Below, one piece after another: positions 1-64,000 of a stretch of 64,000 bases of DNA. Every line of letters starts with the position of its first letter. The first letter of the stretch is position 1. The notes under the pieces were generated by a model that ran no database searches, had not been told where the DNA came from, and was given only the letters and a program-made list of their open reading frames with translations. The position numbers and the translations under genes are program-made. Origin of the DNA: a virus; the IMG/VR virus record IMGVR_UViG_3300042305_000730, positions 32,979 through 96,978 of that record; one strand, written 5' to 3'.

Positions 1-845
1 ACCACATCAAGCGTATTTCCGCTCTTTGTGAGACCATCGCCAGCAATGACTTGACCAGCACCTGAGAACTGAACAAAGGTTAACCCTGTTGTTCCAAGAG
101 TAATCGTGTCGTTTGTTGTAAGAACAAAACCGTTGTCTCCGTTTACTGTACCTTCAGCAACGAAGGTAAACATTCCTGTCGTAACTTTTGCTGATGTATT
201 GGCATCAGTTGCGCGAGAGGCGGCACCAGAAGCAACCGCTACATAAATACCGTTTTCAGATGCTGTGCTCTGGTCTTTGAGGAGAACACGATCACCAGCA
301 ACAAGTGTGACTCCGTCAATTACGTCGCCTGCTTCAAGAGCCGAAGCGATTGCCACTGGAGCAACGGAAGCGACTCTTACTGAATCTTTGACATCAAGAC
401 CTTGACGAGCGGCATCAACATAACCCTTGGTGGCAATGTGTGCGGCATCTGTTGGGTCGGCAACTTTTGCGTTACCAGAGGCATCTCGCTTGACAAGTTT
501 GCTTGCAGTTGCATCTGAGGTTGCATCTGTGAGCATCTGCCACATTGCGGCTGGTAATAGACCCGCACTATCAGTATCAGCAACAGCAAGAGTAAGGGTA
601 ACTGTGCCGTTTGATTCAGATACGGTAAGGGCTTCAGCAATACCTGCACCACCACCTGAAACAATGGTGTGTGGTAGCGAGCGCCAAGCACTGTTTGCAT
701 AAACCTTAATTGTGTCAGTCGTGGACTGGTAAATTAAGCGGCCTTCAAAGTTACCACTTGATGGGTCTGCGCCCACAACCTCAAAGGTAGCGTTAATCAG
801 TTGATTCTGATTAAGGTCAATATTAGTTAGAAACTTCTGAGCCAT
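1..845 (-). CDS. Tail fibre / appendage protein (partial)
   Basis: The frame is open from an ATG at 845 to the left edge, so at least 281 residues are present and the C-terminus is outside the window. The start has a Shine-Dalgarno AAGGAC 5 nt upstream. The N-terminus (MAQKFLTNIDLNQNQLINA) and the later LVAGDRVLLKDQS...ENGIYV stretch match the repeated phage tail-fibre pattern in which GDRVLLKDQ is followed by ENGIY. A heptad-free Ala/Thr/Ser/Gly-rich beta-type composition fits a trimeric fibre. It follows two other virion-surface genes. The receptor-binding tip cannot be judged. Confidence 0.8.
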   Translation of the reverse strand, partial: MAQKFLTNIDLNQNQLINATFEVVGADPSSGNFEGRLIYQSTTDTIKVYANSAWRSLPHTIVSGGGAGIAEALTVSESNGTVTLTLAVADTDSAGLLPAAMWQMLTDATSDATASKLVKRDASGNAKVADPTDAAHIATKGYVDAARQGLDVKDSVRVASVAPVAIASALEAGDVIDGVTLVAGDRVLLKDQSTASENGIYVAVASGAASRATDANTSAKVTTGMFTFVAEGTVNGDNGFVLTTNDTITLGTTGLTFVQFSGAGQVIAGDGLTKSGNTLDV

Positions 846-854
846 TAAGTGTCC

Positions 855-1313
855 TTACGTGAGGTAGGCGTATCCTGAGAACGCTGATGTAAAGTTTACT
901 ACAACTTGTGTGGTGCTTACATAGGTGACTTCTCCGATAACGACTGTTTTGGCGCTATCCACGATAGATACTGATGGGTATCCACCCAAAGCATGATTAA
1001 TTGTCCATGTTGTAGAGGTTGTTCCTTGAGTATGTATATGCCGAACGGAGGCTGGGTAAACAAGGTTTAATACTTGGTTAGGCGCAATCCCTGTAATGCT
1101 GGCACTTGCGTCAGTGGCAACAGTAACCGTCCCAATAGATAGAGCGTTTGGAGGGCCAGCAACGCCTGGATCGCTAACAATCAAATCTACAGTGGAAATT
1201 TCCCCAGTGACTAGAGACTCTACTGCCGCAGAATCTTGAAGAACTACTGTACTTTTTGGAGATGTAATGACAACACTGGTGTCATCATCCAGAGTTAAGA
1301 CATAATCAGGCAT
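855..1313 (-). CDS. Small tail-fibre-associated structural protein
   Basis: 152 residues. The C-terminal third (HIHTQGTTSTTWTINHALGG, then PSVSIVD, then a closing FSGYAYLT) is a domain often seen at the end of phage fibre and host-recognition proteins, with pattern W-x-I-x-H-x-L-G-x-x-P-S-V and terminal G-x-A-Y-L. The N-terminal half is a small beta-rich segment. The start overlaps the stop of the upstream gene by 8 nt. Probably an appendage or fibre-tip protein; no enzymatic motif is visible. Confidence 0.65.
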   Translation of the reverse strand: MPDYVLTLDDDTSVVITSPKSTVVLQDSAAVESLVTGEISTVDLIVSDPGVAGPPNALSIGTVTVATDASASITGIAPNQVLNLVYPASVRHIHTQGTTSTTWTINHALGGYPSVSIVDSAKTVVIGEVTYVSTTQVVVNFTSAFSGYAYLT

Positions 1314-2016
1314 ACGGGTTCGTGGAGATGGATGCGTCTACTGAAATGGTTCCAGCGGCTAGTCGTTCCCAGTCTCCTGCCGAATCTTGGACAAATAGAT
1401 CAAAGGTATGAACTCCCGCTGGAATACTGTTTTTATCAGAAATATGCATTTCTAGAGTTACTCCTGCTTTTGGAGCCAAGTAACCCCTTCTATTTGCCGT
1501 AAGTGCAACAATTGTATTTTCTGCTGGAATGGATGAATACCAACGTAGATCTAGTACCGTAGTGCCAGCAGTATCCTTTGCTTGCAAGTAGGCATTAGTG
1601 ACAGCCTGTAACGTGCCAGTGCTGTCTTTCCATGTAAAAGTTTTGCGGAAATCCTCATATTGTTTCATACGAAGTTCCATATATTGAGCCTCATCTCTAT
1701 CAGTAACGGTGTCGCCTGTATTGACAGTAATGACCCCTTTAGTTACTTGATAGTAAACATCGTCATAAACTGCTAAGACATCATACTCTAAGTTACCAAT
1801 TGGCAACTCTAGTGTTTCTGCAGCGGTTAGGTAAAGACGAACATCCCCTGATCCGTTAACCGTTGCCGTGATGTTTTTCTTAGACTGGGTAGTTGTTTGT
1901 ATCTGGGCTTTAACAGCACTAGGTACCATTTTCCTTCGCCTAGTTTTGCTCTTAATACAAATTATACGATCAAACGGCAAACCACGGGAGGCAGTGTAAT
2001 TAACGGTTCGGGCCAT
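1306..2016 (-). CDS. Tail appendage protein with two tandem beta-sandwich-like repeats
   Basis: 236 residues. The two halves look like repeats: residues ~12-105 end in EYDVLAVYDDVYYQVTKGVITV and residues ~120-228 end in HTFDLFVQDSAGDWERLAAG...ISV, each preceded by a basic/aromatic strand. I keep the ATG at 2016 because residues 12-40 align with the opening of the second repeat, although an internal ATG at 1926 has a purine-rich leader. No SD precedes 2016; a TAAACT box sits 6 nt upstream instead. Likely a structural appendage or baseplate-periphery protein. Confidence 0.6.
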   Translation of the reverse strand: MARTVNYTASRGLPFDRIICIKSKTRRRKMVPSAVKAQIQTTTQSKKNITATVNGSGDVRLYLTAAETLELPIGNLEYDVLAVYDDVYYQVTKGVITVNTGDTVTDRDEAQYMELRMKQYEDFRKTFTWKDSTGTLQAVTNAYLQAKDTAGTTVLDLRWYSSIPAENTIVALTANRRGYLAPKAGVTLEMHISDKNSIPAGVHTFDLFVQDSAGDWERLAAGTISVDASISTNPYA

Positions 2017-2022
2017 TGCAAC

Positions 2023-2028
2023 AGTTTA
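2023..2028 (-). promoter_or_regulatory. -10 box of a putative leaderless promoter
   Basis: TAAACT lies 6 nt upstream of the ATG at 2016, the same spacing as the TATACT boxes at 7272, 7939, 9584 and 9907. Transcription from it would start at or next to the start codon. Confidence 0.4.
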
Positions 2029-2036
2029 CTACAAGG

Positions 2037-2336
2037 CTACTGACCTTTTTTCTTCCTTGGAAAGTCATGCCCGACCTCTAGCATCTTCTTGCGAACAAAA
2101 CTTTCCATGTTTTTAACGGCACGGTGGTCTGAAGGGGTGCTTGCCATGTGCACAATTCCATCATCCTTGATACGCAGTTGAATGTGCCCGCTGTGTGTTT
2201 TATGGCCCATCACTGGAGTGCTTGCTTGGCTTATACGGGAAAGCACCTCACGAAAAGGCTTATGGGTAGTTAGGGAGCGAATACGATCTTCACTGAGTGC
2301 ATGTTGCTCCCAATTAAGGTTATTCTCACCAGCCAT
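2037..2336 (-). CDS. Small basic protein, HicA-like double-stranded-RNA-binding fold possible
   Basis: 99 residues. The N-terminus MAGENNLNWEQHALSED resembles the tag shared by the effector cassette. The middle (HSGHIQLRIKDDGIVHMAST, then PSDHRAVKNME) resembles small HicA-like proteins in which a GH...R strand is followed by TPSD-R-A-x-x-N. The C-terminus is Lys/Arg-rich. An AAGG lies just before the ATG. If HicA-like it might bind or cleave RNA, but no antitoxin partner is visible, and the assignment rests on a short motif. Confidence 0.5.
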   Translation of the reverse strand: MAGENNLNWEQHALSEDRIRSLTTHKPFREVLSRISQASTPVMGHKTHSGHIQLRIKDDGIVHMASTPSDHRAVKNMESFVRKKMLEVGHDFPRKKKGQ

Positions 2337-2348
2337 CCTTAAAGATTA

Positions 2349-2588
2349 CTACATGCGGTGTAACAGGGTACGTTTCATCCGTGCATAGGCTTGCTCATAC
2401 TCTTCTGTCTGCTCATCGGTGAATACACGAACTGCGTAGATACATGGGTCTCCACCCTGATCTAACTCCTCTTCTTCCTTATCGGAAGTGGGCAACCCAT
2501 CGTGGATGTAGCAGGTTGGGTAAAGGCACCATTTATGATCAATCCCAATTGCTAACCATTCATCAAAACCCATAAGTTGTTCTGACAC
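2349..2588 (-). CDS. Hypothetical acidic protein
   Basis: 79 residues starting at a GTG with GGGAG 7 nt upstream. It contains a short Cys pair (WCLYPTCYIHDG) and an acidic stretch (KEEEELDQGGDPC), then a helical C-terminus. I do not recognise it. It lies in a run of very small genes at the left end of the effector cassette. Confidence 0.5.
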   Translation of the reverse strand: MSEQLMGFDEWLAIGIDHKWCLYPTCYIHDGLPTSDKEEEELDQGGDPCIYAVRVFTDEQTEEYEQAYARMKRTLLHRM

Positions 2589-2597
2589 ATTTTCTCC

Positions 2598-2756
2598 CTA
2601 TTTTGAAACCGCTAATGTTACTTGATACTCCCCATATTCAGGTTGGTCAATAGCAGTTACCATCGCAGTCTTGAACCCTTGGGTGTGGGCTAGTGTAACA
2701 GCCTGTTCCTTTGCGTCAAGCATCTGGGGCGTAAAAATATGATAAGTGATTATCAT
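2598..2756 (-). CDS. Small hypothetical protein (52 aa)
   Basis: The frame from ATG 2756 to TAG 2598 encodes MIITYHIFTPQMLDAKEQAV and continues to LAVSK. It could form a beta-alpha-beta unit. No family is recognised. Support comes from position between same-strand genes and an amino-acid mix typical of a folded peptide. Confidence 0.45.
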   Translation of the reverse strand: MIITYHIFTPQMLDAKEQAVTLAHTQGFKTAMVTAIDQPEYGEYQVTLAVSK

Positions 2757-2771
2757 GCCATTGTCCTATCA

Positions 2772-2930
2772 TTAATAATCATATTTTGAAAACTTCTTTA
2801 TTTTCTTCTTTTCTTTGCGATCATTAGAGGATTTACGGTTTTCTTTATGAATGTGCAAATCTTTGTAATGTCCTTCTAAGTCATCTTCCTCTTGAAGAAA
2901 CTGCTTACTTAAGTTATTATTTTGATTCAT
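2772..2930 (-). CDS. Small charged protein (52 aa)
   Basis: ATG 2930 to TAA 2772, encoding an acidic N-terminal helix (SKQFLQEEDDLEGHYKDL) and a Lys-rich C-terminus (DRKEKKKIKKFSKYDY). It overlaps the next gene by 14 nt. The SKQFLQEE start loosely recalls the Q-F tag of neighbouring genes. Function unknown. Confidence 0.4.
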   Translation of the reverse strand: MNQNNNLSKQFLQEEDDLEGHYKDLHIHKENRKSSNDRKEKKKIKKFSKYDY

Positions 2931-3054
2931 ATTTATTAAGAAGCAAGACTGACAACCTTTGTTCTAGTCTTTTGTTTTCTTGTACAAGGATTTGCCTAAA
3001 GCGATCCTTACCGTACTGGCCTAATCCATGTTGTTTTTTCATAACTTTAAGCAT
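2917..3054 (-). CDS. Small basic protein (45 aa)
   Basis: ATG 3054 to TAA 2917, beginning MLKVMKKQHGLGQYGKDRFR and continuing as a helix rich in Arg, Gln and Leu. An internal ATG at residue 5 is an alternative start, preceded by TATGCT at 7 nt. Function unknown. Confidence 0.4.
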   Translation of the reverse strand: MLKVMKKQHGLGQYGKDRFRQILVQENKRLEQRLSVLLLNKYESK

Positions 3055-3062
3055 AGTATAAG

Positions 3063-4352
3063 TTAGAACAACCTGATAGACAGGCTGCCATCCTTTCCTC
3101 TTATGACACCTGGTCTACTGTTCTTATTTTCTTCTTTTATTTCTCTTTGCCTTACTGCAACATGATCCATGCGTTTTACGTTTACGCTCTTAGGTAATGG
3201 TGGTGCAGTTGGGGCAAGTTTTTCATAACCAGGAAGGGTGCTTTGCGTCTTTGGTGGCAGTGGTGCAGTGTAATGGGCGTGTACAGCCTGAGAATACTCT
3301 CCAACATCACCAAGACCTAATTGTTTTAAACCTTCACGGACATGGGGATGGTTCTCCACCATTTGACCTAAATACAGATGTCGGGCAGTAGTTGCGTACT
3401 TTGAGTTTTTTGCTGCTAACTTGCCAGTCTTTTCTTCTATATTTTGCCTTAAAGGCGCTAAGTGCTTGTCGGCAAGGGCATCCATATCTGGCAAAGACTC
3501 AATACCAGCCTTTCCATGCATAGCAACATGCAACCTAGTTGCTGCGTACAATGCTTGTTCGTGCCGATCTCTCCACCCTTTAAAGTTTACGCCGTAACCA
3601 CCACCAGTTTTCTTAAGATCTAAAACCCGTTCATCATTTTCAATAGGGTTTAGGTAGCGCTCGTTTACCTCGTCACCACTCTCAAAATCCGTTGTTGTTC
3701 CAAACCTATCCTTATACCCATCTGCAACACCCTCAAACACAGGAGAGGTTACTACCTTACCTTTAGTAGTTGATTTGGCAGTTTCTATTTCTCGGTACCC
3801 AAGCCTTTTACCATTATATTGTGTTGTTCTAGCGCCTTGAGCACTTAGGTGATCTTGGTCTTCTTTATGACCCCATTCGTGGGTAAATGTGTTTCCTAGG
3901 TCGTGATGTGATGCAGGGTCACCATGTACGTTATATGCGTTCATTACTATTTTGTTATCCCCAGCACTGTACTGTCCAGCCCGTTTAGTGGATCGCAGTC
4001 CTTCAACTCTAATTGGGTTTTTTTCCAACATAGTTTTTGAAATGTTAGTGGATGCTATTGCTTGAGGTATATCCTTCTTTACAACCCCATATACAGAATA
4101 TCTATGTAAGTTACCTATATCTGATGAGCCAATACTTGTTGCTTGTCTAATATCTTGTTCTCGTTGCTTAGATCCATACAGTGGATCATTACGAGACTGT
4201 GTTGCGGTATCTGGGTGGAAAAGTAAACCTTGTGGGTTTTTGGAGCGTGGCGTTCCACCAGACCCTCCATAAGAGTGCGTATCTTCGTAAGGGGTTGTTT
4301 TGTCATCACCTTCAAAGTAAGTATTATTAAACTGTTCTCCAAGGTTAGGCAT
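3063..4352 (-). CDS. Zinc metallopeptidase (HExxH, gluzincin-like) with N-terminal tag
   Basis: 429 residues. HEWGH at about 158-162 is a zinc-binding HExxH motif, and EGVAD at about 207-211 supplies a plausible third ligand in the E-x-x-A/S-D arrangement of gluzincins. The N-terminus MPNLGEQFNNTYFEGD carries the Q-F tag seen in neighbouring effector genes. The C-terminus (LPPKTQSTLPGYEKLAPTAP) is Pro-rich and probably disordered. There is no signal peptide, so it should act in the cytoplasm, presumably the host cytoplasm if it is delivered with the virion. A TATAAT box sits 6 nt before the ATG. The protease call is well supported; its target is unknown. Confidence 0.7.
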   Translation of the reverse strand: MPNLGEQFNNTYFEGDDKTTPYEDTHSYGGSGGTPRSKNPQGLLFHPDTATQSRNDPLYGSKQREQDIRQATSIGSSDIGNLHRYSVYGVVKKDIPQAIASTNISKTMLEKNPIRVEGLRSTKRAGQYSAGDNKIVMNAYNVHGDPASHHDLGNTFTHEWGHKEDQDHLSAQGARTTQYNGKRLGYREIETAKSTTKGKVVTSPVFEGVADGYKDRFGTTTDFESGDEVNERYLNPIENDERVLDLKKTGGGYGVNFKGWRDRHEQALYAATRLHVAMHGKAGIESLPDMDALADKHLAPLRQNIEEKTGKLAAKNSKYATTARHLYLGQMVENHPHVREGLKQLGLGDVGEYSQAVHAHYTAPLPPKTQSTLPGYEKLAPTAPPLPKSVNVKRMDHVAVRQREIKEENKNSRPGVIRGKDGSLSIRLF

Positions 4353-4358
4353 AGGTTA

Positions 4359-4364
4359 ATTATA
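4359..4364 (-). promoter_or_regulatory. -10 box (TATAAT) of a leaderless promoter
   Basis: TATAAT lies 6 nt upstream of the metallopeptidase ATG at 4352 and there is no Shine-Dalgarno sequence, so the mRNA probably begins at the start codon. Confidence 0.5.
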
Positions 4365-4369
4365 AACCA

Positions 4370-4543
4370 TTATCCACCGTTAGAGTAAAAACCCCTACCT
4401 ACAAGGTTTACTGCTGGAGAAAAGTAAACAGGGCGCAATCTTTCATTACAGTCAGGACACAAGATTGTTCTTTGCTCATCGTAGATACTACGGGTTTCTT
4501 CGTGCCGATGGTCGTTTGAACACTTGTAGGCGTATGTGGGCAT
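4370..4543 (-). CDS. FmdB-like zinc-ribbon protein (57 aa)
   Basis: ATG 4543 to TAA 4370. The sequence MPTYAYKCSNDHRHEETRSI followed by ILCPDCNERLRPVYFSPAV has the layout of FmdB/putative regulatory zinc ribbons, which start MPTYEY-x-C and end with CPxC and a short hydrophobic tail; here the first knuckle is C-x3-H. Such proteins are common and poorly characterised. Located between the metallopeptidase and an ADP-ribosyltransferase-like gene. Confidence 0.6.
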   Translation of the reverse strand: MPTYAYKCSNDHRHEETRSIYDEQRTILCPDCNERLRPVYFSPAVNLVGRGFYSNGG

Positions 4544-4545
4544 AG

Positions 4546-5121
4546 TTATAAGCCTAACTCTTCTTTTGCCTCAGCGTGATACCCGCCCCCATCTCGTTCT
4601 TCTGCCCCAGGGTCAGTATTGAACTGTTGAGTACTTATATACTGAACATGCCCTGATGTTACTAACTGGTGTGGAATTACATAAGAAGTAGAGCCTGGGT
4701 CTTCCCAACGATTTCTATACTTGTTAATACTGGTTTTGCTATTTTCCTTTACCCGCATGTTTTCTTGATAATCCTTGGGCGGTTTAGGTGCGTTGTCGCT
4801 GTATCCCTCTTCGTGTGGGTCTTCAAAAGTCATCATTGACGGGCGTTTATTAATTTGGTAAGTGTGCATATATGTTGTGAAATCAGGACCGTTATTATCT
4901 TCTTGTATTCCCTCTTCAGTCATTTGACTGTAATACTGTTTTTCATGGGCATGCTGCATCATTAATGATCGGTCTAAAGCGGCATTTATTGTCCCAGCGT
5001 GAAACCCACTCTTTTTATAACCTTTTCTGAAAGGCTCAGCATGACTGGCAAGCACATGTGGGGGTGTTGGGTTATTACTAGCGTGATACACCGTAATGTT
5101 AGTTGGATCTTTCCTAGACAT
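4546..5121 (-). CDS. ADP-ribosyltransferase-like effector
   Basis: 191 residues. VYHAS at 11-15 followed by FHAGTINAALDR at 40-51 matches the first catalytic strand and the following element of H-Y-[ED]-type ADP-ribosyltransferase folds, where a Y-H-G/A motif contacts NAD. The remaining part is Lys- and Asp-rich with HQLVTSGHVQYI near the C-terminus, which could be the ARTT-side strand. It overlaps the upstream ART-like gene by one base (TAATG). Substrate unknown; the assignment is by motif only. Confidence 0.5.
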   Translation of the reverse strand: MSRKDPTNITVYHASNNPTPPHVLASHAEPFRKGYKKSGFHAGTINAALDRSLMMQHAHEKQYYSQMTEEGIQEDNNGPDFTTYMHTYQINKRPSMMTFEDPHEEGYSDNAPKPPKDYQENMRVKENSKTSINKYRNRWEDPGSTSYVIPHQLVTSGHVQYISTQQFNTDPGAEERDGGGYHAEAKEELGL

Positions 5122-5642
5122 TATTTAAACCCCTTTAAGTTCTTTCTTGCTCTGTGTTTTCCTTTGCTACCAAGTCCAGGTGCAGGTGCGGCAACCTTTC
5201 TGCTCCCTTGATCAAAAAATACTTCACCCTCACCCTCATGACCTATTCCGATGATGTGTTCCCGAGGAACTAGGTAGATGTGGAGTTTGTTGTCTTGACC
5301 GTAGTGGTGGATGCCAAACTCTTCTTTATTTGGATTATTGCCCGTCCACTCAGGATATATAGAACCACTTCGTATTTTGGCACTTTTAGGAACACCACCT
5401 CTGTGGGTTACTTGAACCTGATCAGGAAGGTTAACTTCATTCTTTAGATGCTGTTGCAGGTTTTGGTAGGGTTCACCACTCCTGTCTTTTGCTTCGTGTA
5501 AGTACTCTTTAGGCCACTTAGTAGTGCCATGTGACCATTGCTCTATATCACTCTCATAATCAGTACCTTCAAAGTATGGGGCATGTCCCTTTTCCCAACT
5601 TTCAGAAAACTGATCCCAATTAATACCTTCGTGTGCAGCCAT
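5121..5642 (-). CDS. R-S-E class ADP-ribosyltransferase-like effector with N-terminal tag
   Basis: 173 residues. Three elements appear in the right order for an R-S-E ADP-ribosyltransferase: an Arg in VTHRGG (R81), a Ser-containing strand RSGSIYPEW (92-99), and an E-x-E in HEGEGEVFF (E138-G-E140). The N-terminus MAAHEGINWDQFSESWEKGH carries the cassette's shared tag and is followed by YFEGTDYE, which resembles TYFEGDD in the metallopeptidase. The C-terminus is basic (KGKHRARKNLKGFK). Start and stop overlap neighbours by one base, indicating tight co-translation. It probably modifies a host protein. Confidence 0.6.
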   Translation of the reverse strand: MAAHEGINWDQFSESWEKGHAPYFEGTDYESDIEQWSHGTTKWPKEYLHEAKDRSGEPYQNLQQHLKNEVNLPDQVQVTHRGGVPKSAKIRSGSIYPEWTGNNPNKEEFGIHHYGQDNKLHIYLVPREHIIGIGHEGEGEVFFDQGSRKVAAPAPGLGSKGKHRARKNLKGFK

Positions 5643-6304
5643 TACATGCCTGGGAGTCGTGGTTGATCGTAATATTCTTTAGGTGCTGGCTGCTTTGCAG
5701 GGCGGAGCATCTGTTTAAGGAACTGCTTGCCTGCCATAACTTCTTTTTGAGGAATATAACCTTCATAAGCACCAGCCATGTCCAATATTTGTTTTGGATT
5801 ACGCATAATCACGGGTGCTATATCTTCTGGTTCAGGTTCTTCAGTCCGTTCAGCATCTGTCAACATGTCAGGGTTAGACCCGTGTGGGACTGCTATACCT
5901 TTATTGACAGCAGTTTTAGACAGTGCGCTGCTAAATTTAGTTAAAGACGAGCCTGTTACCATCTGTGCATGTGGGTGGTCTTGTTGGGCTAGTGCCATGA
6001 CCGTCATCATGTGGGGGCGAACACGCTTGTCTGCTCGCATACTGTCAACCGTAAGGGTTTCAGGAGTTCCGTAAAACAACTCGGTTGGGTACTTATGTGA
6101 TTCAGATAGTCGGGTTGGGTAACCATCTTCACCAAAATTAGGGTATTCCTGTGCTTTTTGATAAGTAAACTTTGCTTCACCTACTGGATGTATAGGCTTT
6201 TCATTGTCAAGGCTTGAATAACTTCCTTCAGTACCAACAACACCATATATCCTGCGGCGCTTTGCATAACTGTCGTCAGGTACGTTTTTATAGTACTGAG
6301 CCAT
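5642..6304 (-). CDS. Hypothetical protein, effector cassette
   Basis: 220 residues, no family recognised. The N-terminus is MAQYYKNVPDDSYAKRRRIY. A central helical part contains RPHMMTVMALAQQDHPHAQM and the C-terminus is Pro/Lys-rich. There are no membrane segments or clear catalytic motifs. Both junctions are one-base TAATG overlaps, so it is translated with its ART-like neighbours. Confidence 0.5.
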   Translation of the reverse strand: MAQYYKNVPDDSYAKRRRIYGVVGTEGSYSSLDNEKPIHPVGEAKFTYQKAQEYPNFGEDGYPTRLSESHKYPTELFYGTPETLTVDSMRADKRVRPHMMTVMALAQQDHPHAQMVTGSSLTKFSSALSKTAVNKGIAVPHGSNPDMLTDAERTEEPEPEDIAPVIMRNPKQILDMAGAYEGYIPQKEVMAGKQFLKQMLRPAKQPAPKEYYDQPRLPGM

Positions 6305-6483
6305 TACTTATCCTTCTTCTTTGCTTTACGCTTCTCTAGAAGGTATTGTGGGTCACGCTTGGTAAACCCTGCGCTTTGATGGAGTTCGTCAATAGTAATA
6401 GGCTCACCGTCTATCCAGGTATGCCCTTTAGGGTTGGTGTTAGATTTCCAACGGAATTGGGGGCTTTCGTGCCTAGGGTCCAT
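6304..6483 (-). CDS. Small tagged protein (59 aa), effector cassette
   Basis: The frame is open further upstream, but the ATG at 6483 forms a TAATG junction with the preceding gene and gives MDPRHESPQFRWKSN, which fits the shared H-E-x-x-Q-F tag, so I choose it. The rest is short and ends in KRKAKKKDK. Function unknown. Confidence 0.55.
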   Translation of the reverse strand: MDPRHESPQFRWKSNTNPKGHTWIDGEPITIDELHQSAGFTKRDPQYLLEKRKAKKKDK

Positions 6484-6851
6484 TAATCTATTTTCCTTTC
6501 TGGGTGCTTCATTCCAGGTTTCCAACCCATACCCTCGGCATACCCAATTACTTTAAAGCCCTTTTTGCTGTCAAAACTTTGCATAACGTTACCATCAGGC
6601 TTAATAAGGTCGGGGAATGCATCGGCATCATCATGTTCCCAAGGTTCAATTTCTGACCAATCATGGGGAACGACCTTATGTAGATGCTCACCAAACTCAC
6701 TGGCATAAGTAATGTCTTCTGTAGCGTGTACATCGTCATCCCCGTCTGCTTGGGGTACTACAGACCCACCTACAGGTATCTTATTTGGTGAACCGTGATA
6801 CAAGTAAGGGCCAAATAGTTCTTCGTTGATGTGTGTATGCTTACGAGTCAT
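6483..6851 (-). CDS. Arr-like ADP-ribosyltransferase effector
   Basis: 122 residues. LYHGS at 17-21, HATEDITYASEFG at 42-54 and HKVVPHDW at 58-65 follow the order of the small Arr (rifampin ADP-ribosyltransferase) fold, with a Y-H-G strand, a T-x-x-x-x-Y-A element and a V-x-P strand. It is a paralogue of the gene at 9919-10224: both contain V-x-P-H-D-W, an acidic run and KG[FY]KVI. The tag at the N-terminus is MTRKHTHINEELF. SD GAGGAT lies 7 nt before the start. Rifampin resistance is unlikely to be its role; a host target seems more plausible. Confidence 0.6.
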   Translation of the reverse strand: MTRKHTHINEELFGPYLYHGSPNKIPVGGSVVPQADGDDDVHATEDITYASEFGEHLHKVVPHDWSEIEPWEHDDADAFPDLIKPDGNVMQSFDSKKGFKVIGYAEGMGWKPGMKHPERKID

Positions 6852-6854
6852 TAG

Positions 6855-7265
6855 TTAATCCTCATACTTAATAGCATGTCCTTGGTTTTTGTGAAAACTT
6901 TCCCAACGAGACACTGTATCTTCAGGCATTACCCCACCATCTGCATTAGATAGATTAGGAATACTTCCCGCCTTATCTAACATAAAGTCCATAGCAGCAC
7001 CATGTGCTTCCCTTCGTGAACCAAAGTCTCGTGTTTGTGTACCACGCCCTACTAAACTAATTTCTTTTCTAGCAGGATTGTGCCACTCCCAACCATACTT
7101 ACCAGTTTTTACTTGGGTTAAAGAATCTTGCACACGCTTGCCTTCTCCACGTTTATACATTTCTGTCATTGTGCTTTCAGACATGCCAGGAGCGCCATAC
7201 GTAGCAACCTGCTCGTAGATATGTGGTCGCCATTCATTAAATTGATACTCATTAAGTGGTTTCAT
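6855..7265 (-). CDS. Tagged hypothetical protein, first gene of a leaderless effector operon
   Basis: 136 residues. The N-terminus MKPLNEYQFNEWRPHI is the clearest match in this window to T4-type capsid-targeting peptides (M-K-x-Y-Q-E-F style), although that is inference. The body (MYKRGEGKRVQDSLTQVK, then KYGWEWHNPARKEISLVGRG) is not recognised. A TATACT box lies 6 nt upstream of the ATG and there is no SD. Confidence 0.55.
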   Translation of the reverse strand: MKPLNEYQFNEWRPHIYEQVATYGAPGMSESTMTEMYKRGEGKRVQDSLTQVKTGKYGWEWHNPARKEISLVGRGTQTRDFGSRREAHGAAMDFMLDKAGSIPNLSNADGGVMPEDTVSRWESFHKNQGHAIKYED

Positions 7266-7271
7266 GAATCA

Positions 7272-7277
7272 AGTATA
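7272..7277 (-). promoter_or_regulatory. TATACT -10 box, leaderless promoter
   Basis: On the minus strand the sequence reads TATACTTGATTCATG, nearly identical to TATACTTGATAAATG at 9584 and 9907. The ATG is 6 nt from the box. Confidence 0.6.
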
Positions 7278-7282
7278 GATGG

Positions 7283-7894
7283 TTATAAAGAAGTGTCTGG
7301 AGAAATAACTGTGTCAAATGGGTCAGACACATCTAACCCCTCTGGATACCAGATTTTAGTGTTTGTAATGTATTTAGGGCGTTCGTCTGTCAATTTAACA
7401 AAAGACTCGTCAAACACCAGCATACGGTTACCAGGCCAAGCGCCCACACGACCACAGTCTAAACGCACAAAGTTAAAGTGTTTATGCTGATCAGGGGTTG
7501 AGGAATACATATCGTCATAGGGCGCAGCAGTAAACATATACCTACCTGTTTCCCAGACCCCTTCTTTCATATACACCTTCACGGCTAGTTCAGACAATGC
7601 ACTGTATTCATGGGTAGTGAAATCTTGCCCGTAACAACTCCATACCTGTAGGTGGTCTAAAGGGTGGTGGTGTTTAGCAGGCGTATAGAAAGTTAAAGCG
7701 TGAAGGGGGACATGTTGGACTAAAGCGCCGTTTTCTAGGAGTAGGGATACTCCCCATGCCCTATTAGGGATTGCAGACAGCCCATAGACTAAGCAGGCTG
7801 TATATTCCCCAAACCCTTTTTCAAAGTTATACAGAAACTCATTCTGCACATAACAGTAAAATGGTTTAGGAATGTCTGTAATGTGCTTTGCCAT
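7283..7894 (-). CDS. Hypothetical protein
   Basis: 203 residues, no family recognised. It has a beta-rich N-terminus (PFYCYVQNEFLYNFEKGFGE) and several His/Tyr/Trp-rich stretches (TPAKHHHPLDHLQVWSCYGQ). It lacks the shared N-terminal tag. It is divergently transcribed from the gene at 7951, and a TATACT box lies 7 nt before its ATG with no SD. Confidence 0.55.
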   Translation of the reverse strand: MAKHITDIPKPFYCYVQNEFLYNFEKGFGEYTACLVYGLSAIPNRAWGVSLLLENGALVQHVPLHALTFYTPAKHHHPLDHLQVWSCYGQDFTTHEYSALSELAVKVYMKEGVWETGRYMFTAAPYDDMYSSTPDQHKHFNFVRLDCGRVGAWPGNRMLVFDESFVKLTDERPKYITNTKIWYPEGLDVSDPFDTVISPDTSL

Positions 7895-7901
7895 TTACAT
7901 A

Positions 7902-7907
7902 AGTATA
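7902..7907 (-). promoter_or_regulatory. TATACT -10 box, minus-strand half of divergent promoter pair
   Basis: TATACT lies 7 nt upstream of the ATG at 7894. It shares the 56-bp interval 7895-7950 with the opposing TATACT at 7939. Confidence 0.55.
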
Positions 7908-7938
7908 TACGGACACATCAACGGCGAACTTTTTCGTT

Positions 7939-7944
7939 TATACT
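7939..7944 (+). promoter_or_regulatory. TATACT -10 box, plus-strand half of divergent promoter pair
   Basis: TATACT lies 6 nt upstream of the GTG start at 7951. There is no SD and no convincing TTGACA-type -35, suggesting a -10-dependent phage late promoter. Confidence 0.55.
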
Positions 7945-7950
7945 AGACAA

Positions 7951-8460
7951 GTGCCAGCACGAGAGTACGTCAACAAGGGACAGTTCCCAGAGTCTAAATA
8001 TCGTAATAAACTACTGTATCGTGCTGTTACCTTGCATGACCCTGAAATTACTGAGAGATTACACGCAGGAACTATTTCCGCCCCAGAAGTACTCAAACAT
8101 CTAGGTTCCTCTACAGGAGTAGGAATGCATTGGGCTGGGGGCGGTCCAGACATGCTATACAGTAGTCGTATGCATGGTGCGGTAAACGACACCCCTGCCA
8201 CTGTAGTTATGACTATTCACCATAACGACCAAATGACCGACAACACTTGGCATGGTGAATTTAAAGGTCAAGGAGCCACCCTTGGTGAATACCATCCAAC
8301 AGTACCAACACAGGCGATAATGCACAGCATGGCGGTAGACACTGGTGACCCTACCAAACCAATGCAGTGGGATAGTGACCCCCATTGGAGACCTCTTCCT
8401 GGCTCTGCTGGTCTAAAAATTGAAACATTTTACGATAGAAAACTAGATCGTAATGGGTAA
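7951..8460 (+). CDS. ADP-ribosyltransferase-like effector with N-terminal tag
   Basis: 169 residues from a GTG start chosen because it gives MPAREYVNKGQFPESKYR, the shared tag, and because TATACT sits 6 nt upstream. LLYRAVTL (21-28, Arg 24) and STGVGMHWA (54-62) resemble the Y-R strand and the G-x-H-W/S strand of ADP-ribosyltransferases. A later VVMTIHH strand fits the same fold. No clear E-x-E is visible, so the catalytic class is uncertain. It opens the plus-strand arm of the cassette and overlaps the next gene by 8 nt. Confidence 0.5.
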   Translation: MPAREYVNKGQFPESKYRNKLLYRAVTLHDPEITERLHAGTISAPEVLKHLGSSTGVGMHWAGGGPDMLYSSRMHGAVNDTPATVVMTIHHNDQMTDNTWHGEFKGQGATLGEYHPTVPTQAIMHSMAVDTGDPTKPMQWDSDPHWRPLPGSAGLKIETFYDRKLDRNG

Positions 8461-8749
8461 GCGACTCACTGCACAGCAGATCATGGATAACTACCAACCT
8501 GGGGATATTCTTAGGCATCAAGAACCTGAAGAGTTCTGGGGATACAAATTAGAAGAGGCCAAAACTAACAAAATATCTAAAGATAAGACTTTGTATCAAG
8601 ATATTGAAGAACGTGGGCAGCAAAAACCAATCACCCTTGGCTATAAAGGGCTTGGTGCTCCTTCTATCTTGGATGGTCACCACCGTTTAGCAGCATTACA
8701 CCACATGAACCCTAACCAGTTTGTTAAGTACCGAAGGGTAACCCCGTAA
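8453..8749 (+). CDS. ParB/sulfiredoxin-fold nuclease-domain-like protein
   Basis: 98 residues. QKPITLGYKGLGAPSILDGH followed by HRLAALHHMNPNQFV is the core of the ParB/Srx N-terminal domain, whose hallmark is [I/V]-x-D-G-x-H-R-x-x-A. This domain binds nucleotides and in some proteins has CTPase, nuclease or kinase activity. No HTH follows, so a partition function is unlikely. It overlaps its neighbours, and lies between an ART-like and a GNAT-like gene, so it may be another host-modifying effector. Confidence 0.65.
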   Translation: MGKRLTAQQIMDNYQPGDILRHQEPEEFWGYKLEEAKTNKISKDKTLYQDIEERGQQKPITLGYKGLGAPSILDGHHRLAALHHMNPNQFVKYRRVTP

Positions 8750-9096
8750 TGCCAGCACATGAAAGCCTGAGTAACTACCAATTTCGCTACCGCCCTGCCA
8801 AAATGAAGGCATTCCAGCATGAAGTCGCTGCTGTGGATAAAAAAACAGGTAAAAACGTAGGTTACCTACTCTGGAGGAACAGTGGCTCAGTAGATGAAGT
8901 GTATGTAAGTGAGCCAAAGCGTCGTATGGGCATGGCTACCGAAATGTGGAATCATGCAAATCGGGTGGCAGATGCTGCAAAAGGCAATGTTCCGCACCCA
9001 GAACACTCTTCATCCCGTACCGACGCAGGCGATGCTTGGGCGAAATCTGTAGGTGGATACATTCCACCGAACACCATGGACAAGGAAAAACGATAA
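8749..9096 (+). CDS. GNAT acetyltransferase-like effector with N-terminal tag
   Basis: 115 residues. HEVAAVDKKTGKNVGYLLWR followed by VDEVYVSEPKRRMGMATEMW is a GNAT pattern: a G-x-L-x-W strand, then V-x-V-x-P-x-x-R-R-x-G-[M/I]-A-T, the acetyl-CoA pyrophosphate-binding loop. The N-terminus MPAHESLSNYQFRYRPA is the shared tag. The C-terminal RTDAGDAWAKSVGGYIPP recurs in the other two GNAT-like genes of the cassette. It starts in a TAATG junction. Confidence 0.65.
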   Translation: MPAHESLSNYQFRYRPAKMKAFQHEVAAVDKKTGKNVGYLLWRNSGSVDEVYVSEPKRRMGMATEMWNHANRVADAAKGNVPHPEHSSSRTDAGDAWAKSVGGYIPPNTMDKEKR

Positions 9097-9542
9097 TGGC
9101 TGCACACGAACACTTAAACCCTGAGCAAGTTAGGGCTATAGCAGAAGCACATGGTGATAAGTATTTTGCCAACTACAAAGACCCAGTAAAACGTGATCGT
9201 GGTTGTTGCTATGACTATTCTGAGCATTTCGGTGAGTTTGGTAATGTAAAAGGAACAAAGATTAAACCATATGAAACTGAGCAAGATGGCGAAGCACATG
9301 CAATTAACGTTGTCCCAACCAGTCAAGGCCCTCACGCAGTAGATTTTACATACCTACAATTTGATAAAACAGCAAAAATGCCACATTTTGAACCATTACA
9401 TGAATATACTGCACGTTTTAAGAACAGATTCCCAAAAATGATTGAGTATCCACTACAAACTCCTTCAGGATCTGTAGAACACTTCTACCCAGACATGAAT
9501 TGGGAATATAAAGGCCCAACTAACGAGCACGGCAATTGGTAA
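9096..9542 (+). CDS. Tagged hypothetical protein, effector cassette
   Basis: 148 residues. The frame is open further upstream, but the ATG at 9096 lies in a TAATG junction and gives MAAHEHLNPEQVRAIAEAHG, which fits the shared tag. The body contains RDRGCCYDYSEHFGEFGN and HAVDFTYLQFDKTAKM; no family is recognised. A hairpin terminator follows immediately. Confidence 0.55.
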   Translation: MAAHEHLNPEQVRAIAEAHGDKYFANYKDPVKRDRGCCYDYSEHFGEFGNVKGTKIKPYETEQDGEAHAINVVPTSQGPHAVDFTYLQFDKTAKMPHFEPLHEYTARFKNRFPKMIEYPLQTPSGSVEHFYPDMNWEYKGPTNEHGNW

Positions 9543-9566
9543 TTGCCCTTTAGACGGCAAATTTTT
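9543..9566 (+). terminator. Rho-independent terminator
   Basis: A TTGCC/GGCAA stem with an 8-nt loop is followed by ATTTTT. It separates the first plus-strand transcript from the leaderless gene at 9596. Confidence 0.55.
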
Positions 9567-9583
9567 CACCACCCAAATAGCCC

Positions 9584-9589
9584 TATACT
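9584..9589 (+). promoter_or_regulatory. TATACT -10 box, leaderless promoter
   Basis: The sequence TATACTTGATAAATG places the ATG 6 nt after the box. It is identical over 15 nt to the sequence at 9907. Confidence 0.65.
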
Positions 9590-9595
9590 TGATAA

Positions 9596-9901
9596 ATGCC
9601 TGAGTACACCTTTCAGTACGGCCCGTCTGACGAAGATGTGCCACATGAAGTCATTGCGAAAGAGGATAACAAAGTTGTAGGTCGTTTATCGTGGCACCCA
9701 CAGATTGAAAATGTCTTTGTTGAAGAAAACCACCGTAGGAAAGGTATCGCTACAGGAATGTACCGTCATGCCCAGCACATTTCTACCCAATTTGACGATG
9801 TAGCACCGCCCCAACATAATCCAATTCGCACTGTAGAAGGCGACGCTTGGGCTAAATCTACGGGTGACACACTTCCTCCACGTATTACCCCACGTAAGTA
9901 A
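9596..9901 (+). CDS. GNAT acetyltransferase-like effector
   Basis: 101 residues. VVGRLSWHPQIENVFVEENH then RRKGIATGMYRHAQ has a complete GNAT motif A (V-x-x-x-x-R-R-K-G-I-A-T). The C-terminus RTVEGDAWAKSTGDTLPP is shared with the GNAT-like genes at 8749 and 10224. The N-terminus MPEYTFQYGPSDED pairs with MPKPIKYQYDEGGPD of the 10224 gene. The protein is shorter than a usual GNAT (about 140-170 residues), so it may be a trimmed fold. Leaderless start. Confidence 0.65.
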   Translation: MPEYTFQYGPSDEDVPHEVIAKEDNKVVGRLSWHPQIENVFVEENHRRKGIATGMYRHAQHISTQFDDVAPPQHNPIRTVEGDAWAKSTGDTLPPRITPRK

Positions 9902-9906
9902 CCATC

Positions 9907-9912
9907 TATACT
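9907..9912 (+). promoter_or_regulatory. TATACT -10 box, leaderless promoter
   Basis: The sequence TATACTTGATAAATG has its ATG at 9919. It sits in the 17-bp gap after the GNAT-like gene and has no SD. Confidence 0.65.
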
Positions 9913-9918
9913 TGATAA

Positions 9919-10224
9919 ATGGCAGCCTCAGACCATCTTCACCCTACGTTATTCCATGGGTCTAGACAACAATTTAAGCCAGGGGACACTATCCAGCCCG
10001 TTACTGAGGCAACCTACAAAGAACGAGGCTATTCCACCCCAATGCCTGCCTTTGCCACTGAGAATCTGAATCGGGCGAGGGCCTTTGGGCATGTCTATGA
10101 GGTAGAGCCTCATGACTGGAGAGATGTAGAATGGGAAGAAGACGAGGGCGAGGGCGCTGAAGAAGGCGACTACGCAGCACTAAGTCATACCAAAGGCTAC
10201 AAAGTCATACGTAAGGTGAAATAA
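9919..10224 (+). CDS. Arr-like ADP-ribosyltransferase effector
   Basis: 101 residues. LFHGSRQQFKPGDTI at 11-25 matches the Arr-type opening (Y/F-H-G-[T/S] followed by L/F-K-P-G-D), then AFATENLNRARAFGHVYEVE, a T-x-x-x-x-A-x-x-F-G-x-x-Y-x-V strand. It is a paralogue of the gene at 6483-6851 (shared E/V-P-H-D-W and KGYKVI). The N-terminus MAASDHLHPTLF is a weak version of the tag. It forms a TAATG junction with the next gene. Confidence 0.6.
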   Translation: MAASDHLHPTLFHGSRQQFKPGDTIQPVTEATYKERGYSTPMPAFATENLNRARAFGHVYEVEPHDWRDVEWEEDEGEGAEEGDYAALSHTKGYKVIRKVK

Positions 10225-10568
10225 TGCCTAAACCAATCAAATATCAGTACGATGAGGGTGGACCTGATGTTGATCACCGTATTAATGCAAGGCAAGGACA
10301 CTCTACCGTAGGGTTTTTGGCGTGGCAGGGTAATACTACAGATAAATACAACCATGTTCACGCCGTATATGTGCGACCAGATATGCAGCGAAAGGGTATT
10401 GCAACCAAGATGTGGAAGCATGCTCATTACATTTCTGAACAATTTGAGTCAGTAGCACCACCAAGACACTCTCCAACCCGTACTAATGATGGTGACGCTT
10501 GGGCGAGGGCCGTTGGGGGAGACATACCACCAAAAAAAGGAACACTGCCCATGACTTGGGAGTTGTAG
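10224..10568 (+). CDS. GNAT acetyltransferase-like effector
   Basis: 114 residues. HSTVGFLAWQGN, then HAVYVRPDMQRKGIATKMWK, is a GNAT motif A with V-x-P-x-x-Q-R-K-G-I-A-T. The C-terminal RTNDGDAWARAVGGDIPP is the motif shared by all three GNAT-like genes of the cassette. This is the last plus-strand gene before a long gene-poor interval. Confidence 0.65.
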   Translation: MPKPIKYQYDEGGPDVDHRINARQGHSTVGFLAWQGNTTDKYNHVHAVYVRPDMQRKGIATKMWKHAHYISEQFESVAPPRHSPTRTNDGDAWARAVGGDIPPKKGTLPMTWEL

Positions 10569-11326
10569 AGCCAAATTTAGGTCTACGTTAGGGCAAAATG
10601 GTGTGTGTGCAATTTTTTGGGATGGGTCTATCTGGTGGGTTGATGCTTAGTGGGGGGTGGGCCCTCCTCCCCACGCAACCCTCAACCTCTACTTAAGGGT
10701 GGGGGGTCTACCCTCAACCCTCAACCCTCACTAGAGAGTTCACCCATCAACCCTCTACCTATACTGTAGGGTTAGTGGATGGTTGAGACTTTGGGCGAAT
10801 CCCTTGTGTCATATGGGCACAACCCTCAATGGCTCAATAGGAGCCTCTAGGAGCGTCTGATAGGCGGATACGCCTACTCATAGGGAATCGTCCTTTGCTC
10901 CTCTCCTATGGCATCCTGACGCTTCTCAGAGGGATCTAGGGATGAAGGGCGATAAGCATCACTCCACGTGGCATTGGCGGGCTAGACGTGGGTCTATGCC
11001 GGGGGGTCAGCACGACATTGGGATGCTAGGGGAGCATTTGCACTGGTTCCGGCACTCCAGTGATTGATATCTCACTGCATATGCATGCACTCACCAATGA
11101 CCGATTCATTCATGCATTCCTTCCCTTCATCCCTCCTCCTGATAGATGAATTGAGTGGTGATGTGCTGGGCGAAATACTCCACGTGGCACTCCACAATGG
11201 AATGGTTCATATCGAGATATGCCATCGTTCGGATGGAGGCTCTCCTCATCCATGTGCTGCTCTTCTGTCCCCTCTCCGATGATCCTGTGACGTGCTTTTC
11301 AGTGATGTAGGTGAACTTGGGCAAAA
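10569..11326. other. Gene-poor, repeat- and hairpin-rich interval
   Basis: About 760 bp separate the plus-strand cassette from the minus-strand SNF2 gene, with no ORF I can defend. Visible structure: repeats of ACCCTCAACC (about 10677-10756) with partial inverted copies near 10781; a G/C-rich near-palindrome TGGGGGGTGGGCCCTCCTCC at 10650-10672; a perfect hairpin TAGGCG-GATA-CGCCTA at 10861-10876; CACTGG...CCAGTG at 11041-11062; and two copies of ACTCCACGTGGCA near 10961 and 11179. A TATACT box at 10760 faces right and could start an RNA. Two overlapping short minus-strand frames near 11130-11280 cannot be separated. Candidate roles: structured RNA, packaging site or second origin. Confidence 0.5.
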
Positions 11327-11365
11327 AAAAGATCCCCATGACAACTTGTGCCATGGGGATCTTTT
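11327..11365 (-). terminator. Strong bidirectional rho-independent terminator
   Basis: AAAAGATCCCCATG and CATGGGGATCTTTT form a perfect stem around an 11-nt loop, with T-runs on both strands. It ends the SNF2 transcript and may also stop any rightward RNA from the gene-poor interval. Confidence 0.85.
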
Positions 11366-11376
11366 CGGAACGTTGG

Positions 11377-12858
11377 TTACGAGTAAGACCGAAGAATTGC
11401 CATCGCCATTGACTCATTGTCCTCAGAGATCAGATCGTTGCTCGTGCCCTCCAGCACGCCGATCATGACCTTATTCTTCGCCTCAATGAGCATGAGCATC
11501 TTCTCGTCCATCGTTGTCATGCCCTCAATGCCAGCAACCATGATGTGCGAAACAGTCTCACGGGTCTGCCCGAAACGATTGATGCGATCCTCCACTTGAA
11601 GCAGATCAGCCGATGTCCACGACAGTGAGCAGGACACATGGTGACGTGCGGAGTGGAGCGTGATGCCCGTACCGGCACTCTGCACGTTGCCAATCAGGAC
11701 ACGTGCATGCCCACTCTGGAATGCATCCACTGCTTCCATCTTTGCCTTGTCATTCATTCCACCTACGATGCGAACAGCGTTGTGGGATTCAGCGAAGTGG
11801 GCGAAATATGCATCGGCTTCATCCTTGAAGTTGGTGCTCATGAACACTTGCTCACCATCGTCCAGCAGATTCTCCACGTACTTGATCACAGGCTTCACTG
11901 AGCCCATCGCACAGATGTGGCGGAGTTCATTAATGCGAACTAATGCCTCAGCGAGCATCGCCTTCTGAGCACGTACTTCGCCTTTGGTATTGCGAATCCA
12001 TTCAATGAGATTCTCTTCGCATGCGATGTAGTTCGCAACACGCTTCTCATCCATCTCAATCGTGACTTGTGTACGCCCCTTATTCGGGAGTGTGAGCACT
12101 TCACTTCGCACACGGCGGATCATGAATGAGCCCGTGAGCAGATCATGCAGTTCTTTGACGTGAGCCGCACCACGACTTCCGAATGCATCAATCTTCGGTG
12201 CATAGCGGTTGATGAAACCATTGATGCCACCCTTGAAGGTTGCTCCACGATCCAGCATCTCTACGACTGGGAGTAATTCCATCGGATGAGCCACGAGCGG
12301 TGTTCCACTCATGGCAACACGGATTCCGGAGGTTGAGACTGTCTTGGCAATTTCAACGCACGCTTGACTACGTTTCGCACGCTTGCCACCCTTGATGCGC
12401 TGACACTCGTCCACGATGATTCCAGCAACGTTGTGCTTCAGTAAGTTCTTCCATCCAGCCAGTGATGCATCACCAATCAGCAACACATCTGCTTTGGGCA
12501 ATTCAGTGATTTTGTGCTTGACAGGATTTGTTCCAGTGATCGTATGGACACTCACTGTTGGTGAGAACTTTGCGAACTCACGAGCCCACTGCAAACGCAT
12601 GGACGGTGGTACGACAATCAACACTGGAGTCATGCCTGCGTTTACAGATGCTGTTGCGATGGCAATCGCAGTTGCTGTCTTACCAACGCCCTGCTCATCA
12701 GCGATCAACACGGTGCGATTGTCTAATGCAAATTGACAACCAGTCACTTGGTGATCTAACAGTGGTTGCGCGAGTGATGGCATTGACAATTTGGTTTTAG
12801 TGATTGGTGCATTCTTCATGAATTGCTGAAGATCTTGAAGTGCTTTTAACTGTGACAT
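11377..12858 (-). CDS. SNF2/DEAD-type helicase
   Basis: 493 residues from the ATG at 12858, chosen because GAAAGG lies 6 nt upstream; the longer frame would run into the upstream promoter. Motif I is ADEQGVGKT (about 53-61), motif II is a DECQ box in IIVDECQRIK, motif III is MSGTP, and motif VI is VEDRINRFGQT, the SNF2-type arginine-finger region. This is an ATP-driven DNA translocase, probably acting in replication, recombination or host DNA remodelling. A second SNF2 gene at 41514 sits in the replication operon. It is flanked by its own promoter and terminator. Confidence 0.85.
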   Translation of the reverse strand: MSQLKALQDLQQFMKNAPITKTKLSMPSLAQPLLDHQVTGCQFALDNRTVLIADEQGVGKTATAIAIATASVNAGMTPVLIVVPPSMRLQWAREFAKFSPTVSVHTITGTNPVKHKITELPKADVLLIGDASLAGWKNLLKHNVAGIIVDECQRIKGGKRAKRSQACVEIAKTVSTSGIRVAMSGTPLVAHPMELLPVVEMLDRGATFKGGINGFINRYAPKIDAFGSRGAAHVKELHDLLTGSFMIRRVRSEVLTLPNKGRTQVTIEMDEKRVANYIACEENLIEWIRNTKGEVRAQKAMLAEALVRINELRHICAMGSVKPVIKYVENLLDDGEQVFMSTNFKDEADAYFAHFAESHNAVRIVGGMNDKAKMEAVDAFQSGHARVLIGNVQSAGTGITLHSARHHVSCSLSWTSADLLQVEDRINRFGQTRETVSHIMVAGIEGMTTMDEKMLMLIEAKNKVMIGVLEGTSNDLISEDNESMAMAILRSYS

Positions 12859-12879
12859 GGTGAGCCTTTCATTGGTTGA

Positions 12880-12930
12880 ATAGATGGTGCTGATTCTATC
12901 GGTTTGGAATGGATTTGACGGGACATTACA
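12880..12930 (-). promoter_or_regulatory. Promoter region with TGTAATGTCC element
   Basis: On the minus strand TGTAATGTCC (12930-12921) is followed by ATTCCAAACCGATA, whose end overlaps a TAGAAT -10 candidate. The same two blocks occur at the same distance upstream of the gene at 14537. The start codon is about 60 nt further down, leaving a short leader that includes a 26-codon open frame beginning MSRQIHSKPIES. Confidence 0.45.
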
Positions 12931-12944
12931 ACCTTTTTTGGGCA

Positions 12945-12987
12945 ATAAAAAAGCCCCAGCACATCAGGGATTGATGCACTGGGGCTT
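12945..12987 (-). terminator. Rho-independent terminator
   Basis: AAGCCCCAG and CTGGGGCTT form the outer stem, CATCA/TGATG an inner stem, and the minus-strand transcript ends in TTTTTTATT. It terminates the gene at 13001-13834. Confidence 0.85.
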
Positions 12988-13000
12988 CGCATGGCCCGAT

Positions 13001-13834
13001 TCACCACAGGGCTAAAGCGGTGCTCCCGTACTTTTCTTCGCAGACACTGCCCATGCCTACTTGGCGACTGCGCTCATCGGTGAGTGTCCTTCCACAGCAG
13101 AAGCACCTGCCCAAGTTATTTGCGAATGCCATTTGGCATTCCGCAAAGTCCTCATGGCTCAAGTCGGCAAGCAACGTCATCACACGTTCTGCCTCCACCA
13201 ATGACATCACTGGTGAGTTCGCAGACAAGTCACTGTCAGACAATGCTCCACCAAGAACACGCTTCAGTACCCACACTGTTCCACCCTTGCGGTGTGACTT
13301 GATCAGACCGTAGAAGTCAAGATCATTGTTGCCTGTATGTGACTTGAAAGCGAAGAAATACTCTGCACCTTCAGCGGTGAGATAACGCAGTGACTTCACA
13401 CTGCTGTTCACCAACTGCTCAATGCGATTATGTGAGTGCGATCCATCCTTGACGGGGTCAATGCATGAACCCTTGCGATGGATCGTGAACCACTTAGTGT
13501 TCACCTGACATGCGTAACCTGCATTCGCATCCACGTCATGACCGCAAGCGAGACAAGGCTTCGCATACTTATTTGCAATCACCCGATCAGCATTCGCAAT
13601 TCCGGCATTAGTCAAAGATTCCTGCTGAATTGGATCTACCTTTTTCGGCACTGGCACAGCCAACAGCATGTTGATCAATGCACTGGCATCTTTGGATGTG
13701 TACGTGGCTTGCTTTGCAAAGATGAACTCACTTGCCGATGTCGTAGTCGGGTCAATGCCCAACAGATCTGCCCGTTCAATTACGAGTGACACGGCGAATG
13801 ACAATTGCTTTTCGGACATAGGATTATCTGACAT
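13001..13834 (-). CDS. Zinc-ribbon protein with C-terminal DUF6011-like knuckle
   Basis: 277 residues. A C-x2-C...C site near 94-115 (PCLACGHDVDANAGYACQVN) and a C-terminal RCFCCGRTLTDERSRQVGMG followed by SVCEEKYG, the C-x2-C-G-R-x-L-T-D...G-x-G-x-x-C pattern typical of DUF6011-type zinc knuckles in phage and plasmid proteins. The middle (YFFAFKSHTGNNDLDFYGLI) may be an OB or beta domain. GGAGAAG precedes the ATG. It is a single gene between a promoter and a terminator. Probably nucleic-acid binding; exact role unknown. Confidence 0.65.
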   Translation of the reverse strand: MSDNPMSEKQLSFAVSLVIERADLLGIDPTTTSASEFIFAKQATYTSKDASALINMLLAVPVPKKVDPIQQESLTNAGIANADRVIANKYAKPCLACGHDVDANAGYACQVNTKWFTIHRKGSCIDPVKDGSHSHNRIEQLVNSSVKSLRYLTAEGAEYFFAFKSHTGNNDLDFYGLIKSHRKGGTVWVLKRVLGGALSDSDLSANSPVMSLVEAERVMTLLADLSHEDFAECQMAFANNLGRCFCCGRTLTDERSRQVGMGSVCEEKYGSTALALW

Positions 13835-13866
13835 AACTTCTCCATTTCATTTTGGTTGGTAAGCCC

Positions 13867-13896
13867 AGCATATGTCCGATGGCAATGGAAATACAA
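13867..13896 (-). promoter_or_regulatory. Promoter, TTGTAT-18-TATGCT
   Basis: The minus strand has TTGTAT (13896-13891), an 18-nt spacer beginning TTCCATT, and TATGCT (13872-13867), about 30 nt upstream of the gene at 13834. It resembles the promoter at 18341-18370. Confidence 0.5.
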
Positions 13897-13921
13897 CTAC
13901 TCAATTTGGGCTCAAACAGCA

Positions 13922-13959
13922 AAGAGCCCCAAACCTCCGATCATGAGGCTTGGGGCTCT
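13922..13959 (-). terminator. Rho-independent terminator
   Basis: AGAGCCCCAA/TTGGGGCTCT outer stem with a CCTC/GAGG inner stem and a short T-run on the minus strand. It terminates the gene at 13980-14537. A GAGCATTACA copy of the recurring motif lies between stop codon and stem. Confidence 0.75.
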
Positions 13960-13979
13960 AGGAGCATTACAGGTTTTTA

Positions 13980-14537
13980 TCAACTGATGCGCTGAGTGCC
14001 ATCCTGAGTCCAACGCTCCATGGTATTCGGATACATCAGGTCTTCATGCTCCTCTTCCCATTTGAGTTGGCAAGCCTTCTCCATGATTACATCGCCCATT
14101 GACTGAGTGAAGAAATACATTTCAGTCCGAACTCCATCCCGCCACATCTTGCGAATCTGCTCATCTTCAATCGCTGAATACTTCACTCCACGCACAATGT
14201 CACGGCGTGACAAGCGTGCAGTGAATCCTTCACCTTCAACATCAATGAACTCATCAACAAAATCCTTCGGATGAAAGTCAGTTGTGTAATCCTTGTCAAT
14301 CGCAACTTCAACCCAACTGTCAAGATCTGCAAAGCCCGAGTTGAGAACTGCCTGCACGAGTTGATCAGTGAATCGGAACGGGTACTGACCTGCGAACTCA
14401 ATCATCGCTTCAATGACTCCGCACTCGGAGCAAATCTCAGTTGTGTTATCTACTCGTGAGATTGCACCTGCATACATTCCGGCAAACTCACGATTTGGGA
14501 TTGGTTCACTACAACGTGGACAATCTTTGATTTCCAT
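13980..14537 (-). CDS. Zinc-ribbon hypothetical protein
   Basis: 185 residues. The N-terminus MEIKDCPRCSEPIPNR and a second pair in ICSECGVIEAM make a four-cysteine zinc ribbon. The rest is acidic and helical (DWxx-poor, with KDFVDEFIDVEGEG), with no family recognised. GAAAGG lies before the ATG. It has its own promoter and terminator, like its neighbours. Confidence 0.6.
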   Translation of the reverse strand: MEIKDCPRCSEPIPNREFAGMYAGAISRVDNTTEICSECGVIEAMIEFAGQYPFRFTDQLVQAVLNSGFADLDSWVEVAIDKDYTTDFHPKDFVDEFIDVEGEGFTARLSRRDIVRGVKYSAIEDEQIRKMWRDGVRTEMYFFTQSMGDVIMEKACQLKWEEEHEDLMYPNTMERWTQDGTQRIS

Positions 14538-14557
14538 TTCTATTTCCTTTCGGTTGG

Positions 14558-14607
14558 TTGGTGTACATCAAGATATCGGTTTGGAATACCTCTGCAAGGA
14601 CATTACA
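14558..14607 (-). promoter_or_regulatory. Promoter region with TGTAATGTCC element
   Basis: The minus strand reads TGTAATGTCC (14607-14598), then TTGCAG as a possible -35, a 16-nt spacer with ATTCCAAACCGA, and TATCTT as the -10. The arrangement matches the SNF2 promoter near 12900. Confidence 0.45.
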
Positions 14608-14620
14608 GGTTTTTTTACAT

Positions 14621-14654
14621 GAAAAAGCCCCAGCCATGTGACTGGGGCTCTTTC
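14621..14654 (-). terminator. Rho-independent terminator
   Basis: AGCCCCAG and CTGGGGCT stem with an 8-nt loop and TTTTTC on the minus strand. It terminates the DUF932 gene. Confidence 0.85.
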
Positions 14655-14670
14655 ACTTACCTTGATGGGA

Positions 14671-15729
14671 CTAGGAGCAGACTGCGGTCAGCCTTTCCAG
14701 CACCATCTTGTCGTAGTCAGCCTGAGCATTGGAGAGCAGGCGTGAGTAGTTGCGGTTGTAGCGATTCTTATCGCCACCACTGAAGTGCTGGTGGAATGTC
14801 GTGGTTGCCTGCACAACACCAAGTGCTGTGTTCTTCCACGGGGTGACACGTGGGTCATCCCTCCACAAGTTTTCTAACAGATCACGCTTTGGATTCTGCT
14901 TGCCAGCCGAGCGTGTGTCAGGTGTGGATGTCTTGACAGTGATCATCTTGCCAGCCTCATCCTGTGTGATGATTTCTGCCAAGTTGATTGGGAAGAGATC
15001 CGAAACCAATGCAGTGAATTGGTTGTCAGTGACTGCCCATGCGCTCAACTTTTCAAGAGCAACCAACATGTCATCCGAAGTCTTGAACACGATGTCCAAA
15101 GCATTGCGAACGGACGTGAGATCTCCCATTGAGTTTCCACTGTGGCGGAACTTGATCTGCTGACCCTCTTCACCGAGAGCCATTGCAAGAGTGTTGTCAC
15201 ACACCACTGCCTGCATCACACGCTTGATGATGGTTTGATTCTTACCGTCATGCGATGTTGTTGCGAGAAGTGTTGGGCGGAACTCAAAGCCTGCCGATGA
15301 TGTCACCGAGTCAGGAACTGAGATCTGAACCCATCCACGTGCTGACTTACTCAAAAGACCTGCAGAGTCAATACCGAGTTCTGACGAGTCAATGATTTGG
15401 TTCAGGTTGTCCAACAACACTTCGCCGTACTGGTGGATCTGATAACGATCCGACACTACGCCGAACACATTGCCATCTGTACCGTGCACGATTGCTTGTG
15501 TGTTTTCAATCTGACGGAATGCACCGTCTGCAGTTTGCTGGAACACTGGACGTGACACAGCCTCAAAGTTGAAAAGCCTGCGCCGAACATCTTCCACTGG
15601 AATGAATCCATCGTAAGAGTTTGGCTCATCGCCCTGATCCTCTGCACGCCAGTGCCATGCCTTGCCACGCTTCAACACATTGCCAATCAAGGTCATTGTG
15701 TTGAGCCACTTGCTTGTTTCTGCGCTCAT
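14671..15729 (-). CDS. DUF932 family phage/plasmid protein
   Basis: 352 residues. The layout is that of the DUF932 (TIGR03299-like) family: an N-terminal WHWRAEDQGDEPNSYDGFIP segment, NVFGVVSDRYQIHQYGEVLL, a central PTLLATTSHDGKNQTIIKRV then QAVVCDNTLAMAL, and a C-terminal RVTPWKNTALGVVQATTTFHQH. Family members are frequent in phages and plasmids, and no biochemical role is established. Phages often express it early. It is a single transcription unit with its own promoter at 15782-15811 and terminator at 14621. Confidence 0.85.
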   Translation of the reverse strand: MSAETSKWLNTMTLIGNVLKRGKAWHWRAEDQGDEPNSYDGFIPVEDVRRRLFNFEAVSRPVFQQTADGAFRQIENTQAIVHGTDGNVFGVVSDRYQIHQYGEVLLDNLNQIIDSSELGIDSAGLLSKSARGWVQISVPDSVTSSAGFEFRPTLLATTSHDGKNQTIIKRVMQAVVCDNTLAMALGEEGQQIKFRHSGNSMGDLTSVRNALDIVFKTSDDMLVALEKLSAWAVTDNQFTALVSDLFPINLAEIITQDEAGKMITVKTSTPDTRSAGKQNPKRDLLENLWRDDPRVTPWKNTALGVVQATTTFHQHFSGGDKNRYNRNYSRLLSNAQADYDKMVLERLTAVCS

Positions 15730-15781
15730 GATTATTACCTTTTATCTTTCCGACCCGTAGGTCTTATTGGTTGAGGATCTC

Positions 15782-15811
15782 ATTGTAAGCACGTCACGTC
15801 CCATAAAGCAA
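15782..15811 (-). promoter_or_regulatory. Promoter, TTGCTT-18-TACAAT
   Basis: The minus strand carries TTGCTT (15811-15806), an 18-nt spacer and TACAAT (15787-15782), about 50 nt upstream of the DUF932 start. Confidence 0.5.
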
Positions 15812-15848
15812 CTTAATCAAAACATAAATATCTGAGCCATACAGCACA

Positions 15849-15876
15849 AGAGCCCCAGCCATATGACTGGGGCTCC
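15849..15876 (-). terminator. Rho-independent terminator
   Basis: GAGCCCCAG and CTGGGGCTC stem with an 8-nt loop. It is very similar to the stem at 14621 and terminates the gene at 15899-16366. The T-run on the minus strand is weak (CTTGTG). Confidence 0.65.
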
Positions 15877-15898
15877 GGAACTAACGTGTGTTTACTGG

Positions 15899-16366
15899 CT
15901 AACCAATCTTGCTCCACTGTCCCACGGTCTTATCAAAGGCAAGAACGATTGGGTGAGAGATTGCAGGCATTACAGAGTTTTGCACTACATCTTCAGCAAC
16001 TTGTCGTGCAAGTTTTTCAACCATTACTCCGAAGTCTCCGTTGATCATCAACTCTTCCAACGTATTTGTTGAAGTAAGAACCTGAACAATTTGACTGTCC
16101 CAATTGATTTCTTCAACACACTCAACAACAAGATCCTTCAACTTCATATCCAATTCAGAATCAATCTTGTCAGACAACTCGCTTTCAATCTGATCGTCAA
16201 TTGTGTTCTTTGCGTTGTAGATGAAATCTTCTTGTGCATCTTCCATTTCCCCGACCCGTTTTTCCAAATCGTGAATGACTTTCCACAAGTTCTCAACTGT
16301 TGTTTTCCACAAGTCTTCACTCGGTAGTGGTGCAAATGTTGTGGCATTTGGGTAACTGTTTTCCAT
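15899..16366 (-). CDS. Coiled-coil-rich acidic hypothetical protein
   Basis: 155 residues. A long charged helix (LWKVIHDLEKRVGEMEDAQE) with heptad-like spacing is followed by acidic segments (DDQIESELSDKIDSELDMKL) and a C-terminal mixed domain. No family recognised. Last gene of an operon that begins upstream of 18.3 kb. Confidence 0.55.
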   Translation of the reverse strand: MENSYPNATTFAPLPSEDLWKTTVENLWKVIHDLEKRVGEMEDAQEDFIYNAKNTIDDQIESELSDKIDSELDMKLKDLVVECVEEINWDSQIVQVLTSTNTLEELMINGDFGVMVEKLARQVAEDVVQNSVMPAISHPIVLAFDKTVGQWSKIG

Positions 16367-16392
16367 GATGTGCTCCTTTAGTAGTGGTTTGT

Positions 16393-16602
16393 TTATGAGA
16401 AGTAATTTGACGATTTCAGAACGGACATTACAGAAGTTCCTTCTTCATCTGCAATATCAATGATGCGCTCCTCATAACCATTGTTGAAGTCTTCTACTTC
16501 CTGTCGTGAAAGTTTATTGAAGTCTACGAAGACGCACTGTTCAATGTGGATGAAAGTTCCGTTGTCAAGATCAACTACCACGATGTCTGATTGCGTTGCC
16601 AT
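16393..16602 (-). CDS. Hypothetical protein (69 aa)
   Basis: The sequence MATQSDIVVVDLDNGTFIHI followed by EQCVFVDFNKL suggests two beta strands and a helix. It starts in a TGATG junction with the preceding gene. No family recognised. A GGACATTACA (plus strand) copy of the recurrent motif lies inside its 3-prime end. Confidence 0.5.
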   Translation of the reverse strand: MATQSDIVVVDLDNGTFIHIEQCVFVDFNKLSRQEVEDFNNGYEERIIDIADEEGTSVMSVLKSSNYFS

Positions 16603-16988
16603 CAGATGCCTCCCCTATCTTCGTAGAACGTGACAGCATCTTTGATGTTGTTTGAGTACTCACCGGAATAAGCGGAGAAACCTTCCTTCGTTGCACTCAC
16701 TCCCCACGTCACATATGGATCACGGTCGTTTGGGTCTTTCATGCAGATTGCAATCCACGTTGCGAGCGTGTCGTCAGGGATGCGCTTTGTCTTTTTGGTG
16801 CAAGCAATAACTACTGCACCGTTGGGCAAAATGTCACCAATTTGCAATTCTTTATCACGCATGTCCTGCGTGAGGGTTGTTGTTTGTGTACCCACGTTTT
16901 CTCCTTTGGTATGGTTGTTGCTCAATGCTTCGTCCACAAACTTCATGAACGCTTTGTTGTACTTGTTGTACAAGTCTTCGGTTGTCAT
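16602..16988 (-). CDS. Hypothetical protein (128 aa)
   Basis: I take the ATG at 16988 (AAGGAG 7 nt upstream) rather than the longer frame. The protein starts MTTEDLYNKYNKAFMKFVDE and has a beta-rich C-terminal half (GDILPNGAVVIACTKKTKRI, then WIAICMKDPNDRDPYVTWGV). It may be a small SH3- or PAS-like domain; unrecognised. Confidence 0.55.
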   Translation of the reverse strand: MTTEDLYNKYNKAFMKFVDEALSNNHTKGENVGTQTTTLTQDMRDKELQIGDILPNGAVVIACTKKTKRIPDDTLATWIAICMKDPNDRDPYVTWGVSATKEGFSAYSGEYSNNIKDAVTFYEDRGGI

Positions 16989-17029
16989 TACTTGCTCCTT
17001 TGCTTGGTTGTTGTTTTGATTAGTTGTGA

Positions 17030-17491
17030 TTACCAAGATGATTGGTAATGGAAATCCCAACTGTGATCCATTGTAAGGCAATTTTCCAAAATAGCAACTG
17101 TGTCCTCAAGATCACTGAAGTACAACTCATCGTAGTTAGTTGAGCCGAAAAAGAAACCTTCTTGATTCGGGAGCAATTCTTCTGCTTTTGAGTGATCGGC
17201 AAGAACCTGTTTACACAAGTCAAGCAGTTCAGTCAATGTTTCCCTGCTCACATAACTCTCACGGCAGTCATCCTCGCCATCTTGACAATTCTCAACGAAG
17301 TACTTGTGGATTTGGTTTGACTTGCGCCATTGACCGACTTTCATTTCAACAGAAATGCTTGGGCTGTCCTTAACTAGGTGTTTGGAATCATCGCCAAGTG
17401 CCTCTTTCAGCATGGTGTAAACACCAGCCTTGCTAAAGACGTTGCTTTCGGATGTGTATTGCTTTGCGTGTAGGTACATATCTAATCCCAT
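17030..17491 (-). CDS. Phage protein of the MGLDMYL family
   Basis: 153 residues. The start MGLDMYLHAKQY is characteristic of a widespread but uncharacterised phage/prophage family in which M-G-L-D-M-Y-L is invariant. The middle GQWRKSNQIHKYFVENCQDG and ESYVSRETLTELLDLCKQVL also fit that family. Function is unknown. SD AAGGAGATAGTC precedes the ATG. Confidence 0.7.
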   Translation of the reverse strand: MGLDMYLHAKQYTSESNVFSKAGVYTMLKEALGDDSKHLVKDSPSISVEMKVGQWRKSNQIHKYFVENCQDGEDDCRESYVSRETLTELLDLCKQVLADHSKAEELLPNQEGFFFGSTNYDELYFSDLEDTVAILENCLTMDHSWDFHYQSSW

Positions 17492-17543
17492 GACTATCTC
17501 CTTTGTTGGTTGTGATTAATACATTACAGGGTTTTGGTTGAAA

Positions 17544-17609
17544 CTACTCCCATAGGAGCCACATTACAAGAATTGTTCCGGCAATGCACACAAATAATGC
17601 CAGTGTCAT
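17544..17609 (-). CDS. 21-residue hydrophobic membrane peptide
   Basis: ATG 17609 to TAG 17544. The whole product is essentially one transmembrane helix: MTLALFVCIAGTILVMWLLW then a final Glu. It starts inside the previous gene's stop (ATGA overlap) with GGAGG 5 nt upstream, which is strong evidence for translation. Comparable single-span peptides in phages act as holin modulators or superinfection factors, but nothing here proves that. Confidence 0.55.
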   Translation of the reverse strand: MTLALFVCIAGTILVMWLLWE

Positions 17610-17773
17610 TGTTCGCCTCCACAACGGCAATTGCCATTACATGAAGCGAATTGTGTTTGCAGGCTGTCGTAACCATTCTCAGCGCACTTGACGCACCTCC
17701 ATACATCCGAAGGTAGATCGGGTGCTGGACGAAAGTCGTGGTTACATAGGATCACCGCTGTTGGTACGTTCAT
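17606..17773 (-). CDS. Small zinc-binding protein (55 aa)
   Basis: The ATG at 17773 is chosen for its AGGGAG SD. The sequence has Cys/His pairs (VILCNHDFRPAPDLPSDVWR, then CVKCAENGYDS, then ASCNGNCRCGGEQ), enough for a zinc ribbon with an extra C-terminal cluster. Function unknown. Overlaps the membrane peptide by 4 nt. Confidence 0.55.
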   Translation of the reverse strand: MNVPTAVILCNHDFRPAPDLPSDVWRCVKCAENGYDSLQTQFASCNGNCRCGGEQ

Positions 17774-17973
17774 TGTGTCGCTCCCTTGATGAACTCTTGT
17801 GCTTTGCTTTCGGACACTTCTTCTGCGTCCCACGCAACATCAAATCCAGCGTCCTGACTGTACGTTGGTTGTTCAGGATTGCCCCAATTATCCATTGCTT
17901 CTTCTTTGCTGTTGGCTTCAACTAAAAACTCATGCTCAATGCTTTGTGAAACCTTCACAATGTAGTAACTCAT
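17770..17973 (-). CDS. Hypothetical protein (67 aa)
   Basis: MSYYIVKVSQSIEHEFLVEA and NSKEEAMDNWGNPE look like a small alpha/beta domain of the kind found in phage early genes (beta strand, then S-K-E-E-A helix). It overlaps both neighbours by 4 nt. Function unknown. Confidence 0.55.
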   Translation of the reverse strand: MSYYIVKVSQSIEHEFLVEANSKEEAMDNWGNPEQPTYSQDAGFDVAWDAEEVSESKAQEFIKGATQ

Positions 17974-18233
17974 GATACGTACTCCAGTTCATAAGCCTTG
18001 ACAACGAAATCTTCGTGACTTGTGGACATATACAGGTTCATCAAACCTTTCAGTTCATCTTCGCCACCTTCGCAGTAGAAGAAGATCCTGTCATCCCGTT
18101 GTCCGAGCGAATCAAAGTCTTCATTAATTTCGGGATCGTATTCTCCAAATGAGATGTATTGCTGTTCTTCAATTCCGGAGTCGTACCACTGAATGATGCA
18201 GTGCGCTCCTACTGGCTTGGTGTTATTGGACAT
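17970..18233 (-). CDS. Hypothetical protein (87 aa)
   Basis: The ATG at 18233 is supported by GGGAGGAA 6 nt upstream. The protein runs MSNNTKPVGAHCIIQWYDSG, then RIFFYCEGGEDELKGLMNLY. It has the mixed alpha/beta composition of a small phage early protein. Function unknown. It overlaps the preceding small gene by 11 nt. Confidence 0.55.
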   Translation of the reverse strand: MSNNTKPVGAHCIIQWYDSGIEEQQYISFGEYDPEINEDFDSLGQRDDRIFFYCEGGEDELKGLMNLYMSTSHEDFVVKAYELEYVS

Positions 18234-18333
18234 TGTCTTCCTCCCAATCAAGTAATGCGTAAGCCCATGCGTTGCAATCGGTGCATGGGCATTTTGGTTC
18301 ATGTCCTTCAGGTTGCTGTGGTTGTGGTGTCAT
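18223..18333 (-). CDS. Small cysteine-motif protein (36 aa), leaderless
   Basis: ATG 18333 to TAA 18223, encoding MTPQPQQPEGHEPKCPCTDC then NAWAYALLDWEEDNVQ. The C-x-C-x2-C with upstream His could bind zinc. The ATG is 7 nt downstream of a TACAAT -10 with a TTGTAA -35 at 18 nt, so it appears to be the leaderless first gene of the operon. Confidence 0.5.
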   Translation of the reverse strand: MTPQPQQPEGHEPKCPCTDCNAWAYALLDWEEDNVQ

Positions 18334-18340
18334 GACCAAC

Positions 18341-18370
18341 ATTGTAGACACATCGGAATGGACATTACAA
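18341..18370 (-). promoter_or_regulatory. Promoter TTGTAA-18-TACAAT, leaderless
   Basis: The minus strand has TTGTAA (18370-18365) inside the recurrent TTGTAATGTCC word, an 18-nt spacer and TACAAT (18346-18341). The first ATG follows 7 nt later. Confidence 0.6.
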
Positions 18371-18400
18371 CCTCCTTCCAAACATTATTTTGTAAACACA

Positions 18401-18439
18401 AAAGCCCCACACCCTGAAAGGATAAGGGAGTGTGGGGCT
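18401..18439 (-). terminator. Rho-independent terminator
   Basis: AGCCCCACAC/GTGTGGGGCT stem, extended by CCCT/AGGG, with TTTTGTG on the minus strand. It terminates the operon ending at 18510. Confidence 0.8.
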
Positions 18440-18509
18440 ATGCCTACCAACCACAGTAGGTTTGTGCTTTGCATCTGCTCCGTCTAGCGAAACAGATCAA
18501 ATCTATGCA

Positions 18510-18941
18510 CTACTTGTGACTACGACCAAGTGCCGTGACCGCAGTTTGTACTGCAATGAAGATGTTGTGAGATGTGCCCAAGACTTGTGTTGGTTCTAAT
18601 GGATCAACAATCTCAAACCACGGGTTCTCTAAATACTTAAACTTCTTCTTGTCTCCAACTAGTTCATCCAACTGTGCATCTGTAGTGATTCCCCACTGCC
18701 ACAAATCTGCTTGATCAACCACTTCAATAGTTTCCTTCGCACGGATTTGCAAGCGAAGAATGCCTGCTACCCGAACTACATAACTGCGGTGCAGGTTGTA
18801 AATGTAGGCGACAGTTTTGTTATCTGAACCTACATACCATTCTGCGCCAGTTTGCTCAGTGTTCGGAGCAACATTCCATGTAACCATTGGCAAGGACATT
18901 ACAGAAGTATTTGTGAAGTTAATGTCTCCAGTAGATTTCAT
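18510..18941 (-). CDS. Hypothetical protein (143 aa)
   Basis: A beta-rich N-terminal half (AEWYVGSDNKTVAYIYNLHR, then SYVVRVAGILRLQIRAKE) is followed by a helical part. No family recognised. It overlaps the preceding gene's stop (ATGA). An internal methionine at residue 15 coincides with a TGTAATGTCC word but lacks a good SD. Confidence 0.5.
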   Translation of the reverse strand: MKSTGDINFTNTSVMSLPMVTWNVAPNTEQTGAEWYVGSDNKTVAYIYNLHRSYVVRVAGILRLQIRAKETIEVVDQADLWQWGITTDAQLDELVGDKKKFKYLENPWFEIVDPLEPTQVLGTSHNIFIAVQTAVTALGRSHK

Positions 18942-19108
18942 ATACGGTTACCTCGCATCTCTGTCCAACTAAAATGGTTTTCTTCATCTTTTGGATCAAG
19001 TCCCATTTGTGAACACCATTCTGCATAGGTTGCATTGTCATTAAAAATCTTGATAGACGGCTTAATGCGGGGCGCAATTTGCCCTTCAGAATCAGAAATA
19101 TTAGTCAT
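18938..19108 (-). CDS. Hypothetical protein (56 aa)
   Basis: ATG 19108 to TGA 18938. The product MTNISDSEGQIAPRIKPSIK, then IFNDNATYAEWCSQMGLDPK, then DEENHFSWTEMRG is compact and Trp-containing. It overlaps the downstream start by 4 nt. Function unknown. Confidence 0.5.
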   Translation of the reverse strand: MTNISDSEGQIAPRIKPSIKIFNDNATYAEWCSQMGLDPKDEENHFSWTEMRGNRI

Positions 19109-19117
19109 AGTAAGCAC

Positions 19118-19288
19118 CTACCCGAATACAGCATCTCGGTAGATTTCTTCCATGTCTTCTTCTTCCTCTTCATCCTCTGACTCATTTGGTTCCACATCTT
19201 CGGGATCTGTTTCATCCCTAATCTCACCAGCGGTACGAGCCTCATCAGCCATTTCCCACTCAATACCACTGTCAAAGTAGTGTTTCAC
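19118..19288 (-). CDS. Very acidic small protein (56 aa)
   Basis: I choose a GTG at 19288 that overlaps the previous stop (GTGA); the product runs MKHYFDSGIEWEMADEARTA, then an acidic tract (ESEDEEEEEDMEEIYRDAVF). An ATG 12 codons in is the alternative. Strong negative charge would suit a DNA mimic or a regulator of a host DNA-binding protein, which is speculative. Confidence 0.45.
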   Translation of the reverse strand: MKHYFDSGIEWEMADEARTAGEIRDETDPEDVEPNESEDEEEEEDMEEIYRDAVFG

Positions 19289-19602
19289 AGTCCATCCTCA
19301 TATTCATCACTGTATTTATCTACTTGCAGTGCAACAGAGCCATTATGTGGCAACTCGGTAACAAAGTAACCAATGCGATTGACATACGCACGACCACTGA
19401 TAATCCAAGTTCCTTCATCTCCGTCTACCCATGTCCAAACATTTGCATCTGATTGGGCATAGACGAAGTCAAACTCTTCGCCGTAGGTCTCAAACATTGT
19501 GCCATTCCAACTGCTGTTTGGATCAATGTGGTTGTTGATTGGTTTGTAAACGCTTTCCCAATCATCTACTGCTTGACTCATTTCCTCTGTTACTTCAGAC
19601 AT
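19285..19602 (-). CDS. Hypothetical protein (105 aa)
   Basis: Residues include WESVYKPINNHIDPNSSWNG and VYAQSDANVWTWVDGDEGTW, then IISGRAYVNRIGYFVTELPH. The pattern suggests a beta-rich fold with aromatic strands. The ATG is embedded in a TGTAATGTC word with SD GGAAAG upstream. No family recognised. Confidence 0.55.
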   Translation of the reverse strand: MSEVTEEMSQAVDDWESVYKPINNHIDPNSSWNGTMFETYGEEFDFVYAQSDANVWTWVDGDEGTWIISGRAYVNRIGYFVTELPHNGSVALQVDKYSDEYEDGL

Positions 19603-19631
19603 TACAAACTTTCCTTTCGTTTTGGTTGTGG

Positions 19632-19916
19632 TTAGGAGGCTATCGTGCCGAGATCGGATTCAACAACCCCAGTTTCAATCCATTCTAAGTCAATGCTGTA
19701 CAAGAAGACAATATGACCTTCGGGCGCACGAAACTTCACATGCACACCACATCGTGATGCGTCATCATCTACAACATCAACTAAGTCTTCGTCTACCCAA
19801 CCTAAATACTTCATTTGCAAAACCTCTTCAGGGCTGTAGTAAGAAGTCGTGTTAATGGCTGGTATCAACAACATCTCTTCAACTAAGTCTTTACGAACTA
19901 CGTAGTAACCGCTCAT
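19632..19916 (-). CDS. Hypothetical protein (94 aa)
   Basis: MSGYYVVRKDLVEEMLLIPA, then DDDASRCGVHVKFRAPEGHI and VFLYSIDLEWIETG. Mixed alpha/beta small phage protein, no family recognised. The start is 2 nt after the previous stop. Confidence 0.5.
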   Translation of the reverse strand: MSGYYVVRKDLVEEMLLIPAINTTSYYSPEEVLQMKYLGWVDEDLVDVVDDDASRCGVHVKFRAPEGHIVFLYSIDLEWIETGVVESDLGTIAS

Positions 19917-19918
19917 TG

Positions 19919-20101
19919 CTATTGTCCTTCCATTTCAATAAGTGTTTCCATAACTTCCCAACCAAGTTCTATTGAACGGTCGTGCAGTCCTTTGGCGATT
20001 GTGTCTAGCGTCTCTTCACATTTCTCTTGTGACCAGTCAGGGCGCAACGATTGAACATCTTGCCATGACCACCTGATTACTACCATTTCATCTTCATTCA
20101 T
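19919..20101 (-). CDS. Small phage protein (60 aa)
   Basis: The sequence MNEDEMVVIRWSWQDVQSLR followed by PDWSQEKCEETLDTIAKGLH and RSIELGWEVMETLIEMEG follows a pattern common in mobile elements: a strand, D-V-x-x-x-x-P-D-W-S, and E-x-G-W-E-V. No function has been assigned to that group as far as I know. ATGA overlap with the upstream gene. Confidence 0.55.
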   Translation of the reverse strand: MNEDEMVVIRWSWQDVQSLRPDWSQEKCEETLDTIAKGLHDRSIELGWEVMETLIEMEGQ

Positions 20102-20226
20102 TGCTGTTCTCCTTTGATTGTGTCAATGACTATCCTGCAAACTTGGTCTAAAACTTCTTCAGACATTCCATCAAAATAACAAAGTAAGTTTTCTTGTAAT
20201 TGTTCTGTAAGAGTTATCACATCCAT
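20098..20226 (-). CDS. Small acidic helical protein (42 aa)
   Basis: ATG 20226 to TGA 20098 with AAGGAG 7 nt upstream. The product is MDVITLTEQLQENLLCYFDG then MSEEVLDQVCRIVIDTIKGE. Function unknown. It is the first gene after the promoter at 20258-20286. Confidence 0.55.
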   Translation of the reverse strand: MDVITLTEQLQENLLCYFDGMSEEVLDQVCRIVIDTIKGEQQ

Positions 20227-20257
20227 TGCTGTTCTCCTTCGTTGGTTGATGTTTGGA

Positions 20258-20286
20258 ACAGTACCGACAACCAGTAACCATTACAA
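20258..20286 (-). promoter_or_regulatory. Promoter TTGTAA-17-TACTGT
   Basis: The minus strand has TTGTAA (20286-20281), a 17-nt spacer and TACTGT (20263-20258), about 30 nt upstream of the gene at 20226. The -35 is again part of a TTGTAATG word. Confidence 0.55.
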
Positions 20287-20290
20287 CCTT

Positions 20291-20740
20291 TTATTTAGAT
20301 TTTTCTCCAGCCTTGCCACGCACAGCCTTTTGTAAGAATCCGTGCTTCCTTGCAAGCATGACCCTCTTCGCTGATGTGCTCTTAGAGATCTTGAAGGCTT
20401 TAGCAATATTTGGAATTGGTGGTACACCGTAGTTACAGGACTCTTTATAGATTCGGGCAACTTCTTGCAACACATTCTCTGATAAAGCAGAGCCCCTGTA
20501 AGAGCCACTCTCTTCAGTAGTCAATACTGGCTTGTCCGTTACATTCTTCCTAGCATTTTTGACAAACTGCACAAGTGGAACTTTTCGGTATGTTTCAATT
20601 GTTATTGGTGAACCGTCCAATGAGGTGATGCTGACATAACTAAACACCAAGTGATCAGCCATCTTGTCTAAGCCGACAGTGACTTCATATTCAGTTTTAG
20701 AAATGGGATCTTTCCAAACTTCAGTGTGTAACTTCCTCAT
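20291..20740 (-). CDS. Putative DNA-binding protein with C-terminal HTH
   Basis: 149 residues. The C-terminal third, VPPIPNIAKAFKISKSTSAK followed by RVMLARKHGFL, has the shape of a helix-turn-helix in which I-x-x-I-A-x-x-F-x-[IV]-S-x-S-T-A is the recognition region. The N-terminal half is a beta sheet (EYEVTVGLDKMADHLVFSYV). It overlaps the WhiB-like gene by 4 nt, so it is probably a co-expressed transcription regulator. Confidence 0.6.
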   Translation of the reverse strand: MRKLHTEVWKDPISKTEYEVTVGLDKMADHLVFSYVSITSLDGSPITIETYRKVPLVQFVKNARKNVTDKPVLTTEESGSYRGSALSENVLQEVARIYKESCNYGVPPIPNIAKAFKISKSTSAKRVMLARKHGFLQKAVRGKAGEKSK

Positions 20741-21015
20741 GCAACCTTCTCTCTACGCAGGTTCCTACGCCCTCGGTTGGTAGTCCCACCCCAAATACCA
20801 ACTGCATGATTGTCTAACGCATATTGCAGACAACTTTGCTTTACTGAGCAGACATTACAGAAGTTTTCAATGACTGCTTTGTAATTGTGTGTGGAGCCAA
20901 ACTCAATAAAGAAGTTATTGACATCGGAGCCAACGCAAGCCCCAAGTTTCATCCATTTGGGATCTTCACGAAGAACTTCTCTGTAGTTGTGTCCACCATC
21001 AATCAAATCCGTCAT
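20737..21015 (-). CDS. whiB: WhiB-family iron-sulfur transcription regulator
   Basis: 92 residues from ATG 21015 (GGAGGAAG 6 nt upstream; the frame extends further but overlaps the upstream gene). Cysteines follow the WhiB order: C in KLGACVGSD, then FCNVCSVKQSC (C-x2-C-x5-C), then the beta-turn GIWGG and a basic tail RGRRNLRREKV. WhiB proteins bind a 4Fe-4S cluster and the host sigma factor to tune transcription, and occur only in Actinobacteria and their phages. The 4-nt overlaps place it in an operon with an HTH protein. Confidence 0.9.
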   Translation of the reverse strand: MTDLIDGGHNYREVLREDPKWMKLGACVGSDVNNFFIEFGSTHNYKAVIENFCNVCSVKQSCLQYALDNHAVGIWGGTTNRGRRNLRREKVA

Positions 21016-21344
21016 TGTGCTTCCTCCATCTGCCAAAACCCAAACAATGCTCCGTCTGAGTCTGACGCACCAAACGTGCAACCTTCGGGAGAGATTGCAT
21101 CCATCACGTTGTATAGGTGCTGAAGCAAAAATGATTCTTGCTCATAATCCCGTTCCGCATTTGGATTGATCATATTGAAAAGAACATCTTCCCAATCTTC
21201 TAAAATTGAATCCTTGATTTTGTTATCGTGCTCACCAATTACTGAGAGGAATACTTTTGCCAAATCCTCGTTACGGAGTGTTCCCTCACTAACAACTTGG
21301 TTTACCCAAGTGTCTGCAAGAGGTTGGATATTCTCATACGACAT
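21012..21344 (-). CDS. Hypothetical protein (110 aa)
   Basis: The ATG at 21344 has AAGGAG 7 nt upstream. The product begins MSYENIQPLADTWVNQVVSE, is largely helical with acidic segments and ends DGALFGFWQMEEAQ. No family recognised. It overlaps the WhiB start by 4 nt. Confidence 0.5.
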   Translation of the reverse strand: MSYENIQPLADTWVNQVVSEGTLRNEDLAKVFLSVIGEHDNKIKDSILEDWEDVLFNMINPNAERDYEQESFLLQHLYNVMDAISPEGCTFGASDSDGALFGFWQMEEAQ

Positions 21345-21400
21345 TTGTTGCTCCTTTGGTAGGAGCATCACATTAGTGGTTGCGAATGGGTTCGGCAACC

Positions 21401-21559
21401 CTATTCTGAAATATTTTCTATTTCTTTTGCTGTGTAAAGTGGCAACACTTTATTCATGTGGGCACACTTGTGAGTTGGATTTTCAGACAAGTTAATAAAC
21501 ACCGTCACTTGCTCTGAGCAATGTGGACACATATACTTTGTCCCTGATTTTGAGGGCAT
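21401..21559 (-). CDS. Small zinc-finger protein (52 aa)
   Basis: The ATG at 21559 has AAGGAG 6 nt upstream. KYMCPHCSEQVTVFINLSEN followed by PTHKCAHMNKV gives a C-x2-C...C-x-H site typical of small phage zinc ribbons. Function unknown. Confidence 0.55.
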   Translation of the reverse strand: MPSKSGTKYMCPHCSEQVTVFINLSENPTHKCAHMNKVLPLYTAKEIENISE

Positions 21560-21569
21560 TACAAACTCC

Positions 21570-22097
21570 TTAGTTCTGTGGATTCCACGGGCTCCAGCCT
21601 GCCACATCGTACAATAATTTACCAGCAACCAAGTTAGTTTTTGCATCCAGTAGTGGTTCTTGTGTGCAAATACCCATTTCTTTACAAATCAAACCTGCAT
21701 AATATTTGTGATCGGGTTTCCAATGGACTCCATTCAATTGGAGCAAACCACTGTCTGATCTATGAGACCAATCAGATACACCCGTGACATTACAGGCTTT
21801 GTCCACGATGTCTCCGCCTATGCGGTTCGGGCATCCACCTGATTCTCGGAGGATAATGTGACCCAACTTTTCCCATGTGTCGGGAGCCCATCCTGCCTCC
21901 GAAGCCAAGCGTGGGAGCCAACTAATATCACCATGGGCATACACAATTGGAACAGGCTTATCTAACTGATCCACTGGTACGTAACTTACTTTTACTTTGG
22001 AACTTTGCTCTGAGGAAACTGTTGGTGCTACCGCTATTACTGTTGCCATTACTAGATTTGCAATTAGTGTAGTGAGTGTCGCCGTAAGTTTGATCAT
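21570..22097 (-). CDS. Secreted lysozyme / lytic transglycosylase-like protein
   Basis: 175 residues. An N-terminal hydrophobic segment (LTATLTTLIANLVMATVIAV) ends in a small-residue region and looks like a Sec signal peptide or anchor. The following domain has IILRESGGCPNRIG with a catalytic-type Glu, SGLLQLNGVHW, and a C-terminal GWSPWNPQN, the order seen in lysozyme-like transglycosylases (E-S-G-x-x-P, G-L-x-Q-x-N, W-x-P-W). It probably cleaves peptidoglycan, perhaps as the endolysin, since no other free endolysin is visible here. Confidence 0.7.
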   Translation of the reverse strand: MIKLTATLTTLIANLVMATVIAVAPTVSSEQSSKVKVSYVPVDQLDKPVPIVYAHGDISWLPRLASEAGWAPDTWEKLGHIILRESGGCPNRIGGDIVDKACNVTGVSDWSHRSDSGLLQLNGVHWKPDHKYYAGLICKEMGICTQEPLLDAKTNLVAGKLLYDVAGWSPWNPQN

Positions 22098-22119
22098 CCA
22101 TCATCCTTTGTTCGGGTAA

Positions 22120-22142
22120 TAAAAAAGCCCCATCACTGGGGC
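22120..22142 (-). terminator. Rho-independent terminator
   Basis: GCCCCA/TGGGGC stem with a 4-nt loop followed on the minus strand by TTTTTT. It ends the transcript of the WhiB-fusion gene at 22181. Confidence 0.75.
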
Positions 22143-22180
22143 GGTTGTTCCTATTGGGAACACCTATAGTTTACCTCAAA

Positions 22181-22591
22181 TTAGGCTCTCAGCAACCTCT
22201 GTAGCATAATTTTTAGATCTCCCAAGTCCTTACTGCTCTTGGGAATTACGCTGATGTCAATATTTTTATTTATATTGTTGTGTGCATCAACACATTCGGA
22301 GCAATTACAACCTTGTCTGTATCGTGTAACAGTTCCATGTGCTGCAAAGTTTGTAACCTTATTTACCTTCTGTAACGGCGTTCTTTCTTGTGGTGTTAAA
22401 CCACCCCACATACCGTAAGTTTCATTTATTCCTATTTCTTTGCATTCTTTCCAAACTGGACAGACATTACAGACATTTTTAGCAATCGCGTAATACAGTT
22501 CAGGGTTGGGAGCATCAAATGGAGGAAACCATATATCTCCCGCACGATTTTTACATGCGGATTCGGACATCCAATCGGGAGGGGTTTTCAT
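22181..22591 (-). CDS. whiB: WhiB-like regulator fused to a CxC zinc-knuckle domain
   Basis: 136 residues. The N-terminal domain has WhiB cysteines (SACKNRAGD, VCNVCPVWKEC) and the YGMWGG turn with ERTPLQK behind it. A C-terminal extension, HGTVTRYRQGCNCSECVDAH, is a second Cys motif (H-G-T-x-x-R-Y-x-x-G-C-x-C-x2-C) frequent in actinophage proteins. The fusion distinguishes it from the compact WhiB at 20737. It is likely a DNA-associated regulator of host transcription. Confidence 0.85.
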   Translation of the reverse strand: MKTPPDWMSESACKNRAGDIWFPPFDAPNPELYYAIAKNVCNVCPVWKECKEIGINETYGMWGGLTPQERTPLQKVNKVTNFAAHGTVTRYRQGCNCSECVDAHNNINKNIDISVIPKSSKDLGDLKIMLQRLLRA

Positions 22592-23022
22592 GCAATATCT
22601 TCATCAGACTCTACCCATGTAGTGAGGTCATCAAGCATGTAAAAAACTGGTATTCCTATACGCTCTGCTTCTTCTACTTCATCTATTGTCCCCGTAGAAC
22701 TTTCGGAATCGTAAACCAAAACAGCATCACAACGTTTCAATACTTGGAAGCAATACTCATTCCAATGCTCTGCACTGTGTTGGTGACGTTGTTGCCAGTA
22801 GTAAGTTAGGCTCGGAATAACAGGAAGACATACGCCCGTGGTGTACAACTCTTCCGCCATGTCAATTGCTGCGTTGCAATTTTCCTCAAAGTCCTCATAC
22901 ACATATGGGCCAGCAATGTACACGTGCGGTAATACCACGTGGGCAAGTGATCTTAGAAACTCTTTGTTCACACCTTCTGCCACTATGTCTTCGGAGTAGT
23001 TTCTCAAATGGAAGCCTTTCAC
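22588..23022 (-). CDS. Nucleoside 2-deoxyribosyltransferase-like protein (DUF4406-like)
   Basis: 144 residues, GTG start with AGGA 6 nt upstream. HVYIAGPYVYEDFEENCNAA, a later HSAEHWNEYCFQVLKRCDAV and ESSTGTIDEVEEAERIGIPV fit the nucleoside 2-deoxyribosyltransferase fold: Y-I-A-G-P, a W-x-x-[YF]-C element, and a catalytic Ser/Glu segment S-x-G-x-x-x-E. It could act in nucleotide salvage during infection. Overlaps the WhiB fusion by 4 nt. Confidence 0.7.
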   Translation of the reverse strand: MKGFHLRNYSEDIVAEGVNKEFLRSLAHVVLPHVYIAGPYVYEDFEENCNAAIDMAEELYTTGVCLPVIPSLTYYWQQRHQHSAEHWNEYCFQVLKRCDAVLVYDSESSTGTIDEVEEAERIGIPVFYMLDDLTTWVESDEDIA

Positions 23023-23023
23023 T

Positions 23024-23098
23024 CTAATTCCTATTCATATTAGAGCGAGCGACCAAATAAAAGCAAGCAAGTAAGATAACTATGAATCCCTTTGGCAT
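23024..23098 (-). CDS. 24-residue membrane peptide
   Basis: ATG 23098 in a TAATG junction with the preceding membrane protein; stop at 23024. The product is MPKGFIVILLACFYLVARSN then MNRN, one hydrophobic helix flanked by basic residues. It probably associates with the membrane protein encoded just upstream. Function unknown. Confidence 0.45.
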   Translation of the reverse strand: MPKGFIVILLACFYLVARSNMNRN

Positions 23099-23319
23099 TA
23101 GTTTTCTCTCTTCCAGCGCATACCATTGCGGAAATACACAGTGGCGTAGCAGACAGCCATAAAGATAAACCCATATTGTTTGGTTTGTAGGGCAAACAAT
23201 ACCCAAAGTATTTCATTGGCTGTAAGGAAGAAAAAAGCAGTGGCTTGTTTCTTGCCCACGTACCACATACCAGTAACACCAAATATAGCCAATAGCCATG
23301 ACCACGCCTGATTGCTCAT
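23098..23319 (-). CDS. Small membrane protein (73 aa)
   Basis: Two to three hydrophobic helices: WSWLLAIFGVTGMWYVGKKQ, ATAFFFLTANEILWVLFALQ and YGFIFMAVCYATVYFRNGMR. The G-V-T-G-M-W...W-x-L-x-x-x-x-x-Q-Y-G-F pattern is often seen in small actinophage membrane proteins that resemble PnuC-type transporters. SD AGGAG precedes the ATG. It may be a transporter fragment or a lysis accessory. Confidence 0.6.
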   Translation of the reverse strand: MSNQAWSWLLAIFGVTGMWYVGKKQATAFFFLTANEILWVLFALQTKQYGFIFMAVCYATVYFRNGMRWKREN

Positions 23320-23363
23320 ATTGTACTCCTGTTGTTGAACGACTTAGTCCAACACTACTACAA

Positions 23364-23606
23364 CTATTTAGTTGTGGTATTCCAGTTGTACACGGCTTGG
23401 TGAAGAACGCCCAAAACATCGTCAGGGTTCTCGTCTTCGTTCTCTAAGGCTTGGCAGTAACTATTAGCCGCTTTGATGATGTTTTCAGCACTGGCGAGTT
23501 TCTTGGCAAAAGAATCAACCAATTGACGCAATGCCTGCTTGTCATCGTATGCACGAGCAAGAGATACCTGTAAGTCTTGGATTACTGCAAACTCAAATGA
23601 TTCCAT
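23364..23606 (-). CDS. Helical hypothetical protein (80 aa)
   Basis: MESFEFAVIQDLQVSLARAY continues as a long helix (DDKQALRQLVDSFAKKLASA) and an acidic second part (LENEDENPDDVLGVL). Probable helical hairpin or coiled coil. SD GAGG at 7 nt. No family recognised. Confidence 0.5.
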   Translation of the reverse strand: MESFEFAVIQDLQVSLARAYDDKQALRQLVDSFAKKLASAENIIKAANSYCQALENEDENPDDVLGVLHQAVYNWNTTTK

Positions 23607-23658
23607 AAAACCTCACTTCATAGGTTATATACCAGCGTACAGCCTATGAATGGGCTTG

Positions 23659-25095
23659 TCAAGTGTCTTCAGACAAATCTAGGACATCTTGGTACATGGT
23701 GTTGGCTTGCTGGGGATTTAAGCCACCACTAGCCAGTTGCCTAGACACATCACCAGCATTTTGCCCAAACAAGCGACTGAGTACGCCACTGCTACCTCTG
23801 GCTTCTACTTCCAAGCGAACCATGTCCCTAGTGTCACTTATGTCCTTGAACTTTTCAACAAGGTTAAACAGACGCTCCACTTCTCCTGAAAGTGCTGGGT
23901 CAAGACCCTGTCCTTCTAGTTCTTCAGCGAAGCGAGCGAAGAGTACACGACTTACTTGCATCTCCAATAATGCCCTCAATGCTGCCTGTAACTGATCCTT
24001 AGTTTTGATCTCTACAGGTAACTTAAATCCACACTCAGAATCTTGTCGGAATGCAGGACAACGTGCGCTGAGATAGCAACTATTGCATTGGCGCAAAAGT
24101 CCACTTTTATACGAGATTACAGGAACCTTTTCAACACCTAAACTTTCAATATCTTCTTCACCAGCAAGGGTTTTAGCCAATTGTGGGGTGAATTGTTCAA
24201 TACCTATGACAGGTAGCAATACTTTGTCATCTTCGTGCCGCATCTCAGCACCCCGGATAGCAATAGTTGACCCCCTCGGTGCCACATTTGGAACAGAAGC
24301 AGGATTGCTCGGATAGTTGATATCCGTGACACTTTCCGATAGACCAATTTCTTGCTCATCGTCCATTTCTTGAGGCTCATAGACCCCAAAAACAACCTTC
24401 TCCCACGCTTGCCAAGAAACAATTGCAAGCCTCGCAACCTCAGAGTTGTCATCCTGAATGATTGCATCGTAATCAATCCCTAACTTAAGGATGTCTGCTC
24501 GGTGCTTCTTTCGGGACGAATCCTTTTGTTGGGCGGGGTATCGGCGTAAGCCATGACCGTCCCAAATCTGAGTTTCCCCATACCTAACTGCTGATGTCCA
24601 TGAGCCAACAATTACCGAATCCCACGGCAACGCTGCAATAACATCGGGCTTAGAAGATAAGCCTATTAACTTGGCATCCCAACGCTGAATCAAGTTCCTA
24701 ATGCGAGAAATGGTCTTACCATTTACTGCCTTGTCACTAATTGCTGCCCTTCCATGCTTTTGGCAAAGCCAAGCAAGGCGTTCCATATCATTAGGGTCAT
24801 TCCATACAGGGATGTACCGCTCTCCCAGCCAAGTACCGTCATAATCGGGTCTCCCAATGACCATTGCAATGTTTTCGTAGTGCTGGCGCACGAAATCGTC
24901 GTATCTACTGACATCCTCATCATTTTCAGATGTGTACAGAATGATCTCTCCCGATGGGAACATTACAGACAAATCCAATTCCTTTTTCTTAGGAATGGGC
25001 AGGTGAGTAAGGTTTACAGCGTACTTCGTAACTCCCGATGCCTGTAATAACGACCTGTGGGATGCCTTTTCAGCATTGGCAAAATATACCTTCAC
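23659..25095 (-). CDS. Two-domain phage protein: TIM-barrel/TGT-like N-terminus and four-cysteine C-terminal domain
   Basis: 478 residues. N-terminal MKVYFANAEKASHRSLLQAS, then WDAKLIGLSSKPDVIAALPW and DSVIVGSWTSAVRYGETQIW, resemble a barrel related to tRNA-guanine transglycosylases (pattern G-x-x-S...P-x-x-S-V-x-x-x-S-W). The catalytic Asp residues of that family are not obvious. From about 345 a C-x2-C-x4-C-P-x7-C cluster (QCNSCYLSARCPAFRQDSEC) could bind zinc or Fe-S, followed by a helical region containing QVSRVLFARFAEELEGQGLD. Function not established; related proteins seem common in actinophages. Confidence 0.5.
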   Translation of the reverse strand: MKVYFANAEKASHRSLLQASGVTKYAVNLTHLPIPKKKELDLSVMFPSGEIILYTSENDEDVSRYDDFVRQHYENIAMVIGRPDYDGTWLGERYIPVWNDPNDMERLAWLCQKHGRAAISDKAVNGKTISRIRNLIQRWDAKLIGLSSKPDVIAALPWDSVIVGSWTSAVRYGETQIWDGHGLRRYPAQQKDSSRKKHRADILKLGIDYDAIIQDDNSEVARLAIVSWQAWEKVVFGVYEPQEMDDEQEIGLSESVTDINYPSNPASVPNVAPRGSTIAIRGAEMRHEDDKVLLPVIGIEQFTPQLAKTLAGEEDIESLGVEKVPVISYKSGLLRQCNSCYLSARCPAFRQDSECGFKLPVEIKTKDQLQAALRALLEMQVSRVLFARFAEELEGQGLDPALSGEVERLFNLVEKFKDISDTRDMVRLEVEARGSSGVLSRLFGQNAGDVSRQLASGGLNPQQANTMYQDVLDLSEDT

Positions 25096-25577
25096 TCATT
25101 GTCTCCCACATTTTTATATAGAGATTGAACATCTAATTCATGTGCAAGGTCTGTCCAAATCTGACGTTCTTTGGGCTTATTGTCTCGCCATTCTGGGCGA
25201 ACAAAGTTGGGAAGACACACCAACAGGCTAGGGATACCATCTTGCATAACTAACGTAACCGCTTCAGGGCTCGTATCTACATACCAGTCAATCTTGCCAT
25301 ATACCGCATTTAAGTCACGAACACGGTCACGAAAGGATGTTGAACCTGTTCCCTTGACTGTGTCTGTGAGGGCAAACTTATAACCTTCCCTCTTTGCCCA
25401 TGAGTTTAGCATGGTGGGGTCAGTATCACCACTACCTAAGATAATCATACGTCCGTGGTACCTTGCGTACAAGGCTTCGTAAAGTTTCTGACCGTCTGGA
25501 ATAGGTTGGCGAGCACCTGGAACCATTGCTTTATCTGTTGCTGCATAAGCAAGCACATCAAAAGTGACAATAAGCAT
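25092..25577 (-). CDS. Alpha/beta phage protein (161 aa), possible nuclease or HAD-like fold
   Basis: The ATG at 25577 overlaps the upstream stop (TAATG). Sequence landmarks are MLIVTFDVLAYAATDKAMVP, RMIILGSGDTDPTMLNSWAK, and WYVDTSPEAVTLVMQDGIPS then CLPNFVRPEWRD. The order of a strand ending in D, a G-S-G-D turn and a strand ending in D-T-S-P suggests a Rossmann-like metal-binding fold. I cannot assign the family. Confidence 0.5.
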   Translation of the reverse strand: MLIVTFDVLAYAATDKAMVPGARQPIPDGQKLYEALYARYHGRMIILGSGDTDPTMLNSWAKREGYKFALTDTVKGTGSTSFRDRVRDLNAVYGKIDWYVDTSPEAVTLVMQDGIPSLLVCLPNFVRPEWRDNKPKERQIWTDLAHELDVQSLYKNVGDNE

Positions 25578-26035
25578 TAATCGTACATTCCCATTGCCGT
25601 GCGTTCTTTGTGGGCAACATACCCTGAACCTACTGGGCAATAGTGGCAAAGGTACTGACGGTTGGCTTTTGGTACACCTGCTTTGCGTCCAATAGTTTTA
25701 GAGTCATCTTCCCAATCAATACAACTACCTTTTGGTGCATTGTGGCGATGAAAGCATTTCAAGGCTTCTACTCTAAGATCATCACGAATCTCACGAACTT
25801 CAATTTCGTTCTTCATTAGTTCTTTTTTAATGCCTGTTTCACCGTCAAGGGCATCATAAGTGGCTTGGTCACACCGAAAGATCTGTGACATGTGTGCTTC
25901 AGGGCGTTGATCTTGTGCCTTACCAAGATGCATTTTGATAATCTCTTGCAACTCCATGTCATTATCTGCGTTGCCATCATAATCACGCATTTTGTGCATG
26001 ATTCCACAAGAGTTACATACTAAAAGTCTTGGCAT
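25577..26035 (-). CDS. Zinc-binding hypothetical protein
   Basis: 152 residues. N-terminal LLVCNSCGIMHKMRDYDGNA, CFHRHNAPKGSCIDWEDDSK in the middle and LCHYCPVGSGYVAHKERTAM at the C-terminus give three Cys/His clusters. This layout recurs next to the two downstream genes in actinophages, as far as I recall. No enzymatic function recognised. Confidence 0.55.
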   Translation of the reverse strand: MPRLLVCNSCGIMHKMRDYDGNADNDMELQEIIKMHLGKAQDQRPEAHMSQIFRCDQATYDALDGETGIKKELMKNEIEVREIRDDLRVEALKCFHRHNAPKGSCIDWEDDSKTIGRKAGVPKANRQYLCHYCPVGSGYVAHKERTAMGMYD

Positions 26036-26083
26036 ATTGTGCTACTTTCTATAAACTTGTTAATTTCCGTAGTCTAGCAGTTT

Positions 26084-26272
26084 TTAATCCTGATAATCGT
26101 CTGGGTTCAATCCTAACTTACGCAGAGCATCATCAATTTCTGATTCAGCCTTGCCAAACTCACCTTTTTTCTTAAACCCTTTAGCACTACCTGCTGGGTG
26201 AAACTGTTGTTGTTCCCCGCGTTTTGCTAATTTCTTACGGCGGAACTCCGCCATATCAATAATGTCCCCCAC
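26084..26272 (-). CDS. Small basic protein (62 aa)
   Basis: A GTG at 26272 gives MGDIIDMAEFRRKKLAKRGE; an ATG at 26254 preceded by GGGGGAC is an alternative start. The second half (SEIDDALRKLGLNPDDYQD) is a short helix with an acidic tail. Just upstream is a TTGTAATGTG word resembling the -35 of other promoters. Function unknown. Confidence 0.5.
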   Translation of the reverse strand: MGDIIDMAEFRRKKLAKRGEQQQFHPAGSAKGFKKKGEFGKAESEIDDALRKLGLNPDDYQD

Positions 26273-26283
26273 ATTACAACCTT

Positions 26284-26487
26284 TTACAGGCTAATTACTG
26301 GGTCTTTTGCCTCAGCCAGTGGGCTTTTTGGAGTCAAATTGTATTGCGACTGCACCACCATTTGACGCTTTAGCGCAAAGCCTTCTTCTACATCGCCACC
26401 ACGACTTGGGGTAAGCGACTTAAATGATCCATCGGTATAACCCATACGTAGATCAGCATTCTGTGAGCGAGATGTGTTTACAGCCAT
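26284..26487 (-). CDS. Small protein (67 aa), late virion cluster
   Basis: MAVNTSRSQNADLRMGYTDG, then FKSLTPSRGGDVEEGFALKR. Low-complexity, no hydrophobic core obvious. A TAAAAT box lies 5 nt upstream of the ATG and a TAAGGTGG 11 nt upstream could serve as SD instead. It belongs to the run of small proteins at 26.1-33.3 kb that I suspect are virion components. Confidence 0.45.
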   Translation of the reverse strand: MAVNTSRSQNADLRMGYTDGSFKSLTPSRGGDVEEGFALKRQMVVQSQYNLTPKSPLAEAKDPVISL

Positions 26488-26503
26488 GATCTATTTTACC
26501 ACC

Positions 26504-26794
26504 TTAGTTACCCATTGGGGTATGGTATGTATCTCCAGGAAGTTGGCGATACCACATACCGTCAGATTGAATATCCTCATGGACATGCTTACCGTCCCGA
26601 ACCATGTAGTCAGGTAGTGCCAATTGTGCTTTCATATGCATGTCTCGTGCCATTCGTTCAGCATCCATATGTGCGGTTTCACCACGAAATGTTGCATGGT
26701 GTTTACCTTCTCGCATCACGACTGCTTCCATACCATCATCTTTAATGTGATGACCAATACCCAAACCTAAATACTTTGCTTCCCACGTACCCAT
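26504..26794 (-). CDS. Hypothetical histidine-rich protein (96 aa)
   Basis: MGTWEAKYLGLGIGHHIKDD, then KHHATFRGETAHMDAERMAR and HMKAQLALPDYMVRDGKHVH. Met and His are abundant. Start 3 nt after the upstream stop. No family recognised. Confidence 0.5.
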   Translation of the reverse strand: MGTWEAKYLGLGIGHHIKDDGMEAVVMREGKHHATFRGETAHMDAERMARDMHMKAQLALPDYMVRDGKHVHEDIQSDGMWYRQLPGDTYHTPMGN

Positions 26795-26797
26795 TAT

Positions 26798-27634
26798 CTA
26801 CCGCTTTCCTAGTTTAGATGACCCAATTTTAGCAGGCTTGCCCATAGAAGCGCCAGTAACTGAACCAAATGAGATGGCTGGTGCTCCTGGTTGTCCTGGA
26901 CCTGCTGGAGCATGGGGCGAATTAATGCTTGTAGTTTGGCTCGCTTGACGAGCATCTGTTACGTTGGCTTGAATAGTTGGAGCACTTGTGTTGTTGCTGT
27001 AACCACCAACAGAAGGTTGTGCTTTTGGCGCTCTTGGCTGACGAGCCTTGCCACCAGCAACACCTTGTTTAGCAACTCGTGCTTGCTGTTCTGGAGTTCC
27101 CTCTTTAGCAATAGATGATTGCAACCCACGGCGAGCCTTAGCAGTTTGAGCGTTTCGTGCCTTTTGAGCAGGGGACAACTGCTTACGCTGTGGTGTTTGT
27201 GCCATAGCACTGCTGTTGTTGGGGTTATAAGCGTTGAGGTTTTGACCACCAAGACCTTGTTGGTTGGCTGTCATACCAGAATTATCACCAAACCCAGTAA
27301 AGGCACCAATATTGATACTGTTATCTACAGTGTCACCACTTACTGCAGCGCCTTTCTTACCCCTTCTACGCCCACCACCGCCACCGCCAAAACCACCACG
27401 GTCATAGACATTGAGTGGATTTCCTCCTGAATACATGCTGTTCATTAGGTTTGCACTAAAACCACCTTGTGCACCAGCAGCATTATTTGGCATGTTAGAT
27501 GCACCAAAATCTTTGGAGACACCTGCAGCAGGAGCACTAAACTGTGGAACTGGTGCTGCTTGTCCTCGGTTTATCCTACCTGTAGCGTTGTACAAGGGTT
27601 GAGGATTTTGAGCACCAAATCTGTTTGTAGGCAT
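26798..27634 (-). CDS. Low-complexity Gly/Ala/Gln-rich protein with tape-measure-like motifs
   Basis: 278 residues, disordered in appearance, with a Gly/Arg block (GGFGGGGGGRRRGKKG) and basic Lys/Arg/Gln repeats. Two short motifs link it to other genes here: NQQGLGGQNLNAYN (about 125-138), shared with the protein at 28869, and TIQANVTDARQASQTTSIN (about 222-240), shared with the tape measure. This makes a virion or tail role plausible. A TATAAT box lies 5 nt before the ATG and overlaps the previous stop. Confidence 0.55.
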   Translation of the reverse strand: MPTNRFGAQNPQPLYNATGRINRGQAAPVPQFSAPAAGVSKDFGASNMPNNAAGAQGGFSANLMNSMYSGGNPLNVYDRGGFGGGGGGRRRGKKGAAVSGDTVDNSINIGAFTGFGDNSGMTANQQGLGGQNLNAYNPNNSSAMAQTPQRKQLSPAQKARNAQTAKARRGLQSSIAKEGTPEQQARVAKQGVAGGKARQPRAPKAQPSVGGYSNNTSAPTIQANVTDARQASQTTSINSPHAPAGPGQPGAPAISFGSVTGASMGKPAKIGSSKLGKR

Positions 27635-27640
27635 AATCTA

Positions 27641-27961
27641 TTATACCCAAAGACTTTGCATGGAATATCGCCCTGAACCACTGAACTTGTCATCATTCAT
27701 TTGTGCTCGTTGGAACATAACGGGAGCACCAGAAACCCATGAACGGTAGGTCGGGGCATAACGGTCTACAGATAGCACGTCCATTACCTTTAGTTCCTGT
27801 TTAAGGAATCCTCTACGTTCTGGCATAAGTTGTTGAGGAACAATTGGGCGAGTAGCACGAATAGTGTCTAAATCAGAAATAGCGCTTTGCAGCGCAATAT
27901 CAACCAGCATCTCTTCACGAGATTGCCAAGGTCTACGAGTTCTGAAGTTGTCTACAGGCAT
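27641..27961 (-). CDS. Hypothetical protein (106 aa), late virion cluster
   Basis: MPVDNFRTRRPWQSREEMLV then DIALQSAISDLDTIRATRPI, a charged helical start, then VMDVLSVDRYAPTYRSWVSG. No family recognised. One-base TAATG junction with the upstream gene. Confidence 0.5.
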   Translation of the reverse strand: MPVDNFRTRRPWQSREEMLVDIALQSAISDLDTIRATRPIVPQQLMPERRGFLKQELKVMDVLSVDRYAPTYRSWVSGAPVMFQRAQMNDDKFSGSGRYSMQSLWV

Positions 27962-28224
27962 TAATAACCGCTGTCGTCATACTCGTGCCCATCATATGAA
28001 CCAATATCATCGTTAGGCTCATGCATGTTTTCATCTGCTTCCGAATAATTCTCTGCAATACCAGCGGCATCAATTCCACCCCACATTGCCTGTTCTTTGG
28101 CAATGGCTTCTTTGACACGTGGGTCATCACCAAAACCAACACCGATTTCAGCGTACCTACTACCTAATGCATCTTTAGTAACTTTGCGGTTTGAATGATG
28201 TCGTGTATCTTCGCCTTTAGGCAT
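27961..28224 (-). CDS. Paralogue of the KDTRHH small-protein family
   Basis: 87 residues. The N-terminus MPKGEDTRHHSNRKVTKDAL is nearly the same as MPKGKDTRHHPNRGVSRFSF of the next gene. The rest is acidic (YSEADENMHEPNDDIGSYDG). A basic head with an acidic tail suggests a nucleic-acid or scaffold-binding peptide. TAATG junction. Confidence 0.55.
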   Translation of the reverse strand: MPKGEDTRHHSNRKVTKDALGSRYAEIGVGFGDDPRVKEAIAKEQAMWGGIDAAGIAENYSEADENMHEPNDDIGSYDGHEYDDSGY

Positions 28225-28424
28225 TAGTAACTCTTTTCTGTTTCGCTAAATCCTGAATCTGGCTCTAAACCATCATTGCCACGGGCATCTTCCATCGCCT
28301 CATGTGCATCACGGTCATCTTTACCGTAATTAGGACTAGTCATTGCAGCCATGTTTGCAATATCAAACGAAAATCGGCTTACTCCACGATTTGGGTGATG
28401 GCGAGTGTCTTTTCCTTTAGGCAT
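28224..28424 (-). CDS. Paralogue of the KDTRHH small-protein family
   Basis: 66 residues beginning MPKGKDTRHHPNRGVSRFSF and ending in an acidic tail (EDARGNDGLEPDSGFSETEK). One of four adjacent genes with the same N-terminal block. TAATG junction. Confidence 0.55.
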   Translation of the reverse strand: MPKGKDTRHHPNRGVSRFSFDIANMAAMTSPNYGKDDRDAHEAMEDARGNDGLEPDSGFSETEKSY

Positions 28425-28600
28425 TATTCATCATCTCCGTACCATGTAGGTTGTGCCATTGGGTCATATCCCTTACTGCTTGGGAAAATCTTGTCAGCAA
28501 GTTTGTTCAAAGTAGAAGTTTCTGCCTTCTTACGCTTCCTAAAAGCATCTAAATTAACGATGCGAGCATCGTGATTACTAGTGTCCTTACCTTTAGGCAT
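28424..28600 (-). CDS. Paralogue of the KDTRHH small-protein family (58 aa)
   Basis: ATG 28600 to TAA 28424, encoding MPKGKDTSNHDARIVNLDAF, a Lys/Arg-rich segment RKRKKAETSTLNKLADKIFP, and an acidic end. It keeps the M-P-K-G-K-D-T head of its neighbours and is joined to them by TAATG overlaps on both sides. Confidence 0.55.
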   Translation of the reverse strand: MPKGKDTSNHDARIVNLDAFRKRKKAETSTLNKLADKIFPSSKGYDPMAQPTWYGDDE

Positions 28601-28869
28601 TACTTGTCTCCTGACGGAATTTCCTCATTAAGTTTATCAGCATGGGCCTTTGCTTGCCATTCATGATCATATGGAACAATCCCTGCAGGGTTTACATGGG
28701 GCATTCTCCTCAACTTATCCCCCACATTCGGGGTGTACCCAATAAACCATTGCATGCCTGATGAACGAGATTGGGTAAAATCGTTTTGTTGAGAGTTACT
28801 CCCACGATAATGGTGATAACGACCTACCTGACGTTTTGCGTTATGGCGTTCGTCCTTACCACCCGACAT
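28600..28869 (-). CDS. Paralogue of the KDTRHH small-protein family
   Basis: 89 residues. MSGGKDERHNAKRQVGRYHH is a divergent copy of the shared head (G-K-D-x-R-H-x-x-[NK]-R-x-V). The rest (SSGMQWFIGYTPNVGDKLRR) is not shared. TAATG junction with the 684-residue protein. Confidence 0.5.
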   Translation of the reverse strand: MSGGKDERHNAKRQVGRYHHYRGSNSQQNDFTQSRSSGMQWFIGYTPNVGDKLRRMPHVNPAGIVPYDHEWQAKAHADKLNEEIPSGDK

Positions 28870-30923
28870 TACGGATTCTTTGTGCGGGGATTGGCTTTGG
28901 TGTTAGTTGGTCGGCTAGTACGGGCTGCGTTTGGCGCACGAACATGCGCTGCTGGACCACCTGTAGATAGGACGGTTGCATTCTTATTAGTAGAAGAAGC
29001 CTTACCAGATGTGCTGGCTACTGCTGGACTCCCTACAGTGGCACCTTTTACATTTCCGTAAGTATTACCATCACCAACGTTTGCTTGAACCGTAGCGTAA
29101 TTGTTGTTAATGGAACCAGTACCACCCTTACCAGGAGTTCCACCACCGCCACTGTTGTCGTTAAATGCGTTGATGTTCTGCCCGCCAAGACCTTGTTGGT
29201 TTACATTGTGACCACCTGCAAAGAACTGCGTCCGTGAGTATGAGGGGGCAGAAGAAACTGCTGCTGGTGCTGGTGGGGTAGACCTTGAGGTTGGCGCAGA
29301 AGCACTAGGTGCTGCTGCCATTGGTGCTGCTGGTTCTGAGGATTTAACATCGCCGCCAAAGAAGCCTTTAAATCGTGATGACATGCTTGGCTTACTCGTG
29401 GCGGCTGGGGCAGCACCCTTCACACCTAGGTCATCATCAGAAATATCATAGAAAGTTGATTTACCTGTTGATTGAATTGCTGTAGATGCTGCTGGATTAA
29501 ATGGGCGAATGCTGCTTTCCCGATTTCTACGCATTTGATTTACTGCAGCAGTGCCTTTTGCTTGACTCTTAGTTCCTGTAATGGGTGAACCTTTACCTGT
29601 CTTATCTGTGTTTAGGATGTATGGTCCACCAGATTTCTTTTCAGTGTCTGCTTTAGCAGTAGTAGAAGGCTTAACTGCCATCTCTGCGTCTAATGCTGCA
29701 TTTGCTGCTGATTCTTTAGCAGTAACTTCATCTGCTTTTGCATTGAACTCTGCATCTTCTTCAGCCGTAGGTACTCGTGGTAAAGCACTACCGTAACCAC
29801 TTTTCTTTGACTTACTAAAACGATCTACGTCAACAATGTTATTTGAACTGTCTGAACGAGGAACCTGTGCTGCTAAAACAGGCTCTGACTTTGGTGTTTC
29901 AGCAGCGGGTTCTGCTTTCTTAGCCTTACTTGGCTTTTCTTTTGGTGTTTCAGCAGGTGTCATACGTTCAACTGCCTGTGTCACTACATCTTTCTTCTTA
30001 GGTTCTGCCTTTTTCTTATCGCTTTTTTTAGCGGTAGGGGCGGATTCACGACCATCTTCAAGTTTGTAAGAGCCACCAGCAGCAATAACATCTGAAAGTA
30101 GTTGGTCCATCTCTTCTGGCTTCATTGGCTTAGTTGCTTTTTTCTTATCTGCAGCAATTTGCTTAGGGGTAGCCCATTTGCCCCTTTTCCAATCTTTTTC
30201 ACTTTGTGATGGGATATAGTCTGGTTCTTTTTTCTTAGATGCCACGGGCTTCTCCAATGATTGGGGTAATGCAGGTTCTTCTACTTTACCAGTTTTAGAA
30301 AGTTCATATGCTTTTTTTACGTTTTCTAATGAATCCGTAGAGTAATAGCCATCATCACCTAGTGTCTTTTGTTTAGAAGAATTATAATTTCGTACAGAAA
30401 CTGTGTCAGTGCCAAGTTTATCCCCTACTGCCCATGGGCTTAATTGGTTACCTATCCACTCAGGGATTTTATTGGGTTGAGGAATACCAAAATCTTGCCC
30501 TAATATAGGTGCTTCCCCCACATCTATCCCGTAACTGTAATAGTCACCACCATATTCTCCAGGTTTTTTGGGTTCACCCTTTGAGTTTATTGGGCTCGGC
30601 CTATCAGAAGAGTCCATTGCCCATTGAAACGGCGTTACTAGTCCTTTTTCTAAATAATCTGCTCTAGCATTCCATTCTTGACCAAGATAGTCATTACTAT
30701 CATTTACCCCTTCCATAATCTCTTTTTGGGTATATTTGGGTTTTTTCTTTTTTGCCTCTGCCGCAGCAAGACCTGTTCTACGCTCTTTAATCCAAGTGTC
30801 GTGTTCTTGTGCTGAAAGACGATGCTGCATCCCCAAAATTTTGTTGGCTTCTGGGACATGTATAGGGTCAACGTTGAAGCGTGTAAGCCCCTCTAGTGGG
30901 TTATCTTTCTTCTTCTTAACCAC
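28869..30923 (-). CDS. Large low-complexity Lys/Pro/Ala-rich protein, putative virion component
   Basis: 684 residues. A folded-looking N-terminal ~200 residues (VDPIHVPEANKILGMQHRLS, AMDSSDRPSPINSKGEPKKP) is followed by long Lys/Glu/Ala/Pro tracts (KKAEPKKKDVVTQAVERMTP) and Ser/Ala/Pro-rich repeats. NQQGLGGQNINAFNDNSGGG (about 598-617) repeats a motif of the 26798 gene, and YATVQANVGDGNTYGNV near 640 echoes the QAN motif of the tape measure. The size, disorder and late position suggest an internal or decorating virion protein. Confidence 0.5.
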   Translation of the reverse strand: MVKKKKDNPLEGLTRFNVDPIHVPEANKILGMQHRLSAQEHDTWIKERRTGLAAAEAKKKKPKYTQKEIMEGVNDSNDYLGQEWNARADYLEKGLVTPFQWAMDSSDRPSPINSKGEPKKPGEYGGDYYSYGIDVGEAPILGQDFGIPQPNKIPEWIGNQLSPWAVGDKLGTDTVSVRNYNSSKQKTLGDDGYYSTDSLENVKKAYELSKTGKVEEPALPQSLEKPVASKKKEPDYIPSQSEKDWKRGKWATPKQIAADKKKATKPMKPEEMDQLLSDVIAAGGSYKLEDGRESAPTAKKSDKKKAEPKKKDVVTQAVERMTPAETPKEKPSKAKKAEPAAETPKSEPVLAAQVPRSDSSNNIVDVDRFSKSKKSGYGSALPRVPTAEEDAEFNAKADEVTAKESAANAALDAEMAVKPSTTAKADTEKKSGGPYILNTDKTGKGSPITGTKSQAKGTAAVNQMRRNRESSIRPFNPAASTAIQSTGKSTFYDISDDDLGVKGAAPAATSKPSMSSRFKGFFGGDVKSSEPAAPMAAAPSASAPTSRSTPPAPAAVSSAPSYSRTQFFAGGHNVNQQGLGGQNINAFNDNSGGGGTPGKGGTGSINNNYATVQANVGDGNTYGNVKGATVGSPAVASTSGKASSTNKNATVLSTGGPAAHVRAPNAARTSRPTNTKANPRTKNP

Positions 30924-30926
30924 TAC

Positions 30927-31427
30927 TTATCTCCAAGTAGGGCGAAGAGAACTAAGTTTGGCACGGCGTTCAGCATCAATGTATTCAGCATTCTGACGCT
31001 CATCTACACGAGGGATACCTTTAGGCCCTACTTTGCCATCATTAGTCAAGACAACTGGGGCTGCTCCAGGAGGGGCGAACTTCTGACCACGGGATTCATA
31101 AGCAATACCAGTCCAAAGATTGAACTCATCGGGCCAAATATAGTCTCCTGCGTTAATGCGCTCACCCTTGTGTACACCACGTGAGTATTGGCGAGCATTC
31201 ATTCTGCTCAATGAACCCAAAATCTTGTCTTGTCTACGATTAGAAGACATTGTTCCAAGATAACCATCAGGATGGGCCGATTCTGGGGTAGAACGGTATC
31301 CAGCAAGTTGGTAATCTTTGTTATTGCGGAATACAGGGGCAGGACCAAACTGGGGCTGTGAACCTGCGCTAGGTGGTTCTGAAGGTGAATTCCAGTTATT
31401 AAAAGAGGTTTGAGAAGATCCAGCCAC
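30927..31427 (-). CDS. Hypothetical Pro/Ser-rich protein (166 aa), late virion cluster
   Basis: GTG start in a TAGTG junction. The N-terminus is low-complexity (SSQTSFNNWNSPSEPPSAGS), followed by a more structured GYLGTMSSNRRQDKILGSLS and RINAGDYIWPDEFNLWTGIA. No family recognised. Confidence 0.5.
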   Translation of the reverse strand: MAGSSQTSFNNWNSPSEPPSAGSQPQFGPAPVFRNNKDYQLAGYRSTPESAHPDGYLGTMSSNRRQDKILGSLSRMNARQYSRGVHKGERINAGDYIWPDEFNLWTGIAYESRGQKFAPPGAAPVVLTNDGKVGPKGIPRVDERQNAEYIDAERRAKLSSLRPTWR

Positions 31428-31561
31428 TAGATGTTGCCAGCCATGCTTGAATTAGCAGTGGTTACAAAGCCACCTGCTGAACCAGCAACAGATGTAATGG
31501 GGCGTGGCTTTTCCTTTTTGACAACTTTTGTTTTCTTTGCTTTTTTCTTTACAGTAGCCAC
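31427..31561 (-). CDS. Very basic small protein (44 aa)
   Basis: GTG 31561 to TAG 31427, encoding MATVKKKAKKTKVVKKEKPR then PITSVAGSAGGFVTTANSSM. Both ends are TAGTG overlaps, supporting translation as part of the operon. The poly-Lys head suggests DNA binding or condensation inside the capsid, which is inference. Confidence 0.5.
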   Translation of the reverse strand: MATVKKKAKKTKVVKKEKPRPITSVAGSAGGFVTTANSSMAGNI

Positions 31562-31821
31562 TAGCAATCCCACTTGCGTAAAGCCAAAGCCTTACGAGTT
31601 GGTTCTCCATTTGGTTTTTTCATTGGGCCTTCCATACCACCCATTCTGGCACAGAAAGATTTGCGACGTGCAGCAGCCTTTGGAGACTTCTTGGCTTGTT
31701 CAGATGAAACAGGTGGTTTAAGGTTATGCCCCTCTTTTTTAGCAGAGGCACGACCTTTAGCGTTCAAACCACCTTCAGGGTTTTTGCCCTCTTTACGTTG
31801 CCATGCAGGTGACTTAGCCAT
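31561..31821 (-). CDS. DUF6321-like basic phage protein
   Basis: 86 residues. SPAWQRKEGKNPEGGLNAKG, GHNLKPPV, RRKSFCARMGGMEGPMKKPN and ALALRKWDC follow a family common in marine and freshwater phages (S-P-A-W-x-R-K-E-G-K-N-P-x-G-G-L-N-x-x-G-R), which I believe is DUF6321. No function is known. It lies among other short basic proteins. Confidence 0.65.
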   Translation of the reverse strand: MAKSPAWQRKEGKNPEGGLNAKGRASAKKEGHNLKPPVSSEQAKKSPKAAARRKSFCARMGGMEGPMKKPNGEPTRKALALRKWDC

Positions 31822-31982
31822 TATTTCTTTTTCTTTGCGACAGCCATGTTATCAACTAGGTTTGGGTAAGAGCGTCCAGCAGCCTTAGCACGAGCCTTTG
31901 CTTCTGACTTTTGTCCAGGGGTCAACTTGTCTGACTTCTTTTTAGGGTTGGGCTTATCCCATACTTTCTTTTCTTTTGCCAC
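31821..31982 (-). CDS. Small basic protein (53 aa)
   Basis: GTG 31982 to TAA 31821, in a TAGTG junction upstream and TAATG downstream. KLTPGQKSEAKARAKAAGRS followed by YPNLVDNMAVA resembles a motif (A-K-A-R-A-x-x-A-G-R-x-Y-P-N-L-V-D-N) often found next to or fused with DUF6321-type proteins. Function unknown. Confidence 0.55.
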   Translation of the reverse strand: MAKEKKVWDKPNPKKKSDKLTPGQKSEAKARAKAAGRSYPNLVDNMAVAKKKK

Positions 31983-32203
31983 TATTTCCACCTTTTCTTA
32001 TTGTTTGGATCATTTGGGTTCAATGGTTTAGGATTAGGTTCCCAATCATAGGGCTTATCAGGAAGACCACCTGTTTTAGTTGGTGGCTTTTTTGGTGGCT
32101 TCTTTCCACCACCACCTGTGGCTGTGCGAGCACCACCATCCATCCACTCTTTACTATTAAGTAAAGGGCCGTTAATTTCTCTTAATCGGTGACTGGTTGG
32201 CAC
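31982..32203 (-). CDS. Pro/Lys/Gly-rich small protein (73 aa)
   Basis: GTG start. After SHRLREINGPLLNSKEWMDG the sequence turns into a disordered GGGGKKPPKKPPTKTGG tract and ends PLNPNDPNNKKRWK. No family recognised. Confidence 0.45.
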   Translation of the reverse strand: MPTSHRLREINGPLLNSKEWMDGGARTATGGGGKKPPKKPPTKTGGLPDKPYDWEPNPKPLNPNDPNNKKRWK

Positions 32204-32213
32204 TTAATACCCA

Positions 32214-32453
32214 CTAACCGCCGTAGCGAAGGGTATTTTCAATGGTTCTTTCAGCGTGAGGACCAAGATTATGTTGAATGTTTACAACAATCTTCCCTGA
32301 ACCTGAAGGACGTGATGGGCGGACAATACCTTGTGGTGGAGTCCAATCAGAACCTTTGTTTGAAGCATGTGCTGCGTCATTTGATGCAGAAGCACTGCGA
32401 CCACCATACCCCTGAGTATCTTTGTACTTAGAATGACTACGAATGTATCCCAT
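32214..32453 (-). CDS. Hypothetical small protein (79 aa), late virion cluster
   Basis: MGYIRSHSKYKDTQGYGGRS is followed by a Ser/Ala/Asn-rich linker and a C-terminal strand/helix SGKIVVNIQHNLGPHAERTI. SD GGAGG at 9 nt. Unrecognised. Confidence 0.5.
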   Translation of the reverse strand: MGYIRSHSKYKDTQGYGGRSASASNDAAHASNKGSDWTPPQGIVRPSRPSGSGKIVVNIQHNLGPHAERTIENTLRYGG

Positions 32454-32455
32454 GA

Positions 32456-33028
32456 TTAGTAGCCTCCCTTTATCCGTTTGCGGTTTTTGCTTTGGCGATA
32501 CGCTTGTTCACCCTTAGCACCACCTGCAAGGTATGACGATTCACTACCAGATGGTGTTTCCGCAAAGGAATCACCGTCTTTAAGACCAAGCATTTTGTTA
32601 TTTCCCATGCGCTTTGTTTCTGCTGCTTTAGCAATATCAAACGATTGTCCTGCGGCTTTTGACTCAGCCATTACTTTAGGGCTGTTTACACTCTTCAAAG
32701 CCTTTGCAGTCTTCTTCTTATCTTTAAGAATTGACTTACCTTCTGGGGATGAAGGCTCATGGTATGTGGTGTACTCAGCACCAATTTTAATATTAGGTTT
32801 TTTTGGACCCATTGCATCGCCGCCACTTGGGTTGACATACCCAGAGTGTGGTCCTGATGCAGATGCAGCATCACGGTCTACACGGCGCTGAGTCATCGCC
32901 TGTGTAGTGTTTTGGCTGTCGTCACGAACTGTGTGAGTATCTGGCTTTGCACCTACTCGTGGCTTAAGTTGCCCACTGTTAGCGTAAGGAACAATACTGT
33001 TTACCTTGTCACGATTAAACCAGCCCAT
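32456..33028 (-). CDS. Disordered hypothetical protein (190 aa), late virion cluster
   Basis: MGWFNRDKVNSIVPYANSGQ, then Asp/Arg/Ser-rich low-complexity sequence, a Lys-rich SILKDKKKTAKALKSVNSPK and a basic end (SKNRKRIKGGY). SD GAGG at 8 nt. No recognised family. Confidence 0.5.
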   Translation of the reverse strand: MGWFNRDKVNSIVPYANSGQLKPRVGAKPDTHTVRDDSQNTTQAMTQRRVDRDAASASGPHSGYVNPSGGDAMGPKKPNIKIGAEYTTYHEPSSPEGKSILKDKKKTAKALKSVNSPKVMAESKAAGQSFDIAKAAETKRMGNNKMLGLKDGDSFAETPSGSESSYLAGGAKGEQAYRQSKNRKRIKGGY

Positions 33029-33031
33029 TGT

Positions 33032-33322
33032 TTACCTCACTACGGGTTTGAAGGATATAGCGGAGATACTCTCTCCATTCTCACCAATAATATCATCAAA
33101 GCCAATGACAAAAGACAAGTCAATTCCCCGTGGGGCGACAAAACCTCTTGCAATTGCACAGGCTTTGGCGGCTTGGTTTACAGCACTAGCGCCAATAGCC
33201 CTAATTTTAGGTAAGTGACCTGCCACGACCGATCTGGCAAGGATAGAACCAACACTTTGGGGGTTGCTTGATCCTGAGACTTTAAGGACATCATCTACTT
33301 TTGTGTTCAGTTCTTGAGACAT
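33032..33322 (-). CDS. spoVS: SpoVS-like (Alba-fold) nucleic-acid-binding protein
   Basis: 96 residues. VLKVSGSSNPQSVGSILARS, then IRAIGASAVNQAAKACAIAR and GFVAPRGIDLSFVIGF, match the SpoVS family (stage V sporulation protein S) almost position for position: L-K-V-S-x-x-S-N-P-x-S-V, I-x-A-I-G-A-x-A-V-N-Q-A-x-K-A-x-A-I-A-R-G. SpoVS is an Alba-like RNA/DNA-binding protein of Bacillus and other lineages. Here it heads the small-protein cluster with SD AGGAG. The role in a phage is unknown; binding of phage or host RNA/DNA is likely. Confidence 0.85.
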   Translation of the reverse strand: MSQELNTKVDDVLKVSGSSNPQSVGSILARSVVAGHLPKIRAIGASAVNQAAKACAIARGFVAPRGIDLSFVIGFDDIIGENGESISAISFKPVVR

Positions 33323-33364
33323 TTTGACTCCTAGTTAGGTAAACAGATGTCTCAATAATATCAT

Positions 33365-33730
33365 TTATGCATAACCAGCGCCGTGGAGCAAATCAAGCAT
33401 GTCCTCTAGTCGCATTACAGCATAAGAATCACCTACAGCAGCAGCGCCTTTTCCAGGGCGCTTTACCACCAGCAATGGAACACCCATATGCAGTTTCTCA
33501 GCCTGATGAACGGTGTCATTCAACCATTCACTCAATTTAAACGCTTTTTGGTTCTTGGCTTGAATAGCAACTTCAGACAAAGTAAGCCTTTGAACTACTC
33601 CATGGATGTCCCCAGCATCATTTTCCCCAGCAAGAGCGGTTCTCCTTGCATTCTTAAAACCTTGTTCTTTGAGGTAATTAACTAGTAATGTCTCAAAAGT
33701 AGTGCCTTTGGCTTTATGTTTGTTTCCCAT
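33365..33730 (-). CDS. PD-(D/E)XK endonuclease / Holliday-junction-resolvase-like
   Basis: 121 residues from ATG 33730 (the longer frame runs into the upstream gene). KGTTFETLLVNYLKEQGF, then ENDAGDIHGV and EVAIQAKNQKAFKLSEWL, give E...GD...(E/Q)xK, the core of a PD-(D/E)XK nuclease as in Hjc-type resolvases; the usual E of the ExK element is Q in this reading (I-Q-A-K). It lies next to recombination genes and could resolve branched replication intermediates. Confidence 0.6.
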   Translation of the reverse strand: MGNKHKAKGTTFETLLVNYLKEQGFKNARRTALAGENDAGDIHGVVQRLTLSEVAIQAKNQKAFKLSEWLNDTVHQAEKLHMGVPLLVVKRPGKGAAAVGDSYAVMRLEDMLDLLHGAGYA

Positions 33731-33732
33731 AT

Positions 33733-34011
33733 TTAGATAAATTCCAAGGGCATTACAATGATTGGAGTACGCTCGCCAACCCATGCGCCAAGGCAATTGT
33801 AACTAATGTACTCATCTGCCTCTTCCACGGTCATACCATCCCTGTTGACGCATACTTCCATCATCTTGTCCCATGAGTAAACAGCCAGTAAGGGTTCGTT
33901 AATGCGTTGCGAAAAACCAATCAAGGCTTCATCAAAGCCAGTCATCAGCAAAGCGTCTTCGCCCATTGCTTCTAAAGCCTCGTCAATACGCTCTCGTAGT
34001 GTTGAGTCCAT
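33733..34011 (-). CDS. Hypothetical acidic phage protein (92 aa)
   Basis: DALLMTGFDEALIGFSQRIN, SWDKMMEVCVNRDGMTVEEA and EYISYNCLGAWVGERTPIIV follow a pattern common in phages (a D-x-A-[IL]-[IV]-G-F segment, then M-T-x-E-E-A-x-E-x-x-x-x-N). No biochemical role is known to me. One-base junction with the upstream gene. Confidence 0.6.
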   Translation of the reverse strand: MDSTLRERIDEALEAMGEDALLMTGFDEALIGFSQRINEPLLAVYSWDKMMEVCVNRDGMTVEEADEYISYNCLGAWVGERTPIIVMPLEFI

Positions 34012-34487
34012 TAGGGCATAAACCTATGCTGGCGAAGTTCTTTACCTGACATACCAATACGGCGTGACAACTCACGAGAAACTACTTGAGCGCCACGTTC
34101 ACAGCGATCAAACACTGTGTCTACAAGTTTGCGGTAAGCACGTTTCTGCATATGAATTTCTATTTGATGGGTAATCCTGCTATCAACATCTCGTTTTGCT
34201 TTAGCAACCGTGACTAGGTCGCCTTTAGCCTTGTCACCCCATTGCTCAATCAACACGTTTGATTGAAGGTACTCAAGGATATTGCGTTCACGTTCTTCTG
34301 TAATCTCCGCTTGGACCAACTGTGCCTTTGCGTAAACCAACCACGCCATGAAATCCGTGTACAACTCCATTAGATCGGAATCACCAATGTCTCCGATATT
34401 ACGAGGTAGTTCAGGAAGAACTCCGCTTGGTTTTTTTGGTAACGGAAAGTTTTGAAGAAACAAATCCATCTCGGGTGTCTGTGTCAT
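34011..34487 (-). CDS. Hypothetical helical phage protein (158 aa)
   Basis: The ATG at 34487 is chosen for GAGGA 8 nt upstream; it overlaps the end of the exonuclease gene by 77 nt. Residues include IGDIGDSDLMELYTDFMAWL and TVAKAKRDVDSRITHQIEIH. Probably all-helical and DNA-associated by context (recombination operon). No family recognised. Confidence 0.5.
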   Translation of the reverse strand: MTQTPEMDLFLQNFPLPKKPSGVLPELPRNIGDIGDSDLMELYTDFMAWLVYAKAQLVQAEITEERERNILEYLQSNVLIEQWGDKAKGDLVTVAKAKRDVDSRITHQIEIHMQKRAYRKLVDTVFDRCERGAQVVSRELSRRIGMSGKELRQHRFMP

Positions 34488-35364
34488 TACTGTCATCCTC
34501 ACTTCTCCAACATGTATTTTTATAAGAACAGAACTTGCAACCAAATGCTGACGAAGACTCAGCCCACATCGGTCTCATTGGGGGAATGTCTTGCTTTAAT
34601 GCTGCCATCAATCGTTTGCAGTTGTCAAGCATGGGTTGAACTAATTCAGGGGTAAACCCAACAACAAACTCTTTTACTTCTTGTGTAGGTTTCCATTCAT
34701 ACAAGAAGACCATCTCATGTACTCCCGTGCAATACATGTAAAGCAATCCCTGTTTGATATGGCTTGGGAAAGGTTGTCTAATTTTCTTCCACAAGCCATC
34801 TAAAGTCAAGTTACCTTTTTGGTAATCTTTAAACAGATCTGGCGCTTCAAACCGAACCGTACCCAAACCAATAGACTTAATTTCAATCAATGCACGGCCT
34901 TTAGCGTCATTGATAATCCCATCAGCGTGACCAAGAATCATGTGCTCTTCGTTGCTTAATGGTATTTCACGGTAAATAGGTTGAGCAGTAATACAGATTG
35001 GGCAAAATTGTGGGCTAACTCCCTCCCACTCATGTCTGCATCTGGCGTTAGAGCATTGCCAAAGCCCCTCCAACACTCCAGCATGGTTTAGCCATCCTTG
35101 CCACTTTGCATGAATGTAGTGACCTTCTGCAAACACATTAAGACGTTGAAAGGAAAAACTCTCAGGGTCTTTTGGGTGGTCTCTGATGGTGTACCAGTTA
35201 GCCCGAGGGCACCAATCACGCTTGGCTAATTCACTTGGGTGAATGTGGGCAGTGTCTCTAGTACTTTCACGAGCAGCAGTATCTTTAAGAATTTGTACGG
35301 CTACTGTAGGTAGAACACGACCATTCATGGTGAGCATTTTTAAATAGTCATTACGCTCACCCAT
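34411..35364 (-). CDS. Cas4/RecB-type PD-(D/E)XK exonuclease
   Basis: 317 residues. GHADGI followed by ALIEIKSIG supplies the D...E-x-K nuclease core. A first Cys (KRDWCPRANWY) and a C-terminal GCKFCSYKNTCW resemble the four-cysteine Fe-S cluster of Cas4/AddB-type enzymes. Between them is a zinc-ribbon-like insertion (WQCSNARCRHEW, QFCPIC). The protein probably acts as a single-strand DNA exonuclease in recombination with the RecA-like gene. The C-terminal 25 residues overlap the next gene. Confidence 0.8.
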   Translation of the reverse strand: MGERNDYLKMLTMNGRVLPTVAVQILKDTAARESTRDTAHIHPSELAKRDWCPRANWYTIRDHPKDPESFSFQRLNVFAEGHYIHAKWQGWLNHAGVLEGLWQCSNARCRHEWEGVSPQFCPICITAQPIYREIPLSNEEHMILGHADGIINDAKGRALIEIKSIGLGTVRFEAPDLFKDYQKGNLTLDGLWKKIRQPFPSHIKQGLLYMYCTGVHEMVFLYEWKPTQEVKEFVVGFTPELVQPMLDNCKRLMAALKQDIPPMRPMWAESSSAFGCKFCSYKNTCWRSEDDSNDTDTRDGFVSSKLSVTKKTKRSSS

Positions 35365-35515
35365 ACTTATCCCACTTTTTAGTCTTAAATTCTTGCTTTA
35401 GATTGACCTGCATAGCATGTTGGTAATACTCTTTAGCACGAAGCACGTCTATTAAACGGTTTTTGTGATAGTTCTCTGCAAGACGTAGGCACTCTGCTAA
35501 CTGTGTGTTATTCAC
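35357..35515 (-). CDS. Small helical basic protein (52 aa)
   Basis: GTG 35515 to TGA 35357, overlapping both neighbours by 8 nt. The product starts MNNTQLAECLRLAENYHKNR and ends KQEFKTKKWDKYG. Helical, function unknown, likely co-translated with the nucleases. Confidence 0.5.
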   Translation of the reverse strand: MNNTQLAECLRLAENYHKNRLIDVLRAKEYYQHAMQVNLKQEFKTKKWDKYG

Positions 35516-35843
35516 CAATCATCTCCAAAAAGTCGTCCTCAGTGAGGATTACATAATTTCTATTAGCAAGGTCAAACTGTAAAATAGGAACCCGTTCTTC
35601 AGCAATTGCTCGTAAACGTAATTCCCTTAAATCTAATTCTTTAATTGTAATCGTCTTCATGTTCTCTGTCAACTTATTTTCAATAAGAAAGTCATGGCTT
35701 CTTACGTCATTCTTACGAAGCCAACCAGCACCTGACCGAGCATTACGAGAACCATTGTAGAGTTTTGCCGAACGCTTTTCTTGCTTTACGGATTTCTTTA
35801 GTATTTTCTTTTGACGATCAGGGTCTTGACCAATTGTGGTCAC
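35508..35843 (-). CDS. Putative small PD-(D/E)XK resolvase-like protein
   Basis: 111 residues. NARSGAGWLRKNDVRSHDFL followed by IENKLTENMKTITIKELDLR fits a small phage nuclease family with S-G-A-x-W...K-x-D-V-x-x-x-x-F-L-I-E-x-K-x-T, giving D...E-x-K. It would cut branched or mismatched DNA. Tightly coupled to the RecA-like gene (4-nt overlap). Confidence 0.6.
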   Translation of the reverse strand: MTTIGQDPDRQKKILKKSVKQEKRSAKLYNGSRNARSGAGWLRKNDVRSHDFLIENKLTENMKTITIKELDLRELRLRAIAEERVPILQFDLANRNYVILTEDDFLEMIGE

Positions 35844-36862
35844 CTTGCAACTCCGTAATGCTTCTCAACTTTAGCAATCAAATCTTTCTGCATGCCAAGG
35901 TCTTCACGGAATGCATCAAGCATCTTGTCCTTACCTTGCCAACGACCTTCACCAAATGAGTAGTAAGCGCCAGCACGGGTAATGACCTCAATGGCAATGC
36001 CAATGTTCAGCATGTCCTTAAGGGTGTCATAGTCACCCTTTTCAAATCCTTGTGTTTGGGCAAAGTAAAAGTCAATAACTGCACTCTGGTTAGGGCGATA
36101 AGTCTTGTTCTTAAGCGTGCGAGCCTTAATAGTTTGACCTACAACTTCGTCCTTATCCTTTAACCACTCATCACGCTTAACTTCAACACGAGTAAAGTAT
36201 GCAAAGTTCTTTGCTAGACCACCTGGAGTAGTACGTGGATCGCCCCACATAACACCAATCTTCTGCCTCCACTGGTTAATCATTAAGCCAGTACATACAC
36301 GCTCATCAACAACCAAAGAGCGCTTCTGTGCCTCTGAGGATTTGCGAAAGAACTTAGAGGTAAGGCGAGCACCTAGACCAACAGTAAACTCTTCCATTGT
36401 CTTTTCTGATTCATCCCCAGGAACTAACGCTGGAAGGGAGTCAATAACAATAAGGTCTACCGCACGATTAGCCATAACCCTAATCACAAGGTTGTATGCC
36501 TGCTCCATGATGTTAGTTTCAACAATCCACATGCGCTCTAGGTCAACACCAATTGACTCTGCATACTCAGGGACAAACTCCTCAGCAGCAATCCATAGAC
36601 AAATAAACTCAGGATTTAGTTTTTGATTTTCTGCAATGGTCTTAAACGCAAGAGCAGTTTTACCAGAGGACTCTTCACCAATGATCTCACTCCACTGGTT
36701 TACGGGCCAGCCGCCACCAAGCATAAGGTCATATGACAAGATGCCAGTAGACAACCTCTCTAGTTTTCCACGGGTATCACTACCCTTAACAATTGTCCCT
36801 AATCCGTACTGCTTGTTGACTGAGTTGACAATTGAAGAAAGGCTATCCCAATTTGTGTCCAT
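35840..36862 (-). CDS. recA: RecA/UvsX-type recombinase
   Basis: 340 residues from ATG 36862 (AGGAG 8 nt upstream; the longer frame invades the upstream gene). Walker A is GEESSGKT (62-69), Walker B lies in VDLIVIDSLPALVPG, and NQWRQKIGVMWGDPRTTPGG followed by LAKNFAYFTRVEVKRDEWL matches the L2/C-terminal core of RecA. It mediates strand exchange and recombination-dependent replication. Surrounded by nuclease genes in the replication operon. Confidence 0.9.
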   Translation of the reverse strand: MDTNWDSLSSIVNSVNKQYGLGTIVKGSDTRGKLERLSTGILSYDLMLGGGWPVNQWSEIIGEESSGKTALAFKTIAENQKLNPEFICLWIAAEEFVPEYAESIGVDLERMWIVETNIMEQAYNLVIRVMANRAVDLIVIDSLPALVPGDESEKTMEEFTVGLGARLTSKFFRKSSEAQKRSLVVDERVCTGLMINQWRQKIGVMWGDPRTTPGGLAKNFAYFTRVEVKRDEWLKDKDEVVGQTIKARTLKNKTYRPNQSAVIDFYFAQTQGFEKGDYDTLKDMLNIGIAIEVITRAGAYYSFGEGRWQGKDKMLDAFREDLGMQKDLIAKVEKHYGVAR

Positions 36863-36875
36863 GTATTTCTCCTGT

Positions 36876-37244
36876 TCATGCTGACCAAGATATTTGATCC
36901 GCTTGTTCGTATAGTCCGTTCCAGCCACACTCAAAGCATCTCGGTGCAGGTACGTTACCACCTGCCGATGCATTTGCACGACTAAACACGTTTTTACTTC
37001 CACATCTTGGGCAAGACAAACCACCATCTAAACGTTGTGCTTCCCCACCCTTCCATGAGCGTAAAGCCGTACCCATGTCAACTTTTCCATCAGCATCGGG
37101 AACAGGTCTTGCTTGCTCTGATGCTTGAACTATTGCACGAGCCTGTTGTTGTAGTGCTGGCAAAATATGATTAGGTGTAGTCGGCACCGCAGGTCTACGT
37201 TCTACTGTTTTATTGTTTAACTTGTTGTCCCACCAACTAGCCAT
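36876..37244 (-). CDS. Zinc-ribbon protein (122 aa)
   Basis: MASWWDNKLNNKTVERRPAV is followed by a disordered region and GLSCPRCGSKNVFSR...APRCFECGWNGLY, a C-x2-C-G...C-x2-C-G zinc ribbon. Such proteins accompany recA/polA clusters in actinophages. Possible single-strand DNA or replisome adaptor. Overlaps the upstream gene by 8 nt. Confidence 0.6.
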   Translation of the reverse strand: MASWWDNKLNNKTVERRPAVPTTPNHILPALQQQARAIVQASEQARPVPDADGKVDMGTALRSWKGGEAQRLDGGLSCPRCGSKNVFSRANASAGGNVPAPRCFECGWNGLYEQADQISWSA

Positions 37245-37623
37245 CGTAATCCATCTCCTCTTCCCAATCTAAAAAACTGTCAGGTGATATTAAAGCAATA
37301 ACATTGTTCTCTAGCAACTTTTGAACAAGAGCCATCCCATATGACAGCAATACTGTCTTTGATCCGTCAACCATCCTAGTACTAGGTTTCTCATCTTCAC
37401 CCATGGTAACTTCTAAAACTTCTGTAAACCAATTAACTGCTTCTTCAACCTCATCGTACACACCAAAATCATGTAAAACATCCCATTGGGAGTTAATTAA
37501 TTCGGATTCCATGTCCTGTACTTCTTTGGATGGTGGGGTAAGCCCCATATGTTGGGCCAGTTCTTGACCAGATGGTAATGAGAGCATTAAACAAAAGTTT
37601 CGTTTTTCACCGACAGATCTCAT
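37237..37623 (-). CDS. Hypothetical protein coupled to DNA polymerase (128 aa)
   Basis: The ATG at 37623 overlaps the polymerase stop (ATGA) with GGAGG 9 nt upstream. SLPSGQELAQHMGLTPPSKE, EVLEVTMGEDEKPSTRMVDG and YGMALVQKLLENNVIALISP form a helical acidic protein. No family recognised. Confidence 0.55.
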   Translation of the reverse strand: MRSVGEKRNFCLMLSLPSGQELAQHMGLTPPSKEVQDMESELINSQWDVLHDFGVYDEVEEAVNWFTEVLEVTMGEDEKPSTRMVDGSKTVLLSYGMALVQKLLENNVIALISPDSFLDWEEEMDYDG

Positions 37624-39671
37624 TTTCCTTTTGCCTCCGACCAACTAGTTGCTGCATGACAGGACACTTTAAGTGTTACTCCCATAATACTCCTGCCATG
37701 CCCCATTGCAGAAACTAGCGTCTGCATTGCAGACTCTTCTTCTTCTTTAGGAGCAATAACCACAAGTTCGTCATGTACCTGTACCAGCATCTTGACATTG
37801 GTACCACTAAACGCTGCGTCCACGTCAATCATAGCCTGTTTACAAATGTCTGCGGCACTTCCTTGAATAATGGCGTTGATGGCTTGACGTTGGGCACGAG
37901 AAACATCAAACTGCCTAGTCAAGTTAAGACCAGGAAGCCTCCTACGCCTACCACTCAAGGTAGATACGTAGCCTGCCTTTGTACCTAAAGCAATGGCAAC
38001 TTGCTTCCACTTGGTTAGGCCAGAGAAACTCTTATAGTAAGCGTTGAGAATCTCTTCAGCATGTTCATCAGAGATGCCTGTCGTCCTAGCCAGTTTTGCA
38101 GAGCCACCACCATAGGCAGTAAGGAAGTTCACACCCTTACCAATCTGGCGCTCCTCTGAAGTTACTTCTGACAAATCTTTCCTAAAGACTGCTGCCGCTG
38201 TAGCGGCGTGAATGTCCTCATTGTTTTTAAAAATGCGAAGTAACTGGGGGTCTTGACTAAACATCGCCATAACACGCAACTCAATTTGATCGTAGTCAGC
38301 AACTAACATGGTGTATCCCTCAGGCGGAACAAACAACCCTCGGATGCTGGAGTCACGTGGAATGTTCTGCAAGTTTGGGTCATTGGATGACAACCTACCT
38401 GTAGCAGTTCGGTGCAGGTTATAGGAGGGGTGCAACTTCCCGTTATTTAGTTTAGGGATCAAACCATCAACGTAAGTAGATTTTAACTTCTGTAGTTCAG
38501 AATATGAAAGCAGTAAGGGAACCAAAGGGTGATCCTCTCGTAACTTCTCTAGGGCTTCCATGTCTACGGATGGTGCACCTTTAGGTGTTTTCTTGTGGGG
38601 CTTCAAACCTAAACCACCATCACGCTTTTTGTTAAACAAGTACTGTTGCTTGTCTTTATTGGAGTCAGGGTTAAACCCTGCGTAGGACATATCAGTAATT
38701 TCAAGCAAGCAATCACGTTGTTTAATCTCTAAATCTTTACGAAGGTCTTTGAGGGCACTGGTCTTTACCGTGATTCCCTCATCTTCCATGTTCATAATTA
38801 CCCGCAAAACTTCCATATCTTGTTTAAGTGCTGGCAAAATAGATTCTGAGAGGCGCAACTTAGCCTTCAATTTGGTATACAGCAACCAAGTCCAACGAGC
38901 ATCCAAATGCACGTAACGAGCCGCTTTATCAAAGGGAACCGTATCAATAACAGATCCTAACTTGCCTTCTTTTGCGTAAGCATCATGCCCATCAAAGTTA
39001 CGCATAATTAGTTTCTTCAATGAAAACTCAGGGACATTCTCATCTTCAAGGTGTTGGAGAATCATTGTGTCCATGTATGGACCTGGTGGTAGTTCTCCGT
39101 AGTACTTCTTAATAGAGCGAGCATCAAACTTTACGTTATGTCCTACCTTGATGAGGTCGCTAAAGAAAATTGGGCGCAACGCCTCAAAGACCTCTGAACG
39201 AGACAGTTGTGGTGGTGCAGGCGAATATTCTCCAGGAATGACGTACTTAGCCTTAGCCATAGACTCGTTGCCGTTTTCTAGCAACTTACGATAACCAGTT
39301 GGTGGAATGGTTGTACCATCGCCCCGTTGTTCAGGAACAATAATGTCTCCTAATTTGTGGCCCATTGGTATTGCCCATGAGTGCCCTGCCGTAGCAATGC
39401 TGATCCAAAACACCTCATTACGAAGAGGGTCTAGGGCTAAGTCTTTTAAGTACCTAGAACGAATTGTTTCCGTTGAACTAGCAATTATGGCGCTCCCTGG
39501 GTTCTTGAGAGTTGCAATGTGTTCCTTACACTCTTTTTCAAAAAGTTTAAGAAAATCATCATGCCTCTCAAGAACCCCACGGGATTCCACGTCAAAAGCA
39601 AACTCTCCTGCTTTTGTTACTACTTCTACAAGGGTTGTCAACTGCTCTACGGTGTGCACCGTATGACGCAT
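37620..39671 (-). CDS. polA: Family A DNA polymerase with 3-5 exonuclease domain
   Basis: 683 residues. The N-terminal exonuclease shows FDVES (26-30), KVGHNVKFDAR (175-185) and YVHLDARWTW (253-262), the Exo I-III acidic residues. The polymerase domain has TATGRLSSNDPNLQNIP (422-438), motif A VADYDQIELR (457-466), motif B RQIGKGVNFLTAYG (508-521) and motif C VHDELV (632-637). There is no 5-nuclease domain. The residue equivalent to E. coli Phe762 is Phe (516). It is the replicative polymerase of the phage. Confidence 0.95.
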   Translation of the reverse strand: MRHTVHTVEQLTTLVEVVTKAGEFAFDVESRGVLERHDDFLKLFEKECKEHIATLKNPGSAIIASSTETIRSRYLKDLALDPLRNEVFWISIATAGHSWAIPMGHKLGDIIVPEQRGDGTTIPPTGYRKLLENGNESMAKAKYVIPGEYSPAPPQLSRSEVFEALRPIFFSDLIKVGHNVKFDARSIKKYYGELPPGPYMDTMILQHLEDENVPEFSLKKLIMRNFDGHDAYAKEGKLGSVIDTVPFDKAARYVHLDARWTWLLYTKLKAKLRLSESILPALKQDMEVLRVIMNMEDEGITVKTSALKDLRKDLEIKQRDCLLEITDMSYAGFNPDSNKDKQQYLFNKKRDGGLGLKPHKKTPKGAPSVDMEALEKLREDHPLVPLLLSYSELQKLKSTYVDGLIPKLNNGKLHPSYNLHRTATGRLSSNDPNLQNIPRDSSIRGLFVPPEGYTMLVADYDQIELRVMAMFSQDPQLLRIFKNNEDIHAATAAAVFRKDLSEVTSEERQIGKGVNFLTAYGGGSAKLARTTGISDEHAEEILNAYYKSFSGLTKWKQVAIALGTKAGYVSTLSGRRRRLPGLNLTRQFDVSRAQRQAINAIIQGSAADICKQAMIDVDAAFSGTNVKMLVQVHDELVVIAPKEEEESAMQTLVSAMGHGRSIMGVTLKVSCHAATSWSEAKGK

Positions 39672-39676
39672 GTTAA

Positions 39677-40396
39677 CTACCTAGCGTCAAGCAGTTCAGT
39701 AGCAACTTCCAACAAGTCAGAGCGTGTTGGGATTTGGATGATGCTTGGGTCATAGGCGTTGTTTACCAAGACCTTCATACCGTCCTCTGTGATTGGAGTA
39801 AGTTTCCACTCTTCAAGGTCACGCTCACGAACCATCTGCAAGATGGTCTGTGTCTGTGCTCCCTTGCCAGTCTTGGAAACTGCCCAGTAATGCTTGGACA
39901 ATGGTCCCTGACGTGGGTCAAGATGGAAGTTCTTCAACTGGTCAATCAACCGAACACCAACCTCAAACGACTTAACGACTGGGTCTTCTCCATTCGCAAG
40001 CAACGCAATGTTGAATGCAAACTTGGTGCTTGGGCGATTACCTGCATCACATAGCGGGCAACCATTTGGGTCATCGTGCAAGCAAACAAATGACTTTTGG
40101 CCTTGACGACCATCAATCCAGTGTGTGCGAAATGAAGCGTATGGCTCATCTTCAAGAAACTTAATTACTTGTGTTTCCTCAAGAACCTTAAAACGCTGTG
40201 CGTAAGGTGATGCTGCTTCTTGAACACGATCTGCTGCACCCCAACCACGCTTAATGGTTCGGGCTGTTGCTGTTGGTGCGGCTGGTTCAAAACCAGTATC
40301 GGGCTTTGCCGTTACTGCTGGTTTTTCTGTAGGTGCCGTAGGAGTTGCAAACTCCTGTTCGTCATCTTCGTAATCATCATAGCGGTTCGTTGTCAT
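39677..40396 (-). CDS. Single-stranded DNA-binding protein (phage type)
   Basis: 239 residues. After a disordered acidic N-terminus (YDDYEDDEQEFATPTAPTEK) comes FLEDEPYASFRTHWIDGRQG, FVCLHDDPNGCPLCDAGNRP and KFAFNIALLANGEDPVVKSF, the C-x...G-C-P-L-C zinc site and OB-fold strands of the gp32-like SSB found upstream of polA in actinophages. It is expected to coat single-stranded DNA at the fork. Five bp separate it from polA. Confidence 0.75.
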   Translation of the reverse strand: MTTNRYDDYEDDEQEFATPTAPTEKPAVTAKPDTGFEPAAPTATARTIKRGWGAADRVQEAASPYAQRFKVLEETQVIKFLEDEPYASFRTHWIDGRQGQKSFVCLHDDPNGCPLCDAGNRPSTKFAFNIALLANGEDPVVKSFEVGVRLIDQLKNFHLDPRQGPLSKHYWAVSKTGKGAQTQTILQMVRERDLEEWKLTPITEDGMKVLVNNAYDPSIIQIPTRSDLLEVATELLDAR

Positions 40397-40428
40397 GTGT
40401 ACTTTCTCTGCTTTCTGTTGTTTGTTTT

Positions 40429-40848
40429 TTACTTAGTCCATTGTTCTTTAATGTGCTTTTTAAAACCTGCCCAGTTTGCTTTATTGGGTTGGGGATTATC
40501 CAAACCAAAATGCTGTACTGAGTAGATAAGTAACTCTACCTGCTTTCTGCTGTAAAGTCTACGACCCTTAGCAGTTTTTCCTGGAAGTTGTTGACCATAA
40601 GGTGCAGGTGCCCTAAAGGTCGCTGTCGGGATAAATCCCTTTGTTTCCCAAGATCTTATAGTTACCGCTTTGCGATTTAACGCTTTGGCAACCTCCCCCA
40701 CCGTGTAAAAAGTTTGCTCTTCACCACGAATAGAATAGACAATAGGGTGCAACAAAGAAAAAGGATCTTCAATCCTTGTTGGCTTTCGCTTTTTCCTGTT
40801 TTTCGGAGGAGTTTTGCCAGGGTAATCATTTAAACTTTCAGAGCCCAT
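40429..40848 (-). CDS. MerR-type helix-turn-helix protein
   Basis: 139 residues. TFYTVGEVAKALNRKAVTIR then SWETKGFIPTATFRAPAPYG and RRLYSRKQVELLIY is a MerR-like winged HTH (G-E-[VL]-A-x-x-L-x-[RV]-x-x-x-T-I-R-x-W-E-x-x-G-[FL]-[IL]-P). Flanking basic residues (KNRKKRKPTR) suit DNA binding. It may control the replication operon or act as an accessory in replication. Overlaps the upstream gene by 19 nt. Confidence 0.75.
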   Translation of the reverse strand: MGSESLNDYPGKTPPKNRKKRKPTRIEDPFSLLHPIVYSIRGEEQTFYTVGEVAKALNRKAVTIRSWETKGFIPTATFRAPAPYGQQLPGKTAKGRRLYSRKQVELLIYSVQHFGLDNPQPNKANWAGFKKHIKEQWTK

Positions 40849-41249
40849 GTTTCTTTCTCTACGTAAAAAGTCTTAATTGTTTCTTGGATGGCATCATTGT
40901 TCCATGCAAGACCAAGAAGTTTATCCTCACTGAGGACTTCAACAATTTCCCTCACAGTTTCCCAGTGACCATTCTGTTTTGCCCATGCCTCAGCAGCACT
41001 AGAATTAAACGACTTAGAAATCCTACGCTCACGCTTAAATTCTAAGTCACCCATATCAATCCAAAGGTTTCCCTTTTCGTCAGGCTGTCCATAGGTTACC
41101 AACATCTGTGTCAAATCAGCCTTTAAAGCATCAACACGTTTCTGAGTCATTTCCAACATGTGTTTATGATTTTTATACTCATCCACAAGCATGCGGGTGT
41201 GCTGTTTATCAAAATCTGATGCTGGTGTTTCCCTTACAATTTGTGCCAT
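40830..41249 (-). CDS. Hypothetical protein (139 aa), replication operon
   Basis: The ATG at 41249 is chosen as it lies just after the upstream stop. A long helix (EYKNHKHMLEMTQKRVDALK) is followed by DEKGNLWIDMGDLEFKRERR and EAWAKQNGHWETVREIVEVL. The architecture resembles phage proteins that sit near polA; function unknown. Confidence 0.55.
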   Translation of the reverse strand: MAQIVRETPASDFDKQHTRMLVDEYKNHKHMLEMTQKRVDALKADLTQMLVTYGQPDEKGNLWIDMGDLEFKRERRISKSFNSSAAEAWAKQNGHWETVREIVEVLSEDKLLGLAWNNDAIQETIKTFYVEKETWALKV

Positions 41250-41253
41250 GTTA

Positions 41254-41511
41254 TTAACCAATCTCAATCTGGTTTTTTGTTGTAATAATTTTGCCTGACA
41301 TGTTAAATGAATGCATTAAATCACAAATTAATTCAGATGCTTCTGTTTCAGTCAATGCTTTTTTCCAGTTTGGTGCTTCCAAAAAAGACCTATCAACAAG
41401 TGCTGTCATTTTGCCCATAATGTATGGCAAATGCTCATCCCAATGTTTATTAACTTCGTGATAATTGTCCCTATCAACTCCTGATTTTGTTTTCATATCT
41501 GTGAATTTCAT
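41254..41511 (-). CDS. Hypothetical protein (85 aa), replication operon
   Basis: MKFTDMKTKSGVDRDNYHEV, then HLPYIMGKMTALVDRSFLEA. SD GGAGG at 9 nt. No family recognised; co-transcribed with the SNF2 helicase. Confidence 0.5.
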   Translation of the reverse strand: MKFTDMKTKSGVDRDNYHEVNKHWDEHLPYIMGKMTALVDRSFLEAPNWKKALTETEASELICDLMHSFNMSGKIITTKNQIEIG

Positions 41512-41513
41512 AT

Positions 41514-43058
41514 TTATACCTCCTTGTGTCGTAGGAACTCTGAAAGAGCGCCTAAGTTTAATTGAAAACTTCCCTTATTATCATAACCACCATCAATAAA
41601 TGCTTTATTGATTCCTCGTTTTTCCTGCAACATTTCGTATTGCCTCTCTTCAATGCTACCTTTCATAACGAAGGAGACCACATTAACGTGTGGAAACTCA
41701 GATGACAACCTAATGATTCTGGCTTCTCGTTGGTCTAGTTTGCCAGCACTCCATGGAAGGTCATAGGAGATAAGGTAATTGGCAATTGGTAGGTCAACAC
41801 CATAGCCACCTGCATCTGAGGAAAGAAATAGCCTGGTGTTTGGGTCGGTGGAAAACTCTTGTTTAGCCTTATCCCTATCCATCATGTCCATACCCCCCAT
41901 AAATAGAACACTACGGGTGGTTGCTTTAGTTGCTTCTTGAATAAGGCGCAAATTGTTTTTAAAGAAAGAAAACAAAACAACTTTGTTCTTAGGATTTTCT
42001 TCTAAGACATCTGTAATGTACTGAACTACTGCATCAAGTTTAGGAGTATTAAAGTTATCTTGGATCAACCCTTGTGCTACTACTTGTGAAGCATGCTTGC
42101 TGCCTTGAGTGTTGCCGTCATCTAAGTACATTTCTGCAGACAACTTTACAAGCGCTGGGTTATCACAGAACATACGTAGAGTAGTTAGGCGAGACATAAT
42201 ATCTCCCTGTGCTTCCATGTTTTTATTGTTGCCATAGTAGTGGGCCCATAAATCAAAACCACGACCATGCTCAGTCATTGCTTTTTGAATAGCAGTCAAT
42301 AGGTCTTCTGCTAATTTTCGGTAAGTTATTGCACCAAAGGAATCAAAAGGAACTGGAACTACTTGCTGAATTACTACAGGTAATTGGTCAGCAATATCCT
42401 CACGAGTTTTACGGATCATTACATTTTCCATGCTGGTGTGCAATGACTTTAAATTTCTGTATCGTTTTGGTTTACCAAAGTGGTCACGCTCAATGAATGT
42501 CCTGTCAAACACTTCAAACTTTCCAAGGATAGTTGGGTCAACAAATTCCATAATAGAGAACAACTCTTCTGGGCGGTTCTCAATTGGCTGTCCTGTTAGT
42601 GCAAACCTATAGTGGTATTTCTTCCCAAGGCGTTTGATTAGCCGTGAGCGTTTTGCTCTTGGTGTTTTAATCATGGTTGCTTCATCTACAACAATTGCAT
42701 CAAACTTATGCTTTTCGTAGGAAGCAATGTCATTGGCAAGAGACTCAGGGTTGACAATAACGTACTGAGCACTTATGGCTGTTCTCCATAGTTTCTTCCT
42801 TGCAGCAATACCACCGTCAATAACAACACACGATGAGTCTGTAAACTTCTCAATCTCTCGTTTCCATTGGTACTTCAAAGAAGACGGTACGACAATAAGT
42901 GTTTTACAAACCTCACCCATCACTTGCAAATTTTCAATAGTTGCAATCGTAGTGATAGTCTTACCAGCACCCATCACAAGGGCCAAGAGCATTTGACCAC
43001 GGTCAACCATCTGTTCCGTGGCTTCTTCTTGAAAGGGGTATAACTTGCCCTTAAACAT
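41514..43058 (-). CDS. SNF2-family DNA helicase / translocase
   Basis: 514 residues from the ATG at 43058, which overlaps the primase stop; a TTG three nt earlier is also possible. Motif I is MGAGKT (29-34), motif II IVVDEATMIK, motif III ALTGQP, and the second RecA lobe ends in AGKLDQREARIIRLSSEFPH. SNF2 helicases of this size are common in phage replication operons and may remodel DNA or assist fork restart. It complements a second SNF2 gene at 11377. Confidence 0.9.
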   Translation of the reverse strand: MFKGKLYPFQEEATEQMVDRGQMLLALVMGAGKTITTIATIENLQVMGEVCKTLIVVPSSLKYQWKREIEKFTDSSCVVIDGGIAARKKLWRTAISAQYVIVNPESLANDIASYEKHKFDAIVVDEATMIKTPRAKRSRLIKRLGKKYHYRFALTGQPIENRPEELFSIMEFVDPTILGKFEVFDRTFIERDHFGKPKRYRNLKSLHTSMENVMIRKTREDIADQLPVVIQQVVPVPFDSFGAITYRKLAEDLLTAIQKAMTEHGRGFDLWAHYYGNNKNMEAQGDIMSRLTTLRMFCDNPALVKLSAEMYLDDGNTQGSKHASQVVAQGLIQDNFNTPKLDAVVQYITDVLEENPKNKVVLFSFFKNNLRLIQEATKATTRSVLFMGGMDMMDRDKAKQEFSTDPNTRLFLSSDAGGYGVDLPIANYLISYDLPWSAGKLDQREARIIRLSSEFPHVNVVSFVMKGSIEERQYEMLQEKRGINKAFIDGGYDNKGSFQLNLGALSEFLRHKEV

Positions 43059-43971
43059 CAAGCCACCAGGGGAATACTGAGGCTTGGCTAACTGCTGTAA
43101 TTATTTGTGCGTGTGTCATTTCACCGATATCTTTTGCGTCCGTGTGTGCGTAGTGTAACCAGTTTACACCATGCCTGAATGCAGGTAACGCTTTTTGTAG
43201 TTTTTGGGCTGCAGAAATACCAGCAGAATCATTATCTAAAGCAATAATTAAACCGTCAAAGTGCTCTACAAGTAACCGTATCTGTTGTTTACTGATGTGA
43301 GCACCATAGGAAGCGACACCACACACCCCAGAAACTACCGTAGCCAAACGTGCTGCATCCAAAGGTGACTCTACAAGTACACCAATCGTGCAATCTGCCT
43401 TATCAATACCAAACAATGTTTCAGACTTCTTTACACCGATGGGATAATTACGAACCTGTGATGGTTGTTTTTCTTGCCAACCCAACAACTCCCCCATAGG
43501 TGACACGATAGGTAAAATCCAAGCCTGCTTACCTTCATCAAACCTAATGCCATATTTTCGTGCCGAATCTCGGTCAATGCCCCGTGTGAACAACCACTCG
43601 TCTGAAGGTGCAGGGAAAGAACTAAAAGACTTCCAATCAACTGTTGGCTTCTTTTCAAGGGGTGCAGTTGAGTTGAGCCTTTCTAAACCCTTAGCCACAA
43701 TAAAGGAGTGCACAGCAACAATAGAGTCAGACTCCCCAGTCAACTCAGAAACAAGCGAAGACAATGTCCCCTTAGCGCCACAGGAATAACACAACCATAA
43801 ACCTGTGTGGGCATTCATAGACCACGAGGGTGATGCATCCTCCTTACCAACACGATTAAAGTGCACTGGGCAACGTGCAGAAATTTCGTTCTCACCGATA
43901 CGCCGAACGTCCACACCTAAGTGCTGTAGCACATGTGCTACGTCAGTAATACCAGTTGTCTCGGTCATCAT
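43051..43971 (-). CDS. DnaG-type primase (CHC2 zinc finger and Toprim)
   Basis: About 306 residues from ATG 43971 (adjacent ATG at 43968; GGGGAT upstream). CPVHFNR (34-40) and LCYSCGAKG (60-68) form the CHC2-like zinc finger. The Toprim core is seen as VLVESPLDAARL and LIIALDNDSAG, supplying the Glu and the D-x-D that bind catalytic metals. It overlaps the helicase gene by 29 nt. It makes RNA primers for the fork; no helicase domain is fused, unlike T7 gp4. Confidence 0.85.
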   Translation of the reverse strand: MMTETTGITDVAHVLQHLGVDVRRIGENEISARCPVHFNRVGKEDASPSWSMNAHTGLWLCYSCGAKGTLSSLVSELTGESDSIVAVHSFIVAKGLERLNSTAPLEKKPTVDWKSFSSFPAPSDEWLFTRGIDRDSARKYGIRFDEGKQAWILPIVSPMGELLGWQEKQPSQVRNYPIGVKKSETLFGIDKADCTIGVLVESPLDAARLATVVSGVCGVASYGAHISKQQIRLLVEHFDGLIIALDNDSAGISAAQKLQKALPAFRHGVNWLHYAHTDAKDIGEMTHAQIITAVSQASVFPWWLDV

Positions 43972-45208
43972 CTTTATCATCCCCTTCTTCTCCCACTTCT
44001 GTAAAGTCCATGTTTGCCCAATCCCAGTTGATCCTAATTTCGCCAAGTGGTGCTGAACGAGCAAGGACGACACGAATGATTCCCTGATTCTCAATGTCAG
44101 GGTCAGACTCAACAGCAAGCACAAGGTCGGAGTCTTGGGCAAATGAAGAGGTGTAGCCAATAGAGTCTGCGGTTACCCTCCTGGACTTCTTGTTACCCAA
44201 CTTCCAAGACAAGACTTGAGTAGTACCTACAACAGGAATATCTTGGTTTTGGGCAAGGCGCTTTAATGCACGGGTGATATTGGTGAGCGCCTGTGGACTA
44301 CCTTTGGGCTCTCCTTGCTCATCGTCCATCAAGTACACACCGTCAATAAACAGAATGTCAGGTTGGTATTCCCGTACCTTCGCCGTGAGTGCGCTAACGG
44401 TCGTAACAGATGCGGTGTCCTCGGTAATTACAAAAGGATGCATGTTCTTACGCATACGCAAGGTTTCACGAACCTTTTCAAACTCTTGGTCAGATAATGA
44501 CGCACGCAGAATATTGCTATATGGAACCTTAGCAACAATTGCGTCATAACGTGCTGCTTGCTCTTCGGCTGACATTTCAAAAGATACAAACAGTGGGCGC
44601 TTACCATGAATGTGTGCAGCATTAGCCATCATCAAAGTCATCAACGACTTACCCTTTTTGGCCTCACCAACAAAAGTAATCAACTGCTGAGGGCGGAGAC
44701 CAGAAGTAATCCTGTCAAGACCTTGGATACCCGTAGGGATTCCACGAATAGCATTTGGCATTTTACGAAGTTCATCGTATTTGTCAACACGCTCTTCCCA
44801 AGTCTCAATTAAGTTGACATCTCGCAAGCGAGCAACATCAGCCCCAGCCTTCTGAACACCAGCCGCTAATATTTTAAATGCTTCAGTGGTATCCCCACTT
44901 TGGATGGAAGGCATTGCCGCAGACATCGCTTCAACCAAGTTGCGATGGCGATATGTCGCATAGATTTCTGTAACAAGTGCGCTAAACGGTTCACCTTTAG
45001 CATCAAGAAACTTAATATCACCAAACTCTTGCTTGATAGCACGGGTGGTTGGAACCTCACCATGCTCCCTCCAAAAAGAAACCAACCATTCCCAAACAAT
45101 TGCCCACTCGGAAGTAAAGTGATGTGCTTTAACCCCATGCTTCATGGAGTACGAAAGGTCTTGCTCCTGAACTACTTTGCTAATTAATAGTTGTTCTGCA
45201 CTAGCCAT
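43943..45208 (-). CDS. dnaB: Replicative DnaB-type helicase
   Basis: 421 residues, ATG at 45208 in a TGATG junction. N-terminal helical DnaB domain (SEWAIVWEWLVSFWREHGEV), then the RecA-like core: RGIPTGIQGLDRITSGLRPQ, Walker A GEAKKGKS (181-188), FVSFEMSAEEQ, Walker B ILFIDGVYLM and TTQVLSW. It unwinds DNA at the fork, presumably loaded by the AAA+ protein encoded upstream at 45641. The C-terminus is acidic (EEGDDKDDDRDN). Confidence 0.9.
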   Translation of the reverse strand: MASAEQLLISKVVQEQDLSYSMKHGVKAHHFTSEWAIVWEWLVSFWREHGEVPTTRAIKQEFGDIKFLDAKGEPFSALVTEIYATYRHRNLVEAMSAAMPSIQSGDTTEAFKILAAGVQKAGADVARLRDVNLIETWEERVDKYDELRKMPNAIRGIPTGIQGLDRITSGLRPQQLITFVGEAKKGKSLMTLMMANAAHIHGKRPLFVSFEMSAEEQAARYDAIVAKVPYSNILRASLSDQEFEKVRETLRMRKNMHPFVITEDTASVTTVSALTAKVREYQPDILFIDGVYLMDDEQGEPKGSPQALTNITRALKRLAQNQDIPVVGTTQVLSWKLGNKKSRRVTADSIGYTSSFAQDSDLVLAVESDPDIENQGIIRVVLARSAPLGEIRINWDWANMDFTEVGEEGDDKDDDRDNWYY

Positions 45209-45651
45209 CAGAGCGACCATGCGGTGTTCGTAGACACCACGGTTGCACGCATACCAATCACCTTCGCCTGTTCTTGATCTGCTGTGTATATCTTTGTAAT
45301 ACCCCTATTGAATTGCAATTCAAAAGCAAGGTCATTAATGTTGTCAAATGAAACCACGTTCGTAGATATTCCCTTCTTTAATAGCCACCTGTCTACTGCT
45401 TCCGCAAAGCCAGGGGGGAGCAGTGTATACACCTCCGTACCAACACCCAACCTGTGGATTGAATCACTTAGATGTTTAACAGGCAGTGTGTTTGTCTGCC
45501 ACATCTTAAGATACGCATCCCACTTCTCACTTTTTAATAAATAACTAGCCTTAATTTTTTCAAGTTTTCCTGTTGGCTCAGAGGCAAGCACTCCCTCAAA
45601 CATTGTTGCCTGCACACGAGGAGCATAGGAAGCAAGATCATTACCCTGCAT
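45208..45651 (-). CDS. Hypothetical protein between helicase and loader (147 aa)
   Basis: The ATG at 45651 overlaps the loader gene by 11 nt. MQGNDLASYAPRVQATMFEG, LPPGFAEAVDRWLLKKGIST and FNRGITKIYTADQEQAKVIG then RATVVSTNTAWSL. The end suggests an alpha/beta HAD-like or Rossmann-like fold (strand, T-A-D, G-x-R-A-T). Function unknown. Confidence 0.55.
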   Translation of the reverse strand: MQGNDLASYAPRVQATMFEGVLASEPTGKLEKIKASYLLKSEKWDAYLKMWQTNTLPVKHLSDSIHRLGVGTEVYTLLPPGFAEAVDRWLLKKGISTNVVSFDNINDLAFELQFNRGITKIYTADQEQAKVIGMRATVVSTNTAWSL

Positions 45652-46282
45652 GTTGTGTGACTCGGTAATCCTTTCCTTCAAACGGAATCTGTAATGTAGC
45701 ATCTTGCAAAATAGATGCAAGTCGTGGGCCGTAATTAACGCCGATAGAAGCAATACTCATTTCAGAGGTAACAATCGTAATCAACTTCTGTTCGTATCGG
45801 CTATTGAGCAAAGAAGAAACAGCGTTCTTAGTAAAGTCTGTTTTCTTCTCCCCACCAAGACCGTCTAGAACAACAATGTCAAAGACTGAGTTGATGTACT
45901 TCAGCAAGTACGGGTCACCATACTCGTCAGGGAGTTCCCCGTCAGAACGTAGTTCATCGTAGGTTGCCGCAATAAACTTCTCAGCGGTGATAAAGAAACC
46001 ACCCAACTGATGCTTGTGTAACAACTCAGAAAGAAGCGCTGCTGCTAGATGGGTCTTCCCTGTTCCTGTAGCACCGCAGAAATATAAACCTTCGCCACTC
46101 TCTAGGTTTTCTTCAATGTTGGATGCCCATCCACGAATGGCTTGGGTAACACCCCAACTACCAACCTCATCATCGTAAGAGTCAATCGTTTTATCTAAGT
46201 ACCTTTTTGGAATGTGAGCATTACTTACCCGCTCTTTTGGTGAACGGTTCCGCCAGTATCGTGGTCCATGCCAATCAGTCAT
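45641..46282 (-). CDS. DnaC/IstB-type AAA+ helicase loader
   Basis: 213 residues from ATG 46282, overlapping the previous stop. Walker A is CGATGTGKTHLAAAL, Walker B lies in VFDIVVLDGLGGEK, followed by SSLLNSRYEQKLITIVTSEM (sensor 1). It should load DnaB at the origin, which I place in the initiator gene 0.7 kb upstream. Gene order initiator, loader, helicase parallels lambda O and P. Confidence 0.85.
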   Translation of the reverse strand: MTDWHGPRYWRNRSPKERVSNAHIPKRYLDKTIDSYDDEVGSWGVTQAIRGWASNIEENLESGEGLYFCGATGTGKTHLAAALLSELLHKHQLGGFFITAEKFIAATYDELRSDGELPDEYGDPYLLKYINSVFDIVVLDGLGGEKKTDFTKNAVSSLLNSRYEQKLITIVTSEMSIASIGVNYGPRLASILQDATLQIPFEGKDYRVTQHAG

Positions 46283-46694
46283 GTAGGTACTTCTCCAATC
46301 GTGGGTCAAACTTAACCTGCTCAGAATCTACGGGAAGAATATCGGAAGTAATCCGTTTAAACAACCCTCCACGGCGACGGACAAATGCGAGCCAAGGAAC
46401 TTCTTGATTTGTTAATGGCGTGCGCTTGATGTCTTCTGCAAACAAATCAATCATGCGGTAGATCTGATCAGTTGTTACCGATTTAGATAACATCTCTTTA
46501 AAAACCTTCATCAGAGCAGGTCCGTTTACAGGGGCGTTCAGCGTCATGTTTGTACTTGTAGTGACATCACGAAAATAACGCAGTACGTGGGTCAGTCCCG
46601 TTTTGTTCTTACTAGGGACAACTTGTGTGGGTTCATCCGCTCCTATCGGAGTGACATCCCAATCATCATTTTTCTTTTGGCGTGTAATGGGCAA
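46275..46694 (-). CDS. Replication-operon protein (139 aa), possible loader accessory
   Basis: The only start near the frame's beginning is a TTG at 46694 (MPITRQKKNDDW); a later ATG (residue 50) is possible. MKVFKEMLSKSVTTDQIYRM followed by IDLFAEDIKRTPLTNQEVPW is helical, as in small DnaD/DnaT-like or loader-associated proteins. It sits between the initiator and the loader. No firm family. Confidence 0.5.
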   Translation of the reverse strand: MPITRQKKNDDWDVTPIGADEPTQVVPSKNKTGLTHVLRYFRDVTTSTNMTLNAPVNGPALMKVFKEMLSKSVTTDQIYRMIDLFAEDIKRTPLTNQEVPWLAFVRRRGGLFKRITSDILPVDSEQVKFDPRLEKYLHD

Positions 46695-46815
46695 CCCTCA
46701 CTTTTTTACCATCGGCTACGGGTTCCTCTGACAGTTCCCTGCCTTTAACTGTCCTGCCTTTTTCATCTAGGACTTGGACCTCGTGGTCCCACATCCATTT
46801 CATAGTTCGTTTCAT
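46666..46815 (-). CDS. Small basic protein (49 aa), replication operon
   Basis: The ATG at 46815 has GAAAGG 6 nt upstream. MKRTMKWMWDHEVQVLDEKG then RTVKGRELSEEPVADGKKVR. Highly charged beta-hairpin-like peptide, function unknown. Overlaps the next gene by 29 nt. Confidence 0.45.
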   Translation of the reverse strand: MKRTMKWMWDHEVQVLDEKGRTVKGRELSEEPVADGKKVRVAHYTPKEK

Positions 46816-46826
46816 AAGTAACCTTT

Positions 46827-47333
46827 CTATTGGGGAGTTTTTAACTGACGTTGCCATCTAGGGTCTGACAAGAATAAAGCATCTTTCTTTTTCCTTTTCT
46901 GCTTCCCCTCTAGGTTAAGATTAATCTCTCTAGATTGGGTGTCAGCAGTGACACCCTCCGAGGGTGTCCCCAGTGACACCCCGCTAGTGTCACCAGTGAC
47001 ACTACTAATGGTGTCTCCAGTGACACTACTCCGAGTAATTGGGTTGTTGAAATCAACCCGATAAAGGTTTGTCATGTTCCTACCCGTCCTACTCTTTCGG
47101 ACAGTCTTGATAACCGCCCCAGATGCTTCAATGCGGTTCATTGCCCGAATAACAGTCCTGCGGTCATAACCTGTTAGTTCTGCTAGGTGATCGTAGGACG
47201 TAGTGATTTCTTGCCGATCACCACTCATGTACGTCAGGGCGTGGATTAGTACACACAGAGCCACTGCATCTTGACCCAAGTATTCCAAGACCCATCGTGG
47301 TACTGGTATGAATTGCCCATTTAACTTCGCCAT
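46827..47333 (-). CDS. Replication initiator-like winged-helix protein containing origin iterons
   Basis: 168 residues. The N-terminal half (FIPVPRWVLEYLGQDAVALC, TSYDHLAELTGYDRRTVIRA, then RIEASGAVIKTVRKSRTGRN) is a winged-helix DNA-binding domain as in lambda O and other initiators. The linker, residues about 102-132, is encoded by four 16-bp iterons, and the C-terminus is basic (EGKQKRKKKDALFLSDPRWQ). Gene order (initiator, loader, DnaB) supports an O-like role: binding the iterons inside its own gene and recruiting the loader. Confidence 0.7.
   Translation of the reverse strand: MAKLNGQFIPVPRWVLEYLGQDAVALCVLIHALTYMSGDRQEITTSYDHLAELTGYDRRTVIRAMNRIEASGAVIKTVRKSRTGRNMTNLYRVDFNNPITRSSVTGDTISSVTGDTSGVSLGTPSEGVTADTQSREINLNLEGKQKRKKKDALFLSDPRWQRQLKTPQ
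46860..47026. other. Candidate replication origin: four palindromic iterons plus AT-rich flank
   Basis: On the minus strand GTGTCACTGNNGACAC occurs four times, at 47011-47026, 46987-47002, 46964-46979 and 46939-46954, with periods of 24, 23 and 25 bp. Each is an interrupted palindrome, and a 19-bp palindrome GACACCCTC-C-GAGGGTGTC fills the gap at 46950-46968. The side facing the 3-prime end of the gene (46860-46935) is rich in A on the minus strand. The design matches lambda ori: iterons in the initiator gene followed by an AT-rich unwinding region. Confidence 0.7.
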
Positions 47334-47470
47334 ATTTGCTTCCTTCTATTTGTCATGTTATAGTTCTTGTACGGGGTTCCCCTTCGCCCCCAGCCTTGCC
47401 TGCGTTTACGCAGGTGGATATGGCGCTTGTGGTAAGGGTGCTGGTGATTTCCCCTTCTTTGATCCAGCAC
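47321..47470 (-). CDS. Possible small Arg/His-rich protein (49 aa)
   Basis: GTG 47470 to TAA 47321, ending inside the start of the initiator gene. The product begins MLDQRRGNHQHPYHKRHIHL and is over a quarter Arg/Lys. A perfect hairpin CCTGCG-TAAA-CGCAGG lies inside (47399-47414), so the DNA may instead be an untranslated structured leader of the initiator mRNA. No strong SD. Confidence 0.3.
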   Translation of the reverse strand: MLDQRRGNHQHPYHKRHIHLRKRRQGWGRRGTPYKNYNMTNRRKQIWRS

Positions 47471-47480
47471 CCCCCACGAG

Positions 47481-48098
47481 TTAATTCAAGAGGCTCTGTA
47501 AGGTTTTGATAGGTATGGCTCTTGCTTCCATAGAACCATCCACAAAGGTAACCACCAGTTGGACCATTGAGATCAGCCCTAAGTCCTCCTCAGAGAAAAG
47601 GGGTACTGGGATACCCAAATCCCTTTTGAGCGCATCCTGGGGGCTCCTAGGGGCCTCTACGGGCTCGTTAGCGTTGGGCTCATCGTCAGTTACCCAGATA
47701 GGCACCAAACCATTAGTCAAGTCCTGCAGCATCATCCCAAGCCTGTCTCCCTCAAAGATAATACTTTGGGTCATTTGGGTAGGGTTTTCTTGTTCGTCTG
47801 CGTCAAACAGTACAAGGATATGGGCTTTAGAGTTGATCTTCAGGGTGTCCAAGATCAAATCGTCTACTGCTATGACATTGGTAGCCGCTTGCATAATGGT
47901 GGGGTGCACCCTGCCCGAAGCAAAGTAAACAGTAAAGTCCGCACCGTAGTCCACTAACCAATCCAATACCCGTGCTTGACCAGCAGTGGGCCTACCCGAC
48001 CACATGTAGTGGAACTTTGCACCCTCTTTGACATCTCCTAAACCCGCTTCAATTACGTTTGCTGCAGCATTCCCCGTACCACCAATAATGTATTCCAT
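47481..48098 (-). CDS. Hypothetical protein (205 aa) between tail and replication modules
   Basis: MEYIIGGTGNAAANVIEAGL, YGADFTVYFASGRVHPTIMQ, then KAHILVLFDADEQENPTQMT. Alternating strands and helices, with G-T-G near the N-terminus and a strand ending in D-A-D, suggest a Rossmann- or Toprim-like fold, but no family is recognised. Confidence 0.5.
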   Translation of the reverse strand: MEYIIGGTGNAAANVIEAGLGDVKEGAKFHYMWSGRPTAGQARVLDWLVDYGADFTVYFASGRVHPTIMQAATNVIAVDDLILDTLKINSKAHILVLFDADEQENPTQMTQSIIFEGDRLGMMLQDLTNGLVPIWVTDDEPNANEPVEAPRSPQDALKRDLGIPVPLFSEEDLGLISMVQLVVTFVDGSMEARAIPIKTLQSLLN

Positions 48099-48121
48099 GT
48101 TGTTTCCTGTTCTTGGTATTG

Positions 48122-48376
48122 TTATTTGACTACTCGCCTACTTAACATGTCCCCTAAGAGGGTGAGTAAGCGTAGCAGAGAGTGTACTGTTCCTGCAAGG
48201 CTGGCTACTGCTAATCCTGTAATCCAACGATCAGGGAAATGTAAGATAAAAGTAGAGCCATAAGCCAAGACCACACCAAACAAAACTTTAACCCAAGGCA
48301 TTGCTTCACGTGGGGAAAGTGCGTCTGCAATTTGAACCAGTTTGTATACGGCTAATGCACAAATTAAGTAATTCAT
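48122..48376 (-). CDS. Small membrane protein, holin-like
   Basis: 84 residues from ATG 48376 (TGATG junction with the tail gene). Two clear transmembrane helices, about WVKVLFGVVLAYGSTFILHF and WITGLAVASLAGTVHSLLRL, with an earlier amphipathic helix and a basic C-terminus (LSRRVVK). Size and topology fit a class I/II holin. Its position at the end of the tail module supports a lysis role, but the lysozyme-like gene is 26 kb away. Confidence 0.55.
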   Translation of the reverse strand: MNYLICALAVYKLVQIADALSPREAMPWVKVLFGVVLAYGSTFILHFPDRWITGLAVASLAGTVHSLLRLLTLLGDMLSRRVVK

Positions 48377-50019
48377 CACGTCTTTCCAGGAATCCAATCA
48401 AATTGTATTGTGTAATCAATGTTGGTATCAAGCAACATTGTTACAGGTAATAGTTGAGGTAGCAACCTAGTTATTGCATTATTTACTTTTTTCTTGTTTG
48501 TAGAGTAAACGGAGTAAGAAGCATACGTGCTCCCTGACCAAGCGTGGTCAGAGAAATTGTCTTGGTAAACAAAACCACCAAAATCTGAAGAGCCGTTAAA
48601 GAACTCACCATACTTCCCAGGTTCTACCATCCATTGAGATACCGTGGTACTTTCACCTGGTTGGAGTGAAAAAATCATTACAGGGTACCGTGTTGTTGTT
48701 GTTGCCAGCACTGGCATTTTTATAACCAAACGGGAACTTGGTGTAAGTTCTTCAGATATACCACTTTCCTCAAATTGAGACTCAGTATTCCAAGTTGTCC
48801 ATGAGGCTGATGCTGACCATTGTGCACCATGGATAATGCCATCACCTACTACTTTGGCAGATGACCAGTACTCTACATCGGCTGCTACGGGAACTTCTAT
48901 TAAAGAAGTTAAGGCAAACTGCACTGATGCCGAATCGGTATTAGTTACAATTAAGTTTTCACCAGATTTGGTAAAAGTGCAGGAGGCACTAGAGGAACTA
49001 AATTCCCACTTCTTAGTGCCAGACTCAACAACAAACAAAGAGTCAGCAACTAAGTTTGCTTTCTCAGCGTAGACACGAAAAGTGTATCTGGGTGAAACTG
49101 GTGACTCAACTACATCCACTTGGCAACCACTTAATGCGGTCATGTATTGTTTAATGGAACTGATTGTTCCCTTTTGTTGTCGGTAATAACCGATGTCTTG
49201 AAGTATTTGACGAAGGCGGGATGTTCCAATTTCTTTAGAAGTAACCTCTAAAGCAAACATATCAGCCAAGGCATCAATAGATTGGGATTCATTTACCGAT
49301 GGGTCATACTGTGTCATTACGCTATTTATTAAAGTTCTTGTTTTATCTAATTCAAAACTAAAGATACTTAAAAATCTAGATAATTGTCCACGACCTAAAC
49401 CACTTGGGTCTAGATTTGCGCCAGCAGTGTCACCAACCCGATATTGTGCTGGGATTCTGTTCCAAAGTTGATCATATGAACCATAGTCTTTTGGAATAAG
49501 TTCCTGTAATGTGGTCATTCTTTCGTACCAATTTACTCCTGTAATTCCTGCTCCATTTTGATTCCAATGGATAAACAAAGAATAATAAGCCCAAGTTTCT
49601 ATACTATTTGTAGATAAACCTGTATGTTCAAATGCATAGTCAATATCAAAATACTTTTGCGTTTTTATGACTATTCCGTCTGCAACCGTTTCAGGAAACC
49701 CCGTAGGAGAATACACAATGACTATTTCAAACGGTTTTGTTTCTCCTTCTAAAATAGTTAATTTATCTGTTAATGCTATTTCTGTCCAGTCTAATTTAAC
49801 AGTGTCATAATCTGTAGCAGTTGCTGAAAAGGTAACAGTAGTTGTTAGTTCAGCAACGGCTGTTACAAACGCATCTGCCCTTAGTGCAAAGTCTGAATCT
49901 AGACGTGTTAACCCTGGAGGTGCGGTGGTTTCATCACCACGCACATACGAACCAAATGGGTTTGCATCGGGACTAGCAACAAGGTCTACACGCCTTAATT
50001 TAAAGGAAGAGTATGCCAT
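48376..50019 (-). CDS. Tail protein I / baseplate wedge protein
   Basis: 547 residues. IPAQYRVGDTAGANLDPSGL, FLSIFSFELDKTRTLINSVM and ALADMFALEVTSKEIGTSRL then QILQDIGYYRQQKGTISSIK match the P2 gpI-type tail protein (helical core with Y-R-x-K-G-T). The C-terminal 200 residues look like beta-rich carbohydrate-binding-type modules. It follows baseplate J in the usual order J then I. Confidence 0.8.
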   Translation of the reverse strand: MAYSSFKLRRVDLVASPDANPFGSYVRGDETTAPPGLTRLDSDFALRADAFVTAVAELTTTVTFSATATDYDTVKLDWTEIALTDKLTILEGETKPFEIVIVYSPTGFPETVADGIVIKTQKYFDIDYAFEHTGLSTNSIETWAYYSLFIHWNQNGAGITGVNWYERMTTLQELIPKDYGSYDQLWNRIPAQYRVGDTAGANLDPSGLGRGQLSRFLSIFSFELDKTRTLINSVMTQYDPSVNESQSIDALADMFALEVTSKEIGTSRLRQILQDIGYYRQQKGTISSIKQYMTALSGCQVDVVESPVSPRYTFRVYAEKANLVADSLFVVESGTKKWEFSSSSASCTFTKSGENLIVTNTDSASVQFALTSLIEVPVAADVEYWSSAKVVGDGIIHGAQWSASASWTTWNTESQFEESGISEELTPSSRLVIKMPVLATTTTRYPVMIFSLQPGESTTVSQWMVEPGKYGEFFNGSSDFGGFVYQDNFSDHAWSGSTYASYSVYSTNKKKVNNAITRLLPQLLPVTMLLDTNIDYTIQFDWIPGKT

Positions 50020-50022
50020 TGC

Positions 50023-51822
50023 CTATACAACTCCACCACTTGAAGTAATGCTTAATTCTGAAAGCAAGAGCAAATTATTATCTCCTGCTTTAACACCCTT
50101 GACTACAGGGCTTAGGCCAACAGTGTCAATTACTGAAGAACTACCAGTAGTAAACCTATCTACGGTTACATAATCTACACCTGGAACATCTATGATGGCC
50201 CTATACAGGGTGCCTAGAGATATGGTTTGCCCAAAAGTAACAGCATCAAAACTAAACAAAGATTTAATGGCAAGCGTAATTGCGTCTTCAACGCTTGCTT
50301 GTACTGATGTAGCCAAGACATTTACAGTAATACTTACTTTGACAAGATCTAAGGCAACGCTTGGCATAACTACTGTGTTAACACCAACCATTTGGCGTGG
50401 CTCAATATATGAGTAAATACCATCTCGGTAGTCAGTTTCAAGACTTAATGGGCTAGTTGTAGCACTGGTTGCTAAAGTGCCATCGTAGGTTGCTTGATCA
50501 CCTAGTGCATAAATCTTTACTTGTGCATTTTGGTAAGTTGCAGACGAGGATACAGATGCAGACGTAATGTTGGCTACGTTTAGGTCATACAACAATGTAG
50601 ACCCAGTAGACCCTGTCTTAACAATAAAAGTTCCATCAAAAATATCATCAACATCAAAGACTGCAATAGTTTCACCGACAGATAAGCCATGAGCGGTGTC
50701 TGTAGTCATTGTGGCTACGCTGGCACTTACGGATTTGTTTGTAATGTACCCAGTTTTAGCAACTGCTCCTGTTACCACGCTTGCGTTTGCTTTAATAATG
50801 CCAGGGACACGTAAAGTTAAATCACGGTAATCTTGGATAGATACAGCACGATCTTGTGATCGGAATGATGCAGGTATATTTACTTGTAGCGAGTTAATAG
50901 TTTCACTATTTGTTCCACCGCTTGCTGGAGAAGTATTTGGGATAATATCAATACCATCATAAGGGGGGCCAAAAGCATTGGTTAATGACTCAAATTCAGT
51001 AATTGAGTTAGCATCAACATTTCCTGCAGAGCCACGAGACCTGCGATAACTTATTGTTATTACAGCATTTGTCGTTGGTATTTTTCCGTAAACACCATTA
51101 CCAAAAACTACAGTAGAAGTGTCATCTGCGTTTAGAACTACTGTATAAATGTTGTCTGTATTAGTTGCATCAATAAACCGATCTATTGGTGCGTAGTTAA
51201 TATTAGTACCACCAGCCCCTTCAGCAACAGAAACCGCTACTGATGTTGCAACTACTCCTATTTTGTTTAATGTAAACCTTTGTGAAGAAAGGCCGTTGCT
51301 TGTATAGGTTTGTGTAAATAGTTCACCTTCTTGTAGGGTGACAGGTATCATTGCTGACTTTGCATAGGTGGTGTACCCAAAGATACTTGTTCCAGTGTCA
51401 TTGATAGCAATAGAACGTGTAGATGTAAAGACAACGGCATCAGCACCACTAATTAGTGGATTTGCAATAAACCTTGTGTTCTTTGGTATAAGTATTGGCG
51501 TAGCATCTGTTGCTGCCGAGTTTGTTGCATTTAACGTAATAGTTGCTGTTGCTGCTGTTCTTCCAGTTGGTGTGTAGTCTAGAAGATTGGCAATTGCCAT
51601 AATGCTGGATCGTTGTGTAGCAGTAGATAAGAACGCTTCTTGCGCTGCACGATCAACATAGTAATGGAGTATGTCTCCCATGTACGCCCAAAGGTCTACC
51701 AACAACATGCCAAAATCCGAAGCATCTCGTGATGTCCACTCGGGCAATACAGACTCTGCTCGGGCTAATAGGTCTGCTTTAATTGCAAAATAGTCCCGAC
51801 TAGTGTAATCAAAAGTTGTCAT
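50023..51822 (-). CDS. Baseplate J-like protein (gp6/gpJ family)
   Basis: 599 residues. FDYTSRDYFAIKADLLARAE, then DFGMLLVDLWAYMGDILHYY and VDRAAQEAFLSTATQRSSIM is the signature opening of baseplate J proteins. Later SFRSQDRAVSIQDYRDLTLR and VPGIIKA repeat the J core. It forms the baseplate wedge ring that triggers sheath contraction. Overlaps gp25 by 4 nt. Confidence 0.9.
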   Translation of the reverse strand: MTTFDYTSRDYFAIKADLLARAESVLPEWTSRDASDFGMLLVDLWAYMGDILHYYVDRAAQEAFLSTATQRSSIMAIANLLDYTPTGRTAATATITLNATNSAATDATPILIPKNTRFIANPLISGADAVVFTSTRSIAINDTGTSIFGYTTYAKSAMIPVTLQEGELFTQTYTSNGLSSQRFTLNKIGVVATSVAVSVAEGAGGTNINYAPIDRFIDATNTDNIYTVVLNADDTSTVVFGNGVYGKIPTTNAVITISYRRSRGSAGNVDANSITEFESLTNAFGPPYDGIDIIPNTSPASGGTNSETINSLQVNIPASFRSQDRAVSIQDYRDLTLRVPGIIKANASVVTGAVAKTGYITNKSVSASVATMTTDTAHGLSVGETIAVFDVDDIFDGTFIVKTGSTGSTLLYDLNVANITSASVSSSATYQNAQVKIYALGDQATYDGTLATSATTSPLSLETDYRDGIYSYIEPRQMVGVNTVVMPSVALDLVKVSITVNVLATSVQASVEDAITLAIKSLFSFDAVTFGQTISLGTLYRAIIDVPGVDYVTVDRFTTGSSSVIDTVGLSPVVKGVKAGDNNLLLLSELSITSSGGVV

Positions 51823-52229
51823 AAGTTCGTTTCCTCGGTAAGAAATAGTGGGGATACTAAATTAAATGTTGCACTAGTAATTTCATTGTTTGGTGGCACT
51901 GCATACAAAACTTCAATCATTTGGGTATTATCGGGAATATCTCCCCTTGATGTGGGGTTTACCAAGTTAATATCTACAATGTTTACACCAGATATATTAG
52001 TAAGTAAGCCGTCATGAAGTTCTCTTTTGTATTCACTGAACACCAACAAGTCATAGTTTTCAAAAACTAAAGTTTGACTGTTTCCACCATATGCTGGGTT
52101 CATAGGTCTTTCAAACTCTTGTGTAAGTACATAGTCTCTTATCTTTTGTCCTAGTTCTTTTTCAAGATCAGTTTCTTTAGATATCTTCCCCGATGTTGCA
52201 ATAGAGAATGGTGTTTTAATAGTAGACAT
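51819..52229 (-). CDS. Baseplate wedge gp25-like protein
   Basis: 136 residues. IATSGKISKETDLEKELGQK, FERPMNPAYGGNSQTLVFEN and KRELHDGLLTNISGVNIVDI fit the gp25/GPW lysozyme-like wedge family (G-x-R-x-M-x-P-x-[YF]-G). It connects sheath initiation to the baseplate J protein. Confidence 0.85.
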   Translation of the reverse strand: MSTIKTPFSIATSGKISKETDLEKELGQKIRDYVLTQEFERPMNPAYGGNSQTLVFENYDLLVFSEYKRELHDGLLTNISGVNIVDINLVNPTSRGDIPDNTQMIEVLYAVPPNNEITSATFNLVSPLFLTEETNL

Positions 52230-52231
52230 AG

Positions 52232-52750
52232 TTACCTAAATATTCCTAAAAAAGAAGCGTCTTTGTATGATTGCAACTCACTATCTGATGCTACACCACC
52301 AAAAGTAAAAGTAACATTGCTTCCAGTGGTAATGGACCCCGTACTGGACATGCTCATAGTGTCAGCACCATCAATGTTAATAGTCAGTAGTGTTATTGCG
52401 TCTGCGGCATAATTTGCATTAGTTCCTACCCATTTATTAATGGCACTGTTCCATACAGGTACAGAACCAGATGAAGGTGTTGGTATATCTACATCTACTA
52501 AATCTGTTAAATCCAATGATGGGTTATCAACCTGTACCCAAAAGATATTAGTAAAACTATCATCATCAGAAGTTACTACGATCTGTTCACCTACATCAGG
52601 TACATGCCAAACACCATTTATTGCTTTTCTTCCTACACGTGAAATATCTAAAGCAGTGCCAGAACCAAATTTGGCAGGTATCCGCACACGAATATCACCA
52701 GTAGCGGCATTAGCCTGTGTAACAATTGCTCTATGGGTGTTAGTAGACAT
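52232..52750 (-). CDS. Baseplate spike protein with OB-fold (gpV/gp5 N-terminal-like)
   Basis: 172 residues from ATG 52750. RAIVTQANAATGDIRVRIPA, VGRKAINGVWHVPDVGEQIV and SDDDSFTNIFWVQVDNPSLD form the OB-fold of phage spikes, where V-P-x-V-G-x-x-V and an F-x-x-G/W strand are typical. The C-terminal half (VPVWNSAINKWVGTNA) resembles fibre-type repeats. It likely caps the hub and carries the tip. Confidence 0.75.
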   Translation of the reverse strand: MSTNTHRAIVTQANAATGDIRVRIPAKFGSGTALDISRVGRKAINGVWHVPDVGEQIVVTSDDDSFTNIFWVQVDNPSLDLTDLVDVDIPTPSSGSVPVWNSAINKWVGTNANYAADAITLLTINIDGADTMSMSSTGSITTGSNVTFTFGGVASDSELQSYKDASFLGIFR

Positions 52751-53903
52751 ATGAAAATTCCTTAGAGGTTTCCCATATTTTATTTTGTAACACTGGTTTA
52801 GGTGGGGCAATATATGATTTGCCTTCTTTTGTAAGCATTGGCGCTAAGTTAGTAGAATCAGTTTTAATATGTAAATAAGTTATGTAGTTTTCTACGTTAA
52901 TTAAATGGCGTACATCTTGGACAATCCAGTAACCATCAAATTCAGAATTGTATTTACTAATCTCTACAATTGATCCTGGTAGTAGGGTAGAGATGCCAGA
53001 CACAACAAGGTCTGCGTGGAACGGCAGTGCTTTCTTAACATACCCTTCGGTAAGTTGCTTTAGCGTATTAATAGAAGTTGCTTGTAATGTTATTTCCTGG
53101 GTGAACCTTCCATGAACTGGTTGGCCTAGACCACTTGAGGCAGTAGCCCCTGAAACATTTTGAAGTGTTTTACCTTTGGGTGTTAATGTTTTTAGTAAGT
53201 AGTTGTAACTATCACCATCAGGAGTTATGTCTCCAAAGGTTCCATTGAACTCCATAATTACACCAGGCACTCTTTTCTTACCATCGTCACCTTCTGGAGA
53301 GTGCAAAACTGTGGGTACCTGCCCTCGGTAGTAATTAGAAAATGGGTCATATATGTTTAGGTGAGCGTTTGATGCAGTTACGTAATACCCCAATTTGTTA
53401 GCACTATCTACTAATACTTCCCAATCTGATTTGTTGCTTTGATCAATTACTGGAAAAACATAAGAGTTATTGGGAACTGAATATGAAAAATTGTACTTTG
53501 TTGCTAGTTTTTTTACTAAGGCTGGTAACGAAGTGTTCTTGTACACAGCGCTTTTTGGGGGTTTCATTTCGTAACTTGTTCCAAAGCAAACCACTTTTGC
53601 TTCTTGGATAAGGGAATCGTTAACAGAACCCATGCGGGAGTATGCGCCAATCTCTACATAAGCAACATACCCATTAAACTCTATTACGTTAGCCGTATTG
53701 TTTCCAAAGGTAATTGTTACGGGAAGTCCACGGTAGGCAGTAACTGCGGCTGCAGGGAAACCTGAATAAGTAATGGTTGCAATGTCATGTTTGTTTTCTG
53801 AATAAGATAACTCAACAGAGGCAACTTGGGAGTCAGGAACAGAACCACCAACAATGTCGGTAGTGATAATTGGGGCATCATTAAAAGGAAACCGAGTAAT
53901 CAT
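52740..53903 (-). CDS. Baseplate hub protein (gpD/gp27-like)
   Basis: 387 residues. SVELSYSENKHDIATITYSG, RGLPVTITFGNNTANVIEFN and KLATKYNFSYSVPNNSYVFP then SNKSDWEVLVDSANKLGYYV have the strand order and the D-W-E-x-L...L-G-Y segment of gpD/VgrG-type hubs. It forms the trimeric hub under the tube. Overlaps LysM by 4 nt. Confidence 0.8.
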   Translation of the reverse strand: MITRFPFNDAPIITTDIVGGSVPDSQVASVELSYSENKHDIATITYSGFPAAAVTAYRGLPVTITFGNNTANVIEFNGYVAYVEIGAYSRMGSVNDSLIQEAKVVCFGTSYEMKPPKSAVYKNTSLPALVKKLATKYNFSYSVPNNSYVFPVIDQSNKSDWEVLVDSANKLGYYVTASNAHLNIYDPFSNYYRGQVPTVLHSPEGDDGKKRVPGVIMEFNGTFGDITPDGDSYNYLLKTLTPKGKTLQNVSGATASSGLGQPVHGRFTQEITLQATSINTLKQLTEGYVKKALPFHADLVVSGISTLLPGSIVEISKYNSEFDGYWIVQDVRHLINVENYITYLHIKTDSTNLAPMLTKEGKSYIAPPKPVLQNKIWETSKEFSYVY

Positions 53904-54151
53904 ACGGGTATCCGTAGTTGTGTTCCAGGGGTGAGGTCTAATGGAAAACCCACTTGCGGATTTACATCAGCAATTCTCCACCATTGACCTGGGTCATTAA
54001 ACAACTTTGAAGCAAGTGACTCCATTGTGTCACCTATTTGCACACTGTATAAAAACACAGATACGTCAGAAACTTCTTTTCTAGCAGCCGTAATAATACC
54101 ATCAGATAGGACAACAGGGTTAAAGCCATAACGAGAAAGAACAGTAATCAT
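53900..54151 (-). CDS. LysM-domain tail protein (gpX-like)
   Basis: 83 residues. VFLYSVQIGDTMESLASKLF followed by NDPGQWWRIADVNPQVGFPL and LTPGTQLRIPV is a LysM/gpX domain (Y-x-V-x-x-G-D-T-x-x-x-[IL]-A...W-x-x-I-x-x-x-N...G-x-x-[LI]-x-I-P). It probably sits in the hub. 4-nt overlaps on both sides. Confidence 0.85.
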   Translation of the reverse strand: MITVLSRYGFNPVVLSDGIITAARKEVSDVSVFLYSVQIGDTMESLASKLFNDPGQWWRIADVNPQVGFPLDLTPGTQLRIPV

Positions 54152-55920
54152 ACTTTTCTGTCTTTCTGAGTTATTGGTAATGCACCAACTGTTAATAAAC
54201 CTAGTTTCATACTTTCGTCGTACATGACAGTTGAACGCATGTGTATAAATTGTGGAAGTCTTAGAGAGCCAATAATTGGCCTTTCACAAAAAGTAGTTAT
54301 CTTAAATTCCACATTAAATTTATCTTGTGTAAAGGGTCTTGGTACCAGCGTGTCCGCAATTTCCCATCTCCATACAGCATCTTCTCCCCTATTAGCAATT
54401 TTCCCATAGTAAAGGCCATCAAAACTTACTTGGGGCGGACTTACCACAGGGCGTTCACTGTAATATATCTTATGATTATCAATTGTAATAAGGAATGGTT
54501 CTTCTTCGGTGCCCCACTGTTTGTAATCAGTTAAACCTTCATTAGGTGGTTTTCCAGTTGCATACTGTAAAGGAGCACCACCAGCAGTAGTTGCTGCAGT
54601 AAGGCCCACAGTTCTCCCTCCCACGTTATTTGCATTTGTTACGTGAGAATGCCACCAAATCTTTATTTCTCCACTAAACGTAAAGGTGGCTTCCCCTGCT
54701 GCTTTTGCTTCTTTAACCATTGTGTCATAAAACGCTTGACCTGCTCTAGTTGTTTTTACGTTAAAGTTTAATATTTCACTTGGTTCAGATTTTGAAAAAA
54801 AACTACTAACTTTCTTAACGCCACTTGTTCCTTGGTCCCAATTTGCTTTATCAAGGAACTCACGTAGACCTGCTTTTGTTTGATCTTGTAATCTTTTTTC
54901 ATTTGTACCTGCCGCAAATGTGTCTTCTACACCAGGCGTTTCCGTAGGCACTTTCTGTATGTCTGTTAAGAATGTATTTTCTTGGGCAAAACCAATGTAC
55001 AAAGCCTGCATCTGTATTGCTACTGAGCACTGCGTTGGTATGAAGGAACGAGTGTACTTATTAAAAGTAACTTGACTACTTGTAACAAATCCTTCAATTA
55101 TCATCCAGTTACTAAATACCACACGAATAGGTTGCGGAACTAAGAACGCTTTATTTCCAAGGTTTTGAACAAATGAATTCATTCTATTCTTGTCGTACAC
55201 TGCTGTTGTAGTTGTTTTCTTTTCTTTATCATCTTCATCTACTTTTTCGTAGGTGTCTTCCTGTAAGTTAAGCGAAGCAGTACCTTCTTTTGGGAACACT
55301 GCATTAACAACATCTTGTGAGAGACCAACACCCAAGATGTCGTCAAGAATCATTATGTCTGCAAGAACTCCAAGTTTGGTAACCCACGCTGGGTTATATG
55401 GTTCTTCCAAAAAGTTCTTCATTGCATCTTGAAATTCATATTCGGTGTTTATATTAGGCAAATCTACTTTTGTGGGTTTGCCACCAACCAGGTACGTACC
55501 ACTATTTACTTCTGCCTCACGATTAAATAATAGTTCAAAGGCAAACCCTGCTTTTCCAGGCACGGGTTGGGCTAACTGTGCAGGTTCTTGGTTAAAGAAC
55601 AATTGCATACTTGTATCTGATTGGATACTGCGAGTAATACTATCTGGATTAAATTGAAAGAGGCACTTTAAATTATTTAAAACAGTTGGGTTGTCGGTTG
55701 CACCTTCAGGCGTTTTATTATAAAACTCAGTTAACCTACGAACATACCCACGCTTTATTGTGGTCGCACCACTACCACTATTGACAAAATCACCATCATC
55801 TCTAGCACGGGGGTAAAGGAACGCTGCGTTACTCTTAGTGGCAGGTTTTTTTGTTTCAAGTTTTGCCTGTGCTGCTTGTTTTGCTTTTTGTCCTTTTTGT
55901 CCTTTGTTATTAACAACCAT
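54148..55920 (-). CDS. Baseplate/tube-initiator protein (CIS tube / Afp7-like)
   Basis: 590 residues. After a basic N-terminus, LKCLFQFNPDSITRSIQSDT and LAQPVPGKAGFAFELLFNRE resemble the contractile-injection-system tube-associated proteins that start with a F-x-F-N-P motif. PQPIRVVFSNWMIIEGFVTS followed by SQVTFNKYTRSFIPTQCSVA repeats a tube-like fold (P-x-x-[VL]-x-F-G/S-x-W-x-x-x-G-x-V). It probably adapts the hub to the tube. Confidence 0.7.
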   Translation of the reverse strand: MVVNNKGQKGQKAKQAAQAKLETKKPATKSNAAFLYPRARDDGDFVNSGSGATTIKRGYVRRLTEFYNKTPEGATDNPTVLNNLKCLFQFNPDSITRSIQSDTSMQLFFNQEPAQLAQPVPGKAGFAFELLFNREAEVNSGTYLVGGKPTKVDLPNINTEYEFQDAMKNFLEEPYNPAWVTKLGVLADIMILDDILGVGLSQDVVNAVFPKEGTASLNLQEDTYEKVDEDDKEKKTTTTAVYDKNRMNSFVQNLGNKAFLVPQPIRVVFSNWMIIEGFVTSSQVTFNKYTRSFIPTQCSVAIQMQALYIGFAQENTFLTDIQKVPTETPGVEDTFAAGTNEKRLQDQTKAGLREFLDKANWDQGTSGVKKVSSFFSKSEPSEILNFNVKTTRAGQAFYDTMVKEAKAAGEATFTFSGEIKIWWHSHVTNANNVGGRTVGLTAATTAGGAPLQYATGKPPNEGLTDYKQWGTEEEPFLITIDNHKIYYSERPVVSPPQVSFDGLYYGKIANRGEDAVWRWEIADTLVPRPFTQDKFNVEFKITTFCERPIIGSLRLPQFIHMRSTVMYDESMKLGLLTVGALPITQKDRKV

Positions 55921-58604
55921 TAGGCATTCCTCAGCAATTCTTTCTTAAGTTCTCGTTCCATAATTTGGGCAATTTCTTGCGCCATCTTTCTTGCATCTTG
56001 TTGTGTACTGCCTGAAGAAGTTACATAAATGTTTGGAGCAATTGTAACATTAGTTCCACCTGACACTTGCACACTGGTGCTACCACGACTAGGGGTATTG
56101 AATGTTGGGTCACCTCTATCTACGCCTGCTGTCTTTGCAGCAACTTTTGTTTTTTGCATCCAACTATCAGTCCCAGCCATTGGCCCACCATCAGTGTTCC
56201 ACGGCTTATAGTTACCATCCCCGAACTCAAGGCGTGCTGCTTTTATGTTGGTTCGTGGATCAAACAACTCTTCATTGCTTGAAATGCCGTAGCGTTCCCT
56301 ACGCACTGGGCCCAAATCACCAATCATGTTAATTTGGAAAAGCCCGTAGGAACGATCTGGACCTTTGCCGTTGTATGCACCTGGTTGCCAGTTAGATTCC
56401 CGTCCTGCAATAGCCATCATGTTCAAAAGGTGTTGTCCACGGAAACCACGTTTGTACATAAGTGTTGCAAGTTCTACAGGGTCCATTGCACCACCAGGAC
56501 GAGCACCTGCTGATGGACTTGGTGGGGATGTGTTTTTACCAGTGCTTTGGGCGCTAACACTATGTGAATTACTACCCGTGGCTCCACCCATTGCCTGACG
56601 ATTCATTCTAGAGATGCTGCTAATTTGTTCACCTAGGGACATACCCTGAAAAGTAGAGTAAGTGGCACTTCCTCCTGCTGAATCTTTACCTACGTACTGG
56701 TCTCCAATAACATAGGCACCAGTGTCGGTTCCGCTAGATCCTTTAGAGGTTCCTGCAGGAGCACCCCATCGTGAACCTTGCTTTTCATATTCCCACCTAG
56801 AGTTTGGTAGTTCTGCTGGTTGGATGTGCCATGGTTCTCCGTTGACATCACCAAATGTCTTAAGACCAAAGCGAGCAGCGTTTTCTTGCACCCAGTCCAA
56901 GTCACCAACAAGGTCTGCTGCAAGACCAATTTCGTGCATAGACTTTCCAGGAGGGGCGGCTGGAGCACCGCTTGTGTGTTTGTACTGTTCCCCATTCCAT
57001 TCAGCGTCGCCCTCAGAGCCATCTGTTACTTTCTTATAACGAGAAAGAAACAATTGTTTTTGTTGTCCTTCTGAACGAATACCTTCACCAATACCCACGT
57101 TAGGGTTTTCAGCAAACATCTTTAGTAGTCGGGTTTTAAAAGTTGTGTTTAACGGCGCAAAAGTAGAAGTAGTTGCTACTTGTGAAAGTGGTACTCGTTT
57201 CGTTGGTGAGCCATACCCCATAGGTACACTTACTCCAGACCTTTGTTTTTCTTCTGGCATTGGGTCACCTGACATCAATGATCCGCCCAAAAACATTAGT
57301 GGTATGCCAAACGCAGAACCAATGCCTGTCATTGACGCAGCAGCCCCAAGACCAAATGCCGCAGCCCCAAGTCCCTTTCGTACCATTCCACCTTTAGTGG
57401 ATACCCCTACTCCAATAAGTGGGGAGAGCGCTTCTTCAAGTCCACCCAAGGCTCTAGTTACTGCCTGGATTCCTTTTTCCATATCGGCGTAGTTATCTGC
57501 TTGACGCTTATAGAAGTTTTCATCTCTTCCTTCTTTTGTGCGGGCAGTCTCCTCTGCTTGGGTAGCAAAGTTGTCTTCAATGCCCATCATCTTTCGTTGT
57601 GCTTTGTTGGAAGGGTCATACATTCCCTTCCCACCCTTCTTTTGATACGCAACATTAGTATCGGCATAGTCAAGAACCATGTCAATCATGTCTGGCGGAA
57701 CACCCATTGATTCCAATCGTGTCCTTGTTACCGACCCAGATTGACGTGCTCCCTTAAGCACTCCAGCATTAGTTAAGCCAGAATTCTTTGTAATGTCCTT
57801 AATAACTTGGTCAATCCCACGTTGTTGTCCACCTACTCCATAGATACCTGTTCCAAGCATCATTGTCATACGATTGTTTACTTCGGCGGAACTTAAGGTA
57901 TTAACCATGTTTGCCATGTCACCCGTAGAGTACGAGTAACCAGATAGGGCTCTTAGTCCAGCGATACCACTTGCTTGCTTAGATGCTTCTAAGCCCGTAC
58001 TTGCTTGAAGTGAAAGTAACGTATTGATTCCACCATACCCAAGGCGTTGGTCTTGTAGTGGTTTACGCATCTGGTTGTAGTACTGGTTATTTGTAATACC
58101 TTTATTTTGTTGGTAGTACACGCCTAGTTTATCTACACCAAGTGATCTTTCATAGTTACTGTTAATGCGATTATCAAGTGTTTGAATAGCCACATTGAGC
58201 ATTTGCAGGGCAGCAGCACCAGTGCCACCTCTGCTACCACCTATTCCTCCACCACCTGCACCTCTGGGAGCGCCTTGGTTAATAGTGATATTTTGAATTG
58301 CTTGCCTAGCGTCAGTAGCATTGGCTTGGGTAGTTGCATTATTAGTATTATTAGCGGGGCCTAGTGGTAATTGAATACCAGCACCCGTAGGAGACCCACC
58401 TCCACCACCCTGTAACCCACCTAGTTTTTGAATGCCTTGTAGAGCCTTAAGTGTTTTATCTAACTTAGTATTGATTTGCGTTAGGTTTTTACTAAGCCAT
58501 TCAAAATCGCCACGAACGCCTTTAACGCTTTTAGCCAACTTATCAATAGACTCAGTATCAAGTTTGAACTTGGTACGAAGGTCACCTAAGTTTTTCTCTG
58601 CCAT
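55920..58604 (-). CDS. Tail tape measure protein with M15 peptidase and lytic transglycosylase domains
   Basis: 894 residues. Coiled N-terminus (FKLDTESIDKLAKSVKGVRG), a low-complexity Gly/Asn/Gln region, a hydrophobic stretch (GLGAAAFGLGAAASMTGIGS) that may span the membrane, an M15/VanY-like domain (SMHEIGLAADLVGDLDWVQE...NGEPWHIQPAE, with the H-x-x-G-x-A-x-D and W-H zinc ligands) and a C-terminal SLT-like domain (MAIAGRESNWQPGAYNGKGP, then SYGLFQINMIG). It sets tail length and helps to cross the cell wall. TAATG junction with the chaperone. Confidence 0.85.
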   Translation of the reverse strand: MAEKNLGDLRTKFKLDTESIDKLAKSVKGVRGDFEWLSKNLTQINTKLDKTLKALQGIQKLGGLQGGGGGSPTGAGIQLPLGPANNTNNATTQANATDARQAIQNITINQGAPRGAGGGGIGGSRGGTGAAALQMLNVAIQTLDNRINSNYERSLGVDKLGVYYQQNKGITNNQYYNQMRKPLQDQRLGYGGINTLLSLQASTGLEASKQASGIAGLRALSGYSYSTGDMANMVNTLSSAEVNNRMTMMLGTGIYGVGGQQRGIDQVIKDITKNSGLTNAGVLKGARQSGSVTRTRLESMGVPPDMIDMVLDYADTNVAYQKKGGKGMYDPSNKAQRKMMGIEDNFATQAEETARTKEGRDENFYKRQADNYADMEKGIQAVTRALGGLEEALSPLIGVGVSTKGGMVRKGLGAAAFGLGAAASMTGIGSAFGIPLMFLGGSLMSGDPMPEEKQRSGVSVPMGYGSPTKRVPLSQVATTSTFAPLNTTFKTRLLKMFAENPNVGIGEGIRSEGQQKQLFLSRYKKVTDGSEGDAEWNGEQYKHTSGAPAAPPGKSMHEIGLAADLVGDLDWVQENAARFGLKTFGDVNGEPWHIQPAELPNSRWEYEKQGSRWGAPAGTSKGSSGTDTGAYVIGDQYVGKDSAGGSATYSTFQGMSLGEQISSISRMNRQAMGGATGSNSHSVSAQSTGKNTSPPSPSAGARPGGAMDPVELATLMYKRGFRGQHLLNMMAIAGRESNWQPGAYNGKGPDRSYGLFQINMIGDLGPVRRERYGISSNEELFDPRTNIKAARLEFGDGNYKPWNTDGGPMAGTDSWMQKTKVAAKTAGVDRGDPTFNTPSRGSTSVQVSGGTNVTIAPNIYVTSSGSTQQDARKMAQEIAQIMERELKKELLRNA

Positions 58605-59537
58605 TATGACTCCTGTTTACGCCACTTACTCATTGCTGACCAGTAGGCTCTTTGGCGCACAGTCATTGTTTTTATGTCGTTGAGCGAAAAGCCCTTGTAA
58701 ACAGTTGCTATTGAATCGTACTCCCAATATGTTACTACTAAATTAGCCGAATAAAAGTGAGGCCCAGTTAAGCATGATTGGGAAAGGTTTTTCGCAATGG
58801 GCACAGTGGGCATCCACCTCCTTGATTTCTGGGCCAGGTTGTGCTTCCAATAGTGCATCAATAATCTTTGCTCGGTCTTTCATCCCCAACTTCTTAGCCC
58901 AAACCATAATGTCGGCTGGCTTTTCCACACCTTCCCAATCAGCACACCTAGCAATAAGCATAGTGTTTTGCTCTGGAATGCTCTTCGCTAATTTGCTTAC
59001 ATGCTGGCTATCGGCCCCAGTAACAAGATTAAACTTCTGCACTGTCCCATTCTTAAGGAAAATCTTAATTTGTTCCTTTGGGTTAACAGACGCATCCCTA
59101 TTAGGGAACTCGTTTAGGTTGATAAGTACATCATTACTTCCACGACAGTGGGGGCAATTAATTTGATATTCCCGAGTATCCCCATACGTAGCCTTGACCG
59201 TAGCCAAAAACAATGCATCCCTATCCCCAATGATGAGCGAATCAATCACCGCTGGGTTGCTTTTGACTGAAGTATTACCAATAGACACAACACTTCTTTT
59301 TAAAAGTGCTGACATATATTGGGCATACAAAACATCATCGTCAGAGTCCAAGGCTGCAAGTGCTTCCTCGTCCTCACCAGTTAACTCAGAAACTACCGCA
59401 GTAGTTTCCCAATCCCCCGTATCGTTGTTTTTGACTCCTCGGAACAACTCAACAGATACGATTGGTGACGATTGAATACGGGGTACTGGATCGGACATGG
59501 CTTGATTAACGGCTAAGGCATCAGATTGTGTTGGCAC
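58604..59537 (-). CDS. Tail assembly chaperone, predicted +1 (or -2) programmed frameshift product
   Basis: The zero frame is 58743-59537 (264 residues, GTG start with AGGAG): it has zinc-type pairs INCPHCRGS and AHCAHCEKP and stops after LNWASLLFG. A second frame continues from within this end to 58604 (HFYSANLVVTYWEYDSIATV, then KGFSLNDIKTMTVRQRAYWS), has no good start codon after the first stop, and its TAA overlaps the tape-measure ATG. The position just before the tape measure and the W/Y-rich helical extension are typical of G/GT-type chaperones. Shift window about 58745-58765, near CTTTTAT. Confidence 0.65.
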
Positions 59538-59582
59538 TACTACTCCTATTTGTTTGGTGAACGAATACTATCTTAAAACGGA

Positions 59583-60203
59583 TTATTTGGTGGCTAATGC
59601 AGCAATATCTTCAGGACTCCACGCAACATAAAAACCTTCATGGTGGATATTCATCTGTTGAACCATAATGCCGTTATCACCAGCATTAAGATCACTAAGA
59701 CCATAAGCACCAGGCCAACAGTTAAACATTTTAAAGGCTAACTTAACATTACCTGGTTTAACACCTGCTGTATCGGTATGGCCCAATTGGTACTTTGCAT
59801 CACCAGCCATATACGGATGATCAAAAACCTTAACTAGAATGTCACAACGGTAATTTGAGTCGTCACCTTTAGCACCACCCTCAAAACCAGCCGCGCCGCC
59901 ATTAATCCAAGCATGCATAAACTTTTGCCAATTCCACAGTTCGGCTTGATTGGCAAAGGCACCACGTGCAAAAGAAACCGCAGGGAAGTCTGATTGACCA
60001 ATCATCTTGTGCGGGTGTGTATTCATACCACCCTCACGGTAGGCAATCAGTTCATTCTGAACAGATAGACCACCAACTTGGGCAAAACCAAGATCGCCAA
60101 TACCAGTTACTAGTGTTTTTAGTGCATTGTCAATAGGATGAAAACTTACCGTAAACTTAAAGTTACGTAGAGGATCAGTTCTTGTTGTTGATGTAAATGT
60201 CAT
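59583..60203 (-). CDS. Tail tube protein (gp19-like)
   Basis: 206 residues. RTDPLRNFKFTVSFHPIDNA, VGGLSVQNELIAYREGGMNT then PHKMIGQSDFPAVSFARGAF and WNWQKFMHAW match the T4 gp19/phage tube family (F-x-F-x-V, G-G-L-x-x-x-x-E-x-x-x-Y-R-E-G-G, R-G-x-x-x-x-x-x-[LF]-W-x-W). It polymerises into the inner tail tube. Confidence 0.9.
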   Translation of the reverse strand: MTFTSTTRTDPLRNFKFTVSFHPIDNALKTLVTGIGDLGFAQVGGLSVQNELIAYREGGMNTHPHKMIGQSDFPAVSFARGAFANQAELWNWQKFMHAWINGGAAGFEGGAKGDDSNYRCDILVKVFDHPYMAGDAKYQLGHTDTAGVKPGNVKLAFKMFNCWPGAYGLSDLNAGDNGIMVQQMNIHHEGFYVAWSPEDIAALATK

Positions 60204-60212
60204 TAGTATCTC

Positions 60213-61757
60213 CTAGATATTAGTGGTTACTGTACTTCCACCAGTCCACTGACTGATGGTGATTACGATAAATTCAGCAGGTGACTGCAAGGCTACACCT
60301 ACTTCAATGTTAACTACTCCGTTTTCAATATCAAGTGCCGTATTGTTTGCTGACCCACAGTTTACAAAGAAAGCCTCGGATGCTGTGCGTCCTTTGAGAC
60401 CACCTGTACCCCAGAAGTTAGTAAGTAACGAAGTAAGTCGCACAGTAAGGTCTGTCCACAAACGCTCGTCGTTTGGTTCAAACAATGCTGAGGCAGTTGT
60501 TGTCTTTAGAGTATCTTTGAGGAAATTCAAAGAACGACGAACTGATACAAACTTATCACTGGTATTGCGAGCCTGTGTACGGGCTCCATTGATAATGACA
60601 CCAACGCCTGGAACAAGTGTAAACAAGTTAAGTTGGCTGTCCTTATAGAGTGTTCCTTGTTCAGTTTCGGTAAGTGTTGCAACCAAGCCATATACGTTAC
60701 GGATGTCTAAACCGTAACCAGCAGGTGCCTTAGAAATACCACGAGAAACTTCTGAGCGAACAAACGCACCAGCAACTGCACCACCTGGGTAAGTGTTACG
60801 TACAGCCGCAGCACCTGTCTTAGTTGGGTCAAACATTTTAAGGGCTGGCCCATATACACCACCATAACTTGATTTTGTGTATGGGTCAACAGCATCTGCC
60901 AAAGTTTGCTTAGTAGTTGCTGTAAGTGGGCTGTCAATAATCAAGAACGAATTACCACGAACACTCATAACTGAAAGTGCATTATTGATAATCGTAGAGG
61001 AGGTTTGACCCACAAGGTTAAACAACAGACCAGGAACAATAGTTTCGTATGAATCTAAAGTACTTGCCCAATCTGAAGCGTCAATAGAACTACCTTCAGA
61101 ACCGCCAGCCAAAGTTACGGTAGTTACCAAGTCACCAACACCAACACCAACAACAGTTAGTTCGGCAGTTGGTCCAAGGGCAACAACACTAGCGCTATTA
61201 ATATACGACGAATAGTTTCCTAAAACAGTTGATAGGAAACGGTTATCGGCTGGATTAAAAGACAAACCAGACCAGTTCTCTACTTGAACCCCAGAAAGGT
61301 TTACAGTAACACTAAACAGTGTATCAAGGTCTACTTTTGGTGCAGTAGTTGCAGTAACAACTGTATCTTCTTGAAAAGTAATATCAACTGTTAGGTTGTT
61401 ACCCCAAATACCAGGAGATTTGGCAACGAAGGCTGTCAATGGTGCAGCGCTACCACCAGTAGGAGTGGCATTAACTGAACCTACTGCGGAAACCGCTGCG
61501 GCATCAGCAACACGAGAAACATATGCAGATTGTCCGCCATTAGCAAAGTAATGATACACAGCGTAACCAAGATCGTACACTTGGTTTAAATCACCAAACA
61601 ACGACTTGTACGCCGCCCAAGTAGTGATTAGTGTTGGCGTGGTTGGTCCACGCTCTGCTGTTCCTAGAAAGGCAGCAGTAGTTGGTCCTTGAGCCTGTGC
61701 AATATTTGTCGCAAACGTACCTTCTTGTACGTATACTCCTGGGCGTTCGTATGCCAT
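60213..61757 (-). CDS. Tail sheath protein
   Basis: 514 residues. MAYERPGVYVQEGTFATNIA, AQGPTTAAFLGTAERGPTTP, LGYAVYHYFANGGQSAYVSR and the C-terminal GLKGRTASEAFFVNCG with VEVGVALQSPAEFIVITISQ are the standard landmarks of contractile sheath proteins (P-G-V-Y, F-x-N-G-x, and the A-x-P-A-E-F-[IV]-x-[IF] handshake strand). It surrounds the tube and contracts on infection. SD GAGGAG precedes the ATG. Confidence 0.95.
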   Translation of the reverse strand: MAYERPGVYVQEGTFATNIAQAQGPTTAAFLGTAERGPTTPTLITTWAAYKSLFGDLNQVYDLGYAVYHYFANGGQSAYVSRVADAAAVSAVGSVNATPTGGSAAPLTAFVAKSPGIWGNNLTVDITFQEDTVVTATTAPKVDLDTLFSVTVNLSGVQVENWSGLSFNPADNRFLSTVLGNYSSYINSASVVALGPTAELTVVGVGVGDLVTTVTLAGGSEGSSIDASDWASTLDSYETIVPGLLFNLVGQTSSTIINNALSVMSVRGNSFLIIDSPLTATTKQTLADAVDPYTKSSYGGVYGPALKMFDPTKTGAAAVRNTYPGGAVAGAFVRSEVSRGISKAPAGYGLDIRNVYGLVATLTETEQGTLYKDSQLNLFTLVPGVGVIINGARTQARNTSDKFVSVRRSLNFLKDTLKTTTASALFEPNDERLWTDLTVRLTSLLTNFWGTGGLKGRTASEAFFVNCGSANNTALDIENGVVNIEVGVALQSPAEFIVITISQWTGGSTVTTNI

Positions 61758-61798
61758 TATTTACTCCTCTAACTTAGTGGGGGTTTTTGATAAAGAAA

Positions 61799-62485
61799 TC
61801 ACGAGTTAAAAACATAAGTTTGATGGCTAATTGTACTACTGATTGACGTAACAGGTTTCGTTTCTTCCAAGTGTGCCAACTCTTGTCCTGTTATTTCTGC
61901 TGACATTTTTAAGGTTAAAACCTTGCGAAATATGCGTTTTCTATAGCCAGATTCCGTGTCCAAGAGATCCGCATTAGTCCAATCTAGCATATCAAATCGT
62001 CGGGTTGTATTATCGGCAGGAATGGTAATTGAGTTAAATCTAAAAGGGACTATTTTAGACAACAACATAGAAGTTAATTGTCTGTCATGTAGTGCAGAAC
62101 GGCAATAAATAGATACCTGATATAGCAGGTCTACTGGGATAAATGGGTCAGCAATCATCAATTGGGCACTACCAGAATAGGAATGGCTGGCACTGACTGT
62201 GGATAACTCACTAGGCCAATATGACACAAATGCTGGTCTATCTTCATAACGGGCAGCATTGGTAGTGTCAAAATAGATGGGGTTATCTGAGTGCTGGCGA
62301 TCTGTGGCGTGGAGGATGTCTATAAGTTCAATAGTGATAAACGGGTATTCTCGTTCAGTTTCACCTTCGGGATAGCGGAAAAAGACCTTGACTGGGCGTT
62401 GGGCATTGCGGTCATCAACCACATACAGAGAACTAAACCTGGCTTTAATTGCCTCATCTTCCGCTAAGATAAAACCAGTCTTCAC
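61799..62485 (-). CDS. Tail completion / neck protein
   Basis: 228 residues. LAEDEAIKARFSSLYVVDDR, PVKVFFRYPEGETEREYPFI then TIELIDIL, and ADPFIPVDLLYQVSIYCRSA fit tail-terminator or head-tail joining proteins (P-x-I-x-[VI] strand then a helical region with R). Just upstream of the sheath, as T4 gp15 or gp3 would be. Exact homology not certain. Confidence 0.55.
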   Translation of the reverse strand: MKTGFILAEDEAIKARFSSLYVVDDRNAQRPVKVFFRYPEGETEREYPFITIELIDILHATDRQHSDNPIYFDTTNAARYEDRPAFVSYWPSELSTVSASHSYSGSAQLMIADPFIPVDLLYQVSIYCRSALHDRQLTSMLLSKIVPFRFNSITIPADNTTRRFDMLDWTNADLLDTESGYRKRIFRKVLTLKMSAEITGQELAHLEETKPVTSISSTISHQTYVFNS

Positions 62486-62892
62486 TTACTGCGCCCTGTT
62501 TCAGCAAGTCTTTTAAGTCTTTTGTTTATTTCTGCACCAAGTGTTCGGTTGGCGGTTAAGATTTCATGGCGAATAATGGACTTCGCAGGAGAACCAAACT
62601 CTATATCCATTGCTTCTTGCTGTGATTCAGGTAAGGTACCATAGGCAAAAGAGTTATCCTCACTGTCCCAAGTAATCCTAAAGTCTTTTGCAATAGGGTC
62701 CCACCGACTATCTTTTTGCGGGAGTACTCCTTGGATACGGGAAACTTCGGACTTCCTAGCATCCTCAAGGATGTCACCTAGGTATGTTTCTAGGTTTAAA
62801 AACAAATCACCATAGAATGCTAATGGGGCAGGGCATCCTTGGATTAGTTGCTTGGAACTAGAACTTTGGGCAACGACAGGTGTAGCAACCAT
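62482..62892 (-). CDS. Neck / head-tail connector protein
   Basis: 136 residues. LFLNLETYLGDILEDARKSE, DFRITWDSEDNSFAYGTLPE then AMDIEFGSPAKSIIRHEILT resemble phage connector proteins in the region between portal and sheath (A-x-x-x-E-F-G-x-[PA]-x-x-x-x-x-R). Function inferred from position. Confidence 0.5.
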   Translation of the reverse strand: MVATPVVAQSSSSKQLIQGCPAPLAFYGDLFLNLETYLGDILEDARKSEVSRIQGVLPQKDSRWDPIAKDFRITWDSEDNSFAYGTLPESQQEAMDIEFGSPAKSIIRHEILTANRTLGAEINKRLKRLAETGRSK

Positions 62893-62921
62893 GATGTCTC
62901 CTTAGTTCTAGGCGTTGTATC

Positions 62922-62939
62922 GCTTGACGCGCATCAAGC
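62922..62939 (-). repeat. Short perfect hairpin between neck genes
   Basis: GCTTGA and TCAAGC form a 6-bp stem around CGCGCA. No T-run follows, so it is not a convincing terminator; it could affect translation or processing. Confidence 0.3.
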
Positions 62940-62951
62940 AATATAAGTTTA

Positions 62952-63482
62952 TCAGGTTGCCATTGGTAGTTTTTGAGGCCAAGGGTAATCTTGAGTAGAC
63001 ATTGCTTCAGGACCTGGATCGTTTACCATTTCCTCATCAATGTATATTTCTAAGCCTTCAACGACTACGAGGACATCATCTTTTGCCCGACCACGAACTC
63101 GGTACATAGATACCCCATAATAGCGAGCATCATAAAAAAACATATCGTTTAGGTGTCTTTGGTATTCAAAGGGTTGGCTAACCCCCGCTGTGCGAAGATC
63201 CTCAATAGAAAATACAGCATTTAAAACTTGGACTGGCTGACGACCTTCAGGGATTGCCCTTTTAGTATCTTCAGTTTCAGTAATCATCAAGGTAGGTAGG
63301 ACAATCCCATCCTTATACTTCTTACCGCCCGTAGACATATTTCCCTCGTCATACACATCATCTAAGGTGCTACCCCCTTGACCAAAAGGGATAAACTCAA
63401 ACCACGTAACAAACTCCCCTGAGTTACGTTGGTATTGATGGTACTTATTCCTAATTAAATTAAGTTCACGCCTAGTATCCAT
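62952..63482 (-). CDS. Head-tail adaptor-type structural protein
   Basis: 176 residues. LNLIRNKYHQYQRNSGEFVT followed by WFEFIPFG and DDVYDEG, then KDGIVLPTLMITETEDTKRA, and HLNDMFFYDARYYGVSMYRV. The strands and the W-F-E-F motif fit a beta-barrel neck protein (gp14/gp3-type). By position a head-tail joining protein. Confidence 0.5.
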   Translation of the reverse strand: MDTRRELNLIRNKYHQYQRNSGEFVTWFEFIPFGQGGSTLDDVYDEGNMSTGGKKYKDGIVLPTLMITETEDTKRAIPEGRQPVQVLNAVFSIEDLRTAGVSQPFEYQRHLNDMFFYDARYYGVSMYRVRGRAKDDVLVVVEGLEIYIDEEMVNDPGPEAMSTQDYPWPQKLPMAT

Positions 63483-63485
63483 AGG

Positions 63486-64000
63486 TTAGTACCCCATTAA
63501 CGCAGTAGATAAGTATCCTTGCTGTGGGGTAAGGTCAATAACAACATCTTGACGAAGTGGCTCAGTATTATCTGCGTCAACTGGAATGTTCCCAGTACCG
63601 ATCTCTGGGAAGACTCGCTCAATTGGGCCGTAGTCACCAAGTTCTCGTTGTTTGTATATAGGTACAAGGTACCCAGTAGTCCTAGAAACCCGACGAAGGT
63701 TAAGTATTTCAATACGATCAAGCCCGATATTAAGCGCCCTTGCTTGCTTTTCGTATGCTCGCATCCAATACTCTAGGAGGCTTTGAACCATTCTAAATCG
63801 TTGGCTGGCAGGGATGTGTACAGATTCGGAGGTAGTTACATCTATATCTCTACTGTATTCAGTCATTAGTCCCCAAAGGGTTTCAACCACACAAGCCATA
63901 CCAATGGTGTCAATTACAATTGGGTTCATACTTTCTAGTGGTGTATCCACATTATAAGTATGTTGCTCTATAGCATGGATTGCGTAAAACCTTAGATCAG
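63486..64000 (-). CDS. Head completion / connector protein (5-prime partial)
   Basis: The frame is open to the right edge; a GTG at 63950 is a possible start, but the preceding codons (DLRFYAIHAIEQHTYN) are also open and protein-like, so the true N-terminus is probably outside. The visible part has RFRMVQSLLEYWMRAYEKQA and RIEILNLRRVSRTTGYLVPI. Helical with a beta tail, as in head completion proteins. Identity by position only. Confidence 0.5.
   Translation of the reverse strand, partial: DLRFYAIHAIEQHTYNVDTPLESMNPIVIDTIGMACVVETLWGLMTEYSRDIDVTTSESVHIPASQRFRMVQSLLEYWMRAYEKQARALNIGLDRIEILNLRRVSRTTGYLVPIYKQRELGDYGPIERVFPEIGTGNIPVDADNTEPLRQDVVIDLTPQQGYLSTALMGY

Follow-up and report, generated by a model that had tools for sequence, protein, structure and literature searches.

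A SpoVS family protein with a predicted Alba-like fold is a constrained core gene of an actinophage lineage and carries a covarying hairpin at its translation start

SpoVS acts on septation and sporulation in Bacillus (PMC8510167), and its membership of the Alba superfamily is established (PMC11621453). SpoVS is widespread, yet in the literature that we searched, no biochemical function was found reported for a SpoVS protein, and its mentions in papers on B. subtilis sRNAs hold nothing on mechanism. Published accounts of viral contigs treat the gene as an auxiliary one related to sporulation (PMC6172770, PMC8940887); those virome genes belong to the same family as the one described here, but are read there as a sporulation gene and here as a core phage gene. 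SpoVS is also annotated in the records of the phages BRock, TS-12, and LysYB1, and its occurrence in a phage is not new in itself. Closest to the gene studied here are the homologues of Streptomyces phage BRock (gp51; Borockvirus), Alone3, LuckySocke, GiJojo, and pSt2308 (hereafter, the BRock group), which are 44% identical to it, belong to the same lineage, and share its place in an order of RecA, resolvase, Cas4, resolvase, and SpoVS. They differ in that the upstream resolvase is RuvC-like, the leader is another one, and the annotation reads only “sporulation protein” (as for BRock gp51) or “hypothetical.” Stenotrophomonas phage TS-12 and the Lysinibacillus phages LysYB1/2 have a phage SpoVS too, but in other gene neighborhoods and among the cellular copies. 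An actinophage clade of SpoVS, its status as a core gene, its linkage to resolvases, and a leader hairpin were not found in the literature searched.

We analyzed a stretch of 64 kb (“the window”) from a 96,978-base IMG/VR record, whose features are collected in Table 1. A preliminary description of this DNA had claimed a match to SpoVS over nearly the full length of one open reading frame and had suggested a profile search and a phylogeny. The profile search recovered SpoVS: The Pfam family PF04232 (curated cut-off, 24 bits) matched the window protein with 73 bits (E = 1.7e-20) over profile positions 1 to 81 of 83, and a match above the cut-off was likewise obtained for its relatives. PHROG 35646, “sporulation protein,” matched as well (E = 1e-16), and so did the T. 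thermophilus SpoVS structure 2eh1, with E = 6e-11 when the sequence was searched alone and 1.6e-31 when the family profile was used. The reading frame, with an ATG start preceded by a GGAG-type Shine-Dalgarno sequence, is a genuine gene, well outside what chance would produce; its coordinates had been given exactly, while its strand (minus) had gone unstated.

Table 1. Features of the window discussed in the text, by position on the 64-kb stretch.
Feature	Coordinates	Strand	Evidence or remark
WhiB family protein (host-lineage marker)	20737-21081	minus	Pfam Whib, E 1e-13
Second WhiB family protein	22181-22591	minus	Pfam Whib, E 1e-13
166-aa conserved protein, downstream block	30927-31427	minus	BRock gp48 homologue
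Fast-evolving 190-aa protein, next gene after SpoVS (3-nt gap)	32456-33028	minus	Median identity 28%
SpoVS/Alba-fold protein (fold predicted), 96 aa	33032-33322 (stop codon counted)	minus	PF04232, AlphaFold2, Foldseek
RNA hairpin over SpoVS start	33314-33355	minus	9-bp inverted repeat TTGAGACAT...ATGTCTCAA
Predicted PDDEXK (Hjc/Mrr-like) Holliday-junction-type nuclease, directly upstream of SpoVS	33365-33730	minus	Pfam Mrr_cat, PHROG 244
92-aa protein, recombination block	33733-34011	minus	PHROG 13182
177-aa protein, recombination block	34011-34544	minus	Cluster 9
Cas4-like exonuclease	34411-35364	minus	PHROGs 2506 and 1990; BRock/Alone3 counterparts annotated exonuclease/Cas4
Second Holliday junction resolvase	35508-35843	minus	PHROG 2002; syntenic in BRock and Alone3
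RecA/UvsX-like recombinase	35840-37027	minus	Pfam RecA, E 1e-54; nearest isolates BRock group
Family A DNA polymerase	37620-39671	minus	Nearest isolates BRock group
Tail sheath protein	60213-61757	minus	Indicates myophage; used for SpoVS-blind sampling

The preliminary description had also called the protein Alba-like, and as far as the fold is concerned, the structural model agrees. An AlphaFold2 model built with 60 relatives reached a pLDDT of 90.6, with elements in the order b-a-b-a-b-b, and Foldseek placed it closest to the B. subtilis SpoVS model 9a7h (TMt 0.92) and to 2eh1 (0.89), with rmsd values of 1.2 to 1.4 and 2ek0 also among the first matches. Next after the SpoVS entries came archaeal Alba proteins at a TM of about 0.55 to 0.68 (probability 1.0), and the fold matches also included the protein-RNA complex 3wbm and Rpp20/Rpp25. 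On this model, the window protein has an Alba-like fold. A profile search of solved structures with the phage family recovered SpoVS alone, Alba being reached by fold only. Archaeal Alba proteins (Sso10b, Mth10b, and P. horikoshii Alba) accordingly resemble phage SpoVS in fold and in being small, basic, single-domain proteins, but share only 12 to 22% identity with it and no sequence-profile match, and for the phage protein, nucleic-acid binding and dimerization are predictions from fold and charge.

The source had been described as an actinophage, which is well supported because RecA, PolA, tail sheath, and SpoVS all find their closest isolated counterparts among Streptomyces myophages of the BRock group, and because WhiB occurs in 31 of 33 related virus records, with two copies in the record of the window. 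Among 14 control genomes, a match to WhiB was obtained only in Corynebacterium glutamicum, and in that one actinobacterial genome no SpoVS was found. For SpoVS only, phages TS-12 and LysYB1 scored similarly to the BRock group, over shorter stretches. The window furthermore contains the myophage genes for tail sheath, baseplate wedge, and hub, and by its shared core genes, their order, and the WhiB marker, this phage belongs with the BRock-type actinomyophages.

In the suggested phylogeny, the actinophage copies did come out as a clade. One branch, with support of 100/99, separated 37 actinophage rows from 30 cellular and other-phage rows, in an unrooted tree of 89 columns that has some long end branches and in which Deinococcota, Thermotogota, and most Actinomycetota are absent. 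The SpoVS proteins of TS-12 (standing beside a Bacillus sp.) and LysYB1 fell among the cellular rows, and with this position and their other gene neighborhoods, they are taken as captures separate from the actinophage clade. Phage SpoVS and the B. subtilis and T. thermophilus proteins (9a7h, 2eh1, 2ek0) share family, fold, and the core [RQ]A[IV]GA.A[VLI]NQA.KA.AIA. They differ at position 41, which is Arg in 73 of 73 actinophage rows and Gln in 91 of 92 others, and further in Gly74 for Ala, in Ile86-Ser87 for Arg-Thr, and in one residue inserted near position 83. Phage SpoVS also has a 10-residue N-terminal tail and is more basic (median pI 9.1 to 9.5, versus 6.8 for cellular SpoVS), with a modest net charge of about +2.

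We found close relatives of the window SpoVS in at least 176 IMG/VR stretches, and a second set, around BRock gp51, in 104. In a SpoVS-blind sample, i.e., records collected by their tail sheath alone, exactly one SpoVS was present in 10 of 10 records over 50 kb, and the six sheath-selected records without it were fragments of 31 to 44 kb. Across these records, the median identity was 84% for SpoVS versus 53% for the sheath, with SpoVS higher in 54 of 55 pairs. In a separate comparison of 191 pairs, many of them near dS saturation, the median dN/dS of SpoVS was 0.083. Throughout the actinophage lineage, SpoVS is a core gene under strong constraint. An earlier comparison at SpoVS-selected loci, by which SpoVS was more conserved than RecA, was set aside as biased sampling, and the sheath-selected test was used instead. 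We also considered and rejected a host-derived auxiliary (moron) gene: Neither patchy presence nor a close host homologue was found, the gene occurring in all ten sheath-selected records over 50 kb and forming its own clade.

The surroundings of SpoVS were found to be ordered as well. From RecA to the gp48 homologue, freshwater and Streptomyces phages have a common gene order, which runs RecA, Holliday junction resolvase, (WhiB), Cas4-type exonuclease, further genes, junction nuclease, SpoVS, small proteins, and gp48 homologue; in contrast to its cellular counterparts, SpoVS is here a virus core gene beside recombination nucleases. The nuclease gene next to it probably starts at ATG 33730 rather than TTG 33796, since the N-terminal extension from the TTG is missing in relatives. 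It shows conserved residues E13, D41, and Q57-x-K59, and its model has archaeal Hjc/Hje as the top Foldseek matches (probability 0.99 to 1.0, but E only 2.5e-3 and a TM of about 0.5); from the catalytic residues of a PDDEXK enzyme and the modeled Hjc-like fold, we predict a Holliday junction resolvase. A Holliday-junction-type nuclease lies immediately before SpoVS in 158 of 159 testable loci, the counts being 144 for the PDDEXK type, 8 for the RuvC-like type, and 6 for endonuclease VII, and in the 159th (L190) a RuvC-like gene lies three small ORFs away. At least three unrelated folds have thus occupied the slot of the junction nuclease, with SpoVS retained throughout. In many aquatic relatives (L205-L212, L218-L221, L230, L239, and L242), a P-loop protein resembling deoxynucleoside monophosphate kinase lies just before the PDDEXK nuclease.

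The genes upstream of SpoVS overlap or nearly touch, and the 31 to 160 nt before SpoVS form a true gap, after which SpoVS opens a new gene block, as had been claimed, that runs toward small basic proteins. The preliminary description had placed SpoVS between recombination genes and virion proteins. Its recombination side held, and on the other side there is indeed a block of small proteins rich in Gly, Ser, and basic residues, but their identity as virion proteins is putative: No family match was obtained for the 190-aa, the 166-aa, or the other small proteins of the downstream block. In BRock, the block that SpoVS opens runs toward cell-wall hydrolases and lysis. In one subgroup (L073-L077 and L081), a very large ORF of up to 1062 aa, shortened in others, replaces the small proteins behind SpoVS. 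Of 84 cellular spoVS loci, 60 have rny, which encodes RNase Y, nearby, and 21 have recA. Most of the Bacillota loci (L086-L165) have rny beside spoVS, and a Collinsella record has spoVS beside rny, followed by miaB/miaA.

A further difference from cellular SpoVS is a structured mRNA start. In the window, an inverted repeat forms a hairpin that holds the start codon in its 3' arm and the Shine-Dalgarno sequence AGGAG (33328-33332) in its loop. Its counterpart at another locus (L003), TTGGGACA...TGTCCCAA, contains an A-T to G-C exchange that is compensated across the stem, and other loci have the repeats AAGGTAC...GTACCTT, GGGAAC...GTTCCC, and TGGAAC...GTTCCA. The mean folding z at 42 distinct SpoVS starts was -1.83, with 67% below -1.5, compared to means of -0.75 to +0.61 at the starts of 18 other gene families from the same loci. 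Swapping the 5' arm between loci lowered the complementarity (z = 5.0, reached in 0 of 5000 swaps), whereas 14 control families gave values of -2.3 to +2.0. In an aligned subset of 11 sequences, both partners vary in three of the six base pairs, no shuffle in 500 reached the covariation score, and sliding the partner destroyed it; of the two tests, the arm swap is the cleaner one, because the structure of the subset was picked by eye from the same sequences. The case for the hairpin rests on the family, because the window's own hairpin is unexceptional (z -0.9; of 200 shuffles, 35 were equally stable). Hairpins of the second phage group take in the Shine-Dalgarno sequence, and their covariation is weaker (p = 0.01). 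We rejected the hairpin as an ancient spoVS feature, cellular spoVS leaders being unstructured (mean z 0.20). A search of Rfam at the hairpin gave no match, and the SpoVS region of the window showed no excess of promoters. In soil BRock-like phages (L167-L170), a terminator-like GGCTCTTTT and a TATAAT-like box stand about 20 to 75 nt ahead of SpoVS, suggestive of a new transcript beginning at this point.

Our preferred reading, to which we give about an even chance, is that phage SpoVS is a virus-adapted Alba-fold nucleic-acid-binding protein of late infection, translationally controlled and linked to recombination and DNA maturation. That it binds nucleic acid is suggested by its Alba fold, its shift toward a basic pI, and where its gene lies in the genome. 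A small, basic, and probably dimeric protein, it would act on nucleic acid of the phage itself, beginning at the stage when DNA is recombined and matured. There it may coat branched or newly replicated DNA, or hold it, as the neighboring resolvase trims junctions before packaging. Compaction or protection of nucleic acid and regulation of host RNA, which the preliminary description had proposed, are putative roles. In addition or instead, it may bind phage mRNA, with DNA slightly favored over RNA as the ligand. The hairpin, by closing over the Shine-Dalgarno sequence and/or the start codon, would gate its synthesis, probably through autogenous feedback or through coupling to translation of the upstream nuclease. 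Because SpoVS is a fixed core gene beside recombination enzymes and has a conserved start hairpin, it probably serves the virus as a functional nucleic-acid-binding component rather than as an acquired sporulation gene. Against this reading, the order beside the resolvase could be no more than the mark of an operon boundary, and the frequent proximity of cellular spoVS to rny points to RNA rather than DNA. The modest net charge, the unexceptional hairpin of the window itself, the weaker covariation in the second phage group, and downstream genes without an assigned function also count against it.

The same proximity to RNase Y, together with RNA binders among the Alba relatives (the 3wbm complex and the Rpp20/Rpp25 fold matches) and a translation start that is structured and covarying at SpoVS alone among the gene starts tested, would fit a protein that is chiefly an RNA-binding regulator, repressing itself at the hairpin and modulating the stability or translation of phage or host mRNAs. 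We hold this to be unlikely, if a serious contender: Between subgroups, the hairpins differ in both sequence and geometry, and no one protein-binding motif is proven; a structured start codon fits translational coupling as well, and the order beside recombination nucleases points to DNA. It seems unlikely that, in analogy to the T4 gene 32 protein, SpoVS would be both an RNA-binding autoregulator that represses itself at its own covarying hairpin and a DNA/RNA chaperone; if true, this would be the first defined molecular function of a SpoVS protein and would provide an autogenous operator for the Alba superfamily. The hairpin could also sit at the operon boundary solely as an element of translational coupling or of transcription, such as a weak terminator or an RNA processing site, unlinked to any binding by SpoVS. 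We regard this as possible, though short of an even chance; it concerns the hairpin only and is compatible with any reading of SpoVS function. In one subgroup, its 5' arm reaches into the end of the resolvase gene, and the soil relatives have the terminator-like and TATAAT-like motifs, yet most freshwater sequences have no U-run, the stem closes on the Shine-Dalgarno sequence or the start codon, and no terminator-like site was found on the minus strand at this place in the window. Autogenous control is attractive as a reading of the hairpin, but translational coupling to the upstream nuclease is at least as likely.

Two other roles were considered. It is improbable that the protein is a virion or DNA-packaging component, made late and packaged with the genome or condensing it. 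The resolvase endonuclease VII of T4 does its work at packaging, and the block opened by SpoVS leads toward small basic proteins and, in BRock, toward hydrolases and lysis, but the low net charge and the downstream neighbors without a family match speak against such a role. Most improbable, in our view, is an auxiliary “sporulation” gene by which the phage would steer sporulation, septation, or dormancy of its host, as suggested by the published virome readings (PMC6172770, PMC8940887), by the effect of SpoVS on septation and sporulation in Bacillus (PMC8510167), and by the WhiB genes that these phages also carry. A host-sporulation role is unlikely because SpoVS is a single-copy core gene that exceeds the tail sheath in conservation, keeps a fixed place in the recombination block, and groups apart from the Bacillota copies; BRock, moreover, has been described as a virulent myovirus (PMC7453282), and the sole actinobacterial control genome is without SpoVS. 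The actinophage SpoVS argues against reading viral “sporulation genes” as viral steering of host sporulation. A core SpoVS tied to recombination nucleases, a cultivated lytic phage (BRock) on Streptomyces, and a testable RNA element together offer a direct route to the function of SpoVS proteins.

Elsewhere in the window, we observed a gene at 23659-25095 (minus strand) that resembles queuine tRNA-ribosyltransferase (PHROG 887; no Pfam match) and is syntenic with a BRock gene so annotated, as well as two separate SNF2-type helicases in this one phage genome, at 11377-12945 and 41514-43061 (minus strand).
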